From: Hyphomicrobiales bacterium
GTDB lineage: Bacteria > Pseudomonadota > Alphaproteobacteria > Rhizobiales > WTKA01
DNA: 50,114 nt
Direction: 5' to 3'
NCBI GenBank assembly: GCA_011524605.1
Contig: WTKA01000109.1
Span: 2,671 to 52,784, forward strand
Part shown: positions 1 through 50,114 of the stretch, in pieces
Layout: the number at the start of each line of letters is the position of its first letter
Position numbering within the stretch: position 1 is the stretch's first letter
Translations under genes and position numbers: made by a program
Notes under the pieces: generated by a model
Database searches by the model: none
What the model saw: the letters and a program-made list of their open reading frames with translations, nothing else
Told to the model about the DNA's origin: nothing

Positions 1-2
1 TT

Positions 3-65
3 GCTCAAAGCTTTGCAAATGCTTTTGCAAAAGTGATGAACGCAGATCGTTTTGACTTGAAATAA
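3..65 (+). CDS. katG: Catalase-peroxidase, C-terminal end only (cut by window edge)
   Basis: The first in-frame codons give AQSFANAFAKVMNADRFDLK followed by TAA at 63-65. This matches the conserved end of bifunctional catalase-peroxidases (F-x-x-A-x-x-K-V-M-N-x-D-R-F-D-L). KatG is a cytoplasmic haem enzyme that disproportionates hydrogen peroxide. Only about 20 residues lie in the window, so the catalytic residues cannot be checked. A strong terminator follows at 145-180, so this is the last gene of its transcription unit. Confidence 0.8.
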   Translation, partial: AQSFANAFAKVMNADRFDLK

Positions 66-144
66 TTTTTGATTTTCTTTGACTACATTTTGGGCTGTTT
101 GATGTAACAGCTTTAAGATTTGGCATTGATTTGTAAAAATAGAT

Positions 145-180
145 AAACCCGACGTTTAATTTCAAATGTCGGGTTTTTTT
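145..180 (+). terminator. Rho-independent terminator after katG
   Basis: The arms AACCCGAC and GTCGGGTT close a 14-base loop and are followed by a run of T up to base 180. It lies 80 bases after the katG stop and before the aldo/keto reductase ribosome site. Confidence 0.85.
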
Positions 181-230
181 AGCTCAATATTTAAGCTATA
201 TAAAAAGTAACAAAATAGGAAGGATCCCAT

Positions 231-1271
231 ATGCAGTATCGGAAATTAGGACGGACAGATTTAGATGTGAGTGTCATTTGCCTTGGGACTATGACATGGG
301 GGCGGCAAAATAATGAAGCTGAAGGCCATGAGCAGATGGATTATGCGCTTGAGCAAGGCGTAAACTTCTTTGATACAGCAGAAATGTATGCTGTGCCGCC
401 AACCCCTGATACTTATGGTAAAACTGAAGAGATTATTGGCACTTGGTTCGCTGAAAAAAAAAATAGGGATCAAGTTATACTTGCAACAAAAGTTGCAGGT
501 CCAGGCCTTGGCTGGGTGCGTGATGGCCATGCAAAGATTGACCGACAAAATATTATGGAAGCTGTGGAAGGGTCTTTAAAGCGCCTACAAACGGACTATA
601 TCGATCTTTATCAACTGCATTGGCCAAACCGCGGCTCTTATCACTTTAGCCAGCAGTGGAAATATGGTCCTAAATTTAATCGAGAACATGTTGAAGCGAA
701 CTTTATTGAAGTGCTTGAAACATTAGATGAGTTGATCAAGCAAGGCAAAATACGCCATATTGGCCTTTCTGATGAAAGTGAATGGGGCACTATGAAATAT
801 TTGCAGCTGAGCGAAAAACATGACTTGCCGCGCATGCAATCCGTTCAAAATGAATATTCTTTATTATGCCGTTTATTTGAACCGGGATTTGGGGAATTAG
901 CCATTGCAGAAGAGTGCGGTCTCTTAGCGTGGTCTCCACTAGCAACAGGCATGCTTTCGGGCAAATATCTTGAGGGTGCACGGCCTAAAGGTTCGCGTTG
1001 GACATTATCATCGGGCACTATGGCTCGCGACACGAAGGAAGCAAACGCTGCGGTTAAAGCCTATATGGACGTTGCGGTAAAACACGGACTTGATGTCTGT
1101 CAAATGGCGCTTGCTTTTGTGAATATGCAAGCTTTTGTCACTTCTAATATCATTGGCGCAACGACAATGGAACAGCTCAAAACAAATATCGCCTCTATCG
1201 ATCTTGATCTCAATGAAGATGTACTAGCCGACATAGAAGCTGTCCGCCGTCAATATCCTATGCCGTTCTAA
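231..1271 (+). CDS. tas: Aldo/keto reductase, Tas-like (NADP(H)-dependent)
   Basis: 346 residues, the usual length for Tas-type aldo/keto reductases. The sequence follows E. coli Tas closely from the first strand (LGTMTWG, then NSEA-like NNEA and AEMYAVPP) to the end (GATTMEQLKTNI). The family's catalytic tetrad is visible as D48, Y53, K87 and H130. The fold is a cytoplasmic TIM barrel that reduces aldehydes or ketones with NADPH; the physiological substrate of Tas proteins is not settled. The start ATG at 231 is preceded by AGGAAGG at good distance. Terminators on both sides make it a single-gene unit. Assignment to the Tas subfamily is firm; the cellular role is unknown. Confidence 0.85.
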   Translation: MQYRKLGRTDLDVSVICLGTMTWGRQNNEAEGHEQMDYALEQGVNFFDTAEMYAVPPTPDTYGKTEEIIGTWFAEKKNRDQVILATKVAGPGLGWVRDGHAKIDRQNIMEAVEGSLKRLQTDYIDLYQLHWPNRGSYHFSQQWKYGPKFNREHVEANFIEVLETLDELIKQGKIRHIGLSDESEWGTMKYLQLSEKHDLPRMQSVQNEYSLLCRLFEPGFGELAIAEECGLLAWSPLATGMLSGKYLEGARPKGSRWTLSSGTMARDTKEANAAVKAYMDVAVKHGLDVCQMALAFVNMQAFVTSNIIGATTMEQLKTNIASIDLDLNEDVLADIEAVRRQYPMPF

Positions 1272-1291
1272 TTTTTGACATTCTTTGGTAT

Positions 1292-1320
1292 GAAGCCACC
1301 GGCTTTGCTGGTGGTTTTTT
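1292..1320 (+). terminator. Rho-independent terminator after the aldo/keto reductase
   Basis: GCCACC and GGTGGT arms around a short loop are followed by six T and a further T-rich stretch. It begins about 20 bases after the stop at 1271. Confidence 0.75.
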
Positions 1321-1404
1321 ATTTTTACCTCTGTGTAATAATATTTCTTTTTTAAATCCACAAAATGAGAATGATAGCAAGTATAATTACTGCAAATTAA
1401 AATA

Positions 1405-1794
1405 TCAGCTACTTTGGCGATATTCTTCAATTTGTTCCGGTGTTGCAGGTATGATTTCAACAGACTCGCCACAACCACATGCAGACACTTGATTAGGGTT
1501 TTTAAAAACAAATCCTGACGAGAAGGTTGATGTTTCGAAATCCATTTCTGTGCCAAGCAAAAACATCATCGCAGATTTATCAACATAAAGCGTGATATCT
1601 TTTGTTTGCACGATGTCATCGCCTGTCTCGGCCTGCTCCACATAGTCCATACTATATTCCATGCCAGCGCAACCGCCCTTTTTCACACCAATTTTCAGGC
1701 CAGAAATAGATTTATCAGACTTTGCAATAATCGCTTTAACGCGATCAGCAGCTCTATCCGTTACTGAAATGATGGGGGGAAGGCCTTGAAACAA
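1405..1794 (-). CDS. sufA: A-type Fe-S cluster carrier SufA/IscA/ErpA family
   Basis: 129 residues with the HesB/IscA fold. The three cluster-binding cysteines of the family are present as C42 (GGCAGMEY) and C106 and C108 (ACGCGES) near the C terminus. These carriers accept Fe-S clusters from a scaffold and hand them to apoproteins in the cytoplasm. The start is a TTG at 1794 with an AAGGA element about nine bases upstream. It lies 87 bases behind SufT on the same strand, the order sufT-sufA seen at the end of alphaproteobacterial suf operons. The core genes sufBCDS are not in front of the pair here. SufA is preferred over ErpA because of that context. Confidence 0.85.
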   Translation of the reverse strand: MFQGLPPIISVTDRAADRVKAIIAKSDKSISGLKIGVKKGGCAGMEYSMDYVEQAETGDDIVQTKDITLYVDKSAMMFLLGTEMDFETSTFSSGFVFKNPNQVSACGCGESVEIIPATPEQIEEYRQSS

Positions 1795-1881
1795 TTTCGT
1801 TTTCCTTTTTAAAGCGCTACGTTAATGGCTATTTCTAAACTCTTACCATTAATTATAGCATATATTTAAAATATAAAGAAA

Positions 1882-2277
1882 CTACCACATATTGAGCGCA
1901 ACGCGCGCCTCATCTGACATACGGCTCATATCCCATGGGGGATCAAAAACCATAGTAACGTCAACGGAAGGAATGCCAGCGATTGATTCAACAGCATCTT
2001 GCACCCAACCCGGCATCTCACCTGCCACAGGGCAACCTGGCGCTGTTAACGTCATATCAATTTTCACTGAGCGATCATCTTCCACTTCAACTTTGTAAAT
2101 TAGCCCTAACTCATAGATATCAACGGGAATTTCCGGATCATATACACTTTTCAATGCCCCAATAATATCATTTGTTAGAGCATCTAATTCTTCTTTAGGA
2201 ATAGTTGATTGAGCGCTATCATCTGCGACTGAAGTGATATTATCATTTGCACTATCATTTTGCGGCTGCTCTTCCAT
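1882..2277 (-). CDS. sufT: SufT, DUF59/MIP18-type Fe-S assembly factor
   Basis: 131 residues. After a low-complexity acidic N terminus of about 28 residues comes the DUF59 (MIP18/PaaD-like) domain, with DPEIPVDIYELGLIY at 47-61 and the conserved TAPGCP carrying C82. The typical C-terminal segment FDPPWDMSRMSDEAR follows. SufT helps Fe-S cluster maturation in the cytoplasm. The ATG at 2277 has no better alternative. It is followed by sufA, so the two are probably co-transcribed. The 220 bases upstream contain the terminator of the aceA unit, so the pair must have its own promoter. Confidence 0.88.
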   Translation of the reverse strand: MEEQPQNDSANDNITSVADDSAQSTIPKEELDALTNDIIGALKSVYDPEIPVDIYELGLIYKVEVEDDRSVKIDMTLTAPGCPVAGEMPGWVQDAVESIAGIPSVDVTMVFDPPWDMSRMSDEARVALNMW

Positions 2278-2380
2278 GCCATTCCCATCTTAGTTATTGC
2301 TAGAATATATCTTTATTTAAGCTCAATTCACTAATTATTCAAGCTTTGTAAGAAAAATTATAAAATTGGTTTGGTAATAA

Positions 2381-2417
2381 AAAAAGCACCACTACCTTGA
2401 GCATAAGGTAGCAATGC
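2381..2417 (-). terminator. Rho-independent terminator of the aceA unit (minus strand)
   Basis: The arms CTACCTT (2392-2398) and AAGGTAG (2405-2411), extended by GCA/TGC, form a hairpin. Read on the minus strand it is followed by seven T and more T-rich sequence. It lies about 80 bases beyond the small gene ending at 2498. Confidence 0.75.
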
Positions 2418-2497
2418 TTAGTTTGGTCGCTAAAGGGATAGGCTTAAGAAAAAGCCAATATTATTATTCTGCCAATCATTCTATTATTATTTTTAGA

Positions 2498-2722
2498 TTA
2501 AGCCTGATCTTGTCGAACCATTGGCGCCATTTGATCCCCCCAACTGCCATCTCCATTATGATGTCTTGATACACGAACTAGCTCAACAGAAATACCTTGA
2601 TCAACAGCGCGCTGAACTGATTCATTTAAACGGTGTACATTCTCCGCAATGCGCCTAATGCTTCTCTCATGCTCATCACGAGACTCTACTTCAGTTCTTT
2701 TAAATGCAGATATATTTGACAT
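2498..2722 (-). CDS. Small conserved-looking protein co-transcribed with aceA
   Basis: 74 residues, charged, with an EHERSIRRIAENVHRLNESVQRAVDQ-like helical stretch in the middle (an amphipathic helix by eye), no signal peptide and no cysteine. I do not recognise a family with certainty. The start ATG at 2722 has a strong AAAGGAG site, and the gene lies only 28 bases after the isocitrate lyase stop, with a shared terminator downstream. It is therefore almost certainly translated together with AceA. A role linked to the glyoxylate shunt is possible from position alone. Confidence 0.7.
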   Translation of the reverse strand: MSNISAFKRTEVESRDEHERSIRRIAENVHRLNESVQRAVDQGISVELVRVSRHHNGDGSWGDQMAPMVRQDQA

Positions 2723-2750
2723 TGTTTTTCTCCTTTAATTCAAGCGTCAA

Positions 2751-4370
2751 TTAAGCTGCGCTATCAAATTGGTTCATCGTATTTTTCGTGCCGCCGGCTT
2801 TAAGAGCTTTATCGCCGCCAACCATTTCTTTGAAAGTATCACCTAAATCAGAGCCTACTTCATGTTGATGCTTAACAGCGCTAATGCCACGTCTAATCTC
2901 TTCGCGCTGAATTGTGTTTACATAGGCCAGCATGTGCTCTTCTCCAAAATAGCCACGAGACAATTCATCCGTTCCTTTTGCCGTGAGATGGAAGGTCGGC
3001 AGAGTGATCAAGTTATGGAACACACCAGCGCGCGCTGAAATGTCTTTTTGGAAATTTTGCAAACGCTTGTCAGCTTCAACACCGATCTCATCTGCGTCAT
3101 ATTTTTCAGACATAAGCTCATTGTCATTAGGATAAGCATTTTCTTCAATACGTCCTTCTGCAATCCATTGTTGACGCACTTGCTTGCGCAAATTCAGTGT
3201 CCAATTAAAGGAAGGCGAGTTGTTGTAAACAAGCTTAGCATTTGGCACAACTTCTTTAATCTCGTTCACCATGGAAGCAATTTCATCAACATTAGGTGTT
3301 GCCGTTTCAATCCAAATCATATCTGCACCACCATCAGTGAGACTTGAGATACAATCTTCTACAACACGGTCACGCCCTGTATTTTCTTTAAATTCAAATA
3401 GGCCATTTGCAAGACGGCTTGGCTTTTTATAAGAGCCATTTTGATAAAGCAATACATCGCCTTCACTAGCAGGATTGTTATCCGTAACATCCTCTGTTTT
3501 CAGCCATTTATTATATTCAAAAGCCATATCAAATTCCGCTTGCGAAACTGGAATTTTTTGCGTCAATCCAGCGCCTAAACTATCTGTGCGCGCTACGATC
3601 ACACCATCATGAACACCAAGTTCTTCAAAAGCAAGACGACATGCGCGTAGCTTTTCAATAAAGTCCTCGCGAGGCACGGTTACTTTACCATCTTGATGAC
3701 CGCACTGCTTAGCATCAGACACTTGATTTTCAATTTGCAATGCGCAAGCGCCTGCTTTGATCAGCTCTTTTGCAAGCAAATAAGTAGCATGTTCATTACC
3801 AAATCCAGCATCAATATCGGCGATAATCGGCACAACATGACTTTCAAAATTATCAATTTCAGAGATAATTTCAGCAATTCTTGTTTCAGAACCACCGTTA
3901 GCTTTCGCTTCATTGAGCTCTTTAAATAAATCATTTAAAGCAACTTCATCTGCTTGGCGCAAGGAAACATAAATCTCATTGATTAAGTCAGCTACGGCAG
4001 TTTTTTCATGCATAGACTGATCCGGCAAATGCCCCCAACGATTACGAAGACCCGCAACCATCCAACCAGAAAGATAAACATAAGCGCCTTTTGCTGTGCC
4101 GCGCATACGCTTTACAGATTTAACCATTTGCTGCGCGTGGAAACCAGACCAGCAACCCAAAGATTGTGTAAATTTACTTGTATCATTATCATAAGCTGCC
4201 ATATCGCTGCGCATGATTTTAGCCATCTGCTTTGCAATATCTAAATGCGTGTCAAAACTATTTTGAATGCGCAGCTGTGCAATGTGATTAATATCAACAC
4301 CGCCAGCTGTATAGCCTGTAGGATACCGATTTGATAATTCAGCTAGTGTTTGAGTATATGATTTCCTCAT
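2751..4370 (-). CDS. aceA: Isocitrate lyase, long form
   Basis: 539 residues. It cleaves isocitrate into glyoxylate and succinate, the first step of the glyoxylate shunt, in the cytoplasm. The catalytic loop reads KQCGHQDGK with C223, the form found in the long bacterial isocitrate lyases of about 530 residues (Pseudomonas aeruginosa type) rather than the KKCGH of E. coli. The metal-binding segment ADIDAGFGNEH lies at 184-194. The ATG at 4370 has a GGAG site. The gene is divergent from an XRE regulator of the short-chain-fatty-acid type, as in other alphaproteobacteria. Malate synthase is not in the window. Confidence 0.93.
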   Translation of the reverse strand: MRKSYTQTLAELSNRYPTGYTAGGVDINHIAQLRIQNSFDTHLDIAKQMAKIMRSDMAAYDNDTSKFTQSLGCWSGFHAQQMVKSVKRMRGTAKGAYVYLSGWMVAGLRNRWGHLPDQSMHEKTAVADLINEIYVSLRQADEVALNDLFKELNEAKANGGSETRIAEIISEIDNFESHVVPIIADIDAGFGNEHATYLLAKELIKAGACALQIENQVSDAKQCGHQDGKVTVPREDFIEKLRACRLAFEELGVHDGVIVARTDSLGAGLTQKIPVSQAEFDMAFEYNKWLKTEDVTDNNPASEGDVLLYQNGSYKKPSRLANGLFEFKENTGRDRVVEDCISSLTDGGADMIWIETATPNVDEIASMVNEIKEVVPNAKLVYNNSPSFNWTLNLRKQVRQQWIAEGRIEENAYPNDNELMSEKYDADEIGVEADKRLQNFQKDISARAGVFHNLITLPTFHLTAKGTDELSRGYFGEEHMLAYVNTIQREEIRRGISAVKHQHEVGSDLGDTFKEMVGGDKALKAGGTKNTMNQFDSAA

Positions 4371-4481
4371 AAGCGTTCTCCAATGTAAATTATTGCTATT
4401 ACAACTACCACAAAAACCATACTAGCTGATTTAGATAAAAGTTGAAAATACATTTTAAAACAATGTAGTATCCATGTAATA

Positions 4482-4549
4482 TTTGTAAATTTTAGCTTTG
4501 TAATATTGTAAATTTTGTGTATATTATCGTTATAAAATTTGTAAATTTT
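4482..4549. promoter_or_regulatory. Three direct copies of a TTGTAAATTTT motif between aceA and its regulator
   Basis: Near-identical 12-base copies of WTTGTAAATTTT start at 4482, 4505 and 4538, all in the same orientation, with start-to-start distances of 23 and 33 bases. They resemble the TTTGCAAA-type half-sites described for RamB, a relative of the adjacent regulator. They probably form the operator for control of aceA and for self-control. Confidence 0.5.
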
Positions 4550-4569
4550 TGTTATTGGGCGTATATAAT

Positions 4570-6018
4570 ATGAAATCAAATACTGAAAAGCTCTTCCTCG
4601 GCGCACGGATCAGAAAGCTGCGCCGGCAGCTCGGATTAACACAGGGCCAGCTAGCAAAAGATTTAGAAATTTCGCCAAGCTATGTTAATTTAATCGAGGC
4701 AAATCAACGCCCTTTAAGCGCTAACCTCTTGATCAAACTTGCAACGATATATGACTTTAATGTTTCGGATTTGTCAGAAGTTGGAAGCGGACAATTAGTT
4801 TCAGAACTATTCAGCTTATTAAAAGACCCCACACTTGAAATCAAAAATTTCAGCAAATTAGATGTTGAAGAAGTGGTAAATGCTTCCCCAGAAATTGCGC
4901 GCAGCTTTGTTACGCTTTACATGAAATATCGCTCTTTGATGTTAAGCTCCTATTCAGGACAAAACCAATTGCAAGATAGAGACAATCTAGAGATCTTAGA
5001 ACAATCAACAAAAAGCGTAGAAAACTTACGAATTTTTTTCACTGAGAAAAAGAATTATTTCAGTGAAATAGACGAAGCAGCTGAAGCTTTATCGCAAGAG
5101 CTTCGCCTACAAACTGGCATCCCTAATGCTGCTCTATCCGATCGCCTCAAGCAAAAACATAATATTCGCGTTCGCATCGTCCCCCATGAAACAATGCCGG
5201 ATCGCCTTAGTTTTTTCGACCCCCATCGCGGCTCTCTCAACCTGTCAGAGCTTATGCCCATTTCTAGTCAACGTTTTCAAATGGCGATGCATTTAGCTTT
5301 ATTGGAACAAGGTGGGCTTATTGATGAAGAAATTAAAAATTGCGGCTATGAGGATCTTGATACAATTCGCTTGATCAGGATCAGCCTTGCTAATTATTAT
5401 GCCGCGGCAGTTCTTATGCCCTACCAACGATTCTTACTATCCTGTGAGCAAAGCCAATATGATATAGAATTGTTAAGCCATCGCTTTGGCACAAGCTATG
5501 AACAAACCGCTCACCGCCTTACTACTTTGCAAAGGCCTGATGCGAGGGGAATCCCCTTTTTCTTTGTTCGCGTAGATACAGCTGGCAATATATCTAAGCG
5601 TTTTAGCGCGGGTAAATTTCATTTTTCTAGTTTTGGCGGCACCTGCCCCTTGTGGAGCATTCACAGCTGCTTTGACACACCCGAACAAATTCAACCTCAA
5701 ATTATCGCCATGCCAGATGGTATGACATATTTCTCCATAGCGCGAACTGTTCAACGAAACTCAGGCATCTACACCCAACCTACGCTGCGCTATGCTATAG
5801 GTCTTGCTTGCGATATTTCCCATGCCTCTAGGCTCATTTACTCAAACCATTTTGATCTTGAGAATCTACAACCGACACCAATCGGTACGAATTGTTATCT
5901 TTGTGAACGAGAAAATTGCGCTGCACGCGCGCATGCGCCAATCAATTCAAAACTTAGCTACTCAGAGCGTGAACGCAACATTTCCCTCTTCCGCTTTTAT
6001 AATGACCGCAATAAATGA
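4570..6018 (+). CDS. XRE-family regulator of the ScfR/RamB type (short-chain acyl sensing)
   Basis: 482 residues from the ATG at 4570; an in-frame TTG at 4549 is less likely. Residues of about 8-65 form a Cro/CI-type helix-turn-helix (LGLTQGQLAKDLEISPSY). A middle region is related to the IrrE/ImmA fold, but the protease motif HExxH is replaced by MHLALLEQ, so peptidase activity is not expected. The C-terminal DUF2083-like region ends in a cysteine cluster (NCYLCERENC). Relatives (RamB, ScfR) control isocitrate lyase and short-chain fatty acid metabolism in response to acyl-CoA or acetate status. The divergent position to aceA, with repeated sites between, supports that role. Confidence 0.8.
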   Translation: MKSNTEKLFLGARIRKLRRQLGLTQGQLAKDLEISPSYVNLIEANQRPLSANLLIKLATIYDFNVSDLSEVGSGQLVSELFSLLKDPTLEIKNFSKLDVEEVVNASPEIARSFVTLYMKYRSLMLSSYSGQNQLQDRDNLEILEQSTKSVENLRIFFTEKKNYFSEIDEAAEALSQELRLQTGIPNAALSDRLKQKHNIRVRIVPHETMPDRLSFFDPHRGSLNLSELMPISSQRFQMAMHLALLEQGGLIDEEIKNCGYEDLDTIRLIRISLANYYAAAVLMPYQRFLLSCEQSQYDIELLSHRFGTSYEQTAHRLTTLQRPDARGIPFFFVRVDTAGNISKRFSAGKFHFSSFGGTCPLWSIHSCFDTPEQIQPQIIAMPDGMTYFSIARTVQRNSGIYTQPTLRYAIGLACDISHASRLIYSNHFDLENLQPTPIGTNCYLCERENCAARAHAPINSKLSYSERERNISLFRFYNDRNK

Positions 6019-6111
6019 TTTTTCATAATTGTCGTTCTAAAAGCAAGTTCGGCTAATCTTTTTCAATATAATGACAATGCCAATGCATTTGATTGAAGAC
6101 ATTGTAGGATA

Positions 6112-7689
6112 TTATAGGATATCAAAACTAAGCTGAAATTTTGCCAAATATTTTCTTAGACGATCCCCATCATTTGAAGAAGTTTTTGACTTTCTAGATG
6201 CGGAGAATAAATGTCGACCGGCTTCACTAATATTTTTACTATCTCTGCAAACATCAATAACATATTTTAGCTGCGCTTGATCAAATGGGTCGATTTCTCC
6301 TAATTCATCCCCTAAAATAGATAATAATAGCTCATCTTCTTTTTTAAATTTCAAACGCTGCCACTGCTCTTTAAGATATATGATTTCCTCTTCGACCATA
6401 GACAAAGTAATCCGACCTCTAGGAGCCAATGTCGCTAAACGCATAATGGATGCCCCAAGATCTCGAAAATTCCCTGGCCAATTTGACTTATAATCTAAAG
6501 CAAAGGCAAGATACTTGCTCATTGCATCAGAATTAAACCCCATCCTTGTACCAAGCAGCTTACTTACCTTCATAAGTTCATATTCAATATTTGGTTCAAT
6601 ATCATCTTTGCGTTGTTTCAAACTTGGTAATTCAAATGTCCACATATTTAATCGCGCATAAAGATCGAGACGAAATTCCCCTTGCTCAATCTTATCACTT
6701 AAACCATTACCCGCTGCTGCAATCACTTGAAATTTACTTGTCACTTCATAATCTGAGCCAACTGGATAAAATCTCCCTGTTTCAATCGCCTGCAATATCA
6801 TAGCTTGCTCACTCAGCCCTAATTTATCAATATCATCTAGAAATAATATACCCCCGTCAGCTTCTCTTAAATACCCTCTCCGCTCATGAGAAGAAGCATT
6901 GAAAGCACCTCTACGGTGCCCAAAGAGAGCAGACATTGCGCCCTCACCTCTTAATGTTGAACAATTAATATGAACAAATCGGCCTTTAACTCTCCGATTT
7001 TGGAGTTTTAATTCATATATTTTCTCAGCCAGCGCAGACTTACCCGTACCCGTTCCACCACATAGCAATAAAGGAAAGTCTGTAGATGAGGCAACAAGCT
7101 CTATACGTTCTATCATAGCATTAAACTGTTCATTTTTTGTAGAAATACCAGCTTTTAAAAGAGTATTATGTTCCTCTGAGATTAAATCAAATCGCTGCTG
7201 AATGGCATCAAAACGAGATAAATCAAGATCAATTTTTGAAAGATGCCCGTTAATATCCTCCTCCCAATCGCCTTGACGAGGAGGTGACGTTTGAAGGAGC
7301 TTTGCAGGAATATGCCTTGATTCAGCAAGTAAAAACCAGCAAATCTGCGCAACATGCGTACCCGTTGTAAGATGGATATAATAGTCTTCCCTATCCTCAT
7401 CAAACCCATAATTTCGTGCAAAATCAAAAAGCTTTGCATAAACTTCTTGAAAATCCCAAGGGCTATGCAAATCAATACATTGTAATAGAACTTCAGTTTC
7501 AGGAGAGCTCCGCTCAATATCCTTCTTAACCTTATAAGCAAGGCGAGAAAAATCCTTACCGTAAATTAATTCAAGTCTTGAAACTTTAAAGTTAGCATGC
7601 TGTGTGACTGCAATACTCGGCCTCCAACGCTGTTTTTTACCTGCATCAAGCTTAGTGCCTAAAAAACCAATAACTATATTTTTCTTCAT
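6112..7689 (-). CDS. rtcR: RtcR, sigma-54-dependent activator of RNA repair genes (CARF + AAA+)
   Basis: 525 residues. Residues 1-180 are the RtcR/CARF-type sensor with the HLTTGTHVAQI segment. An AAA+ domain follows with Walker A GGTGTGKS (211-218), Walker B GGILFLDD (279-286) and a C-terminal region ending in a DNA-binding helix pair. RtcR activates RNA repair operons when damaged RNA ligands are sensed. The gene is divergent from rtcB at 7896, the usual arrangement. The sigma-54 contact loop, normally GAFTGA, reads GAFNAS at 261-266, which is unusual. No convincing -24/-12 promoter was found in front of rtcB. Confidence 0.85.
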   Translation of the reverse strand: MKKNIVIGFLGTKLDAGKKQRWRPSIAVTQHANFKVSRLELIYGKDFSRLAYKVKKDIERSSPETEVLLQCIDLHSPWDFQEVYAKLFDFARNYGFDEDREDYYIHLTTGTHVAQICWFLLAESRHIPAKLLQTSPPRQGDWEEDINGHLSKIDLDLSRFDAIQQRFDLISEEHNTLLKAGISTKNEQFNAMIERIELVASSTDFPLLLCGGTGTGKSALAEKIYELKLQNRRVKGRFVHINCSTLRGEGAMSALFGHRRGAFNASSHERRGYLREADGGILFLDDIDKLGLSEQAMILQAIETGRFYPVGSDYEVTSKFQVIAAAGNGLSDKIEQGEFRLDLYARLNMWTFELPSLKQRKDDIEPNIEYELMKVSKLLGTRMGFNSDAMSKYLAFALDYKSNWPGNFRDLGASIMRLATLAPRGRITLSMVEEEIIYLKEQWQRLKFKKEDELLLSILGDELGEIDPFDQAQLKYVIDVCRDSKNISEAGRHLFSASRKSKTSSNDGDRLRKYLAKFQLSFDIL

Positions 7690-7895
7690 ACGATATATTT
7701 TTATAAATTACGATAATTTAATATCATAAATTATTGAACGCAAATATGCAATATCTATTTTAACGCTTTAAAATCAATCACTTAAACATTTTTTATTTTT
7801 TATTTTCGCTAGAGCCTTTGCATCATATTATCAAGCTAACTGAGTGAGAAAAATTGCTCAACTAAATAATAAAGAAAAATAAGAAAAGAGAAAAT

Positions 7896-9323
7896 ATGAC
7901 AAATTATATAGAAAAATTAACTGGAAAAGATTTAATAGCGGCAGGTTTTGAACCAGGGCATTGGTTTTCTAGCGCATTAGACATTGGCAATGCTATGCTT
8001 GAAGCAGGCGTGGAAACAACAACTGTCATGGAGAAAATAGATAGTATGAAACCAGCCCCTCACCTACCTTTAAAAGCATCTGATGATATAACTTTTTATA
8101 CTAATATTCATGCAGAAAATGAGCATGAACAGGAGAATATTGATAAAGTAAAAGCAACAATGACAGAAGTAATGCGAACGCCTGTTGTCAAGGCTGGTTC
8201 AATCATGCCAGATGCTTGCCCTGCAGGACCAATCGGGACAATTCCAGTTGGTGGCATTGCTGCGTCTGAAGCGATTCATCCAGGCATGCATTCAGCTGAT
8301 ATTTGCTGCTCTATGTCTATATCTATTTTCAAAGATGCTGACCCTTGCAAACTGTTAGATTCTGTTCATGAAGCAACCCATTTTGGACCTGGTGAAAGAA
8401 GCAGAAGCGGGCAAATTTGGCCAGAAACAAGCCTTTTACAGAAATTTGAAGAAAATAGCTTTCTTAAAGGTTTGAAAAGCAAGGCGATTGGTCATTTTGC
8501 AACACAAGGGGATGGCAACCATTTTGCTTATGTTGGAACCATTAAATCAACAGGCGAGACAGCCTTAGTAACCCATCATGGTTCTCGTGCGCCTGGAGCA
8601 ATGCTTTATAAACGTGGCATGGCAGCAGCTGAAAGATTTAGAATGCAGTATTCGCGTGAAACATTACCACAAAATGCTTGGATTCCTGCTGACAGCTATG
8701 AAGGTGAAGAATATTGGAGTGCATTACAAATTATTCGAGAATGGACAAAACAAAATCATAGAAAAATACATGATATGGCAGCACAAAGAGCTGGTTTTAC
8801 GATTGTTGATCAGTTTTGGAACGAGCATAATTTTGTGTTCCGTAAAAGCGATGGCTTATTTTATCACGGTAAAGGCGCAACACCGGCCTTTAAAGGTTGG
8901 GCTGATGATGCAACTGATCTAACGCTGATTCCTTTAAATATGGCAGAACCTATTTTAATTGCGCGCGGTAAAAATGCTAAACATGGATTAGGATTTGCTC
9001 CTCATGGTGCAGGTCGCAACTATTCTAGAACACAGCATAAACGTATGAATTCAGGTCGTACTGATGAAGAAATTTTTGCAGAAGAAACAAAACATATTGA
9101 TGCTCGTTTCTACTGTAAGGAAATGGATATTTCAGAACTGCCAAGCGCTTATAAGAATGCATCTGCCGTACGAAAGCAAATTAAAGACTATGATTTGGCT
9201 GAAGTTGTTGATGAAGTGTTGCCTTATGGCTGTATCATGGCTGGAGACTGGGAAAAAAATGCACCTTGGCGAAAAAAACGAGCACGAAAAGCTGCGAAAA
9301 ACGTAAAAAAGGAAAATGCTTAA
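7896..9323 (+). CDS. rtcB: RtcB-family RNA ligase (divergent)
   Basis: 475 residues. RtcB joins RNA 2',3'-cyclic phosphate or 3'-phosphate ends to 5'-OH ends with GTP and Mn2+. The family's key residues are all visible: D135 and C138 (SADICCSM, for the usual DIGCGM), N208/H209 (GDGNHF), H227 (THHGSR), H311 (NEHNF), and the guanylylated histidine H370 in PHGAGR. The flanks differ clearly from E. coli RtcB, so it belongs to a divergent RtcB subgroup. It stands alone: no RtcA cyclase, archease, tRNA or Y-RNA gene is next to it. Expression is probably under the divergent rtcR. The start ATG has a GAAAAGAG site. Confidence 0.88.
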   Translation: MTNYIEKLTGKDLIAAGFEPGHWFSSALDIGNAMLEAGVETTTVMEKIDSMKPAPHLPLKASDDITFYTNIHAENEHEQENIDKVKATMTEVMRTPVVKAGSIMPDACPAGPIGTIPVGGIAASEAIHPGMHSADICCSMSISIFKDADPCKLLDSVHEATHFGPGERSRSGQIWPETSLLQKFEENSFLKGLKSKAIGHFATQGDGNHFAYVGTIKSTGETALVTHHGSRAPGAMLYKRGMAAAERFRMQYSRETLPQNAWIPADSYEGEEYWSALQIIREWTKQNHRKIHDMAAQRAGFTIVDQFWNEHNFVFRKSDGLFYHGKGATPAFKGWADDATDLTLIPLNMAEPILIARGKNAKHGLGFAPHGAGRNYSRTQHKRMNSGRTDEEIFAEETKHIDARFYCKEMDISELPSAYKNASAVRKQIKDYDLAEVVDEVLPYGCIMAGDWEKNAPWRKKRARKAAKNVKKENA

Positions 9324-9343
9324 ATCATTCCCAACTAATAATA

Positions 9344-9380
9344 ATGAAACCCTGGCGATATTTTATCGCCGGGGCAGATT
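9344..9380. terminator. Hairpin between convergent rtcB and aldose 1-epimerase
   Basis: An 11-bp stem (CCTGGCGATA with TATCGCCGGG, one wobble) spans 9350-9374, flanked by AT-rich complementary bases. No clear T-run follows on the plus strand. It lies in the only gap between the convergent genes and probably ends transcription from one or both sides. Confidence 0.55.
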
Positions 9381-9396
9381 ATTTAAGCTGAGAATT

Positions 9397-10278
9397 TTAA
9401 GATAAACAGGTAAATTTAAAACAATTATTTGATCGATATATTTGAGAAGGAGAAGTATAATTTATTTCACCCTCTGCACGCCTTACTTCATTAGGCCATC
9501 TCTGAGGTTCAATTGCTAAGTGAGAGCGCGCTGCATGATCATTGGTATAGATTTGCAAACCCGGCTGATCTGTCAACACAGTCAGAGCAAGGTCATGGGT
9601 ATGCAAATTACAAACAGCGTTTAATCCCTTTTCATTTAAGCAAAAATTATTATCTATTTGCCGATCATTAATGATAGCAGGCTGACGAAAGTCAAAATCA
9701 CTTTTTTCAACAGAAATAGGCGCATCTAGTGGTATTTTTTCATGGCTTACAGGCAAATATTTATCGGCATTGATTTGCAAAAAATGATTATTTATATTTT
9801 TTCTTCCATCTAGATTGAAATAAACATGGGGTGCAAGATTAAAATAATTCACTCGTGGTGATGTAGCCTCCAAAGCAACTGAAAGCTGATCATCCGTTAA
9901 TGTATAAATAACATCAAATTTTGAAGGACCAGGGAATCCCATATGGCCATCTTCAATTTCAACATGAAACCTAATTGACTGCCTTGATATTTCGACACAT
10001 TGCCAATCAAGTTCTGACAAACCCAAGGCACCCCCATGCAAACAATGCACGCCCTCATTTTGATCAAGCTTATAAGATGTGCCATTTATCGTGAAGCATG
10101 CCCTCTCAATGCGGTTAGCAACAGGGCCAACAATCGTATTAGCATAATGATGTGGTGCGCTGCGATCTGATTGACTTAAAACCAGATCGCGACTTAAAGA
10201 TTTATATATAAGCCTTGTGAGTGACGCGCCCCTAGGGTGAAATTCAGCATGTAGCGCTTTTGTTTGGAGTTTATACAC
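9397..10278 (-). CDS. galM: Aldose 1-epimerase (galactose mutarotase)
   Basis: 293 residues. Family motifs in order: GPVANRIERACF, CLHGG, APHVYFNL (for NHxYFNL, with the catalytic H) and IEPQRWPNEV near the end, which holds the catalytic glutamate. It interconverts alpha and beta anomers of galactose in the cytoplasm and so feeds the right anomer to a galactose dehydrogenase. The start is GTG at 10278, whose G is also the last base of the TAG stop of the ABC ATPase in front, so the two genes are translationally coupled. It is the last gene of the minus-strand arm of the galactoside regulon. Confidence 0.85.
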   Translation of the reverse strand: MYKLQTKALHAEFHPRGASLTRLIYKSLSRDLVLSQSDRSAPHHYANTIVGPVANRIERACFTINGTSYKLDQNEGVHCLHGGALGLSELDWQCVEISRQSIRFHVEIEDGHMGFPGPSKFDVIYTLTDDQLSVALEATSPRVNYFNLAPHVYFNLDGRKNINNHFLQINADKYLPVSHEKIPLDAPISVEKSDFDFRQPAIINDRQIDNNFCLNEKGLNAVCNLHTHDLALTVLTDQPGLQIYTNDHAARSHLAIEPQRWPNEVRRAEGEINYTSPSQIYRSNNCFKFTCLS

Positions 10279-11330
10279 TATCGAATTCGTGCCTCACTCT
10301 CAGCATCAAATATAAAAACATCCTCTTCTTTGAATTTCACACCAATTTCAGTGCCCGACTCAGGTGTTTGACCACTCTTATGCTCAATAATGAGTCGCTC
10401 TCCATTTTCAGCATTGGCATAGACATAGCTTACCGCGCCTAACCGCTCAACAATATCAACAATTAAGCCCTTACCCTTGCTCTCCACTTGTAAATGCTCT
10501 GGGCGAATGCCAATAAAAATATCGCCATCTGCGGCTTTTGGAGCCTTTATTTTTTGATTTGAAAGTATTGAGCACGTTGCTGCGCCAGAAAGAACAGATG
10601 CTTTTATGAAATTCATAGAAGGCGATCCAATAAAACCAGCGACAAACATATTATCTGGGTCAGAATAGAGCTTCATTGGGGAGCCAACCTGCTCAATGAC
10701 ACCTGCACGTAATACCACAATTTTATCAGCTAAAGTCATAGCTTCAACCTGATCATGGGTTACATATATCATCGTTGCGCCAATTTCCTTATGAAGACGC
10801 ATAATCTCAACGCGCATATCCACACGAAGTTCCGCATCTAGGTTGGAAAGCGGTTCATCAAAAAGAAAAACCTCAGGCCCGCGAACAAGCGCCCTGCCAA
10901 TTGCAACGCGTTGGCGTTGCCCCCCGGAAAGAGCTTTTGGCTTACGCGCCATATAGTCATCAAGTTTAAGAATTTTAGAAACTTCATCAACTTTAGACTT
11001 TATTGTAGCCTTATCAACGCCATTCATACGAAGCCCAAAGCCCATATTCTCTTCTACACTCATATGAGGATAAAGAGCATAAGTCTGAAAAACCATAGCA
11101 ATACCACGATCGGCAGCATCAACATGCGTTACATCACGTTCACCAATCTTAATCTGCCCACCCGACGTCTTTTCAAGCCCCGCTATCATTCTTAATAAGG
11201 TTGACTTGCCGCAACCTGAAGGCCCTACAAAAACACAAAATTCTCCAGGTTCAATTTCAAGATCAATGCCATGAATCACTTCTATTGTTCCATAGCGTTT
11301 TACCGCACCTGATAAACTTACTCCAGACAT
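10278..11330 (-). CDS. Sugar ABC transporter ATPase (UgpC/MsmK type) for galactosides
   Basis: 350 residues from ATG 11330, chosen over an earlier in-frame start because it has a GGAGG site and lies 4 bases after the iclR stop. Walker A GPSGCGKST, Q-loop VFQTYALYP, signature LSGGQRQRV and Walker B VFLFDEP are all present. A C-terminal TOBE/OB regulatory region follows (FIGIRPEHL), as in MalK and UgpC. It is the energising subunit for the binding protein and permeases encoded divergently from 12275; those genes have no other ATPase of their own. Confidence 0.88.
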   Translation of the reverse strand: MSGVSLSGAVKRYGTIEVIHGIDLEIEPGEFCVFVGPSGCGKSTLLRMIAGLEKTSGGQIKIGERDVTHVDAADRGIAMVFQTYALYPHMSVEENMGFGLRMNGVDKATIKSKVDEVSKILKLDDYMARKPKALSGGQRQRVAIGRALVRGPEVFLFDEPLSNLDAELRVDMRVEIMRLHKEIGATMIYVTHDQVEAMTLADKIVVLRAGVIEQVGSPMKLYSDPDNMFVAGFIGSPSMNFIKASVLSGAATCSILSNQKIKAPKAADGDIFIGIRPEHLQVESKGKGLIVDIVERLGAVSYVYANAENGERLIIEHKSGQTPESGTEIGVKFKEEDVFIFDAESEARIR

Positions 11331-11334
11331 GCAA

Positions 11335-12126
11335 CTATCCTCCCATTTTCGGTAACATCCATACAGCGGCATCTTCACCAATTTGCTGTGCCGTTTGCTG
11401 TAATATTTCTTTATAATTTGCTAATTCTTCTAAACTCATCCGAGCCGTTGAGCTTGTTATTGATATGCCGCCAACCACTTCTTTACTCTTAGTAAGAATT
11501 GGGACAGCAATACAAATAATGTTAGGCTCATGTTCTTCCCGATCAAAAGCCACGCCCTGTTCATAAATTTCCTTCAATTCTTTATTCAGCGCTTCCGCTG
11601 AAACGAGCGTATGTTTGGTGTGAGGATAAAAACTTTGTTGGGCAATAATCTTTTGACATTTTTCATAATCAATATGAGCCAACATCGCTTTGCCAACACC
11701 GGTGCAATAAGCGGGGCCAATCTTGCCCGCACCAGAGAACATCACAATCGGACGGTTAGAATTTTTCTTATCAACATAAAGCACTTGCCCATGATCAAGC
11801 TGGGCAAGGTGAATCGTTTCACCTGTTTTTGTGGATAATTCTTCAAGATAGCTAGAAGCAATTGGCGCTAGCGATGCAGTTTGCCACGCAGAATAAGCCA
11901 AACGTATTAAGCGTGACCCTAAGGAATAATGCCCCGTATCAGCATTGAAGAATAACATATTTTGATTAGCGAGGGTTTGCAGCAAACGATAGGTTGATGG
12001 CTTCGGATATGGGCTGCGTTCAAGTATATCATTGAATTTTACAGGCTTACGAAAACTCTCAACAATATCAAGAAGCTTCAGAGCCTTACCAACAGTGCCA
12101 TCTTTATCATTGATTTGATCTAACAT
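11335..12126 (-). CDS. IclR-family regulator of the galactoside/galactonate regulon
   Basis: 263 residues from ATG 12126; an in-frame GTG at 12138 is possible. The N-terminal winged helix (about 10-70) includes the helix PKPSTYRLLQTLANQ, and the C-terminal effector domain carries the family segment PAYCTGVGKAMLA and the late VGGISITSS. IclR regulators such as KdgR bind ketodeoxy-sugar acids or similar metabolites. The gene sits at the hinge between the two arms of the galactoside cluster and next to a perfect palindrome that overlaps a TATAAT. I infer that it represses both arms and responds to a pathway intermediate. Confidence 0.82.
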   Translation of the reverse strand: MLDQINDKDGTVGKALKLLDIVESFRKPVKFNDILERSPYPKPSTYRLLQTLANQNMLFFNADTGHYSLGSRLIRLAYSAWQTASLAPIASSYLEELSTKTGETIHLAQLDHGQVLYVDKKNSNRPIVMFSGAGKIGPAYCTGVGKAMLAHIDYEKCQKIIAQQSFYPHTKHTLVSAEALNKELKEIYEQGVAFDREEHEPNIICIAVPILTKSKEVVGGISITSSTARMSLEELANYKEILQQTAQQIGEDAAVWMLPKMGG

Positions 12127-12198
12127 ATTTATCCACACTTTTAATTATTAATTGACTCTTAACACAGACTATGCGTAAATATCAATAATTAAAATCAA

Positions 12199-12215
12199 GT
12201 TTCATATAATGAAAC
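12199..12215. promoter_or_regulatory. Palindromic IclR-type operator overlapping a -10 element
   Basis: GTTTCAT-ATA-ATGAAAC is a perfect inverted repeat, close to the KdgR-type consensus of IclR regulators (ATGAAAC/GTTTCAT halves). It contains TATAAT at 12205-12210, which would serve the plus-strand operon starting at 12275. A protein bound here would block RNA polymerase. Confidence 0.6.
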
Positions 12216-12274
12216 AAACATAAAACTGGAATGGACTATTAACTTAATTTGCTAATTAATTATGGGAGACAAAC

Positions 12275-13513
12275 ATGGCAAATAGAGCAGTTAAAATATT
12301 CAGCATGCTCGCTGGAACCTTACTCGCAACAAGTGCGTTTGCAAGTGAACTTGTTATCAATTTTGATGACCCTAATCCTGCACCTAAGGCAGGTTTTGAA
12401 GCGGCAGTTGAGGCTTTTAAAGCTGAAAACCCTGATATTAATGTAACCGTTAATATCAACGATCGCGAAGCGCATAAAACCGCAATTCGTAACTTCCTAT
12501 CTGCAAATGCACCAGACATTACAGCTTGGTATCCGGGCAATCGTATGGCACCATTTGTAGATGCAGGTCAGTTTGAAGATATTTCTGACCTTTGGGCATC
12601 AGATGCTAATCTATCCTCAAATTTTGAAGCGATTAAGCCAACAATGACACGTGATGGCAAGCAATGGGGCGTTCCTTATTCTTACTATCAGTGGGGTGTC
12701 TATTATCGCGCTGACATTTTTGCAGATAATGGCATAGAAAAGCCAACAACTTGGGATGGCTTGCTTGCTGCTTGTGACACGCTTAAAGGCGCGGGTATCA
12801 CACCTTTCACAATTGGCACTAAATATCTTTGGACTGCAGCTGGTGTCTTTGATTATCTAAACCTTCGCACAAATGGCTATGAAGTTCATAATGGACTTAC
12901 AGCTGGTGAAATTAAATATACAGATGATCGGATACAAGAAACTTTCAAAAATTGGACAACAATGCTTGAACGCTGCTCTTTTGTTGATAATCATGCGACT
13001 ATGTCATGGCAAGATGCAATCGCACCTTTTGCTAATGGTGAAGCGGCTATGTATGTGATGGGCAACTTCTCAGTTGCAGCTTATAAAGATGCAGGATTGA
13101 CGGATGATCAGATTGACTTCTTCCAATTCCCTGAAATCACGCCAGGCCTTGCTCGTGCTGAAGAAGCACCTGCGGATGCTCTCTTCATTCCATCAGGAGC
13201 AAAAAACAAGGAAAATGCTCGCAAATTCTTAAGCTTTATTGCACAGCCTGAAATTCAAGGCGAATGGAATAAAACAATTGGTCAGCTACCTCCTAACTCA
13301 AAAGCGCCAATCAACAGCGATGATAAATTTATCGTTCAAGGCTTTGAAACAGTGTCAACTGCCTCTGGTCTTGCACAGTTTTATGACCGTGATGCGCCGG
13401 CTGAAATGGCAAGTGAAGGCATGAAAGGATTCCAAGAATTCATGATCAAGCCTGAGCGTCTAGACGCTATCCTTAAGCGTCTCGATAAAGTACAAATGCG
13501 CGTTTATAAATAA
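12275..13513 (+). CDS. Galactoside ABC transporter, periplasmic sugar-binding protein
   Basis: 412 residues, family 1 extracellular solute-binding protein. A signal peptide runs from the start to about residue 24 (hydrophobic AGTLLATSAFA then cleavage before SELV). The usual segments of sugar-binding proteins are seen: DITAWYPG, WGVPYSYYQWGVYYR and FANGEAAMYVMGN. Start ATG has a GGGAGAC site. It heads the plus-strand operon, with permeases 80 bases later. The substrate is inferred from the alpha- and beta-galactosidases in the same operon: raffinose/melibiose-type alpha-galactosides or lactose-like beta-galactosides. Confidence 0.88.
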   Translation: MANRAVKIFSMLAGTLLATSAFASELVINFDDPNPAPKAGFEAAVEAFKAENPDINVTVNINDREAHKTAIRNFLSANAPDITAWYPGNRMAPFVDAGQFEDISDLWASDANLSSNFEAIKPTMTRDGKQWGVPYSYYQWGVYYRADIFADNGIEKPTTWDGLLAACDTLKGAGITPFTIGTKYLWTAAGVFDYLNLRTNGYEVHNGLTAGEIKYTDDRIQETFKNWTTMLERCSFVDNHATMSWQDAIAPFANGEAAMYVMGNFSVAAYKDAGLTDDQIDFFQFPEITPGLARAEEAPADALFIPSGAKNKENARKFLSFIAQPEIQGEWNKTIGQLPPNSKAPINSDDKFIVQGFETVSTASGLAQFYDRDAPAEMASEGMKGFQEFMIKPERLDAILKRLDKVQMRVYK

Positions 13514-13593
13514 AACGCTCGTTACCGGTCGCCTTGGCGGCCGGTATCCTCCTGCCAATAATTAAACCCGTTTCTCGAACGAGGTCTTTACCA

Positions 13594-14508
13594 ATGAATA
13601 GCTCAAACCAATCTAAATCAACGCGCTCGCAAATGCGCAGCCGTCAGCAGCAAATTGCGCCATGGATATTTTTAACACCAGCAGCACTTTTCTTCTCGGT
13701 CTATGTCATTTTACCAATTTTTCAGTCCATATGGATTTCATTTTATGCGTGGGATGGGATCGGTGAGCGCCAGTGGGTTGGCTTTGAAAACTATATTGAA
13801 CTATTTGATGATTATAGATTTTATACTTCCTTGAAAAACAATATATTGTGGCTTGTACTTTACATGCTAGCAGTGCCGATTGGCCTTTTTATCGCGTTAT
13901 TTTTAAACCAGAATATTTGGGGCATGCGCTTTTATAAATCGATGTTTTTCTTTCCCTTTGTCATCTCGCAAGTCGTCGTAGGCCTTATTTTCACTTGGTT
14001 TTACAATCCAAATTTTGGCATTATAGGTGAAATCTGGCAGTTTTTTGGGGCAACTCCCCCTTCCATCCTTGGCGATGAACGATATGTGACTTATGGCATT
14101 ATTTTTGCCGGTCTTTGGCCGCAAATATCCTATTGCATGATCCTCTATCTGACGGGACTCAACAATGTTTCATCAGATCAAATTGAAGCGGGGCGCCTTG
14201 ATGGTGCAAAGGGATGGCGCATGTTGCGATTTGTTATCTTGCCACAACTATGGCCAGCAACCTTTTTAGCAATTGTTGTTACTGTCATTGGTGCTTTGCG
14301 TTCTTTTGATATGATCGCAATCATGACCCAAGGTGGGCCTTATGGTTCTTCTAATGTCTTATCCTATTTTATGTTTGAACAAGCGCTAAGTGAATATGGG
14401 TTCCGAATGGGCTATGGCTCAGCAATTGCTGTCATCCTATTCCTAATCATGCTGATTTTTATTAGCTATTTTCTTTGGGTTATGTATCAAGATGAGAAGA
14501 GAGGCTAA
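13594..14508 (+). CDS. Galactoside ABC transporter permease, MalF type
   Basis: 304 residues from ATG 13594, preceded by GAGG; an upstream in-frame start exists but would add a stretch unlike a permease N terminus. Six membrane segments are apparent, beginning with IAPWIFLTPAALFFSVYVILP. The EAA loop that contacts the ATPase is EAGRLDGAKGWRMLRFVILP. It pairs with the next gene, 3 bases downstream, and with the ATPase at 10278-11330. Confidence 0.87.
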   Translation: MNSSNQSKSTRSQMRSRQQQIAPWIFLTPAALFFSVYVILPIFQSIWISFYAWDGIGERQWVGFENYIELFDDYRFYTSLKNNILWLVLYMLAVPIGLFIALFLNQNIWGMRFYKSMFFFPFVISQVVVGLIFTWFYNPNFGIIGEIWQFFGATPPSILGDERYVTYGIIFAGLWPQISYCMILYLTGLNNVSSDQIEAGRLDGAKGWRMLRFVILPQLWPATFLAIVVTVIGALRSFDMIAIMTQGGPYGSSNVLSYFMFEQALSEYGFRMGYGSAIAVILFLIMLIFISYFLWVMYQDEKRG

Positions 14509-14511
14509 ATC

Positions 14512-15360
14512 ATGTTTCCAACACCAATAGAGAGCCGTTCTGCATCACGCCAGCAAAGCTATAAGATTTTCGTCCCAATCGCGCTTATTGTATGGCTATT
14601 GCCCCTCATCGCCATTTTCATGACATCAATCCGATCAGCTGCGGATATAAATACAGGCAATATGTTCGGCTGGCCCAATGACTTCCAAATGATGCAAAAC
14701 TATATGGATGTGTTCCGAAATTCCCAAGCTGCAACCTATTTTTTAAATTCCATTAAAATAACAATACCAACTGTTATTATATCAGTCGCTCTTGCTTGTC
14801 TTGCAGGTTATGCCCTTTCAATTTATCGCTTTCGCGCCGCCCTCCCCCTTTTCTTCATATTTGTAGCAGGCAATTTCGTTCCTTTTCAAATTCTTATGGT
14901 GCCTGTCCGTGATTTATCCGTAAGCACAGGACTTTATGATACGGTGACAGGACTAGTACTATTTCATGCGGCTTTTCAAACGGGATTTTGCACGCTTTTC
15001 ATGCGTAATTTTATCAAAGCCCTGCCCTTTGACCTAATCGAAAGTGCGCGTATTGAAGGCGTCGGTGAGTTTAAAATTTTCTGGTATATTGTGCTACCCC
15101 TTGTTCGCCCCGCAGTTGCTGCCTTAAGCGTACTTATTTTCACTTTTGTTTGGAATGACTTCTTTTGGGCAACTGTTTTAACCCAAGGTGAGGCTTCAAA
15201 ACCAATCACTGCTGGCGTACGTGCCTTAAATGGTCAATTCGTTTCGCAATGGCACCTTGTATCAGCAGCCTCTTTAATGGCCGCGATACCACCTGTAGCC
15301 ATGTTCTTTTTGATGCAAAAGCATTTCATTGCAGGGTTAACATTGGGCGCTGTCAAATGA
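14512..15360 (+). CDS. Galactoside ABC transporter permease, MalG type
   Basis: 282 residues with about six membrane segments and the EAA loop ESARIEGVGEFKIFWYIVLP. The C terminus (MQKHFIAGLTLGAVK) is typical of MalG-type permeases. Its stop overlaps the start of the alpha-galactosidase by ATGA, so uptake and hydrolysis are translationally linked. Confidence 0.88.
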   Translation: MFPTPIESRSASRQQSYKIFVPIALIVWLLPLIAIFMTSIRSAADINTGNMFGWPNDFQMMQNYMDVFRNSQAATYFLNSIKITIPTVIISVALACLAGYALSIYRFRAALPLFFIFVAGNFVPFQILMVPVRDLSVSTGLYDTVTGLVLFHAAFQTGFCTLFMRNFIKALPFDLIESARIEGVGEFKIFWYIVLPLVRPAVAALSVLIFTFVWNDFFWATVLTQGEASKPITAGVRALNGQFVSQWHLVSAASLMAAIPPVAMFFLMQKHFIAGLTLGAVK

Positions 15361-17453
15361 TTGAGAATTGGCGAATTGATACCTTGGCACAAACGCTTGT
15401 GCTAGCAGCTGATGATAAAAACTTGCCATCTGTTGTTTATTGGGGAGCATCTTTACCGCTTGATGAGGATTTAGAACTGCTTTTTAAAGCACATAAAATA
15501 GATCTTACGGGTGGTATGCTTGATGAAAATCCTGATTTATCTATTTGCCCTGAAGCAATCCGCAGCTTTCCGGGACAAGCAGGCACCCTTATTCATAATG
15601 AAAATGGAAAGCTGTTATCGCCTAAATTCAAGTTTAAAGAAGCATTTAATGAGATAGAAGAAAATCATGGAACATTAGAGCTTATTTATGAAGATCTAAA
15701 CTATGGCCTTAGCTATATTGCGAAATTTTCCGTCAATCAGGATAGTCAGCTCATTTTGGCTGAGGCTGAAATTAATGCAAAAAGCCCTATACGCCTGAAC
15801 TGGTTGGCAGCACCCGTTATGCCAGCCCCTCAACTCGCAGATGAAATGATCGATTTTTCAGGGCGTTGGTGTGGCGAATTTCAACAAATGCATACCCCTT
15901 GGCATGCGGGTATTCATTGTCGAGATAATCGCACAGGTCGTACGGGGCATGAACATTTCCCAGGGCTTTTTATTCCTGAACGCGGGGCAACCCATGCAAA
16001 AGGCAATGTCTATGCCTTCCATTATGGCTGGTCAGGCGGACATAAGATGATTGCAGAAGAGCTGCCTGATGGGAGGCGACAAATTCAATTTGGACATGCG
16101 GCAGATATTGAGACGGAGACTAAGACTAGCTTTAGCACTGCCCCACTTTATCTTGCCTATTCAAGCGATGGCATGAATGGGTGCGCCCGTGCTTTTCAAC
16201 GCCATATTCGTCATCATATTATCAAACTGCCTCAACCAGAACGACCTCGCCCTGTACACTATAATTGCTGGGAAGCGGTATATTTCAATCATAACCTTGC
16301 CGAACTCAAAGAGATTGCGACCATTGCAGCAAGCTTAGGGGCAGAACGTTTTGTCCTTGATGATGGCTGGTTTGGTACGCGCGATGATGACACACGCGCG
16401 CTCTCAGAATGGGAAGTCGATAAGCGCAAATATCCTGACGGCTTAACCCCTCTAATTGAACATGTGCAAGCAAAGGGGATGGGATTTGGCATTTGGTTTG
16501 AACCTGAGATGATAAATCCTGTTTCTTCTGTTTACGAAGACCATCCTGAATGGGCTCTCGGTGATACGGATCAAATCCTTGGTAGAAACCAAAAGCTCCT
16601 AAATATGAAGCTTGAAGAAGTACAAAATTTTTTATTTGACCGCATTGCAAATATTTTAGATAGCTACGCAATTGAATATATCAAATGGGATCATAATCGT
16701 GTCCTCCCTATGCCTGATGCAGAGCAAACACGCGCAACTTATATGCTAATTGACCGATTACGCGCTAAGTTTCCGCATGTTGAAATTGAAAGCTGTGCAT
16801 CAGGTGGCGGACGTGCTGACTTTGGCATTTTAGAAAGAACGCATCGTGTATGGCTCTCTGATAGTAATGATGCGCTTGAACGCGCTCGTATTCAGCATGG
16901 CGCTGCTTTCTTTCTGCCTGCATCTGTCACAGGAAGCCATGTGGGGCCAAGAATTTGTCACACGTCAGGGCGTATTCATGACATTAATTTCAGGGCATGG
17001 GTTGCAGCACAGCGCCATATGGGATTTGAAATGGATCCTAGGGAACTTACAAGCGATGAAGTTCATGTTCTTAAGCAAGTCACCCAATGGTGGAAATCTG
17101 AACGCGACTGGCTGATGAAAGCAGATATTTTACGGCTTGATAGCACTGACCCTTCAGTCTTAGCAGAGCTTCATTTAGCAGAAGATGAGCAGCAATTTGT
17201 TGTTTTTGCAAATAAGATCGATACCTCTAGCCAAATATCGCCTAGGCCTTTGCAATTTTGCGGTTTAAAAACAGATGGTTATTACATGATTGATCTTATC
17301 AATCGCAACGATGTCCATAAGCTATCCCGCGGACAATCTCATCTTAAATTCGATGGCATGCGTGTTAGCGGGCAATATTTAATGAACCACGGCATAACAT
17401 TACCTTGGAGTTTTCCCAACCAATGCTGGGTAATCAAAGGAAAGAAAGTATAA
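15357..17453 (+). CDS. Alpha-galactosidase, glycoside hydrolase family 36
   Basis: 698 residues from the ATG overlapping the permease stop. The order is an N-terminal beta-sandwich, the TIM barrel (FVLDDGWFGTRDDD, IWFEPEMINPVS), then a C-terminal beta domain. The catalytic nucleophile is D445 in YIKWDHNR and the acid/base D502 in WLSDSNDALER, as in GH36. No signal peptide is seen, so hydrolysis takes place in the cytoplasm after uptake. It releases galactose from melibiose-, raffinose- or galactosylglycerol-like substrates. The exact substrate cannot be read from the sequence. Confidence 0.9.
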   Translation: MIENWRIDTLAQTLVLAADDKNLPSVVYWGASLPLDEDLELLFKAHKIDLTGGMLDENPDLSICPEAIRSFPGQAGTLIHNENGKLLSPKFKFKEAFNEIEENHGTLELIYEDLNYGLSYIAKFSVNQDSQLILAEAEINAKSPIRLNWLAAPVMPAPQLADEMIDFSGRWCGEFQQMHTPWHAGIHCRDNRTGRTGHEHFPGLFIPERGATHAKGNVYAFHYGWSGGHKMIAEELPDGRRQIQFGHAADIETETKTSFSTAPLYLAYSSDGMNGCARAFQRHIRHHIIKLPQPERPRPVHYNCWEAVYFNHNLAELKEIATIAASLGAERFVLDDGWFGTRDDDTRALSEWEVDKRKYPDGLTPLIEHVQAKGMGFGIWFEPEMINPVSSVYEDHPEWALGDTDQILGRNQKLLNMKLEEVQNFLFDRIANILDSYAIEYIKWDHNRVLPMPDAEQTRATYMLIDRLRAKFPHVEIESCASGGGRADFGILERTHRVWLSDSNDALERARIQHGAAFFLPASVTGSHVGPRICHTSGRIHDINFRAWVAAQRHMGFEMDPRELTSDEVHVLKQVTQWWKSERDWLMKADILRLDSTDPSVLAELHLAEDEQQFVVFANKIDTSSQISPRPLQFCGLKTDGYYMIDLINRNDVHKLSRGQSHLKFDGMRVSGQYLMNHGITLPWSFPNQCWVIKGKKV

Positions 17454-19162
17454 TGACAAAAAAACGTCGCTCACAACATTGGTATGGCAAGCTAGATAAA
17501 GATGGTTTCATTCATAGATCTTGGATGAAAAATCAAGGTTTTCCTGATCATGCTTTTGATGGTCGCCCAATCATTGGCATTTGCAACACATGGAGTGAAC
17601 TTACGCCATGTAACTCTGGTTTGCGCGTGTTAGCAGAAGCGGTTAAGCGTGGTGTTTGGGAAGCTGGCGGTTTTCCTGTTGAATTTCCTGTCATGTCACT
17701 TGGTGAAACACAGATGAAACCAACGGCTATGCTCTTTCGTAACTTGCTTGCTATGGATGTTGAGGAAAGTATTCGCGCCTATGGCATTGATGGCGTTGTG
17801 CTTTTAGGCGGCTGTGATAAGACAACACCCGGTCAGTTGATGGGCGCTGCAAGCGTTGATTTACCCACGATTGTTGTCAGTTCAGGCCCTATGCTTAATG
17901 GGAAGTGGAAAGGCAAGGATATTGGTTCTGGCACTGATGTTTGGAAATTTTCAGAAGAAGTCCGCGCGGGCGAAATGTCGTTAGATGACTTTATTGCAGC
18001 GGAAAGCGGCATGTCCCGTTCTGCAGGTGTCTGCATGACAATGGGTACAGCTAGCACCATGGCTTCTTTAGTGGAAGCAATGGGGATGAGCCTGCCTACA
18101 AATGCAGCTTTGCCAGCTGTCGATGCAAGACGCACCATGCTGGCCCATTTAACGGGCAAACGTATTGTTGAAATGGTTGAAGAAGAGCTTGTGATGTCTA
18201 AGATACTCACAAAATCAAGTTTTGAAAATGCCATCATCGCGAATGCCGCTGTTGGCGGATCAACAAATGCGGTGGTGCATTTATTAGCCATTGCAGGTCG
18301 CATGGAAGTGCCCCTGTCGCTTGAAGATTTTGAACTTGGCTCTACTATTCCTCTGCTTGTGAATTGCATGCCTTCTGGTGAATATCTTATGGAAGATTTT
18401 GCTTATGCAGGCGGGATGCCCGCTGTGTTGAACGAGCTAAACGAACATCTTCGCGAAGCCAACACAGTGATGGGGCAGCCAATCAAGTTATATTCTCAAG
18501 GAGCAGAAACATTTAATCGAGATGTCATTTATTCAATTGACGCGCCTTTAAAGCCAGCCGCTGGCTTACGTGTCTTGCGCGGTAATTTAGCGCCTAATGG
18601 TGCAATAATAAAGCCAAGCGCTGCCACAGATGCCTTGCTTGACCATGAGGGTATAGCCTTTGTGTTTGAGAATATTGAAGATCTTAAGGCGAATATTGAC
18701 CGCCCTGATTTACCCGTCGATGAAAATAGCATTCTTGTGCTCAAAGGCTGCGGGCCTAAGGGATATCCCGGCATGCCCGAAGTGGGCAATATGCCAATCC
18801 CCCGCGTTTTAGTTGAAAAAGGTGTGCGCGATATGGTGCGTATATCAGATGCACGCATGTCAGGAACAGCTTTTGGCACCGTTGTCCTTCATGTTTCCCC
18901 TGAGGCTGAGGCAGGTGGCGTGCTTGCCTTCGTCAAAACAGGGGACCACATTAAACTATCAACCTCGACAGGCACATTAGAATTATTGGTTGATGATGCT
19001 GAAATTGAAAAACGTCGCATGGCTTGGAAGCCAACGCCGCCCCATTATGAACGGGGCTATGCAAAATTATACATCGATCACGTCTTAGGCGCTGAAAAAG
19101 GCGCTGATCTTGACTTTTTAGTGGGCAAAGATACCCGACTAGTGAAGAGGGAGAGCCATTAA
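17453..19162 (+). CDS. IlvD/Edd-family sugar acid dehydratase, probably D-galactonate dehydratase
   Basis: 569 residues from the ATG of the TAATG overlap. Cluster-binding cysteines of the sugar-acid branch are C53 (TPCN), C121 (GGCDKTTPG) and C194 (GVCMTMGTAS); their spacing equals that of the L-arabinonate dehydratase of Rhizobium leguminosarum. Such enzymes hold a [2Fe-2S] cluster and Mg2+ and remove water from aldonates to give 2-keto-3-deoxy acids. Within this operon the substrate should be D-galactonate (or D-fuconate/L-arabinonate), taking the place of the enolase-type DgoD, which is absent. The function class is firm and the substrate inferred. Confidence 0.88.
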   Translation: MTKKRRSQHWYGKLDKDGFIHRSWMKNQGFPDHAFDGRPIIGICNTWSELTPCNSGLRVLAEAVKRGVWEAGGFPVEFPVMSLGETQMKPTAMLFRNLLAMDVEESIRAYGIDGVVLLGGCDKTTPGQLMGAASVDLPTIVVSSGPMLNGKWKGKDIGSGTDVWKFSEEVRAGEMSLDDFIAAESGMSRSAGVCMTMGTASTMASLVEAMGMSLPTNAALPAVDARRTMLAHLTGKRIVEMVEEELVMSKILTKSSFENAIIANAAVGGSTNAVVHLLAIAGRMEVPLSLEDFELGSTIPLLVNCMPSGEYLMEDFAYAGGMPAVLNELNEHLREANTVMGQPIKLYSQGAETFNRDVIYSIDAPLKPAAGLRVLRGNLAPNGAIIKPSAATDALLDHEGIAFVFENIEDLKANIDRPDLPVDENSILVLKGCGPKGYPGMPEVGNMPIPRVLVEKGVRDMVRISDARMSGTAFGTVVLHVSPEAEAGGVLAFVKTGDHIKLSTSTGTLELLVDDAEIEKRRMAWKPTPPHYERGYAKLYIDHVLGAEKGADLDFLVGKDTRLVKRESH

Positions 19163-19926
19163 TGGATTTTATATTCAAAGACCTCAAGGATAAACATGTT
19201 TTTATAACGGGTGGCGGTTCTGGTATTGGTGCTGCTCTCACAGAAGGATTTATCAATCAAGGGGCAAAAGTCAGTTTTGTGCAACGATCAGATGCAAGTG
19301 CATTTTGTGATGAAATCGAAAACAAAACCAATAGCCGCCCTCACTTTATCAAATGTGATTTGACGGATATTGAATCCGTAAAACAAGCCATGGAAGAAGC
19401 TCAAATAGCACTTGGTGATATCGATATATTGGTCAATAACGCTGGCAATGATGTCCGTCATTCCCTTTCTGGCATGTCTGTTGAAGATTGGGATCATAAC
19501 CATGCGGTTAATTTACGCCCTTATTTCTTTACCTCACAATTTGTAGCGCCCTTTATGAAGAAAAATGGCGGTGGCTCAATCATCAACTATTCTTCTGCAA
19601 GTTATATGATGGGCAATGCAGGCTACCCTGCCTATGTTGCTGCGAACGCAGCTATTACAGGTTTAACAAGAGCATTAGCGCGTGAACTTGGCTCTGACAA
19701 TATTCGGGTAAATGCCCTTGTGCCGGGTTGGGTTTTAACCCAAAAACAACTTGATCAATGGGCAAGTCCTGAAGATTTAGCAGATCATTTGAAAAAACAA
19801 TGTTTAAAAACACATCTTGTTTCTGAAGATATGGTCGGCAGCACCTTATTTCTTGCCTCTAATGCCAGCAAAATGATGACTGGACAAGTCCTTGTTGTCG
19901 ATGGCGGTGTGGTGGTAACAGGATGA
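19162..19926 (+). CDS. SDR oxidoreductase, probable D-galactose 1-dehydrogenase with altered active site
   Basis: 254 residues. The Rossmann motif TGGGSGIG (16-23), NNAG (92-95), N117, S145 and Y158 of the SDR active site are present. The catalytic lysine four residues after the tyrosine is replaced by asparagine (YVAAN, N162, codon AAC). The family oxidises sugars at C1 with NAD(P)+, here presumably galactose to galactonolactone, because epimerase, lactonase and dehydratase genes surround it. Start overlaps the dehydratase stop (TAATG). No other galactose dehydrogenase candidate is in the cluster. It may be active with a changed proton relay, or act on another compound. Confidence 0.82.
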   Translation: MDFIFKDLKDKHVFITGGGSGIGAALTEGFINQGAKVSFVQRSDASAFCDEIENKTNSRPHFIKCDLTDIESVKQAMEEAQIALGDIDILVNNAGNDVRHSLSGMSVEDWDHNHAVNLRPYFFTSQFVAPFMKKNGGGSIINYSSASYMMGNAGYPAYVAANAAITGLTRALARELGSDNIRVNALVPGWVLTQKQLDQWASPEDLADHLKKQCLKTHLVSEDMVGSTLFLASNASKMMTGQVLVVDGGVVVTG

Positions 19927-20801
19927 AGCTTAATTGGATTGCCGTTGATTGGGGAACAAGTAATTTACGCATCTGGGCGATGGATGAAATAGATCAAATT
20001 ATTGCCGAAAAAAGCTCCGATCAAGGCATGGGTTCTCTTGCCCCTGATGCATTTGAAGATGTGTTACTCTCTCATATTCAAGAATGGATTGGCGATGCAA
20101 TTACACCAATCATTGCCTGCGGCATGGTTGGTTCTCGTCAAGGCTGGCAAGAAGCGCCCTATAGTGCAACACCAACAGCCCCCATTCAAAATTCAATCAA
20201 AGTGACAACAAATGACCCACGCCTTGATGTTCATATCATATCAGGCATAAAACAAAATAATCCAGCGGATGTGATGCGTGGAGAAGAGACACAAATTGCA
20301 GGTTTTATGGCTGAAAATGTAAATTTTGAAGGGGTAATCTGCTTGCCAGGAACACATTCAAAATGGGTCGAAATTTCTAATGGCAAAGTTAGCCAGTTTC
20401 AAACAGCCCTAACAGGTGAGCTTTTTGCACTATTGTGCCAGCAATCTACATTGCGGCATAGTCTTGGTATATGGGATGATGGAGCCTATATTCAAAAAAT
20501 TGAAGAAACAATAAAATCACCAGAAACTGCTTTCACTTCTCTTTTTTCTATTCGTGCCCATTCACTACTTGAGGATAGCCCCTATAGTATCGCTGAAATT
20601 TCAGGGACATTAATAGGCAGCGAGCTTGCTGGCATGGTCAAATATTGGAAAAATCAGCCTGTTACGCTTATTGGTAATGGAGAGCTTGTTCGGCTCTATG
20701 CGCTTGCGCTTAAAGCGGCAGGGCAAACAACATATGAGTATCACGCTGATAATATGACATTAAATGGTCTGAAATTAGCCTATCGTGAGGTATTGAAATG
20801 A
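19923..20801 (+). CDS. dgoK: 2-dehydro-3-deoxygalactonokinase
   Basis: 292 residues, the normal DgoK length. Motifs include the N-terminal AVDWGTSNLR phosphate loop, CGMVGSRQGW, MRGEETQIAG and LPGTHSKWV. It phosphorylates 2-keto-3-deoxygalactonate with ATP to KDPGal in the cytoplasm. The start overlaps the SDR stop and the stop overlaps the dgoA start, both by ATGA. Confidence 0.92.
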   Translation: MKLNWIAVDWGTSNLRIWAMDEIDQIIAEKSSDQGMGSLAPDAFEDVLLSHIQEWIGDAITPIIACGMVGSRQGWQEAPYSATPTAPIQNSIKVTTNDPRLDVHIISGIKQNNPADVMRGEETQIAGFMAENVNFEGVICLPGTHSKWVEISNGKVSQFQTALTGELFALLCQQSTLRHSLGIWDDGAYIQKIEETIKSPETAFTSLFSIRAHSLLEDSPYSIAEISGTLIGSELAGMVKYWKNQPVTLIGNGELVRLYALALKAAGQTTYEYHADNMTLNGLKLAYREVLK

Positions 20802-21403
20802 GCCGTAATATCATCGCTATTTTACGAGGCATAAAGCCTGAGGAAGTCGAAGAAATTGTATCTGCTTTGCTTGAGCAAGGCATAGATAAAATTGAAGTCC
20901 CCTTAAACTCACCCTCCCCATTTGAGAGTATCGAACGGATCATTAATCGTTTTTCTGGGCAAGGTATTTTTGGTGCTGGGACTGTACTTAAAGAAGCAGA
21001 AGTTGACCGTTTAGCTCAACTCGGCGCTAATATGGTGGTATCACCCAATTGTGACCCGCACATTATTCAAGCAACAAAAGCAGCTGGCATGCAAAGCTAC
21101 CCCGGTGTGATGACCCCAAGTGAATGTTTTAGTGCCCTAAATGCGGGAGCAGATGGGCTAAAAATCTTTCCCGGTGAACTTGTAACGCCAAAAGGGCTAA
21201 AGGCCATAAGAGCCGTATTACCTCGCGAAGCATTATGTTTTGCGGTTGGTGGAGCGACGCCTGATAATTTCGCTCAATGGCGAGAAGCAGGTGCGAATGG
21301 CTTTGGAGTTGGGTCTGCAATTTATAAACCTAACGATAGCGTTGATGTTATTACCACTAAGGCAAAAGCAATTGTGAAGGCTTATGATGAGGTTATGCTA
21401 TGA
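20798..21403 (+). CDS. dgoA: 2-dehydro-3-deoxy-6-phosphogalactonate aldolase
   Basis: 201 residues of the KDPG/KDPGal aldolase family. The segments IEVPLNSP, GAGTV, VVSPNCD, PGVMTPSE and GADGLKIFPGE occur in order; the lysine in GLKIFP forms the Schiff base. The PLNSP sequence is typical of the galactonate enzyme rather than the gluconate one. It splits KDPGal to pyruvate and glyceraldehyde-3-phosphate. It overlaps both neighbours by ATGA. Confidence 0.92.
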   Translation: MSRNIIAILRGIKPEEVEEIVSALLEQGIDKIEVPLNSPSPFESIERIINRFSGQGIFGAGTVLKEAEVDRLAQLGANMVVSPNCDPHIIQATKAAGMQSYPGVMTPSECFSALNAGADGLKIFPGELVTPKGLKAIRAVLPREALCFAVGGATPDNFAQWREAGANGFGVGSAIYKPNDSVDVITTKAKAIVKAYDEVML

Positions 21404-22239
21404 TTTTTGATAATCAAGCTTGCTCTTTAGGAGAAGGCTTGTTGTGGCATCCTCTTCGAAACTCTCTATTTTGGTTTGATATTAACAATAAGCGCATGTA
21501 TGAACGCCGTTTTCTTGATGATCACGCACAGCTATTTGAATTTGATGAACATGTCTCTGCTGCGGGCTGGGTTGATCAAAACACATTGCTCATTGCTTCT
21601 GAAACTGCTTTATTTCATTTTTCGATTGAAAGCAAAAAGCGCCTTGATATTGTTGATTTGGAAGCTCAAAATAATGAAACACGCTCTAATGATGGACGAG
21701 CAGATCCTTATGGCGGATTTTGGATTGGAACAATGGGCAAGAATGCTGAAACAGGTTATGGTGCAATTTACCGCTATTATAAAGGCGAGTTACGCAGGCT
21801 TTATGCTGACATAACTATTCCTAATTCAATTTGCTTTTCACCCAATGGCCGTACAGCCTATTATTGCGACACTCCAGTGAGAAAAATTATGCAGCAAACA
21901 CTGGATAATGAAGGCTGGCCTCTTGGCAGTCCAGAAATTTACATCGATGTCACCCCCTATTCCCCTGATGGCTCAGTGGTTGATAGCGAAGGTAATCTTT
22001 GGAATGCGCAATGGGGGGCAAATCGTGTTGCCTGTTATAATCCTGCTGGTGATTATGTTAAATCAGTAACATTCACGGCATCACAAATATCGTGCCCTGC
22101 TTTTGGAGGCGATGAGATGACGCATCTTTTTGCTTCTAGTGCTAGAGAAAATTTGATATCTCCCCATGATGATGACGGCAAGGTTTTTATCACTTCGACA
22201 GATATTATCGGACAAAAAGAACATCAGGTGACCCTATGA
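21400..22239 (+). CDS. SMP-30/gluconolactonase family lactonase (probable galactonolactonase)
   Basis: 279 residues, a six-bladed propeller of the SMP-30/LRE family. Metal-site segments are EGLLWHP near the start, SNDGRADPYGGFWIGTMG, PNSICFSPNG and PDGSVVDSEGNLWNAQWG. These enzymes open sugar lactones. In this operon the substrate should be galactonolactone formed by the dehydrogenase. It is cytoplasmic, with no signal peptide. ATGA overlaps at both ends. Confidence 0.87.
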   Translation: MIFDNQACSLGEGLLWHPLRNSLFWFDINNKRMYERRFLDDHAQLFEFDEHVSAAGWVDQNTLLIASETALFHFSIESKKRLDIVDLEAQNNETRSNDGRADPYGGFWIGTMGKNAETGYGAIYRYYKGELRRLYADITIPNSICFSPNGRTAYYCDTPVRKIMQQTLDNEGWPLGSPEIYIDVTPYSPDGSVVDSEGNLWNAQWGANRVACYNPAGDYVKSVTFTASQISCPAFGGDEMTHLFASSARENLISPHDDDGKVFITSTDIIGQKEHQVTL

Positions 22240-24146
22240 AACCAACACTCGGCGTTTGCTATTATCCTGAACATTGGCCTGAAGACATGTGGGCAGAAGA
22301 TGCAAAGCGCATGGTTGCAACCGGTTTAACTTGGGTGCGCATTGGAGAATTTGCATGGTCTCGCCTTGAAGCAAAAGAAGGTGTATTCACATGGCAATGG
22401 CTGGATAAAGCTGTTGAAATATTAGGGAATGCAGGCCTAAAAGTCATCATGGGCACGCCAAGCGCAACGCCACCAAGATGGGTGGTTGATAAATACCCCG
22501 ATATGCTCTCAGTTGATATTGAGGGGAAGACGCGCAAATTTGGCTCCCGCCGTCATTACTGCTTTTCTCACCTTGGCTTTAGAGCAGAAGCTGCACGCAT
22601 GGCTGCTGCGATGGCTAAGCGTTATGGCAACAATCCAGCCATTCACGCTTGGCAAATCGATAATGAATATGGTTGTCATGATACGACCCTCTCCTACTCT
22701 AAATCAGCCCTAAATGGCTTTCGCAATTGGCTAGCACAAAAATACCAATCCCCAAGCGCTCTCAACCATGCATGGGGTAATATATTTTGGTCTATGGAAT
22801 ATGATGATTTTGATCAAATTGAATTGCCTAATCTAACGGTTACAGAGGCTAATCCTAGCCACTGGCTTGATTATCGTCGTTTTATGTCAGATCAAGTCGT
22901 TGCCTTCAATAAAGCGCAAGTTCAAGCGATGCGCCCTTACGCCGCTCAACCCTTTATTCATAACTATATGGGACGGATAACTGATTTTGATCATTTTACC
23001 GTTGGTAATGACCTCGAGATTGCAAGTTGGGACAGCTACCCTATGGGCTTTCTTGAACATGTATTAAGCGAAGAAACTGAAGAATGGAAAGCGCATTTTT
23101 CCAATCAAGGCGATCCAGATTTTCAAGCCTTTCACCATGATTTATACCGCGCGGTTGGCCATGGGCGTTGGTGGGTTATGGAACAGCAGCCCGGCCCTGT
23201 GAATTGGGCGCCCTATAATCCGATTCCCCTTGATGGCATGATCAAACTTTGGACGATGGAAGCCATAGCTCATGGTGCAGAAGTTGTTAGCTATTTCCGT
23301 TGGCGCCAAGCACCCTTTGCGCAGGAACAGATGCATGCTGGGCTATTGCGCCCTGATAGCGCCAATGCGCAGGGGCAGATTGAAGCGCTTGCTGTTGCTG
23401 ATGAACTTGCAAGCCTTGGCGATATTGAGCATGAAGACAGCGATGTCGCCATCATATTTGACTATGAAAGCCAATGGGCATGGGAAATTCAACCGCAAGG
23501 CCAAGGCTTTGATTATTTCCGTCTGGTGTTTGAACAATATCGCGCCTTGCGCCATCTTGGGTTGAATGTGGATATATTGCCTGCTACTGCAAATGATTTT
23601 GGAGCTAGGAAATTAGTTTTAATCCCAGGTTTAATGGCTTGGAATGACAATTTACGCCATGCCGTTGACCATTTTGATGGCCTAGTTATAACAGGGCCAC
23701 GAACAGGTCTGAAAACAAAAAATATGCAAATCCCCCCGACATTAGGGCCAGACTTTGCCAGCACAACTATCTCACGTGTTGCCAGTTTACGCCCTAATGT
23801 CACCATCCCGCTCGCTAATGGCGGGAATATAATTAAATGGCAAGAAATATTAGAACCAAATAGCTCTATCATTGAAACAACAACGGATAATATTCCTGTT
23901 TTAGTCGCTGATGGAAAGCGTCATTATCTTAGTTCATGGCTAGATCAAGAGGGATATAAGCGCATATTCTCTGATTTATGTGATCAGCAAAAGATTGAGA
24001 CTATGGATATGCCCGAAGGCGTGCGCCAACGTGCTATCAAAGGGAAAAAGCTTATCATCAATTATAACCCTCATGATAGTGAACTCAATGGTGTTTCCAT
24101 TTCTGCTGCTGGCTATCTATGGCAAGAAGTAAGATGCAGGAATTAA
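22236..24146 (+). CDS. Beta-galactosidase, glycoside hydrolase family 42
   Basis: 636 residues. The family start GVCYYPEHWPEDMW is followed by the acid/base glutamate E144 in QIDNEYG and the nucleophile E316 in WVMEQQPGPVNW. The catalytic barrel is followed by the trimerisation and beta domains, so it looks complete. No signal peptide, so it hydrolyses imported beta-galactosides in the cytoplasm. It is the last gene of the operon, with the start overlapping the lactonase stop. Confidence 0.92.
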   Translation: MKPTLGVCYYPEHWPEDMWAEDAKRMVATGLTWVRIGEFAWSRLEAKEGVFTWQWLDKAVEILGNAGLKVIMGTPSATPPRWVVDKYPDMLSVDIEGKTRKFGSRRHYCFSHLGFRAEAARMAAAMAKRYGNNPAIHAWQIDNEYGCHDTTLSYSKSALNGFRNWLAQKYQSPSALNHAWGNIFWSMEYDDFDQIELPNLTVTEANPSHWLDYRRFMSDQVVAFNKAQVQAMRPYAAQPFIHNYMGRITDFDHFTVGNDLEIASWDSYPMGFLEHVLSEETEEWKAHFSNQGDPDFQAFHHDLYRAVGHGRWWVMEQQPGPVNWAPYNPIPLDGMIKLWTMEAIAHGAEVVSYFRWRQAPFAQEQMHAGLLRPDSANAQGQIEALAVADELASLGDIEHEDSDVAIIFDYESQWAWEIQPQGQGFDYFRLVFEQYRALRHLGLNVDILPATANDFGARKLVLIPGLMAWNDNLRHAVDHFDGLVITGPRTGLKTKNMQIPPTLGPDFASTTISRVASLRPNVTIPLANGGNIIKWQEILEPNSSIIETTTDNIPVLVADGKRHYLSSWLDQEGYKRIFSDLCDQQKIETMDMPEGVRQRAIKGKKLIINYNPHDSELNGVSISAAGYLWQEVRCRN

Positions 24147-24200
24147 CCCATTCGCATTCAAGTTGAGGTGCTGATGAAAGACCCAATAGCACCTCATGCT

Positions 24201-24480
24201 TAGGCTCAGGACGTGATTATTTTGTTCAATTCTGTTTGAATTAAAAGTATTAGGTGGATGAAAATAAAGTAATATCATCGTTTTGCTATTGTTGAAACTT
24301 TATTTTTAACAAATGATGCTTTTAACTCAAACCCACTTTTAAATTAAATGGGCACCATAGATTTACACCATGAATGCGTCAAAAAAGCTTGAAATTACCA
24401 GTAGTTCCGGCGCTTTCTTTTCTGTTCATAGTGTAAATCTATCGGCGCAGAATGGACTAAATAATCAAGTCCTGAGCCTA
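24201..24480. mobile_element. MITE-like element with 33-34 bp terminal inverted repeats (copy A)
   Basis: The left end (24201-24234, beginning TAGGCTCAGGAC) is an inverted copy of the right end (24448-24480, ending GTCCTGAGCCTA), with about 28 of 33 positions equal and one indel. The element is 280 bp with no ORF. An inner inverted repeat of 18 bases lies at 24357-24374 and 24425-24442. A related sequence lies at 45692-45874. TA at both tips could be a duplicated target or part of the repeat. It fills most of the 350-base gap after the beta-galactosidase. Confidence 0.75.
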
Positions 24481-24496
24481 GTGCCACGAAGAAATA

Positions 24497-24949
24497 TTAT
24501 TCTACCGTGATTGTAATAACTTCTGTTACCATTTGTGGACCAAAAGGGATATGGTACAAATCACCAAAAACCATTTGAAGTGTGTGCTTACCAGGCTCTA
24601 ATTCCAATAAAACTTCTGTTTGACCTTTACCATAATGTCTATGATTATAATCCATAGCTATGCCATATTCCCATTCCTCTTCTTGATACTCGCCTTGACC
24701 TAGTGGTGGGCGATCAATCAAAATATGGTGATGACCCGTACCTTCTTTTTCAACACCTGCAGGTGCAATGCCCATGCCTTTAAGACCCATCTGGACAAGT
24801 ACAGGTGAAGAGACTTTTGCGCCATCTTTAAGATTGATGAAGTAAACACTAGCACCTTCTGGAGCAGGCCAAGCAGCATATTGCTCTGCAAAGCTTGGTG
24901 TAGAGAATGCTACAAATGATACTAAAATTGAAATGACTAACTTTTTCAT
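24497..24949 (-). CDS. Periplasmic DUF4399-type protein
   Basis: 150 residues. A signal peptide (MKKLVISILVSFVAFSTPSFA) directs it to the periplasm. The mature part has the DUF4399-like order: YFINLKDGAKVSSPVLVQMGL-type strand, GTGHHHILID with a histidine cluster, YNHRHYGKGQTE, ELEPGKHTLQMVFGD and a last strand. The many histidines suggest metal binding, but no function is established for the family. The ATG at 24949 has a strong GGAGG site. It is divergent from an ECF sigma factor and may be one of its targets. Confidence 0.75.
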   Translation of the reverse strand: MKKLVISILVSFVAFSTPSFAEQYAAWPAPEGASVYFINLKDGAKVSSPVLVQMGLKGMGIAPAGVEKEGTGHHHILIDRPPLGQGEYQEEEWEYGIAMDYNHRHYGKGQTEVLLELEPGKHTLQMVFGDLYHIPFGPQMVTEVITITVE

Positions 24950-25050
24950 AGTTGATTTCCTCCGAATTTAAAATTACTGTAGTGCATAAATAAAACACGC
25001 GAGCTGGTGAAATTATTCGAAAGTTTTTTAAAAAAAATAATGCTGCCACA

Positions 25051-25545
25051 GTGGTGCAAGATAAATTGACCAAAATTTATCCAAGGCTATGGCGGTTTTC
25101 ACTTTTTCTCACTGGAGATAAAGCTAATGCAGATGATTTATCGCAAGATACAGCCCTAAGAGCGCTTGATAATGCTGAAAAATTTCGGCCTGATACAAAT
25201 TTTGATAGTTGGGTTTTTACAATTGCTCGCCGCATTTGGCTTAATGAAAAACGTTCTGAGAAAGTAAGACGAGCTGGTGGTCTAGTCTCTATTGATCAAA
25301 TTGAAATAGTATCAATAGAAGCTGATCCTGAAATGAATATAATAATACGTCAGCTATTAACTGAAATAATGGCTCTTCCTGAATCTCAGCGCATTGTCGT
25401 ATTAATGGCTTATGTAGAAGGTTATCGTTACCGGGAAGTAGCGGAAATATTGGATATACCCATTGGTACTGTTATGAGTCGTTTAGCATCAGCGCGCAAA
25501 AAATTAAGTTCAATAGAAAAGCCAAAAAGGGCTTTAGTAAAATGA
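25051..25545 (+). CDS. ECF-type RNA polymerase sigma factor
   Basis: 164 residues. Region 2 covers about 5-70 (DDLSQDTALRAL, FDSWVFTIARRIWLN) and region 4 about 105-155 (LPESQRIVVLMAYVEGYRYREVAEILDIPIGTVMSRLASARKKL). The start is GTG at 25051 or the GTG directly after it; neither has a clear ribosome site, as is common for tightly controlled sigma factors. It overlaps the anti-sigma gene by ATGA. The DUF4399 gene is divergent from it. Confidence 0.88.
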   Translation: MVQDKLTKIYPRLWRFSLFLTGDKANADDLSQDTALRALDNAEKFRPDTNFDSWVFTIARRIWLNEKRSEKVRRAGGLVSIDQIEIVSIEADPEMNIIIRQLLTEIMALPESQRIVVLMAYVEGYRYREVAEILDIPIGTVMSRLASARKKLSSIEKPKRALVK

Positions 25546-26285
25546 CAGAAAAAATAAATGATGAATTATTGACAGCTTATCTCGATTCCGAGCTCTCAGA
25601 AGAAGAAGCTAAAAAAGCAGAAAAAGCTTTGGCATCCAATAATTCAGACCTCAAAATGCTAGAGATCAATAAAACTGATATAAAAACTTCCTTAGATGCT
25701 ATTTTACCAATTGCACCACAAATGCCTGAACTTCAGCAAATGAGAATAGCTCAAAAAGCTACCCGTGGCTTTTCTTCAATAGCTTTAGCTGCTTCACTAG
25801 CCCTTGGCATGATTTCAGGCGCATGGTTATTTAATGGTACAGAATTTAGATTATATAATAGCGAACCCTCTTTAGAGTGGAAAACTGCAATAGCTAATTA
25901 TCAGATGCTGTATGTGCCAGAAACATTGGCAAATTCATCTGAAAATAAAGACCAAGCAATTAGAAAACTAAAATCTCTTTCAAATGATTTAGGGCGTGAA
26001 TTAGTTGGCGCTAATAGTGTTAATAATCTTGAATTCTATCGCGCACAAATGTTAGGATTAGAAGGTAATCCACTTGTGCAAATAGTTTATATGGCGGAAA
26101 ATGGCACCCCCATTGCTATTTGCGTTACAAAGGTTAATGAAACAAATTATGAGCCAAAAAGTGAGTTAATTCAAGGCTTAGCATCAAGCCATTGGGTTGA
26201 CGATAAATATGGTTTTTTAGTCATTGGAGGCAAAGATTTGAACTTTGTAGAAAATATAGCGAGTAATCTAGCTAAGCAGCTTTAG
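25542..26285 (+). CDS. Membrane-anchored anti-sigma factor
   Basis: 247 residues. A cytoplasmic N-terminal helical part (DELLTAYLDSELSEEEAKKAE) is followed by one membrane segment at about 79-98 (SSIALAASLALGMISGAWLF) and a periplasmic domain of about 150 residues. It lacks the HxxxCxxC zinc motif of ZAS anti-sigma factors. Start overlaps the ECF sigma stop, which supports its role as the partner that holds the sigma factor at the membrane. The signal it senses cannot be read. Confidence 0.8.
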   Translation: MTEKINDELLTAYLDSELSEEEAKKAEKALASNNSDLKMLEINKTDIKTSLDAILPIAPQMPELQQMRIAQKATRGFSSIALAASLALGMISGAWLFNGTEFRLYNSEPSLEWKTAIANYQMLYVPETLANSSENKDQAIRKLKSLSNDLGRELVGANSVNNLEFYRAQMLGLEGNPLVQIVYMAENGTPIAICVTKVNETNYEPKSELIQGLASSHWVDDKYGFLVIGGKDLNFVENIASNLAKQL

Positions 26286-26421
26286 ATGTGAAAATTTGTC
26301 CATTATTCCCTGTCATCATATCATACCAAAGATGATGGCATTCAATAGCCGATTGCTTAACAACAATTGATCTATTGCCTTTTTCTTCAGCCGCATCAAT
26401 CACAATTACTTTATCACTCAT
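26272..26421 (-). CDS. Possible 49-residue small protein with duplicated start region
   Basis: The ORF begins MSDKVIVIDAAEEKGNRS and ends in FTSKAA, with a stop just inside the 3' end of the anti-sigma gene. A 16-base tandem duplication (TACTTTATCACTCATT on the plus strand, ending near 26421 and 26437) repeats the start. The good GGGAGAG site at 26443-26449 fits the outer ATG at 26437, which in the outer frame gives only MSDKVNE before a stop. The inner ATG at 26421 opens the 49-codon frame. It may be a real small gene read by reinitiation or a remnant. The rest of the 380-base gap up to 26668 shows nothing clear. Confidence 0.4.
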   Translation of the reverse strand: MSDKVIVIDAAEEKGNRSIVVKQSAIECHHLWYDMMTGNNGQIFTSKAA

Positions 26422-26668
26422 TTACTTTATCACTCATTACTACTCTCCCGATCATCTAAAACGTCACTTTCATATTCAATTTGTAATGTGCTTATTTTAA
26501 ATGACCTACGCCAACATCATTTTTCTCGCTAGGATTATCATAGCCAGCCTTTTTCAAATTTTCTATGGTATTCTCTTTGATAATTTCGAATTAGATAAAA
26601 AAGATTAATCAAAATTCTTGACTTTTGACACCTAACTTGATGATATCGTTCACATAATTGGAGTTCAA

Positions 26669-27688
26669 ATGTCAAAATCAGACGTGACCATGAAAGATGT
26701 TGCCGACGCGGCCGGTGTGTCAAATATGACAGTTTCACGCGCTTTAAAACCTAGCAGCCCTATATCTGAAAAAACACGGCAGCATGTTCTCAAGATCGCA
26801 CAAGAAATGAACTATGTGCCGGATCAATTGGCAAGTAGTTTATCTTCAAAGCGCTCTGGATTTGTCGCTGTATTAGTGCCATCACTGAAAAATATTCACT
26901 TTGCTGATACTGTTCAAGCACTCAGCCATGAATTAGAAAATTCTGAGCTGCAAATATTATTAGGCTATACTGAATATGATAAAAGTCGAGAAGAAAAATT
27001 AATAGAAACAATGCTACGCAGGCGCCCAGAAGCGATAATATTATCTTATGATGGTCATTCAAAGCGCACCGTTGAATTGCTCAAAGGTATAAAAATTCCC
27101 ATAATTCAAATTTGGGAGAGGCCAAAGGATCCCATCTTACACACTATTGGCTTTTCTAATGAAAAAGCGGCCTATAACCTAACAAGCGGCCTCATCAAAA
27201 AAGGATATAAAAATATCATATTCCTAAGTGAACAAGGGCTAAAATGGGCCCAGGGCGCTGCAAAGCGACGTGGGTTTAAAAAAGCAATGTCTGCCTACCA
27301 GTTAGATCAAAATCGGATCATTGAAGTTGGAAAAGCGCCCATTTCAATTGCCGACGGTTATGCTGCCTTACCCTTAATCAAAGAAAAATATCCCGATACC
27401 GATTGTGTAATTTGCGTCTCTGATTTGCCCGCTTTTGGCCTATTATCAGCCCTCAAACAAGAAGGTTTAAAAACTGCTGAAGAATTTGGCGTTGCAGGCT
27501 TTGGTAATTTTGAGGTTTCCCGCTTCTCTTCTCCTTCTATTACCACAGTAGCTGTTGATTCCAAACGAATTGGAGAAGCTGCCGGCTCTTTAACAAGTCA
27601 ATTAATAAATAGCGAAAAAAAGCATAATGAACGTTTCCAAATTGATGTTCAGACCAGTGTAATTTTTCGTGAAAGCACAAAGCGTTAA
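26669..27688 (+). CDS. LacI-family regulator, GntR (gluconate) type
   Basis: 339 residues. The N-terminal LacI helix-turn-helix (VTMKDVADAAGVSNMTVSRAL) is followed by the hinge (YVPDQLASSLSSKRSG) and a periplasmic-binding-like effector domain. It resembles GntR, the gluconate repressor. Support comes from context: a GntR-like palindrome lies 70 bases downstream in front of the transporter, and the operon ends with gluconokinase. Start ATG has a GGAG site. It is expected to repress the following operon and be released by gluconate or a similar acid. Confidence 0.85.
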   Translation: MSKSDVTMKDVADAAGVSNMTVSRALKPSSPISEKTRQHVLKIAQEMNYVPDQLASSLSSKRSGFVAVLVPSLKNIHFADTVQALSHELENSELQILLGYTEYDKSREEKLIETMLRRRPEAIILSYDGHSKRTVELLKGIKIPIIQIWERPKDPILHTIGFSNEKAAYNLTSGLIKKGYKNIIFLSEQGLKWAQGAAKRRGFKKAMSAYQLDQNRIIEVGKAPISIADGYAALPLIKEKYPDTDCVICVSDLPAFGLLSALKQEGLKTAEEFGVAGFGNFEVSRFSSPSITTVAVDSKRIGEAAGSLTSQLINSEKKHNERFQIDVQTSVIFRESTKR

Positions 27689-27757
27689 TCTATAAAGTCA
27701 CTTAAACTAAAATATAGTAATTCTCAAAAAAGGCTTGCGATTAATTTTATTTCATGC

Positions 27758-27775
27758 ATTGTTATCGATAACAAT
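27758..27775. promoter_or_regulatory. Perfect palindromic operator of GntR/LacI type
   Basis: ATTGTTATCGATAACAAT is an 18-base perfect palindrome with the central CG of LacI-family sites, and is very like the TGTTA-N4-TAACA sites of E. coli GntR. It sits 19 bases before the TTG start of the ABC ATPase gene. Confidence 0.75.
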
Positions 27776-27793
27776 TATAGCGGAGAAATATAG

Positions 27794-28882
27794 TTGCCTG
27801 AGATCAGACTTGAAAATTTAGTAAAAAGTTATGGCCGTGTAGAAGTCCTACATAATATTAATCTTACCATGAATCCTGATGAGTTTACAGTGCTTGTAGG
27901 CCCCTCAGGCTGCGGCAAATCTACTACCTTGCGAATGATTGCTGGGTTAGAAACTATTTCAGGCGGTGAGATTTACATTGACGACACGCCCATCAAAAAT
28001 TTGGAGCCTAAAGACAGAAACCTTGCAATGGTTTTCCAAGATTATGCACTTTATCCCCACATGAATGTAGCGGAAAATATGTCTTTTGCTTTAAAACTAC
28101 AAAAGCGACCACAATCAGAGATTAATAAAAAAGTAATAGAAGTGGCTAATATTGTTGGCCTAGCAGATTTTCTTACCAGAAAACCAGGGGAATTGTCGGG
28201 CGGGCAGCGTCAGCGCGTTGCTATGGGTCGGGCCTTAGCGAAAGACAGCTCAATTTTTTTATTTGACGAGCCTCTTTCGAATTTAGATGCAAAATTACGT
28301 GGGCAAATGCGAGCTGAACTTGCATTGATGAGCCAACGCGTTCAAAAGAATATAATCTATGTAACGCATGACCAGATTGAAGCAATGACATTAGCAGATC
28401 GCATTGTCGTGATGCATGACGGGTATATTCAGCAAGAAGGGACGCCTATAGAATTATTCCAACGACCAGCAAATAAGTTTGTTGCAGGCTTTTTAGGCAT
28501 GCCACCTATGAATTTCCTTAATGCTGAATTAATTGAGCAAGACGGCAAGCTGCATGCCTTTGGCGATGGTTTTAATCTGGTTTTAGGTTCTGAGCTTGCT
28601 CAGAGAGCAAAAGCGGCGCAATGCAAAGACGTCATTTTAGGCATAAGACCTTCGGATTTAGATTTCAATGCCAATGCTAAACAAAACCAATCCTTAGAAT
28701 TAAATGTCATTATTTCTGAATACATCGGCGCTCAATCCGCTCTTATTTGTGATATTGGCGGTCAAAAGGTCACTGTAGAATTAAAATCTGAAACACCAAT
28801 CGCCTTAGGTGAAAAATTAAAATTTGCGATTAACTCAGAAAAAATACATATATTTAACCGCACTACTGAAATTGCAATTTAG
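27794..28882 (+). CDS. Sugar-acid ABC transporter ATPase (UgpC/MalK type)
   Basis: 362 residues. The start is TTG at 27794 behind GGAG. Walker A GPSGCGKST, Q-loop VFQDYALYPHM, signature LSGGQRQRV, Walker B IFLFDEPLSNLD and a C-terminal regulatory TOBE region (ILGIRPSDLD) are complete. It is the first gene of the operon behind the LacI operator and energises the following binding protein and permeases. The substrate is inferred to be gluconate or idonate from the kinase and the dehydrogenase remnants downstream. Confidence 0.88.
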   Translation: MPEIRLENLVKSYGRVEVLHNINLTMNPDEFTVLVGPSGCGKSTTLRMIAGLETISGGEIYIDDTPIKNLEPKDRNLAMVFQDYALYPHMNVAENMSFALKLQKRPQSEINKKVIEVANIVGLADFLTRKPGELSGGQRQRVAMGRALAKDSSIFLFDEPLSNLDAKLRGQMRAELALMSQRVQKNIIYVTHDQIEAMTLADRIVVMHDGYIQQEGTPIELFQRPANKFVAGFLGMPPMNFLNAELIEQDGKLHAFGDGFNLVLGSELAQRAKAAQCKDVILGIRPSDLDFNANAKQNQSLELNVIISEYIGAQSALICDIGGQKVTVELKSETPIALGEKLKFAINSEKIHIFNRTTEIAI

Positions 28883-28915
28883 CGATAAATTGATAGCATT
28901 TATAGGAGGATCGAA

Positions 28916-30241
28916 ATGCTTAATATACTAAAATCTGCAGGGATAGCCGCAACTGCAGTTGCAATGATGGCAATATCAGCACTTGCTAATCCTTATAAAG
29001 ACTATGAAGGCACGACCCTTATAGTCAATTTTCCAGCACACCCGCATTACAATGCCGTGATGAAAATTTTACCTGAATTCACAAAAGCAACAGGCATCGA
29101 GGTTGAAGTCGATCAACTACCATATCTTAAGATGCGTGAGCGCCAAACACTAGAACTTGCACAAGAAGAAGGTGATTATGACCTAATTGCTTATGTTGTT
29201 TTCTCAAAAGCAGATTATGTCTATGCTGATCAACTAGAAAATCTTGCACGTTACTATATGAACCCTAAATTATCAGATCCAAATTACGACCCAGATGATC
29301 TTATTGATGGTTATGTTTACAATATTGGTTTTGCAGGAGGCAATAAAGGCTATTTAGAAGGCAAAACAGGTTCTTTATTTGGCATTCCTTATGGTTCAGA
29401 AACATCTATTTTAGGCTATCGCAAAGATATCTTTGAAAAGCATGGCTTAGAAGTACCACAAACTTATGATGAAATGCTTGATATTGCATGTAAAATACCT
29501 CAGCTAGAACCAGGTATGGGCGGCCTTGCTTCTCGTGCGGCTTCTGGACATCATGCCTCACATGCATTCTTATTACATCTTGCTCCTTTAGGGGGACGTG
29601 TATTTGATGATTCATGGAATCCAATTGTGAATAATGAAGCTGGTGTTGCCGCTGCAAATGCTCTAAAACAAATCGTCGATTGCGGCCCTGAAGGTGCATC
29701 TTCTTTTGGTTTTGGAGAAGCGCTTGGCTCATTCCTAAATGGCGATACAGCTATGTTCTTGGATACAACAATTGTTGCAGGTCAAATTGATGACCCTTCA
29801 AAATCAAAAGTTGTTGGCAAGGTCGGTTGGGCATTACACCCTGAAGGCGTTCGTCGCGGTTCTCAAACAGGCGGATTTGGCATCGGCATCCCTAAAAATG
29901 CTGAAAACAAAGAAGCAGCATTCTTACTTATGCAATGGCTAACATCTAAAACAGGTGATAAACTTGTGGCGCTCGCTGGTGGCAATCCTTCTCGCTTCTC
30001 AACACACGAAGATGCAGACGTGAATGCTAAATTCCCACACATGAAAACATTTGGTGAGGCTTTAAAATATGCAGATCCTGATTGGCGTCCTATCATTCCA
30101 GTATGGGGTAAAATTAATGCGGATCTAGGTACAACACTTTCAAAAGTCTTAACTGAAGATCTTGACATTAAAGAAGCGCTTGATGGTGTTGCTGAACGCA
30201 CAAAAGGCGTGATGGAAGAAGCAGGATATTACACTTGGTAA
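28916..30241 (+). CDS. Periplasmic sugar-acid-binding protein of the ABC transporter
   Basis: 441 residues, family 1 extracellular solute-binding protein. Signal peptide to about residue 24 (AGIAATAVAMMAISALA then NPYKDY). The usual segments LFGIPYGSETSILGYRKDIFEKHG and FLNGDTAMFLDTTI are present. An excellent AGGAGG site precedes the ATG. An intercistronic hairpin follows at 30256-30287, which would favour higher expression of this protein than of the permeases. Confidence 0.88.
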   Translation: MLNILKSAGIAATAVAMMAISALANPYKDYEGTTLIVNFPAHPHYNAVMKILPEFTKATGIEVEVDQLPYLKMRERQTLELAQEEGDYDLIAYVVFSKADYVYADQLENLARYYMNPKLSDPNYDPDDLIDGYVYNIGFAGGNKGYLEGKTGSLFGIPYGSETSILGYRKDIFEKHGLEVPQTYDEMLDIACKIPQLEPGMGGLASRAASGHHASHAFLLHLAPLGGRVFDDSWNPIVNNEAGVAAANALKQIVDCGPEGASSFGFGEALGSFLNGDTAMFLDTTIVAGQIDDPSKSKVVGKVGWALHPEGVRRGSQTGGFGIGIPKNAENKEAAFLLMQWLTSKTGDKLVALAGGNPSRFSTHEDADVNAKFPHMKTFGEALKYADPDWRPIIPVWGKINADLGTTLSKVLTEDLDIKEALDGVAERTKGVMEEAGYYTW

Positions 30242-30255
30242 TCCTGTAAAAAAAT

Positions 30256-30287
30256 CAGGTGACGCTTTATCGACACAGCGCCACCTG
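30256..30287 (+). terminator. Intercistronic hairpin after the binding-protein gene
   Basis: CAGGTGACGCT and AGCGCCACCTG pair over 11 positions with one mismatch around a 10-base loop. No long T-run follows, so it is more likely an RNA-stabilising or partial terminator structure than a full stop. Confidence 0.55.
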
Positions 30288-30383
30288 CTTTAAAGACTAA
30301 ATATAACGCAAAACTCTCAATCATAATAACAAGACAAAGCACTATACCATAACAGCAATCATGATAGCAAAAAGCAGGCGAAA

Positions 30384-31295
30384 ATGAATAGCATTAATGT
30401 GAATAGAATGACGCCATATATGTTTATGGCTCCGGCTGCAATCATCCTCGCAATTGCCCTACTCTATCCACTTGGATATATGGTATTTGGTTCTTTTAGA
30501 GAATGGGATCCAAGCCAAAGTATTGGCGAAGCAGAATTTGTTGGCCTAAAAAATTATATCACTTTGTTTTACGACCCTGCATTTCGAGAAAGTACTTGGG
30601 TAACTCTTAGATTTGCCTTTTGGGTCGTGACAATTGAAATGCTCATTGGTGTTGGCCTTGCCCTCTTTCTAGACCGTAATATTCGCGGCATGTCCTTCCT
30701 TCGCACCATGTTTATTTTACCCATGATGATTGCGCCAGTTGTTGTTGGCCTGATGTGGCGGTACATGTATCACCCCACCGTCGGAACTTTTAATCGGTTT
30801 ATAAAGTCAATGGGTTTTGAAGGGGTTGATTGGCTTGGGCAACATGCTCTCTCCTCCGTAATTATCGCTGATATTTGGCAATGGACACCTTTCATATTCA
30901 TACTATCGCTTGCAGCGCTGCAATCTCTACCTAAAAGCGCTCTTGAAGCAGCTCGGATTGATGGAGCAACCCCATGGCAACAAGTACGTTACATTAAATT
31001 ACCACTTATGGCGCCAGTTTTGATTGTTACAGCTCTACTGCGCCTTATCGATGCATTCAAAGTATTAGAAGTTATCTTGGTTATGACAGAAGGTGGCCCT
31101 GGTCTTTCTACTGAAATTTTAGCCTTACGCATTTCGCGAACTGCAACTGAATTTAGAGAATTAGGCGTCGCAGCAGCACTCTCTACCTATCTATTGCTTA
31201 TACTTCTTGCCCTTACGTTGGCAATGTTTGCCTACACTAAAATATCAGAGCTTAGAGCTCAGAGAATTCAAGCTGCAGCAGAAGAGGGTTATTAA
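30384..31295 (+). CDS. Sugar-acid ABC transporter permease, MalF type
   Basis: 303 residues. Membrane segments begin with MFMAPAAIILAIALLYPLGYMVFG, and the EAA loop is EAARIDGATPWQQVRYIKLP. It lies 142 bases after the binding-protein gene, across the hairpin, and 2 bases before the second permease. Confidence 0.87.
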   Translation: MNSINVNRMTPYMFMAPAAIILAIALLYPLGYMVFGSFREWDPSQSIGEAEFVGLKNYITLFYDPAFRESTWVTLRFAFWVVTIEMLIGVGLALFLDRNIRGMSFLRTMFILPMMIAPVVVGLMWRYMYHPTVGTFNRFIKSMGFEGVDWLGQHALSSVIIADIWQWTPFIFILSLAALQSLPKSALEAARIDGATPWQQVRYIKLPLMAPVLIVTALLRLIDAFKVLEVILVMTEGGPGLSTEILALRISRTATEFRELGVAAALSTYLLLILLALTLAMFAYTKISELRAQRIQAAAEEGY

Positions 31296-31297
31296 CA

Positions 31298-32245
31298 ATG
31301 TCTGGTAGTTCCGATATTATCTATGAGAAACAAAATCCAGCTTTTTATGCCCTATTAATTGCGCTTATATTAATGGCAATAGGACCGATAGCTCTTATGT
31401 TCGTTAATTCATTTAAGCTGGATGTCGACATTATTTCAGGGACGAGTGGGCTATTATTTATGCCTACAATTCAAAATTATGAAACGGCTTTATGTGATAT
31501 TCTTTGGTATGAATTAGATCATCTTGACTTTTGCTCGCTCAAATTTGGCGGCGCATTTACCAACTCTCTTATCATAGCACTTATCTCCACCTTTCTAACG
31601 CTTGTTATAGGCTGTATGGCAGCTTATGCCCTAGTTCGCTTTCGCTTTATGGGTCGTGATACGGTTAGCGTTACAACCTTATTGGTGCGTATGGTGCCAC
31701 CCGCCGTTTTACTTGTTCCTGTTTTTGGTCTTTGGAATAACGCATTTTGTATTGATAAAGATAGCATTATAGGTGAATTTATTCGTGATGTGTTTGGCGG
31801 TCGCGGCGATGTCTGTTTAGCCGGCACCCATTCAGGTATTATTCTAATCTATGTTGCTATGAATTTACCCTTTGTGATTTGGATTTTACAAAGCTTTATC
31901 GTTCAAGTACCGCGTTCATTAGAAGAAGCTGCTAGGGTCGATGGCGCAACATCTTTTCAAGTTTTTTATAAAGTTGTTTTGCCGCTCATAAAACCCGGTC
32001 TTGCTGCCGCTGCAATCTTCACTTTCCGAATTGCTTGGAATGAGTATTTGCTTGCCTCTGCACTGTCTGATCGGAATACAAAAACAGTGCCAATATTGAT
32101 TGTGAACAATATGTCAGAATTCAATGTTGAGTGGGGTGTGATCATGGCAACAGGCATGCTGCTAGCAATACCCCCTATCATCTTCACCCTATTTGCATCT
32201 CGCCAGATTATTACTGGTATGACAGCTGGGGCAGTTAAAGGATAA
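31298..32245 (+). CDS. Sugar-acid ABC transporter permease, MalG type, with long cysteine-bearing periplasmic loops
   Basis: 315 residues, longer than the usual 270-285 of MalG-type permeases. The EAA loop is EEAARVDGATSFQVFYKVVLP. The extra length lies in two loops expected outside the membrane. The first (about 58-85) contains C66 and C79; the second (about 147-178) contains C151 and C173. They could form disulfides. The stop is followed after 3 bases by the ATG of the broken idonate dehydrogenase gene. Confidence 0.86.
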   Translation: MSGSSDIIYEKQNPAFYALLIALILMAIGPIALMFVNSFKLDVDIISGTSGLLFMPTIQNYETALCDILWYELDHLDFCSLKFGGAFTNSLIIALISTFLTLVIGCMAAYALVRFRFMGRDTVSVTTLLVRMVPPAVLLVPVFGLWNNAFCIDKDSIIGEFIRDVFGGRGDVCLAGTHSGIILIYVAMNLPFVIWILQSFIVQVPRSLEEAARVDGATSFQVFYKVVLPLIKPGLAAAAIFTFRIAWNEYLLASALSDRNTKTVPILIVNNMSEFNVEWGVIMATGMLLAIPPIIFTLFASRQIITGMTAGAVKG

Positions 32246-32248
32246 AGC

Positions 32249-32305
32249 ATGTCAACGTATAAAGCCGCAATTATTCATGAGAGCTTGTATCTTCTAATCT
32301 TCTGA
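32249..32305 (+). pseudogene. N-terminal remnant of an alcohol/L-idonate dehydrogenase-like gene
   Basis: An ATG 3 bases after the permease stop opens MSTYKAAIIHESLYLLIF and then a TGA. The beginning fits the first strand of zinc-dependent dehydrogenases (KAAVIH..xDLRIE), such as L-idonate 5-dehydrogenase. The rest of the gene is missing. Its place in a gluconate/idonate operon supports the identity, but only about 15 residues are available, so the family call is tentative. Confidence 0.5.
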
Positions 32306-32369
32306 GGCTTCAAGCTTCGTCAATGGCCATATCCTCTATGTGGATGGCGGCATAACGGCTTCTTTATAA
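32298..32369 (+). pseudogene. C-terminal remnant of a gluconate 5-dehydrogenase-like SDR
   Basis: In a frame different from the preceding remnant, codons from 32298 give the last residues of an SDR: EASSFVNGHILYVDGGITA, then SL and the stop TAA at 32367-32369. This is the typical NG-x-x-L-x-VDGG end of SDR enzymes, and gluconate 5-dehydrogenase (IdnO/Gno) is the member expected between permease and kinase. There is a stop in this frame just upstream (32295), so nothing functional remains. The kinase ATG follows without a gap. Confidence 0.65.
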
Positions 32370-32867
32370 ATGCATTGTTATATCATAATGGGCGTTGCAG
32401 GCTGCGGCAAATCTTCTGTTGGAGAAGCGTTGGCTACACAAGGTTATTTCACCTATATCGATGGGGATGACCTACATCCTGAAGCAAATATAAAAAAAAT
32501 GGCACAAGGTATTGCTTTAACCGATCATGACAGAGAGCCATGGCTTCATCTAGTCGGACAAAAACTATGTCAGACGAATGGGCCGGTTGCTATTGGCTGC
32601 TCTGCTTTAAAATATAAATATCGGCAAATAATTGTCAATGAGGCTGATAAAACAGTGCCCTTCATTCATCTTCATGCTCCCCAAAAAATTATATATGAGC
32701 GTATGGCTAAGCGTAGCGATCATTTCATGCCAACAACTTTACTTGATAGCCAATTTGCAGACTTAGAAATGCTCGGCGCAAAAGAAAAAGGCACGGTGAT
32801 TGATATTAGTGTCAGCTTTGATCAAGTGTTAGCTTCGGTTATAAATTATATAAATAGCTTAAATTAG
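32370..32867 (+). CDS. gntK: Gluconokinase
   Basis: 165 residues, typical for thermoresistant-type gluconokinases. Walker A is GVAGCGKSS (8-16), followed by DGDDLHPEANIKKMAQGIALTD-type substrate segment, CSALKYKYR, and the family's HFMP...LLDSQFADLE. It phosphorylates gluconate to 6-phosphogluconate in the cytoplasm, for the Entner-Doudoroff or pentose phosphate route. Start ATG touches the stop of the SDR remnant (TAAATG), so translation may be coupled to the damaged upstream frames. It is the last gene of this operon. Confidence 0.92.
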   Translation: MHCYIIMGVAGCGKSSVGEALATQGYFTYIDGDDLHPEANIKKMAQGIALTDHDREPWLHLVGQKLCQTNGPVAIGCSALKYKYRQIIVNEADKTVPFIHLHAPQKIIYERMAKRSDHFMPTTLLDSQFADLEMLGAKEKGTVIDISVSFDQVLASVINYINSLN

Positions 32868-33196
32868 AGTGCTTTGCTATGAGACCAGGCGGAATGATAT
32901 GAGCATTGATTAGGCCAAGAGCATTATTAAAACAGATTTTTTGAAGTATTTGCCAAGTCTAAACCGAATTCTATTCTAATTTAAATTTCTTCAGACAAAA
33001 TCTTTGAAGCTAGATGAGACACATTAAGCGCGGCAAGTTGAAGCGCATGCCACGAAAGATTCGAAACTTCTATTATTTACATGTATATTTTATGTAAATA
33101 AATGCAAGGTAAAGCTTATTTTAGCCTTATATGGTAATTTCTATATATTGCAATCAATAGTTAGAACCTAATTAAGTAGTGAGATAGGATTATTTT
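32868..33196. other. Gene-free spacer of about 330 bases
   Basis: No ORF with coding character was found. An inverted repeat ATTTACAT/ATGTAAAT at 33075-33099 is AT-rich and could be a regulator site or a weak hairpin. No clear terminator for the gluconokinase operon was seen. Confidence 0.4.
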
Positions 33197-33265
33197 ATGA
33201 AACTGCGTTATGGAAGCATCTGGATTGTCACCTTTCTTCTCTCCCCTGCTCTTTCGGAGATTTGA
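33197..33265 (+). CDS. Possible 22-residue hydrophobic leader peptide before the DUF3422 gene
   Basis: ATG 33197 opens MKLRYGSIWIVTFLLSPALS followed by EI and TGA at 33263-33265, one base before the ATG of the next gene. An AGGAT element lies about 8 bases upstream. It looks like a short hydrophobic or signal-like peptide and could couple translation, or be a chance frame. Confidence 0.35.
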   Translation: MKLRYGSIWIVTFLLSPALSEI

Positions 33266-33266
33266 C

Positions 33267-34532
33267 ATGGGATTAGAGCAGCATCCATCACGCCAAAGCT
33301 TGACCAATGAGCTTCATGCCAGACCATCACTTTCAATAACCGCGCCCGCTCAAGTTGGTTTTATCGTGCTAAAAGCACCACAAAATGCCGTGGGCAGGCC
33401 TTTTGAATTTGACCACAACAGCCTTAAGGGCATCACTGACCATTTTGGCTTGCCGCCAGCTGATCCAAATGCAAGCCACTATCAAGGCGATATTTCAGGG
33501 GCGACCTTAAAATGGGAAAGACATACTGAAGTTGCGACCTATACCCTTTTGAATAAACGGCGTTCCGAACCTTATGATTCCAATATTTTTGAAGCGCTTC
33601 CAATTGAATGGACTAACAAACAAACGCAGACAGTGTTAACTTCCATAACCGTTGAGATCCTTGAATGGTCATCAGAGAAAGAAACAAAAGCTTATTGTGA
33701 GGCACACCTCAATGGAGACGATCTTGTCTGTTCTTATGTGCTTGATGAAGCAGCTCTTGTGGCAGGAGATTTCCGCTTAGATGTCGCAGGGCATTTGCGG
33801 TTCGCTGTCTTTGTAAAGCCCAATATCGGCCCTGCCCGAATAGGACGTATCGTTCAAAGATTATGTGAAATTGAAACCTATAAATCTCTTTCCATGTTGG
33901 GTTTTATGCGCGCCCGCGAAGTGTCAAAGCCTCTAATAAAACTTGATGAGAAACTAACAGGTCTTCTCGCGCAGATCGAACAAAGCGATGCGCAAGATAC
34001 GCTGTCAGGTTTATTGGACGTTGCCGCTTCGGTCGAAAGCCAAGCCTCTTTAGTGTCCTTCCGTTTTTCTGCAACAGAGGCTTATGAGACGATTGTTCAT
34101 CAACGCATCTCCGCCCTTCGGGAAAACCGATTTGCTGGTTATCAAACGCTGGCTGAATTTATGTATCGGCGATATGATCCAGCCATGCGAACCGTGCATA
34201 GTACAAAGCGCAAATTAGACCATATGTCAGAAAGAGCTTCAGGTGCTGCTGAACTCTTACGAACAAGGGTTGATGTTGACCGCTCCGCACAATCGCAAAA
34301 ACTATTGGAAAGTATGGATCAACGCGCCAATGCTCAGCTACAGCTACAAAAAACCGTTGAAGGGCTGAGTGTTGTTGCTATTGGCTATTATGCGGTTTCA
34401 CTGGCTAGCTACTTGCTAGATCCTTTCGTAAAAGCGGTTGGTTGGGATAAATCCTGGGTGCTTGCTTGCGCGAGCATACCCATTTTGCTTGCAGTCTGGT
34501 GGGTCATAAGATCTATTCGCGCAAGGCATTAG
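33267..34532 (+). CDS. DUF3422 family membrane-anchored protein
   Basis: 421 residues from ATG 33267, chosen because a GGAG site precedes it and the protein starts as in the family (QHPSRQSLTNELHARPS). The large N-terminal part is soluble, with a helical stretch at about 280-350; two membrane segments close to the C terminus (about 365-385 and 395-413) are followed by a basic tail. Function of the family is not known. It stands alone between the gluconate operon and the Tau-type cluster. Confidence 0.82.
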   Translation: MGLEQHPSRQSLTNELHARPSLSITAPAQVGFIVLKAPQNAVGRPFEFDHNSLKGITDHFGLPPADPNASHYQGDISGATLKWERHTEVATYTLLNKRRSEPYDSNIFEALPIEWTNKQTQTVLTSITVEILEWSSEKETKAYCEAHLNGDDLVCSYVLDEAALVAGDFRLDVAGHLRFAVFVKPNIGPARIGRIVQRLCEIETYKSLSMLGFMRAREVSKPLIKLDEKLTGLLAQIEQSDAQDTLSGLLDVAASVESQASLVSFRFSATEAYETIVHQRISALRENRFAGYQTLAEFMYRRYDPAMRTVHSTKRKLDHMSERASGAAELLRTRVDVDRSAQSQKLLESMDQRANAQLQLQKTVEGLSVVAIGYYAVSLASYLLDPFVKAVGWDKSWVLACASIPILLAVWWVIRSIRARH

Positions 34533-34785
34533 CTATTAGAAAAACGAATCATAGGAGTTAATATGAGTAAATGTGTACATCAAAAGTGATATGTAAGCGT
34601 CAAAAATACATCAATAAATTACGAGTTAACTAGACTTTAGTCTTAATTCAATATGATAGATCTAAATATGGCGTTATGCGCTAGACACAATCATTTTATT
34701 TGATAGCCTTTAAAATGCAACTCTCCCAGAGTGGGTCGCTTGTCTTTTCAAACGACTCTTCGTTGATTTAGTGAAAGGTTATCAA

Positions 34786-35784
34786 ATGATCAATAAAAGA
34801 AAAGTATCAAACATCTTTGCAGCAATGTCTCTTTTGTTTGGCGCATCGGCCGCACAAGCTGCAGATGAATTAACAGTAGGCTATTTCTTAGAATGGCCGA
34901 TGCCTTTCCAATATTCAAAAGTTCAAGGTACTTATGATGAAGCACTAGGTATGAAAGTGAATTGGGTGGCTTTTGACACAGGCACTGCTATGTCCGCTGC
35001 AATGGCGTCAGGCGACGTACAAATTTCACTTAGTCAGGGCTTGCCGCCATTTGTTGTGGCTGCATCCGCAGGCCAAGATCTAAAAATTGTTGATATTGCT
35101 GTGAGCTATGCAGAAAATGATAATTGTGTCGTTGCTGATGCCCTTGAAATTGATAAAACAAGCGCAAGCGAATTAGAAGGAAAGAAAGTAGGCGTTCCGA
35201 TTGGCACTGCCGCTCATTATGGCTTCCTAAAGCAAATGGAGCATTTTGGCGTCGATATAACAACCATGGAAATTGTTGACTTAGCCCCTGCTGAAGGTGC
35301 TGCTGCTTTTGACCAAGGCAATTTGGATATGGTTTGTGGCTGGGGTGGAGCTCTGCGTCGCATGAAAGAAAATGGCAATGTATTGCTTACTGGCGCTGAA
35401 AAAGAAGAACTCGGAATCTTAGTATTTGATGTGATTTCTGTGCCTGCAAGCTATGCGGCAGAGGAAAGCGAAACTTTGGCTAAATTCCTAGAAGTGACTA
35501 ATGATGCTAATGCAATGTGGAATGCTGGTGACAGTAAAGATGCTATGATTGAAGTTATCGCAAAAGACGCAGGTATGGATGTTGCTGCAACAGGTGAGAC
35601 AATGGCAACCTTCAGCTTCCCACCAATCAGTGAGTCTTTATCAGCAAAATGGCTTGATGGTGGTGTACAATCATTCATGCAAGGGGTAGCGGCAGTATTC
35701 AAAGATGCTGGCTCAATCCCAACAACGCTTGATTCCTATGATGACCTTGTGGATCCAACTTCATTAGAAACAGCAAGTAAATAA
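34786..35784 (+). CDS. Tau-type ABC transporter, periplasmic binding protein
   Basis: 332 residues from ATG 34786; an in-frame GTG at 34771 is less likely because the AAAGG site lies between them. Signal peptide to about residue 26 (AAMSLLFGASAAQA then ADEL). The body follows TauA/SsuA-like proteins: ELTVGYFLEWPMPFQYSKV, ISLSQGLPPFVVAASAGQDLKIV, GKKVGVPIGTAAHYGFL. Clear aromatic residues near the N terminus may line the pocket. The substrate is inferred as taurine or an N-methylated taurine because a taurine-pyruvate aminotransferase and demethylase-like genes lie in the same cluster. Confidence 0.83.
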   Translation: MINKRKVSNIFAAMSLLFGASAAQAADELTVGYFLEWPMPFQYSKVQGTYDEALGMKVNWVAFDTGTAMSAAMASGDVQISLSQGLPPFVVAASAGQDLKIVDIAVSYAENDNCVVADALEIDKTSASELEGKKVGVPIGTAAHYGFLKQMEHFGVDITTMEIVDLAPAEGAAAFDQGNLDMVCGWGGALRRMKENGNVLLTGAEKEELGILVFDVISVPASYAAEESETLAKFLEVTNDANAMWNAGDSKDAMIEVIAKDAGMDVAATGETMATFSFPPISESLSAKWLDGGVQSFMQGVAAVFKDAGSIPTTLDSYDDLVDPTSLETASK

Positions 35785-35817
35785 TATAGGTAATTATTAG
35801 ATTATCCTAATAAAGAT

Positions 35818-35857
35818 AGAGCATTTCTAGACATGTTTTACATATTAGAAATGCTCT
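35818..35857 (+). terminator. Hairpin between the binding protein and ATPase genes
   Basis: AGAGCATTTCTA (35818-35829) and TAGAAATGCTCT (35846-35857) form a perfect 12-bp stem followed by TTTC and AT-rich sequence. It can act as a partial terminator that keeps the binding protein in excess of ATPase and permease. Confidence 0.65.
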
Positions 35858-35978
35858 TTCAAAATTTAAAAAATTCTACGTTCAATAAATGAGCCTAGAA
35901 TTACCTACCTTGTAGATGGATAGTAAGAAATATCCTTGACTATAATAGTTTCTAATCATGTCAAAAGGCATATTATTT

Positions 35979-36785
35979 ATGGACGAACTTAGTATTAATA
36001 ACATTTCAATGCGATTTGATTTGCCTGATGGCGGGCATGTACAAGCACTAGAAGATGTTTCAATTAATCTTAAATCTGGTGAAATAATGTCAATTCTTGG
36101 CCCATCTGGTTGCGGCAAGACCACTTTACTTAATATATTAGCTGGTTTTTTAGCACCTACGACAGGCGAAATTTATTTAGGCGAAAATCAAATTAAGGGA
36201 CCTGGACCTGATAGAGGCATGGTTTTTCAACAAGGCGCATTATTTGAATGGATGAGTGTTCGTAAAAATGTTGAATTTGGTCCGCGTATGAAAAATATGC
36301 CAGAGCAACAACGTAATACAATTGTCGAATCTTTACTCAAAGTTGTTGGATTGAAAGATTTTAAAGATAAAGCTGTTTATGAGCTTTCGGGCGGCATGCA
36401 GCAACGCGTTGCTTTAGCAAGATGTTTAGCCAATGATCCTGATGTTATTTTAATGGACGAGCCCTTAGGCGCACTAGATGCCTTAACGCGTGAAAAAATG
36501 CAAGGTCTTATTCTTAAGCTTTGGAAAGAGACGGGTAAAACCATTATCCTAATTACACATTCTGTTGAAGAAGCATTATTATTAGGAGAGCGCTTATTGG
36601 TTATGGCGCCTAGACCTGGGCGCATTCACAAAGAGTATCGCCTCCCCTTTGCCGAGCGTGCCGTAGGTATGGATATGCGTGAAGTGAAGAAAAGTGAGGG
36701 CTTTGCTGAAACTCGAGAAGAAATCTTATCCATGATTTGGGATATGGAAGAGGAAATTATGGGTATGAGTGGTGATGCAAAATGA
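35979..36785 (+). CDS. Tau-type ABC transporter ATPase
   Basis: 268 residues from ATG 35979 (an AAAGG site lies upstream; the in-frame ATG at 35958 has none). Walker A GPSGCGKTT, Q-loop VFQQGALFEW, signature LSGGMQQRV, Walker B VILMDEPLGALD and the H-loop ITHSVEEAL are complete and of the TauB/SsuB/NrtD type. Stop overlaps the permease start by ATGA. Confidence 0.87.
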   Translation: MDELSINNISMRFDLPDGGHVQALEDVSINLKSGEIMSILGPSGCGKTTLLNILAGFLAPTTGEIYLGENQIKGPGPDRGMVFQQGALFEWMSVRKNVEFGPRMKNMPEQQRNTIVESLLKVVGLKDFKDKAVYELSGGMQQRVALARCLANDPDVILMDEPLGALDALTREKMQGLILKLWKETGKTIILITHSVEEALLLGERLLVMAPRPGRIHKEYRLPFAERAVGMDMREVKKSEGFAETREEILSMIWDMEEEIMGMSGDAK

Positions 36786-38056
36786 CTGGTCTAATTATTC
36801 TTTTTGTTTACATATCTTTGATTACCCTTGGCTATTTTATAGTGCGCTTTTTACGCAGTTTAAGGCCTAAACAACAAGGCATAACGAGCTTAAAAACTGT
36901 TACATTTGGAGATGAAAGCGCAATTATCTCAGATAGATATGCATCAATATTATCCATAGTTGTTTTATTTTTAATTTGGGGTGCTTTTACAGGATCAAAA
37001 TGGGTGCCTGTTCACGCCCCAGGCCCTTTTACTGGCGACACAAGCTTTTCCTACACCGTTATAGACGCAAATGGTGTAACTGCTGATGCTAACGTTATGG
37101 TGAATGTTGCTGAAATTGGTGAGAAAAAAGCTAAGATCGATAAACCAACGCCTGATAATAAAAATGCTTTAGCAAATGATGACTACGCAGCCACCCAAGC
37201 TTGGCGGGCCGTTGTCATTAGAGCAAATAAAAATGATAGCGCAGAGACACAAATTAATGCTGTAAATGGCCAAGCGATAATTTCTGGGGGTGACCCTGTC
37301 CAAATAGAAGATGGTACGATATCGCTAACTAGCAAAGGCTCTTTAGTTTTTCAACCCCATAAGGGCCTGCAAATGGAGCCGATTTGGATGCCACCGCCAG
37401 AACGCGTAGTAGAGCGTTTGGTTGAGATTGCCTCAGAAGGTTATCAGAATTTCACTCTATTTGAACATTTAGGCTGGTCTTTAATACGTGTTCTTACAGG
37501 CTTCTTCTTAGGGGCTTTAATCGGCATTCCATTAGGCTACGCCATGGGTTTGTCTGGATGGGTTCGTGGCTGGTTTGACCCTATTGTTGAATTTATGCGC
37601 CCAGTACCGCCACTTGCACTTATTCCTTTAGTCATTATTTGGTTTGGTATTTGGGAAACAGGGAAAATCGTTTTGCTTTTCTTAGCTGCTCTTTGGATTA
37701 TGACGATTGCGGCGCGTGCAGGTGTTTCAGGTGTAAATATTACAAAAATTCATGCAGCTTATTCTTTAGGAGCAAACCGTCGCCAGATACTTTGGAATGT
37801 CATTGTGCCTAATTCTCTTCCAGAAATTTTTACAGGCGCACGCGTTGCTATGGGCGTTTGTTGGGGGACCGTTGTTGCTGCAGAATTAGTTGCAGCGCAA
37901 GTCGGTGCAGGCATGATGATTATTGCAGCTTCAAAATTTCAGCTCACAGATATCGTAATCATGGGTATTTTCCTTATAGGTATCATTGGATATGGTATTG
38001 ATATGTTAATGCGCTATGCGGAAAAACTACTTGTGCCGTGGAAAGGTCGTTCTTAA
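36782..38056 (+). CDS. Tau-type ABC transporter permease with a periplasmic cadherin-like insert
   Basis: 424 residues against about 250-280 for TauC/SsuC. Residues 1-24 and 53-72 are membrane segments. Residues about 80-200 form an extra region that should lie outside the membrane: FSYTVIDANGVTADANVMVN at 89-108, then ANDDYAAT (131-138), INAVNGQAIISGG and GTISLTSKGSLVFQP. This order matches the end of one and the beginning of the next bacterial cadherin-like/tandem-95-type beta repeat. From about 205 the usual permease follows, with PPLALIPLVIIWFG and the ATPase contact loop HAAYSLGANRRQILWNVIVP. The core is a firm call; the origin of the insert is inference. Confidence 0.82.
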   Translation: MTGLIILFVYISLITLGYFIVRFLRSLRPKQQGITSLKTVTFGDESAIISDRYASILSIVVLFLIWGAFTGSKWVPVHAPGPFTGDTSFSYTVIDANGVTADANVMVNVAEIGEKKAKIDKPTPDNKNALANDDYAATQAWRAVVIRANKNDSAETQINAVNGQAIISGGDPVQIEDGTISLTSKGSLVFQPHKGLQMEPIWMPPPERVVERLVEIASEGYQNFTLFEHLGWSLIRVLTGFFLGALIGIPLGYAMGLSGWVRGWFDPIVEFMRPVPPLALIPLVIIWFGIWETGKIVLLFLAALWIMTIAARAGVSGVNITKIHAAYSLGANRRQILWNVIVPNSLPEIFTGARVAMGVCWGTVVAAELVAAQVGAGMMIIAASKFQLTDIVIMGIFLIGIIGYGIDMLMRYAEKLLVPWKGRS

Positions 38057-38254
38057 CCGAACATCTCACAATATGATGATTGCAAAACTAAGATAAAATA
38101 ACACTTTGCATATTTTTTTTAATTAAGAAAAAGCATTCAAAGTAATTTTTCTCACATCAGTTAACTGTGTAAAGGGGCTTGTTTTCGTTACATTAAACGC
38201 TAGCTTATAAAGAATAATTTATAATGAGCATCTATTTTACTTAAAGGATAAAAT

Positions 38255-40678
38255 ATGAAAAGTCAGGCTCGTGTCGTTGTTATCGGTGGTGGAATTGCAG
38301 GATGCTCCACACTTTATCATCTAACTCAAGAGGGGTGGAGTGATGTCGTTCTGATTGAGCGCAATGAGTTGACGTCAGGTACAACTTGGCATTCAGCGGC
38401 ACAAGTTACAAATTTTGGCACAACTCAAACAATGGTAGGGTTGAAAACCCATTCTATTAATCTTTATAAAAAACTATCAGAAGATGCTGATAACCCAATC
38501 AATTATCACCATGGGGATGGGGGCATAAGACTTGCCAATACTGAAGCTCAAATGGATGGTTATCGCCATTTTGCAAGCGTGGCAAAAGGCATGGGTGTTG
38601 ATTTTGAGATTATTGATGCGGATGAATGTGCAAAACGTCACCCTCTAATTTCAACTGAAAACTTAATTGGGGGGCTTTGGGATCCACTTGACGGTGATAT
38701 TGATCCCGCGCAACTCTGTCAAGCCTTAGCAAGGCATGCACGAAAAGCAGGTGCTGAGGTTTACCGTAACACACCCGTTACAGGCTTAAAGCAACATAAA
38801 GATCATAGCTGGACTGTATACACTGAAAAAGGCAATATTGACTGTGAAATAGTGGTCAATGCCGCAGGTTATCGTGTCAATGAGGTTGGAGCTATGATGG
38901 GTGTGCATCATCCCGTTGCTTCAATGGAGCACCAGTATTTCTTAACAGAGCCAATTAAAGAAATTGAGGAAGCTGGTCACAGAATGCCTCTATTAAGATG
39001 CCCCGTGAGTGATTATTATTGTCGCCAAGAAAAAATGGGGCTTCTTGTAGGCTTTTATGAGCAAGATTGCAAAACGTGGGGAATGGATGGCATTGATCCA
39101 AATTTTGTAAATGCACTATGTCCTGATGATCTTGATCGGGTAATGGATGTACTTGAAGGGGCGTTTATGCGTATGCCAGCACTTCAAGAGGTCGGCATTC
39201 ATTCGATTATTAATGGTCCAATAACTTACACTATTGATGGTGCTCCTTTAGTTGGGCAGATCCCAGGCAAGCGTAATGCCTATTGTATCATTGGCCTTAG
39301 AGCTGGCCTTGGCGAAGGTGGAGGACATGGCTGGTTACTAGCACAGCAAATTGTGCATGGAGAAGCTATTTATGATACTTGGGTAATAGACCCAAGACGG
39401 TTTACTGGACATGCGAATGTAGAGTTGACCGCTCTAAAAGCAGTTGAAGATTACCAAAATGAATTCCGATTTCATTTCCCCCATGAGCATAGACCAGCTG
39501 GGCGTCCGGCAAAAACAACACCCATAACGCCTATTCTAGCGGCTGAAGGAGCGGAGTTTGGCGTCGTAAATGGCTGGGAGCGTATGGCATATTTAAAGCC
39601 ATCGCCTGATTTTCAAGAAACACATAGCTTCGAATTTAATGAAACATTTGATATTGTAGCAAAAGAAGTGCATGCTGTTCAAAACAATGTTGGTTTAGCA
39701 GAAGTTAACGGCTTCAACCGTTTTGAAATAACGGGTGTCGGCGTTCATGAATGGCTAGATACTATCGTTTGTAGTCGAGTGCCTAAAAAAGTTGGCAAAG
39801 TTGGCTTGACCTATCTCCTTAATCATAAGGGTGATATAAAAGCTGAAGCAACTTTGGCTAATTTAGATGAAAATCGAATATGGTATGGCTCTGCTGCAGC
39901 TTCTGAATACCATGATATGGATTGGTTGAGCGAAAACCTTCCAGCTGATGGTTCAATAAACATCAAATCTTTAACAAATGACTGGACGATATTAATTTTA
40001 GCAGGGCCTAAGTCACGCGATGTTATTTCAGCAGTATCCAGAGATGACTGGTCAAAAGAGGCTTTTCCTTGGCTATGCGTAAGAGAAACATTTATTGGTA
40101 TTGCACCTGCAATTGTCATGACAGTAAGTTTTTCAGGGGAGCTGGCATATGAAATTCACGTGCCGAATAATCAGCTTTATGCAGCCTATCTTGCATTGAA
40201 AAATGCAGGTGCAGAATATGGGCTTAAATTATTTGGCGCCTATGCAGTTGACTCTATGCGCCTTGAAAAAGGCTATCGCCATTGGAAAGCTGATTTGATA
40301 ACTGAATTTAATCCTTTTGAAAGCGCATTAGATCGATTTGTCAAACTGGATAAAAATGATTTTATTGGCAAAGCATCACTAATCGAAGCTCAAAAGAAGG
40401 GGCTTAGACGCAAATTCATTACCATGACTTTAGAGTGTGAGCATGCTCCAGCACAAGGTGGCGATAGTATTGTTACAACGGATGGGGCGTGTATCGGCAC
40501 TATTACATCAGGCGGATGGGGCTATCGTATAAATAAAAATATTGCCATGGGTTTTGTAGATATAAGTTATGCAGATATTGGCACTAAATTATGTGTTGAA
40601 GTCATCGGAAAAGCAATTAGCGCAACTGTTGTAACCCCTGATTTATATGATCCAGAATATTTGAATATGCGTTCGTAA
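38255..40678 (+). CDS. FAD-dependent demethylase-like oxidoreductase with GcvT domain, paralogue 1
   Basis: 807 residues with the layout of dimethylglycine/sarcosine dehydrogenases: N-terminal FAD domain (VVVIGGGIAGCS at 7-18; H46 in TTWHSAAQ at the site where DMGDH binds FAD covalently), a middle FAO-type region and a C-terminal GcvT/folate domain (about 440-807) with DSMRLEKGYRHWK. Members remove N-methyl groups and pass C1 to tetrahydrofolate. The segment after the histidine (VTNFGTTQTMVGLKTH) differs from the usual (GL..LR.S.N). It opens a row of three paralogues behind the Tau-type transporter. The substrate is not known; N-methylated taurine is inferred. Confidence 0.83.
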   Translation: MKSQARVVVIGGGIAGCSTLYHLTQEGWSDVVLIERNELTSGTTWHSAAQVTNFGTTQTMVGLKTHSINLYKKLSEDADNPINYHHGDGGIRLANTEAQMDGYRHFASVAKGMGVDFEIIDADECAKRHPLISTENLIGGLWDPLDGDIDPAQLCQALARHARKAGAEVYRNTPVTGLKQHKDHSWTVYTEKGNIDCEIVVNAAGYRVNEVGAMMGVHHPVASMEHQYFLTEPIKEIEEAGHRMPLLRCPVSDYYCRQEKMGLLVGFYEQDCKTWGMDGIDPNFVNALCPDDLDRVMDVLEGAFMRMPALQEVGIHSIINGPITYTIDGAPLVGQIPGKRNAYCIIGLRAGLGEGGGHGWLLAQQIVHGEAIYDTWVIDPRRFTGHANVELTALKAVEDYQNEFRFHFPHEHRPAGRPAKTTPITPILAAEGAEFGVVNGWERMAYLKPSPDFQETHSFEFNETFDIVAKEVHAVQNNVGLAEVNGFNRFEITGVGVHEWLDTIVCSRVPKKVGKVGLTYLLNHKGDIKAEATLANLDENRIWYGSAAASEYHDMDWLSENLPADGSINIKSLTNDWTILILAGPKSRDVISAVSRDDWSKEAFPWLCVRETFIGIAPAIVMTVSFSGELAYEIHVPNNQLYAAYLALKNAGAEYGLKLFGAYAVDSMRLEKGYRHWKADLITEFNPFESALDRFVKLDKNDFIGKASLIEAQKKGLRRKFITMTLECEHAPAQGGDSIVTTDGACIGTITSGGWGYRINKNIAMGFVDISYADIGTKLCVEVIGKAISATVVTPDLYDPEYLNMRS

Positions 40679-40755
40679 GAGATTTAGGGTCAAATTTTCT
40701 ATAATCATGCATCTCATTAGAAATAACTCGGATTAAAATTAGCAAGGAAATAGTA

Positions 40756-43200
40756 ATGCCAGAAATATCCTCCGCTCGTGTCGTTATTATTGGTGGTGGG
40801 GTCGTTGGCACTTCAATTCTCTACCATTTAACTAAAAATGGCTGGTCAGACTGTGTCCTGCTTGAGAAAAATGAGCTTACTGCAGGGTCAACTTGGCATG
40901 CTGCTGGCAATTGTCCAAATTATTCTACCAGCTTTGGTATCATGAATATGCAACGATATGGCTTGGCTCTTTATCGAGGGCTTGCTCAAGAGGTAGATTA
41001 TCCAATCAACTATCATGTAAGCGGCGCGGTGCGCCTTGCCCATTCCCATGAACGCATGATGGAATTTGAACATGTCGCCTCCATGGGAAGGTATATGGGG
41101 TTGAAGATGGATATTTGCACGCCTCAAGAGCTGCAATCACATATGCCCTTCATGGAAATACATGATTTAGAAGGCGGCTTATGGGATCCGCTCGATGGTG
41201 ATATTGATCCTGCGCAAGTAACACAAGCTTTGGCGAAAGGAGCGCGTAAATTTGGCGGTACAATATTACGCTTCACGCCTGCAATAGGCATTGAACGTGT
41301 TCAAAATGAGTGGTGTGTGAAAACTGAAAAAGGTGACATAACTTGCGAATATGTGGTCAATGCAGCAGGTTATTACGCTAATAAAATATCTGAATGGTTT
41401 TTGCCCTATGGTGGGCGTCCTGCTCCCATGGCAGTTATGAGCCATCAATATTTTTTAACAGATTCTATTCCTGAGCTAAATGCATGGAGCGAAAAACATG
41501 GTCGCAAGGTGCCTATGTTGCGTGATGTGGATTCATCATATTATTTACGCCAAGAGGTTGGTGGCGGTTTAAACCTTGGCCCTTATGAGCGCAATTGCAA
41601 GGCTCATTGGATAGCTGATAATGACCCAATGCCAGATGATTTCAGCTTCCAGCTTTATCCAGATGATCTTGACCGACTAGAATGGTATATTGAAGATGCC
41701 ATGGAGCGTGTGCCTCTTTTAGGTACGCAAGGGGTGAAGAGGAATATTAATGGCCCAATTCCTTATGCGCCAGATGGCTTGCCCCTTCTTGGCCCCATGC
41801 CGGGAGTGAAAAATGCATTTGAGGCTCATAGCTTTACATTTGGCATCGCTCAAGGGGGTGGTGCTGGCAAAGTCTTGGCAGAATGGATTATGCATGGTCA
41901 AACGGAATGGGATATGTGGGCGGTAGATCCACGGCGTTTCACCGCGCATACAGATGCGCAATATTGCATTGATAAGGCAATGGAAACCTATGGTCATGAA
42001 TATGCAATGCATTTTCCGCATCATGTTTGGCCCGCAGGGCGGGACCGGAAGCTTTCCCCCAATCATGATAGCCTCCAGAAGCTTGGTGGACAAATGGGCT
42101 GTTATAACGGATGGGAACGCGCCAACTGGTTTGCTAAGGCAGGCGATGATATCTCAGAAGAAGCAACTCAAACTTGGGCGCGGCAAGGTCCTTGGCAAAT
42201 TCGCATAAAGGAAGAGTGTGAAGCTGTTCGTGATAACGTTGGTGTTTTGGATTTACCCGGATTTTCAAGATTTAGCCTTAATGGTACAGGCGCTGCGGAA
42301 TGGCTTAGATGCAATATTGCAGGGGCATTGCCAAAAATCGGGCGGATGACCTTGGGCTATTTCCTTAATGATAAGGGGCGCATTATTACTGAAATGTCGA
42401 TTATGCGGCATGGAGAAGATGAGTTTACACTGATAACAGCGGCACTTGCGCAGTGGCATGACCGTGATTTTCTATATTCTATTTTAGCTGACGAGTTAGA
42501 TTTAAAAGATATTACAGACGAACGCACCACATTGATTGTTGCAGGGCCAAAATCAAGGGAATTACTAGGAAAAATATCAGATGCTGATCTAAGCCTTAAC
42601 TGGCTTAGCTTACAAAAAGCAACAATTGCCAAAAAGGACGCCTTATTTGCCCGCGTCTGTTTTGCCGGTGAACTTGGTTGGGAGGTTCATGCAAAATTTG
42701 AAGATATCGCAGCTATTTATGAAGCTATCTTAGGCGCTGGTGCCACACCATTTGGCATGTTTGCCTTAGATAGTTTACGCCTTGAAAAAGGATATCGAAG
42801 CTGGAAAGGTGACCTTTCATCTGATTATACCTTGATTGAATCGGGTCTTGCGCGATTTGCGCGACCGGATAAAGCGCAGAATTTTCCTGGAAAAGCTGCT
42901 CTTAAAGCTGAGCTTGCCTCTGGAAGTGTAAAACAATTTGCAAGCTTAATTGTTGAGGCTCAGGAATATGATGCGCCTTATATGTCCAATATAATATATG
43001 AGAATGAGATTGTTGGGCAAGTGACATCAGGTGGATGGGGCTATCGGATTAATGCATCCATTGCCCATGCAATTATTCGCAGCGATCTAATTAAGGCAGG
43101 TACCGAGGTTGAGATTGAAATTTATGGCAAGCGCATGAAGGCGACTGTCCAGCCCGATGGTGCTTTATGGGATGCAGATAATAGCCGCATCAGAGCTTAA
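40756..43200 (+). CDS. FAD-dependent demethylase-like oxidoreductase with GcvT domain, paralogue 2
   Basis: 814 residues with the same domain order. FAD motif VVIIGGGVVGTS, H48 in STWHAAGN, the shared LWDPLDGDIDPAQ, and in the folate part DSLRLEKGYRSWKGDL and TSGGWGYRIN. It is closer to paralogue 1 than to 3: both have WDPLDGDIDPAQ and SGGWGYRIN, which paralogue 3 lacks. The segment after the histidine (CPNYSTSFGIMNMQRY) again differs from ordinary DMGDH. ATG with AAGGAA site. Probably a second step or second substrate in the same N-demethylation route. Confidence 0.83.
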   Translation: MPEISSARVVIIGGGVVGTSILYHLTKNGWSDCVLLEKNELTAGSTWHAAGNCPNYSTSFGIMNMQRYGLALYRGLAQEVDYPINYHVSGAVRLAHSHERMMEFEHVASMGRYMGLKMDICTPQELQSHMPFMEIHDLEGGLWDPLDGDIDPAQVTQALAKGARKFGGTILRFTPAIGIERVQNEWCVKTEKGDITCEYVVNAAGYYANKISEWFLPYGGRPAPMAVMSHQYFLTDSIPELNAWSEKHGRKVPMLRDVDSSYYLRQEVGGGLNLGPYERNCKAHWIADNDPMPDDFSFQLYPDDLDRLEWYIEDAMERVPLLGTQGVKRNINGPIPYAPDGLPLLGPMPGVKNAFEAHSFTFGIAQGGGAGKVLAEWIMHGQTEWDMWAVDPRRFTAHTDAQYCIDKAMETYGHEYAMHFPHHVWPAGRDRKLSPNHDSLQKLGGQMGCYNGWERANWFAKAGDDISEEATQTWARQGPWQIRIKEECEAVRDNVGVLDLPGFSRFSLNGTGAAEWLRCNIAGALPKIGRMTLGYFLNDKGRIITEMSIMRHGEDEFTLITAALAQWHDRDFLYSILADELDLKDITDERTTLIVAGPKSRELLGKISDADLSLNWLSLQKATIAKKDALFARVCFAGELGWEVHAKFEDIAAIYEAILGAGATPFGMFALDSLRLEKGYRSWKGDLSSDYTLIESGLARFARPDKAQNFPGKAALKAELASGSVKQFASLIVEAQEYDAPYMSNIIYENEIVGQVTSGGWGYRINASIAHAIIRSDLIKAGTEVEIEIYGKRMKATVQPDGALWDADNSRIRA

Positions 43201-43247
43201 GTCTGTATCAAAACCTCAATTTATTCTATTTAAAGGATTATATCACT

Positions 43248-45692
43248 ATGGCCCTCCCTCCAAAGACAGCGCGTGTTGTGATCATTGGCGGTGGCATTAT
43301 TGGATGCTCCGTAGCCTACCATTTATCTAAAAAGGGGTGGCGTGATATTGTTTTACTTGAGCGCAAAAAACTAACCTGCGGGACAACTTGGCATGCCGCA
43401 GGGCTGATAGCGCAACTGCGCGCTAGCCAAAACATGACTAAACTAGCCCGGTATTCACAGGAGCTTTATGCTGGACTTGAACAAGAAACAGCTGTTGCAA
43501 CAGGCTTTCGTCAAACTGGCTCAATAACCTTAGCACTCACAAATGAACGCAAGGAAGAAATATTCCGTCAAGCCTCAATGGCGCGCGCTTTTGGTGTTGA
43601 AGTGGAGAAAATAACCCCAAGCGAGGTTAAGGAATTATACCCCCATATCAATAATGATAAAGTGAAGGCTGGTGTCTTTTTGCCATTAGATGGACAGGGT
43701 GATCCCTCAAATATCGCCTATGCGCTTGCTAAAGGGGCTAAGATGAATGGCGCCCATATATTTGAAGGCGTTAAGGTGATAGATCAAACCATAAATGAAT
43801 GCCGTGTCAGTGAAATTCAATGGCAAAGTGGTGATGCTGTCGGCTCGATTGAATGTGAACATGTGGTCAATTGTGGTGGTATGTGGGCGCATGAAATTGG
43901 CCGTCAAGCAGGCGTGAATGTGCCGCTTCAAGCATGTGAACATTTCTATATTGTTACCGATACAATAGCTGACTTAGGTCAATTGCCAACCTTGAGAGTG
44001 CCAGATGAATGCTCCTATTTTAAAGAAGATGCAGGGAAAATCTTGCTTGGCGCGTTTGAACCTGTAGCAAAGCCGTGGGGAATGGATGGCATTCCCGAGA
44101 GTTTTGAATTTGATCAGCTGCCTCAAGATTTTGATCATTTTGAGCCGATATTGGAAGCCGCGATGCATCGTGTCCCTATATTAGCTGAAACTGGGATTCA
44201 TACTTTTTTCAATGGACCAGAAAGTTTTACCCCTGATGATGCCTATCATTTAGGTCTAGCGCCTGAACTGGATAATTATTGGGTGGCGGCTGGGTTTAAC
44301 TCTATCGGTATTCAATCCGCGGGGGGCGCAGGTATGGCGCTGGCGGAATGGATGGATAGTGGTGAAAAGCCATTTGATTTAGGCGATGTGGATATTGCGC
44401 GCATGGCTCCTTTCCAAGGCAACAAGCATTATTTGTTTGAGCGATCAAGGGAAACGCTTGGGCTTCTTTATGCTGATCATTTCCCTTACAGGCAAAAAGC
44501 CACCGCAAGGGGCATTCGTCGCTCCCCTCTTTATGCACATTTAAAAGAAGAGGGAGCTGTTTATGGTGAATTTGCGGGCTGGGAACGTGCGAATTGGTTT
44601 GCGGATGAAGGGCAGCTTGCTGAATATCAATATAGTTGGAAACGCCAAAATTGGTTTGATAATGTTGCCCGTGAGCATAAAGCCATAAGGGAAAATATTG
44701 GCATTTATGATATGAGTTCATTTGGAAAGCTGCGCGTTGAAGGACCTGATGCGGAAGCCTTTCTCAATTATGTTGCTGTTGGTAATTATAGTGTTCCTAT
44801 AGGTAAGATTGTTTATAGCCAGTTCCTTAATTCTAAAGGCGGGATTGAAGCAGATGTCACGATTACGCGCTTGTCTGAAACGGCTTATTTGGTTGTGACC
44901 CCTGCTGCAACAAAATTAGCCGACGAGACTTGGCTAAAGCGTCATATTGGTGATTATCGTGTCGTTATTACGGATATAACAGCAGCTGAAGCTGTTATTG
45001 CTGTTATGGGGCCAAATTCGCGCAAGCTTCTTGAGATGATATCACCGAATGATTTTTCCAATGATGTTAATCCCTTTGGCACAGCGCAAGAGATCGAAAT
45101 CGGCATGGCTTTAGCACGGGTTCACCGTGTGACTTATGTTGGAGAACTTGGCTGGGAAATTTATATTAGCTGTGATATGGCATGCCATGTTTTTGAAACA
45201 CTTATGAAGGCAGCAAAAGCACTGGATGCCAAACTCTGTGGCTTACATATGATGGATAGTTGCCGACTAGAGAAAGGGTTTCGCCATTTTGGTCATGATA
45301 TCACCTGTGAAGATCATATTTTAGAGGCTGGGCTTGGCTTTACAGTTAAATTAGATAAGGCAGATTTTATTGGCAAGGAGGCAGTCCTACGCAAGAAAGA
45401 GGATGGGCTTGCAATGCGACTTGTACAATTTCGTTTAAAAGACCCTGAGCCCTTATTATATCATGCTGAACCAATATTACGTAATGGGGAAGTTGTGGGT
45501 TATCTAACCAGCGGTAATTATGGTCATCACTTAGGCAGTGCAATTGGCATGGGTTATGTGCCATGCAAAGGCGAGACAATAGAGGAGCTTTTAAGTTCCA
45601 CCTATGAAATTGATGTGGTTGGCACCTTAGTAAAGGCTGAAGCATCACTGAAACCATTTTATGATTTCAAGTCTGAACGTGTAAAATTCTAG
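43248..45692 (+). CDS. FAD-dependent demethylase-like oxidoreductase with GcvT domain, paralogue 3
   Basis: 814 residues. FAD motif VVIIGGGIIGCS, H49 in TTWHAAGLIAQLRASQNM, the classical sequence of sarcosine/dimethylglycine dehydrogenases. LPLDGQGDPSN replaces the DPLDGDIDPAQ of the other two, and the folate part has DSCRLEKGFRHFGHD and TSGNYGHHLG. It is thus the most conventional of the three. Its stop codon TAG directly adjoins the truncated repeat copy at 45692. AAAGGA site before the ATG. Confidence 0.84.
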   Translation: MALPPKTARVVIIGGGIIGCSVAYHLSKKGWRDIVLLERKKLTCGTTWHAAGLIAQLRASQNMTKLARYSQELYAGLEQETAVATGFRQTGSITLALTNERKEEIFRQASMARAFGVEVEKITPSEVKELYPHINNDKVKAGVFLPLDGQGDPSNIAYALAKGAKMNGAHIFEGVKVIDQTINECRVSEIQWQSGDAVGSIECEHVVNCGGMWAHEIGRQAGVNVPLQACEHFYIVTDTIADLGQLPTLRVPDECSYFKEDAGKILLGAFEPVAKPWGMDGIPESFEFDQLPQDFDHFEPILEAAMHRVPILAETGIHTFFNGPESFTPDDAYHLGLAPELDNYWVAAGFNSIGIQSAGGAGMALAEWMDSGEKPFDLGDVDIARMAPFQGNKHYLFERSRETLGLLYADHFPYRQKATARGIRRSPLYAHLKEEGAVYGEFAGWERANWFADEGQLAEYQYSWKRQNWFDNVAREHKAIRENIGIYDMSSFGKLRVEGPDAEAFLNYVAVGNYSVPIGKIVYSQFLNSKGGIEADVTITRLSETAYLVVTPAATKLADETWLKRHIGDYRVVITDITAAEAVIAVMGPNSRKLLEMISPNDFSNDVNPFGTAQEIEIGMALARVHRVTYVGELGWEIYISCDMACHVFETLMKAAKALDAKLCGLHMMDSCRLEKGFRHFGHDITCEDHILEAGLGFTVKLDKADFIGKEAVLRKKEDGLAMRLVQFRLKDPEPLLYHAEPILRNGEVVGYLTSGNYGHHLGSAIGMGYVPCKGETIEELLSSTYEIDVVGTLVKAEASLKPFYDFKSERVKF

Positions 45693-45874
45693 TTATTGCT
45701 GAAACTTTATTTTTGACAAATGATGCTTTTAACTCAGACTGAATGGATCCCACATATTAACACGATGAATACGTCAAAAAAGCTTAAAATTACCAGTAGT
45801 TCTTACATTTTTTTCATGTTAATAGAGTAAATCTATTGGTGCAGAATGAACTAAATAATCGTGTCCTGAGCCTA
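45692..45874. mobile_element. Left-truncated copy of the MITE-like element (copy B)
   Basis: From 45692 to 45874 the sequence matches 24285-24480 over most of its length: TGAAACTTTATTTTTRACAA, GCGTCAAAAAAGCTT-like and TTACCAGTAGTTC, and the right end GTCCTGAGCCTA. The left terminal repeat and about 85 bases are missing. The remaining left edge falls at the stop codon of the third demethylase gene. It fills the gap between that gene and the SDR. Confidence 0.75.
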
Positions 45875-45905
45875 AAATAAAAGCCCCCCTACGTTAGGAG
45901 ATAAC

Positions 45906-46661
45906 ATGACTAAAATCGCATTAATTACCGGTGCAACAGCTGGTTTTGGAGCGGCAACAGCAAAACGCTTTGTGGCTGAAGGCTATAAAGTAATTGTAAC
46001 GGGTCGTAGGCAAGAGCGCTTGACAGCTCTTGTTTCAGAGCTCGGCGGGTCAGATGTTGCTCATGCTCTATGTTTTGATATCAGAGATGAAAAGGCAACA
46101 AAAAACGCTTTAGATAGTTTGCCAGCATCATTCAAAGATATAAGCGTGCTTGTCAATAATGCAGGGCTTGCCCTTGGCACTTCAGCCGTTGAGGAATGCG
46201 ATCTTGATGATTGGAAGACAATGATTGATACAAATATCACAGGTCTTGTAACGATTACACGGCTATTGATCGATACATTGATTGCTCAAAAAGGCTTGGT
46301 TATCAACCTATCTTCTGTGGCTGCAAATTGGCCCTACCCGGGGGGCAATGTTTATGGCGGGACGAAAGCTTTTGTACAGCAATTTTCATTGAATTTACGC
46401 TGCGATCTTGCTGCTAAAGGTGTTCGTGTCACTTCCATTGAACCAGGGCTTTGTGAAAGTGAATTTACGCTCGTGCGCACTGGAGGCAATCAAGAGGCTT
46501 ATGATAAATTATATAAAGGGGCTAATGCATTACAGCCTGAAGATATTGCTGAAAGCATATATTGGGTAGCATCATTGCCTGCGCATATGAATATCAATTC
46601 AATAGAGCTCATGCCAGTTTCCCAATCATGGGCTCCCTTCTCAGTCTTTAGAAAATCATAA
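45906..46661 (+). CDS. SDR oxidoreductase of YdfG/IsfD type, probable sulfoacetaldehyde reductase
   Basis: 251 residues. TGATAGFGAA (8-17) and the arginine pair in GRRQERL point to NADP(H). NNAG, S in NLSSVAANWPYPGGNVYGGTK and the YxxxK pair are intact. The family includes the 3-hydroxy acid dehydrogenase YdfG and IsfD, which reduces sulfoacetaldehyde to isethionate. The convergent taurine-pyruvate aminotransferase, whose product is sulfoacetaldehyde, ends 8 bases away, and no sulfoacetaldehyde acetyltransferase (Xsc) is nearby, which supports the IsfD-like role. AGGAG site 6 bases before the ATG. Confidence 0.75.
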   Translation: MTKIALITGATAGFGAATAKRFVAEGYKVIVTGRRQERLTALVSELGGSDVAHALCFDIRDEKATKNALDSLPASFKDISVLVNNAGLALGTSAVEECDLDDWKTMIDTNITGLVTITRLLIDTLIAQKGLVINLSSVAANWPYPGGNVYGGTKAFVQQFSLNLRCDLAAKGVRVTSIEPGLCESEFTLVRTGGNQEAYDKLYKGANALQPEDIAESIYWVASLPAHMNINSIELMPVSQSWAPFSVFRKS

Positions 46662-46668
46662 GACTATT

Positions 46669-48066
46669 TTATGCAAATACACGCCCAAGCGCCGCATCTA
46701 TCGCTGAAGTGATTTCATCAATCTGGTCAGCTGTGCAAATTAATGCGGGGCTTAAACAAAGTGTGTTATTCATACCTGGTATTGATCGGTTAGTTGAACC
46801 GATCAATACACCATTTTTAGCGCAATCGGCTATGACAGCTTGAATTGATTTCTCATCAACAGGCTCTTTGGTTTTACGATCCGTAACAAGCTCAGCACCG
46901 CAAAACAAGCCAATCCCCCTTACATCACCAATCACTTCATGTCTTTGTGCTAAATCATTTATATTATTGAGTAACCGCTCACTCATGAGCGTTGTATTCT
47001 CTAATAGATTTTCATCCTCAATAATGCGCATATTCTCAAGAGCAGCTGCAGGCCCTGCAGTGCATCCGCCAAATGTAGAAACATCACGGAAATAGGATGT
47101 AGGATTATTAGCATCTTCTTTAAATTTATCGAAAACAGCCTCAGTTGTTGCGGTTATTGATATTGCTGCATAGCCAGAAGCAACACCTTTTGCCGCCACA
47201 ACAATATCTGGCTTTATCCCATAATGATGATAGCCAAACCATTTTCCTGTCCGGCCGAGCCCGCAAACAACTTCATCAAGGTGCAATAAAATATCATATT
47301 TTTTGCAAAGATATTGGATCTTATCCCAATATCCCTTTGGTGGGGTGATAACACCACCACCAGCAGTAACCGTTTCAAGGCATAAAGAACCGATAGTGTC
47401 TGGGCCTTCGCGCAAAATCACTTCTTCAACCGCATCTGCGGCTCGTTCCCCATAATTTTCAACTTCACCATATTGGCTGCGATATTCTAGGCAGTGCGGC
47501 ACCTCCACAAAGCCTTCAGGAAAGGGGCCAAAGTCCATGCGTCTTTGTAACTGCCCTGTGGCTGCAAGGGTGCCAAGCGTTGTCCCGTGATAATCACGTT
47601 CACGATATAATATTTTATATTTCTTGCCACCATGATGGAGATGCGAAATTTGCCGAACCATCTTAAAGGCTTTTTCATTGGCCTCAGATCCTGAATTTGA
47701 ATAGTAAACACGGCTGAGCCCTGGCATTTTTTCAATAAGGCGCTTTGCATATAATGAAGCTGGAACTGTTCCTGTAGCAGCTGCAAAATAATTTAGTTTA
47801 ATAAGCTGATCTCGCATAGCATTGGCAATGCTTTCACGACCATAACCAACATTAACTGTCCAAACGCCACCTGACATCGCATCTAGAAAATATTGGCCTT
47901 TTGCATCCCATAAATCCATGCCCTTGCCTTCAACAAAGACACGTGGATCAATTGTTTCATATTGTTTATGCTGCATCATATGATGCCACACATGCTCCTT
48001 ATCAGCATCAACAACATCATCAATATTATTTACTCGCTCTTCATTAAGCGCAGAATTATAATCCAT
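46669..48066 (-). CDS. tpa: Taurine-pyruvate aminotransferase
   Basis: 465 residues from ATG 48066, which follows AGGTGGGG; an earlier in-frame ATG at 48105 lacks a good site. Class III aminotransferase with the Tpa pattern throughout: DHVWHHMMQHK-like start, SGGVWTVNVGYGRESIA, YYSNSGSEANEKAFKMVRQI, ENYGERAADAVEEVILREGP, LDEVVCGLGRTGKW and VVAAKGVASGYA with the PLP lysine. It converts taurine and pyruvate to sulfoacetaldehyde and alanine in the cytoplasm. It faces the SDR gene. Confidence is high for Tpa over general omega-aminotransferases because of the long identical-looking segments. Confidence 0.88.
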   Translation of the reverse strand: MDYNSALNEERVNNIDDVVDADKEHVWHHMMQHKQYETIDPRVFVEGKGMDLWDAKGQYFLDAMSGGVWTVNVGYGRESIANAMRDQLIKLNYFAAATGTVPASLYAKRLIEKMPGLSRVYYSNSGSEANEKAFKMVRQISHLHHGGKKYKILYRERDYHGTTLGTLAATGQLQRRMDFGPFPEGFVEVPHCLEYRSQYGEVENYGERAADAVEEVILREGPDTIGSLCLETVTAGGGVITPPKGYWDKIQYLCKKYDILLHLDEVVCGLGRTGKWFGYHHYGIKPDIVVAAKGVASGYAAISITATTEAVFDKFKEDANNPTSYFRDVSTFGGCTAGPAAALENMRIIEDENLLENTTLMSERLLNNINDLAQRHEVIGDVRGIGLFCGAELVTDRKTKEPVDEKSIQAVIADCAKNGVLIGSTNRSIPGMNNTLCLSPALICTADQIDEITSAIDAALGRVFA

Positions 48067-48333
48067 GCAACATCCCCACCTAAATATCGAAAAAAGCACT
48101 TTCATCTCATATTAAAAAGAAATATAAACCCTTGTTTTTGAACAAATAAAAATAAGAGGAAACGCCTTCTATTCTTCGCAGAAGCATCGGTGTTTTTTAA
48201 TATATCATTCAAGTTATTTTGATGAATAAAGCCTACTTATAAAAAGCTATTCATAAAAATTATAGCTGTCAAGTTGAACTAAATGTGTAGAAGAATTGAT
48301 TTGTAATTTTCCGGTTAATTATTGCCTTTTAGG

Positions 48334-49245
48334 TTATGCAAAAGTTTCAGCATAGTATGCAAATTTCTTCTGAAGCCAAGTAACAACGGCTTGCTTGCGC
48401 GGATCTGATTTTATTGATTTTCGTGATAGACAAACATAATCAGAACCATCTTTGGTAAACCCCTTTGGTGCTTCCAGCTTTGATGTTTCCAGATTGCGCG
48501 CAACCATATAAATCGACATCATTGCAATGCCTTGACCGCTCTGTGTTGCTTCAAGTGCTAAAAAATGATGTTGGTATTCAATATCATTTATAAAAAGATT
48601 GTTGCTCTGGTAATTTGCATTATTGGCGCTTGCCCATTGAGACCAAGCCCCTTGTCTTGTCGAGGCATGAAGCCTCGTATAACTAGCTGGGTCTGCATCC
48701 TTACAGAAGGGTATACCACATCGAATAACAGGCCCCATCATTTCCTCGCCTATTACGATGCAATCAAGATCCTTATCAATCGCAAAATCATTCCTTCTTA
48801 TCGCGAGGTCAATCCCGAAATGATGGAAATCAACAGTCCCACCTGCTGATAAAATTCTTAGTGGCACGCCAGTTTCGGCTTCGATTTGTGGCACTAATGG
48901 TATCAAAAACTTAAGGCAAATAGTAGGTTCACAAGAAATGACAAGAGGAGTTTTCAAAGCCTTTGAACCAAGACTTGCTAGATAGTCGTCTAGACCCTCA
49001 AACATAGTTGTTAGATGAAGCGCAAGCTCCTTACCTTCTGACGTTAGCAAAATTTTACTGCCATAGCGTTCAAATAAAGCTATATCTAAATTTTGCTCAA
49101 GTGTCTTAATTTGCTTGCTAACAGCTCCTTGAGTTATATTCAATTCTACGGCTGCATTTGAAAAAGAGAGTTTTCGTGCGCAAACTTCAAAAGTGCGCAG
49201 CGATCTAAGACTCCATAAATATTTTCTACTTCTATTTTCATTCAT
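48334..49245 (-). CDS. LysR-family regulator, GcvA-like
   Basis: 303 residues. N-terminal winged helix (SLRTFEVCARKLSFSNAAVELNITQGAVSKQIKTLE) and a LysR effector domain of the GcvA/AmpR branch (RRNDFAID, GIAMMSIYMVARNL). It is divergent from the LysE-type exporter at 49382, the common arrangement for an exporter and its regulator. It might also control the tpa cluster on its other side. Stop codon, no clear terminator. Confidence 0.83.
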   Translation of the reverse strand: MNENRSRKYLWSLRSLRTFEVCARKLSFSNAAVELNITQGAVSKQIKTLEQNLDIALFERYGSKILLTSEGKELALHLTTMFEGLDDYLASLGSKALKTPLVISCEPTICLKFLIPLVPQIEAETGVPLRILSAGGTVDFHHFGIDLAIRRNDFAIDKDLDCIVIGEEMMGPVIRCGIPFCKDADPASYTRLHASTRQGAWSQWASANNANYQSNNLFINDIEYQHHFLALEATQSGQGIAMMSIYMVARNLETSKLEAPKGFTKDGSDYVCLSRKSIKSDPRKQAVVTWLQKKFAYYAETFA

Positions 49246-49381
49246 TATGAAATTATCTCATAGTATAAGATGAGTTCTCTTCGTTTGTATTTTTTTCTTA
49301 CTATCAGCATCCTAATAATGCAGTTAACCTAGAATGTTTAAGGTCTGCGCACAATAGTTTACCGAATGTAAGAGGAATATT

Positions 49382-50008
49382 ATGGAAATAAACCAAGCGT
49401 GGATCATCATCGCAATTACATGGCTAGCTGTTATAAGCCCTGGAGCAGATTTTGCCATTGTCTCCAGGAACTCGTCTGTACATGATCGTTACGCTGGCTT
49501 GGCTTCCTCTATAGGCATTGCATTTGGATGCTTCATACATGTCGGTTATGCTATCGTTGGTATCGGTTTCATTTCGGATCTTTTTCCTAATTTTTTTCAA
49601 TATCTACAAATAATTGGCGGTATTTACCTTGCATATCTCGGACTTTCACTCATTTTATCAAAAAACACTACTCAATCTGAGATTGGAGAAACAATAAATT
49701 TACCGAGTAACAAAATATATTTTTTTGGTATGGGCTTTCTTACAAATATTCTAAATCCAAAAACATCTCTGTTTATAATTAGTCTCTACAGCCAAGCCAT
49801 TGGTGCAGAGACAGTCATGATGGAGAAGTTATTTTGGGGTGCATTTATAGCTATATCGCATTTTATTTGGTTTGGTGGAGTTGCTTTGTTTATGTCTACC
49901 CCATTAGTCAGAACCAAAATTCTTTCTCACCAAAAAATTTTTAATTCAACTATTGGTTTAATTCTAGTGGTTTTTAGTCTGTTACTACTTCTGAATAACA
50001 ATATCTAA
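49382..50008 (+). CDS. LysE/RhtB-family exporter
   Basis: 208 residues with about six membrane segments. The family motif SPGADFAIVSRNS lies at 20-32 and the second NPKTSLFIISLY in the middle. These proteins export amino acids or small related compounds across the inner membrane. Start ATG has an AGAGGAA site. It is divergent from a LysR regulator. Export of an amino acid or of a product such as isethionate cannot be decided from the sequence. Confidence 0.82.
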   Translation: MEINQAWIIIAITWLAVISPGADFAIVSRNSSVHDRYAGLASSIGIAFGCFIHVGYAIVGIGFISDLFPNFFQYLQIIGGIYLAYLGLSLILSKNTTQSEIGETINLPSNKIYFFGMGFLTNILNPKTSLFIISLYSQAIGAETVMMEKLFWGAFIAISHFIWFGGVALFMSTPLVRTKILSHQKIFNSTIGLILVVFSLLLLLNNNI

Positions 50009-50114
50009 GGGATTTAGTAGGAGTTCACCATACAAGCTAATCCTAAAACGTGATATCAGACTAATTCTAACTCGTCTCTAAATGCCCTGCAAGTTTAAAT
50101 TAAGCGAACATTAA

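Follow-up and report, generated by a model that had tools for sequence, protein, structure and literature searches.

The question raised by this locus was how a short spacer between the permease and gluconokinase genes of a transporter operon arose. The window, the whole stretch of 50,114 nucleotides that was analysed (positions 2671-52784 of contig WTKA01000109.1), comes from a 2.3-Mb Hyphomicrobiales genome assembled in 164 contigs (96.4% complete, 0.15% contamination). In order, the operon comprises genes for a LacI regulator, a UgpC-type ATPase, a solute-binding protein and a pair of permeases, followed by a 124-bp spacer (32246-32369) and then gntK. An earlier note had read the spacer as the scar of a deletion joining the start of idnD (L-idonate 5-dehydrogenase) to the end of the SDR gene idnO. 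Literature searches found no publication on this operon. The features of the operon and its spacer are listed below.

26669-27688, plus strand: LacI-family regulator, intact; the nearest NCBIfam models are of the GntR/IdnR types, with scores below their cut-offs.
27794-28882, plus strand: UgpC-type ABC ATPase; exceeds the cut-off of NF008653 (443.9 bits).
28916-30241, plus strand: extracellular solute-binding protein; orthologues in relatives about 70-92% identical.
30384-31295, plus strand: ABC permease 1, intact, from its ORF, profile match and relatives' loci.
31298-32245, plus strand: ABC permease 2, intact, stop codon at 32243-32245; 85-91% identity in 80 loci.
32249-32278, plus strand: probable idnD start remnant, ten codons (MSTYKAAIIH), from the blind N-terminus ranking and shuffles.
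32249-32305, plus strand: predicted 18-codon hybrid ORF created by the junction; an AGGA lies six bases ahead of the ATG (sequence and ORF list).
32279-32282, no strand: junction zone GAGA, whose side of origin cannot be told from the homology borders flanking it in the sequence.
32283-32369, plus strand: 3′-end remnant of an idnO-type SDR, ACIF*SSEASSFVNGHILYVDGGITASL then stop, from homology to intact orthologues.
32295-32297, plus strand: in-frame TAA within the SDR remnant, where aligned intact orthologues have Leu.
32370-32867, plus strand: gntK gluconokinase, intact; TIGR01313 175.9 bits (cut-off 113.75), residues 4-160.

The transporter genes and gntK were all full length and open among the window ORFs. 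The curated cut-off of TIGR01313 (Gluconokinase GntK/IdnK) was exceeded across the whole length of gntK, and its start, MHCY, corresponded to MRCY in relatives. A search downstream, in 32868-33209, found no remnant of HIBADH or of any other gene of the cluster.

The 3′ part of the spacer is the end of an idnO-type gene, decayed by an in-frame TAA and located before gntK. The last 29 codons were left, and their own TAA stop abuts the gntK ATG at 32370. When an intact idnO-type SDR from Tateyamaria was compared with the host genome, the spacer was matched (E 8.5e-7, 73% identity over 30 aa) across one internal TAA. The 28-aa remnant, used in turn as the query, matched about 40 intact SDR copies at 70-93% identity, with E values down to about 1e-12 to 1e-13 as computed in small databases of related loci, and most of these copies sat immediately 5′ of gntK. 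Among the 43 SDR matches from related loci that were inspected, a few overlapping loci being counted twice, nearly all complete SDRs shared one ending, SSxASSFVNGHxLYVDGGITASL. The join between SDR stop and gntK start was nearly identical in a related locus (L039, TAATGCGGTGTTAT) and in the window (TAAATGCATTGTTAT). Identity to the closest match (L133) was 93% (26/28 positions) within the remnant and fell abruptly to about 1 in 7 positions just upstream of 32283, which argues for a break rather than drift at this point. Some tblastx alignments extended the SDR frame upstream as far as 32262; this extension was not accepted, as the extra residues added almost no score. The earlier description of SDR codons ending at the gntK ATG was thus borne out, except that the remnant begins about 15-20 bases further upstream than had been described and holds the TAA.

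The first ten codons behind the permease are probably the start of an idnD gene. The ATG (32249-32251) is correctly placed right after the permease stop, as the earlier note had said, and its frame reads MSTYKAAIIHESLYLLIF* with the stop at 32303-32305. The peptide STYKAAIIHES was scored ungapped against 1380 ORF N-termini drawn from all the related loci, a blind ranking that avoids choosing a family beforehand. Indeed, idnD genes made up 10 of the 12 highest scorers, the idnD of L152 being joint top, with scores up to 24 for idnD and 17 or below for SDR starts. Against the idnD set the peptide scored 19.6 (8.9 against SDR starts), a value reached by 18 of 20,000 nucleotide shuffles and by 3 of 1423 other open ATG frames in the window. 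The remnant, short as it is, carries the N-terminal idnD motif M..[KR]A.[VI][VI]H. Typically idnD begins M[KR]A and lacks the extra residues; the idnD of L165 begins MMKTRALVLH, which is in register with MSTYKAAIIH. Of the gene types that relatives carry behind the permease (Tm-1-like, cytochrome b561, a second SDR and lactonase-like), none had a start matching the upstream 30 bases as well as idnD did. The part attributable to idnD is ten, at most eleven, codons. The zinc-dehydrogenase-like N terminus that had been proposed was therefore retained for these codons only; its 'SL' (AGC TTG) belongs to the SDR remnant.

Judged from their sequences, both stretches are remnants and not enzymes. The nucleotide-binding and catalytic motifs were missing from the SDR stretch, of which the last 29 codons alone were left with a TAA inside, and the zinc-binding ADH_N and cofactor domains were missing from the idnD-like stretch, which ends after ten codons. 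The gene names are likewise family placements. In NCBIfam, the intact SDRs of L151 and L152, two genomes of the same order, exceeded the cut-off of SDR subfamily NF005711, with a gluconate 5-dehydrogenase model next best and below cut-off; 'idnO-type' accordingly denotes a gluconate 5-dehydrogenase-like placement. The idnD proteins of L151 and L152 matched NF007375 (L-idonate 5-dehydrogenase) as best model at 348-359 bits, below its cut-off of 469, and their name too is a placement by family.

Since the four bases GAGA could not be assigned to one side, the breakpoint was located to within a few bases. In L151 and L152, idnD-idnO-gntK are collinear and intact, and the distance between the codons matching CAT (32276-32278) and GCT (32283-32285) was 1747 bp and 1700 bp, respectively, in agreement with the loss of about 1.7 kb that had been expected. 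In the ancestor, idnD, idnO and gntK probably followed the ABC permease in this order, all on the same strand, and one deletion of ~1.7 kb would have joined idnD codon ~10 (CAT) to idnO codon ~225 (GCT) with four bases between. The spacer is very likely the scar of this loss, in line with the earlier reading: both fragments match their families, in the order kept in L151 and L152, and the idnD half is short. Both the origin of the entire loss in a single event and the effect of that loss are inferred.

The survey took in 150 relatives, together with 397 genomes from the order and 385 from the class; a genome of the same family was sought among them and none was found. Counterparts of permease 2 at 85-91% identity occurred in Rhodobacterales, Hyphomicrobiales and Granulosicoccaceae, and the transporter was found in two contexts. 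In one, a LacI gene of the window's kind was missing and a Tm-1-like gene stood behind the permease. In the other, a LacI regulator was accompanied, partly or wholly, by cytochrome b561, SMP-30, heme-binding, idnD (minus strand), idnO (plus strand), gntK and HIBADH genes. The window resembles the second context because its LacI regulator is present; LacI genes mostly 51-62% identical accompany the same transporter in relatives of this idn-linked type. Clusters of this LacI-UgpC type (for example L039, L046 and Thalassococcus L030) share the regulator type and transporter with the window, with permease 2 at 88-90%, and in L039 and L046 idnO precedes gntK, as the remnant does. They differ from the proposed ancestral order: their idnD lies on the other strand, and their permease is separated from idnO by several genes. 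The L151 and L152 cassettes resemble the inferred ancestor in gene order, in an idnO end lying against gntK and in an idnD start like the remnant; unlike the window, they have both dehydrogenase genes intact and no adjoining ABC transporter of the window's type. A search of related strains for intact idnD-idnO between permease and kinase had been proposed as a check. The idnD-idnO-gntK part of this arrangement was found in L151 and L152, whereas permease-idnD-idnO-gntK in one run was found in no relative examined.

Two further observations concern these loci. The same ABC transporter (L033-L112), at 85-91% permease identity, occurs in alphaproteobacterial and gammaproteobacterial (Granulosicoccaceae) genomes in both contexts, which suggests transfer between classes; some MAG labels may also be wrong. 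In L142 (G360) the gluconokinase match crosses one TAG, and gntK there may be broken.

The main gap in the argument for the deletion is that in none of about 90 related transporter loci does idnD lie immediately behind the permease, and this counts against it together with an idnD half of just ten codons. Only idnO might then have been truncated, by a deletion that began in other or non-coding sequence behind the permease, the idnD-like codons being due to chance. In most relatives idnD is indeed divergent from idnO and other genes, usually of the cytochrome b561 or Tm-1-like type, stand behind the permease, and three other ATG frames of the window score as high as this short stretch. This account is nevertheless unlikely, as the blind ranking was led by idnD starts, the ATG is in the right position and preceded by an AGGA motif, and a collinear idnD-idnO-gntK exists. 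An internal deletion within idnO, fusing its own start to its own end behind the permease, would find some likeness in the MS.. start and following hydrophobic stretch, which are loosely SDR-like; with the SDR-start scores given above falling well short of those for idnD, it is extremely improbable.

The draft state of the genome, with its 164 contigs, leaves room for an artefact in which an intact segment was lost during contig building. This is very unlikely, since the removed sequence was nowhere else in the assembly and the in-frame TAA of the remnant could not be produced by a mere join. More generally, at this contig number and completeness it is conceivable that the junction was misassembled or that idnD is present at another place. 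Protein searches of the host assembly found no intact idnD or idnO elsewhere. The sole IdnD match in the host genome was a quinone-oxidoreductase-like protein and the best host SDRs were 31-39% identical to IdnO; on inspection, these candidates were discarded.

The deletion of idnD and idnO sequence would have left the cell unable to convert L-idonate or 5-ketogluconate to D-gluconate. In the idn (GntII) system of Escherichia coli, L-idonate is converted to 5-ketogluconate, then gluconate and then 6-phosphogluconate, and uptake is by a gluconate/idonate permease of another family than the ABC importer. The pathway logic of the window is alike, with an ABC importer in place and both dehydrogenase genes gone. 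The metabolic consequence is read from this established pathway: the steps from L-idonate through 5-ketogluconate to gluconate are likely lost, and the Entner-Doudoroff route may still be open to gluconate via GntK. Phosphogluconate dehydratase (edd) was present in the host (956 bits), and 6-phosphogluconate dehydrogenase (6PGD, PF00393) was not detected in the host genome. Import of the sugar acid, presumed from the gene neighbourhood to be gluconate or idonate, may persist along with the phosphorylation of gluconate by GntK and the passage of 6-phosphogluconate to the Entner-Doudoroff enzymes. With the substrate so presumed, the intact transporter, gntK and edd agree with the earlier statement that uptake and gluconate phosphorylation are all that the operon retains. 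Expression of gntK may be reduced by the TAA and by the loss of translational coupling to idnO. That the 18-codon hybrid ORF was kept as a small leader setting gntK translation in place of this coupling is highly doubtful.

The event is ordinary gene loss, or reductive operon decay, and illustrates cleanly how an alphaproteobacterial genome of 2.3 Mb can be trimmed of catabolic functions, leaving general understanding unchanged. The predicted phenotype is no growth on L-idonate or 5-ketogluconate, with gluconate use possible, and the operon should not be annotated as an idonate pathway.

Four other parts of the window were also noted. At 6112-9323 an RtcR regulator is divergent from an RtcB RNA ligase, forming an RNA-repair pair. 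From the ORFs only, 9397-24146 appears to be a large galactoside cluster with epimerase, ABC transporter, alpha-galactosidase, dehydratase, KDPG-type aldolase, SMP-30 lactonase and beta-galactosidase genes. An ABC permease at 36782-38056 has an N-terminal insertion, an uncommon feature in permeases, that partially matches a bacterial Ig domain (Big_9, E 9.4e-6); a normal BPD_transp_1 domain follows. Three consecutive genes of 807-814 aa occupy 38255-45692; the first encodes an FAD oxidoreductase fused to glycine-cleavage T domains, dimethylglycine/sarcosine dehydrogenase-like, and the second and third look alike by sequence.
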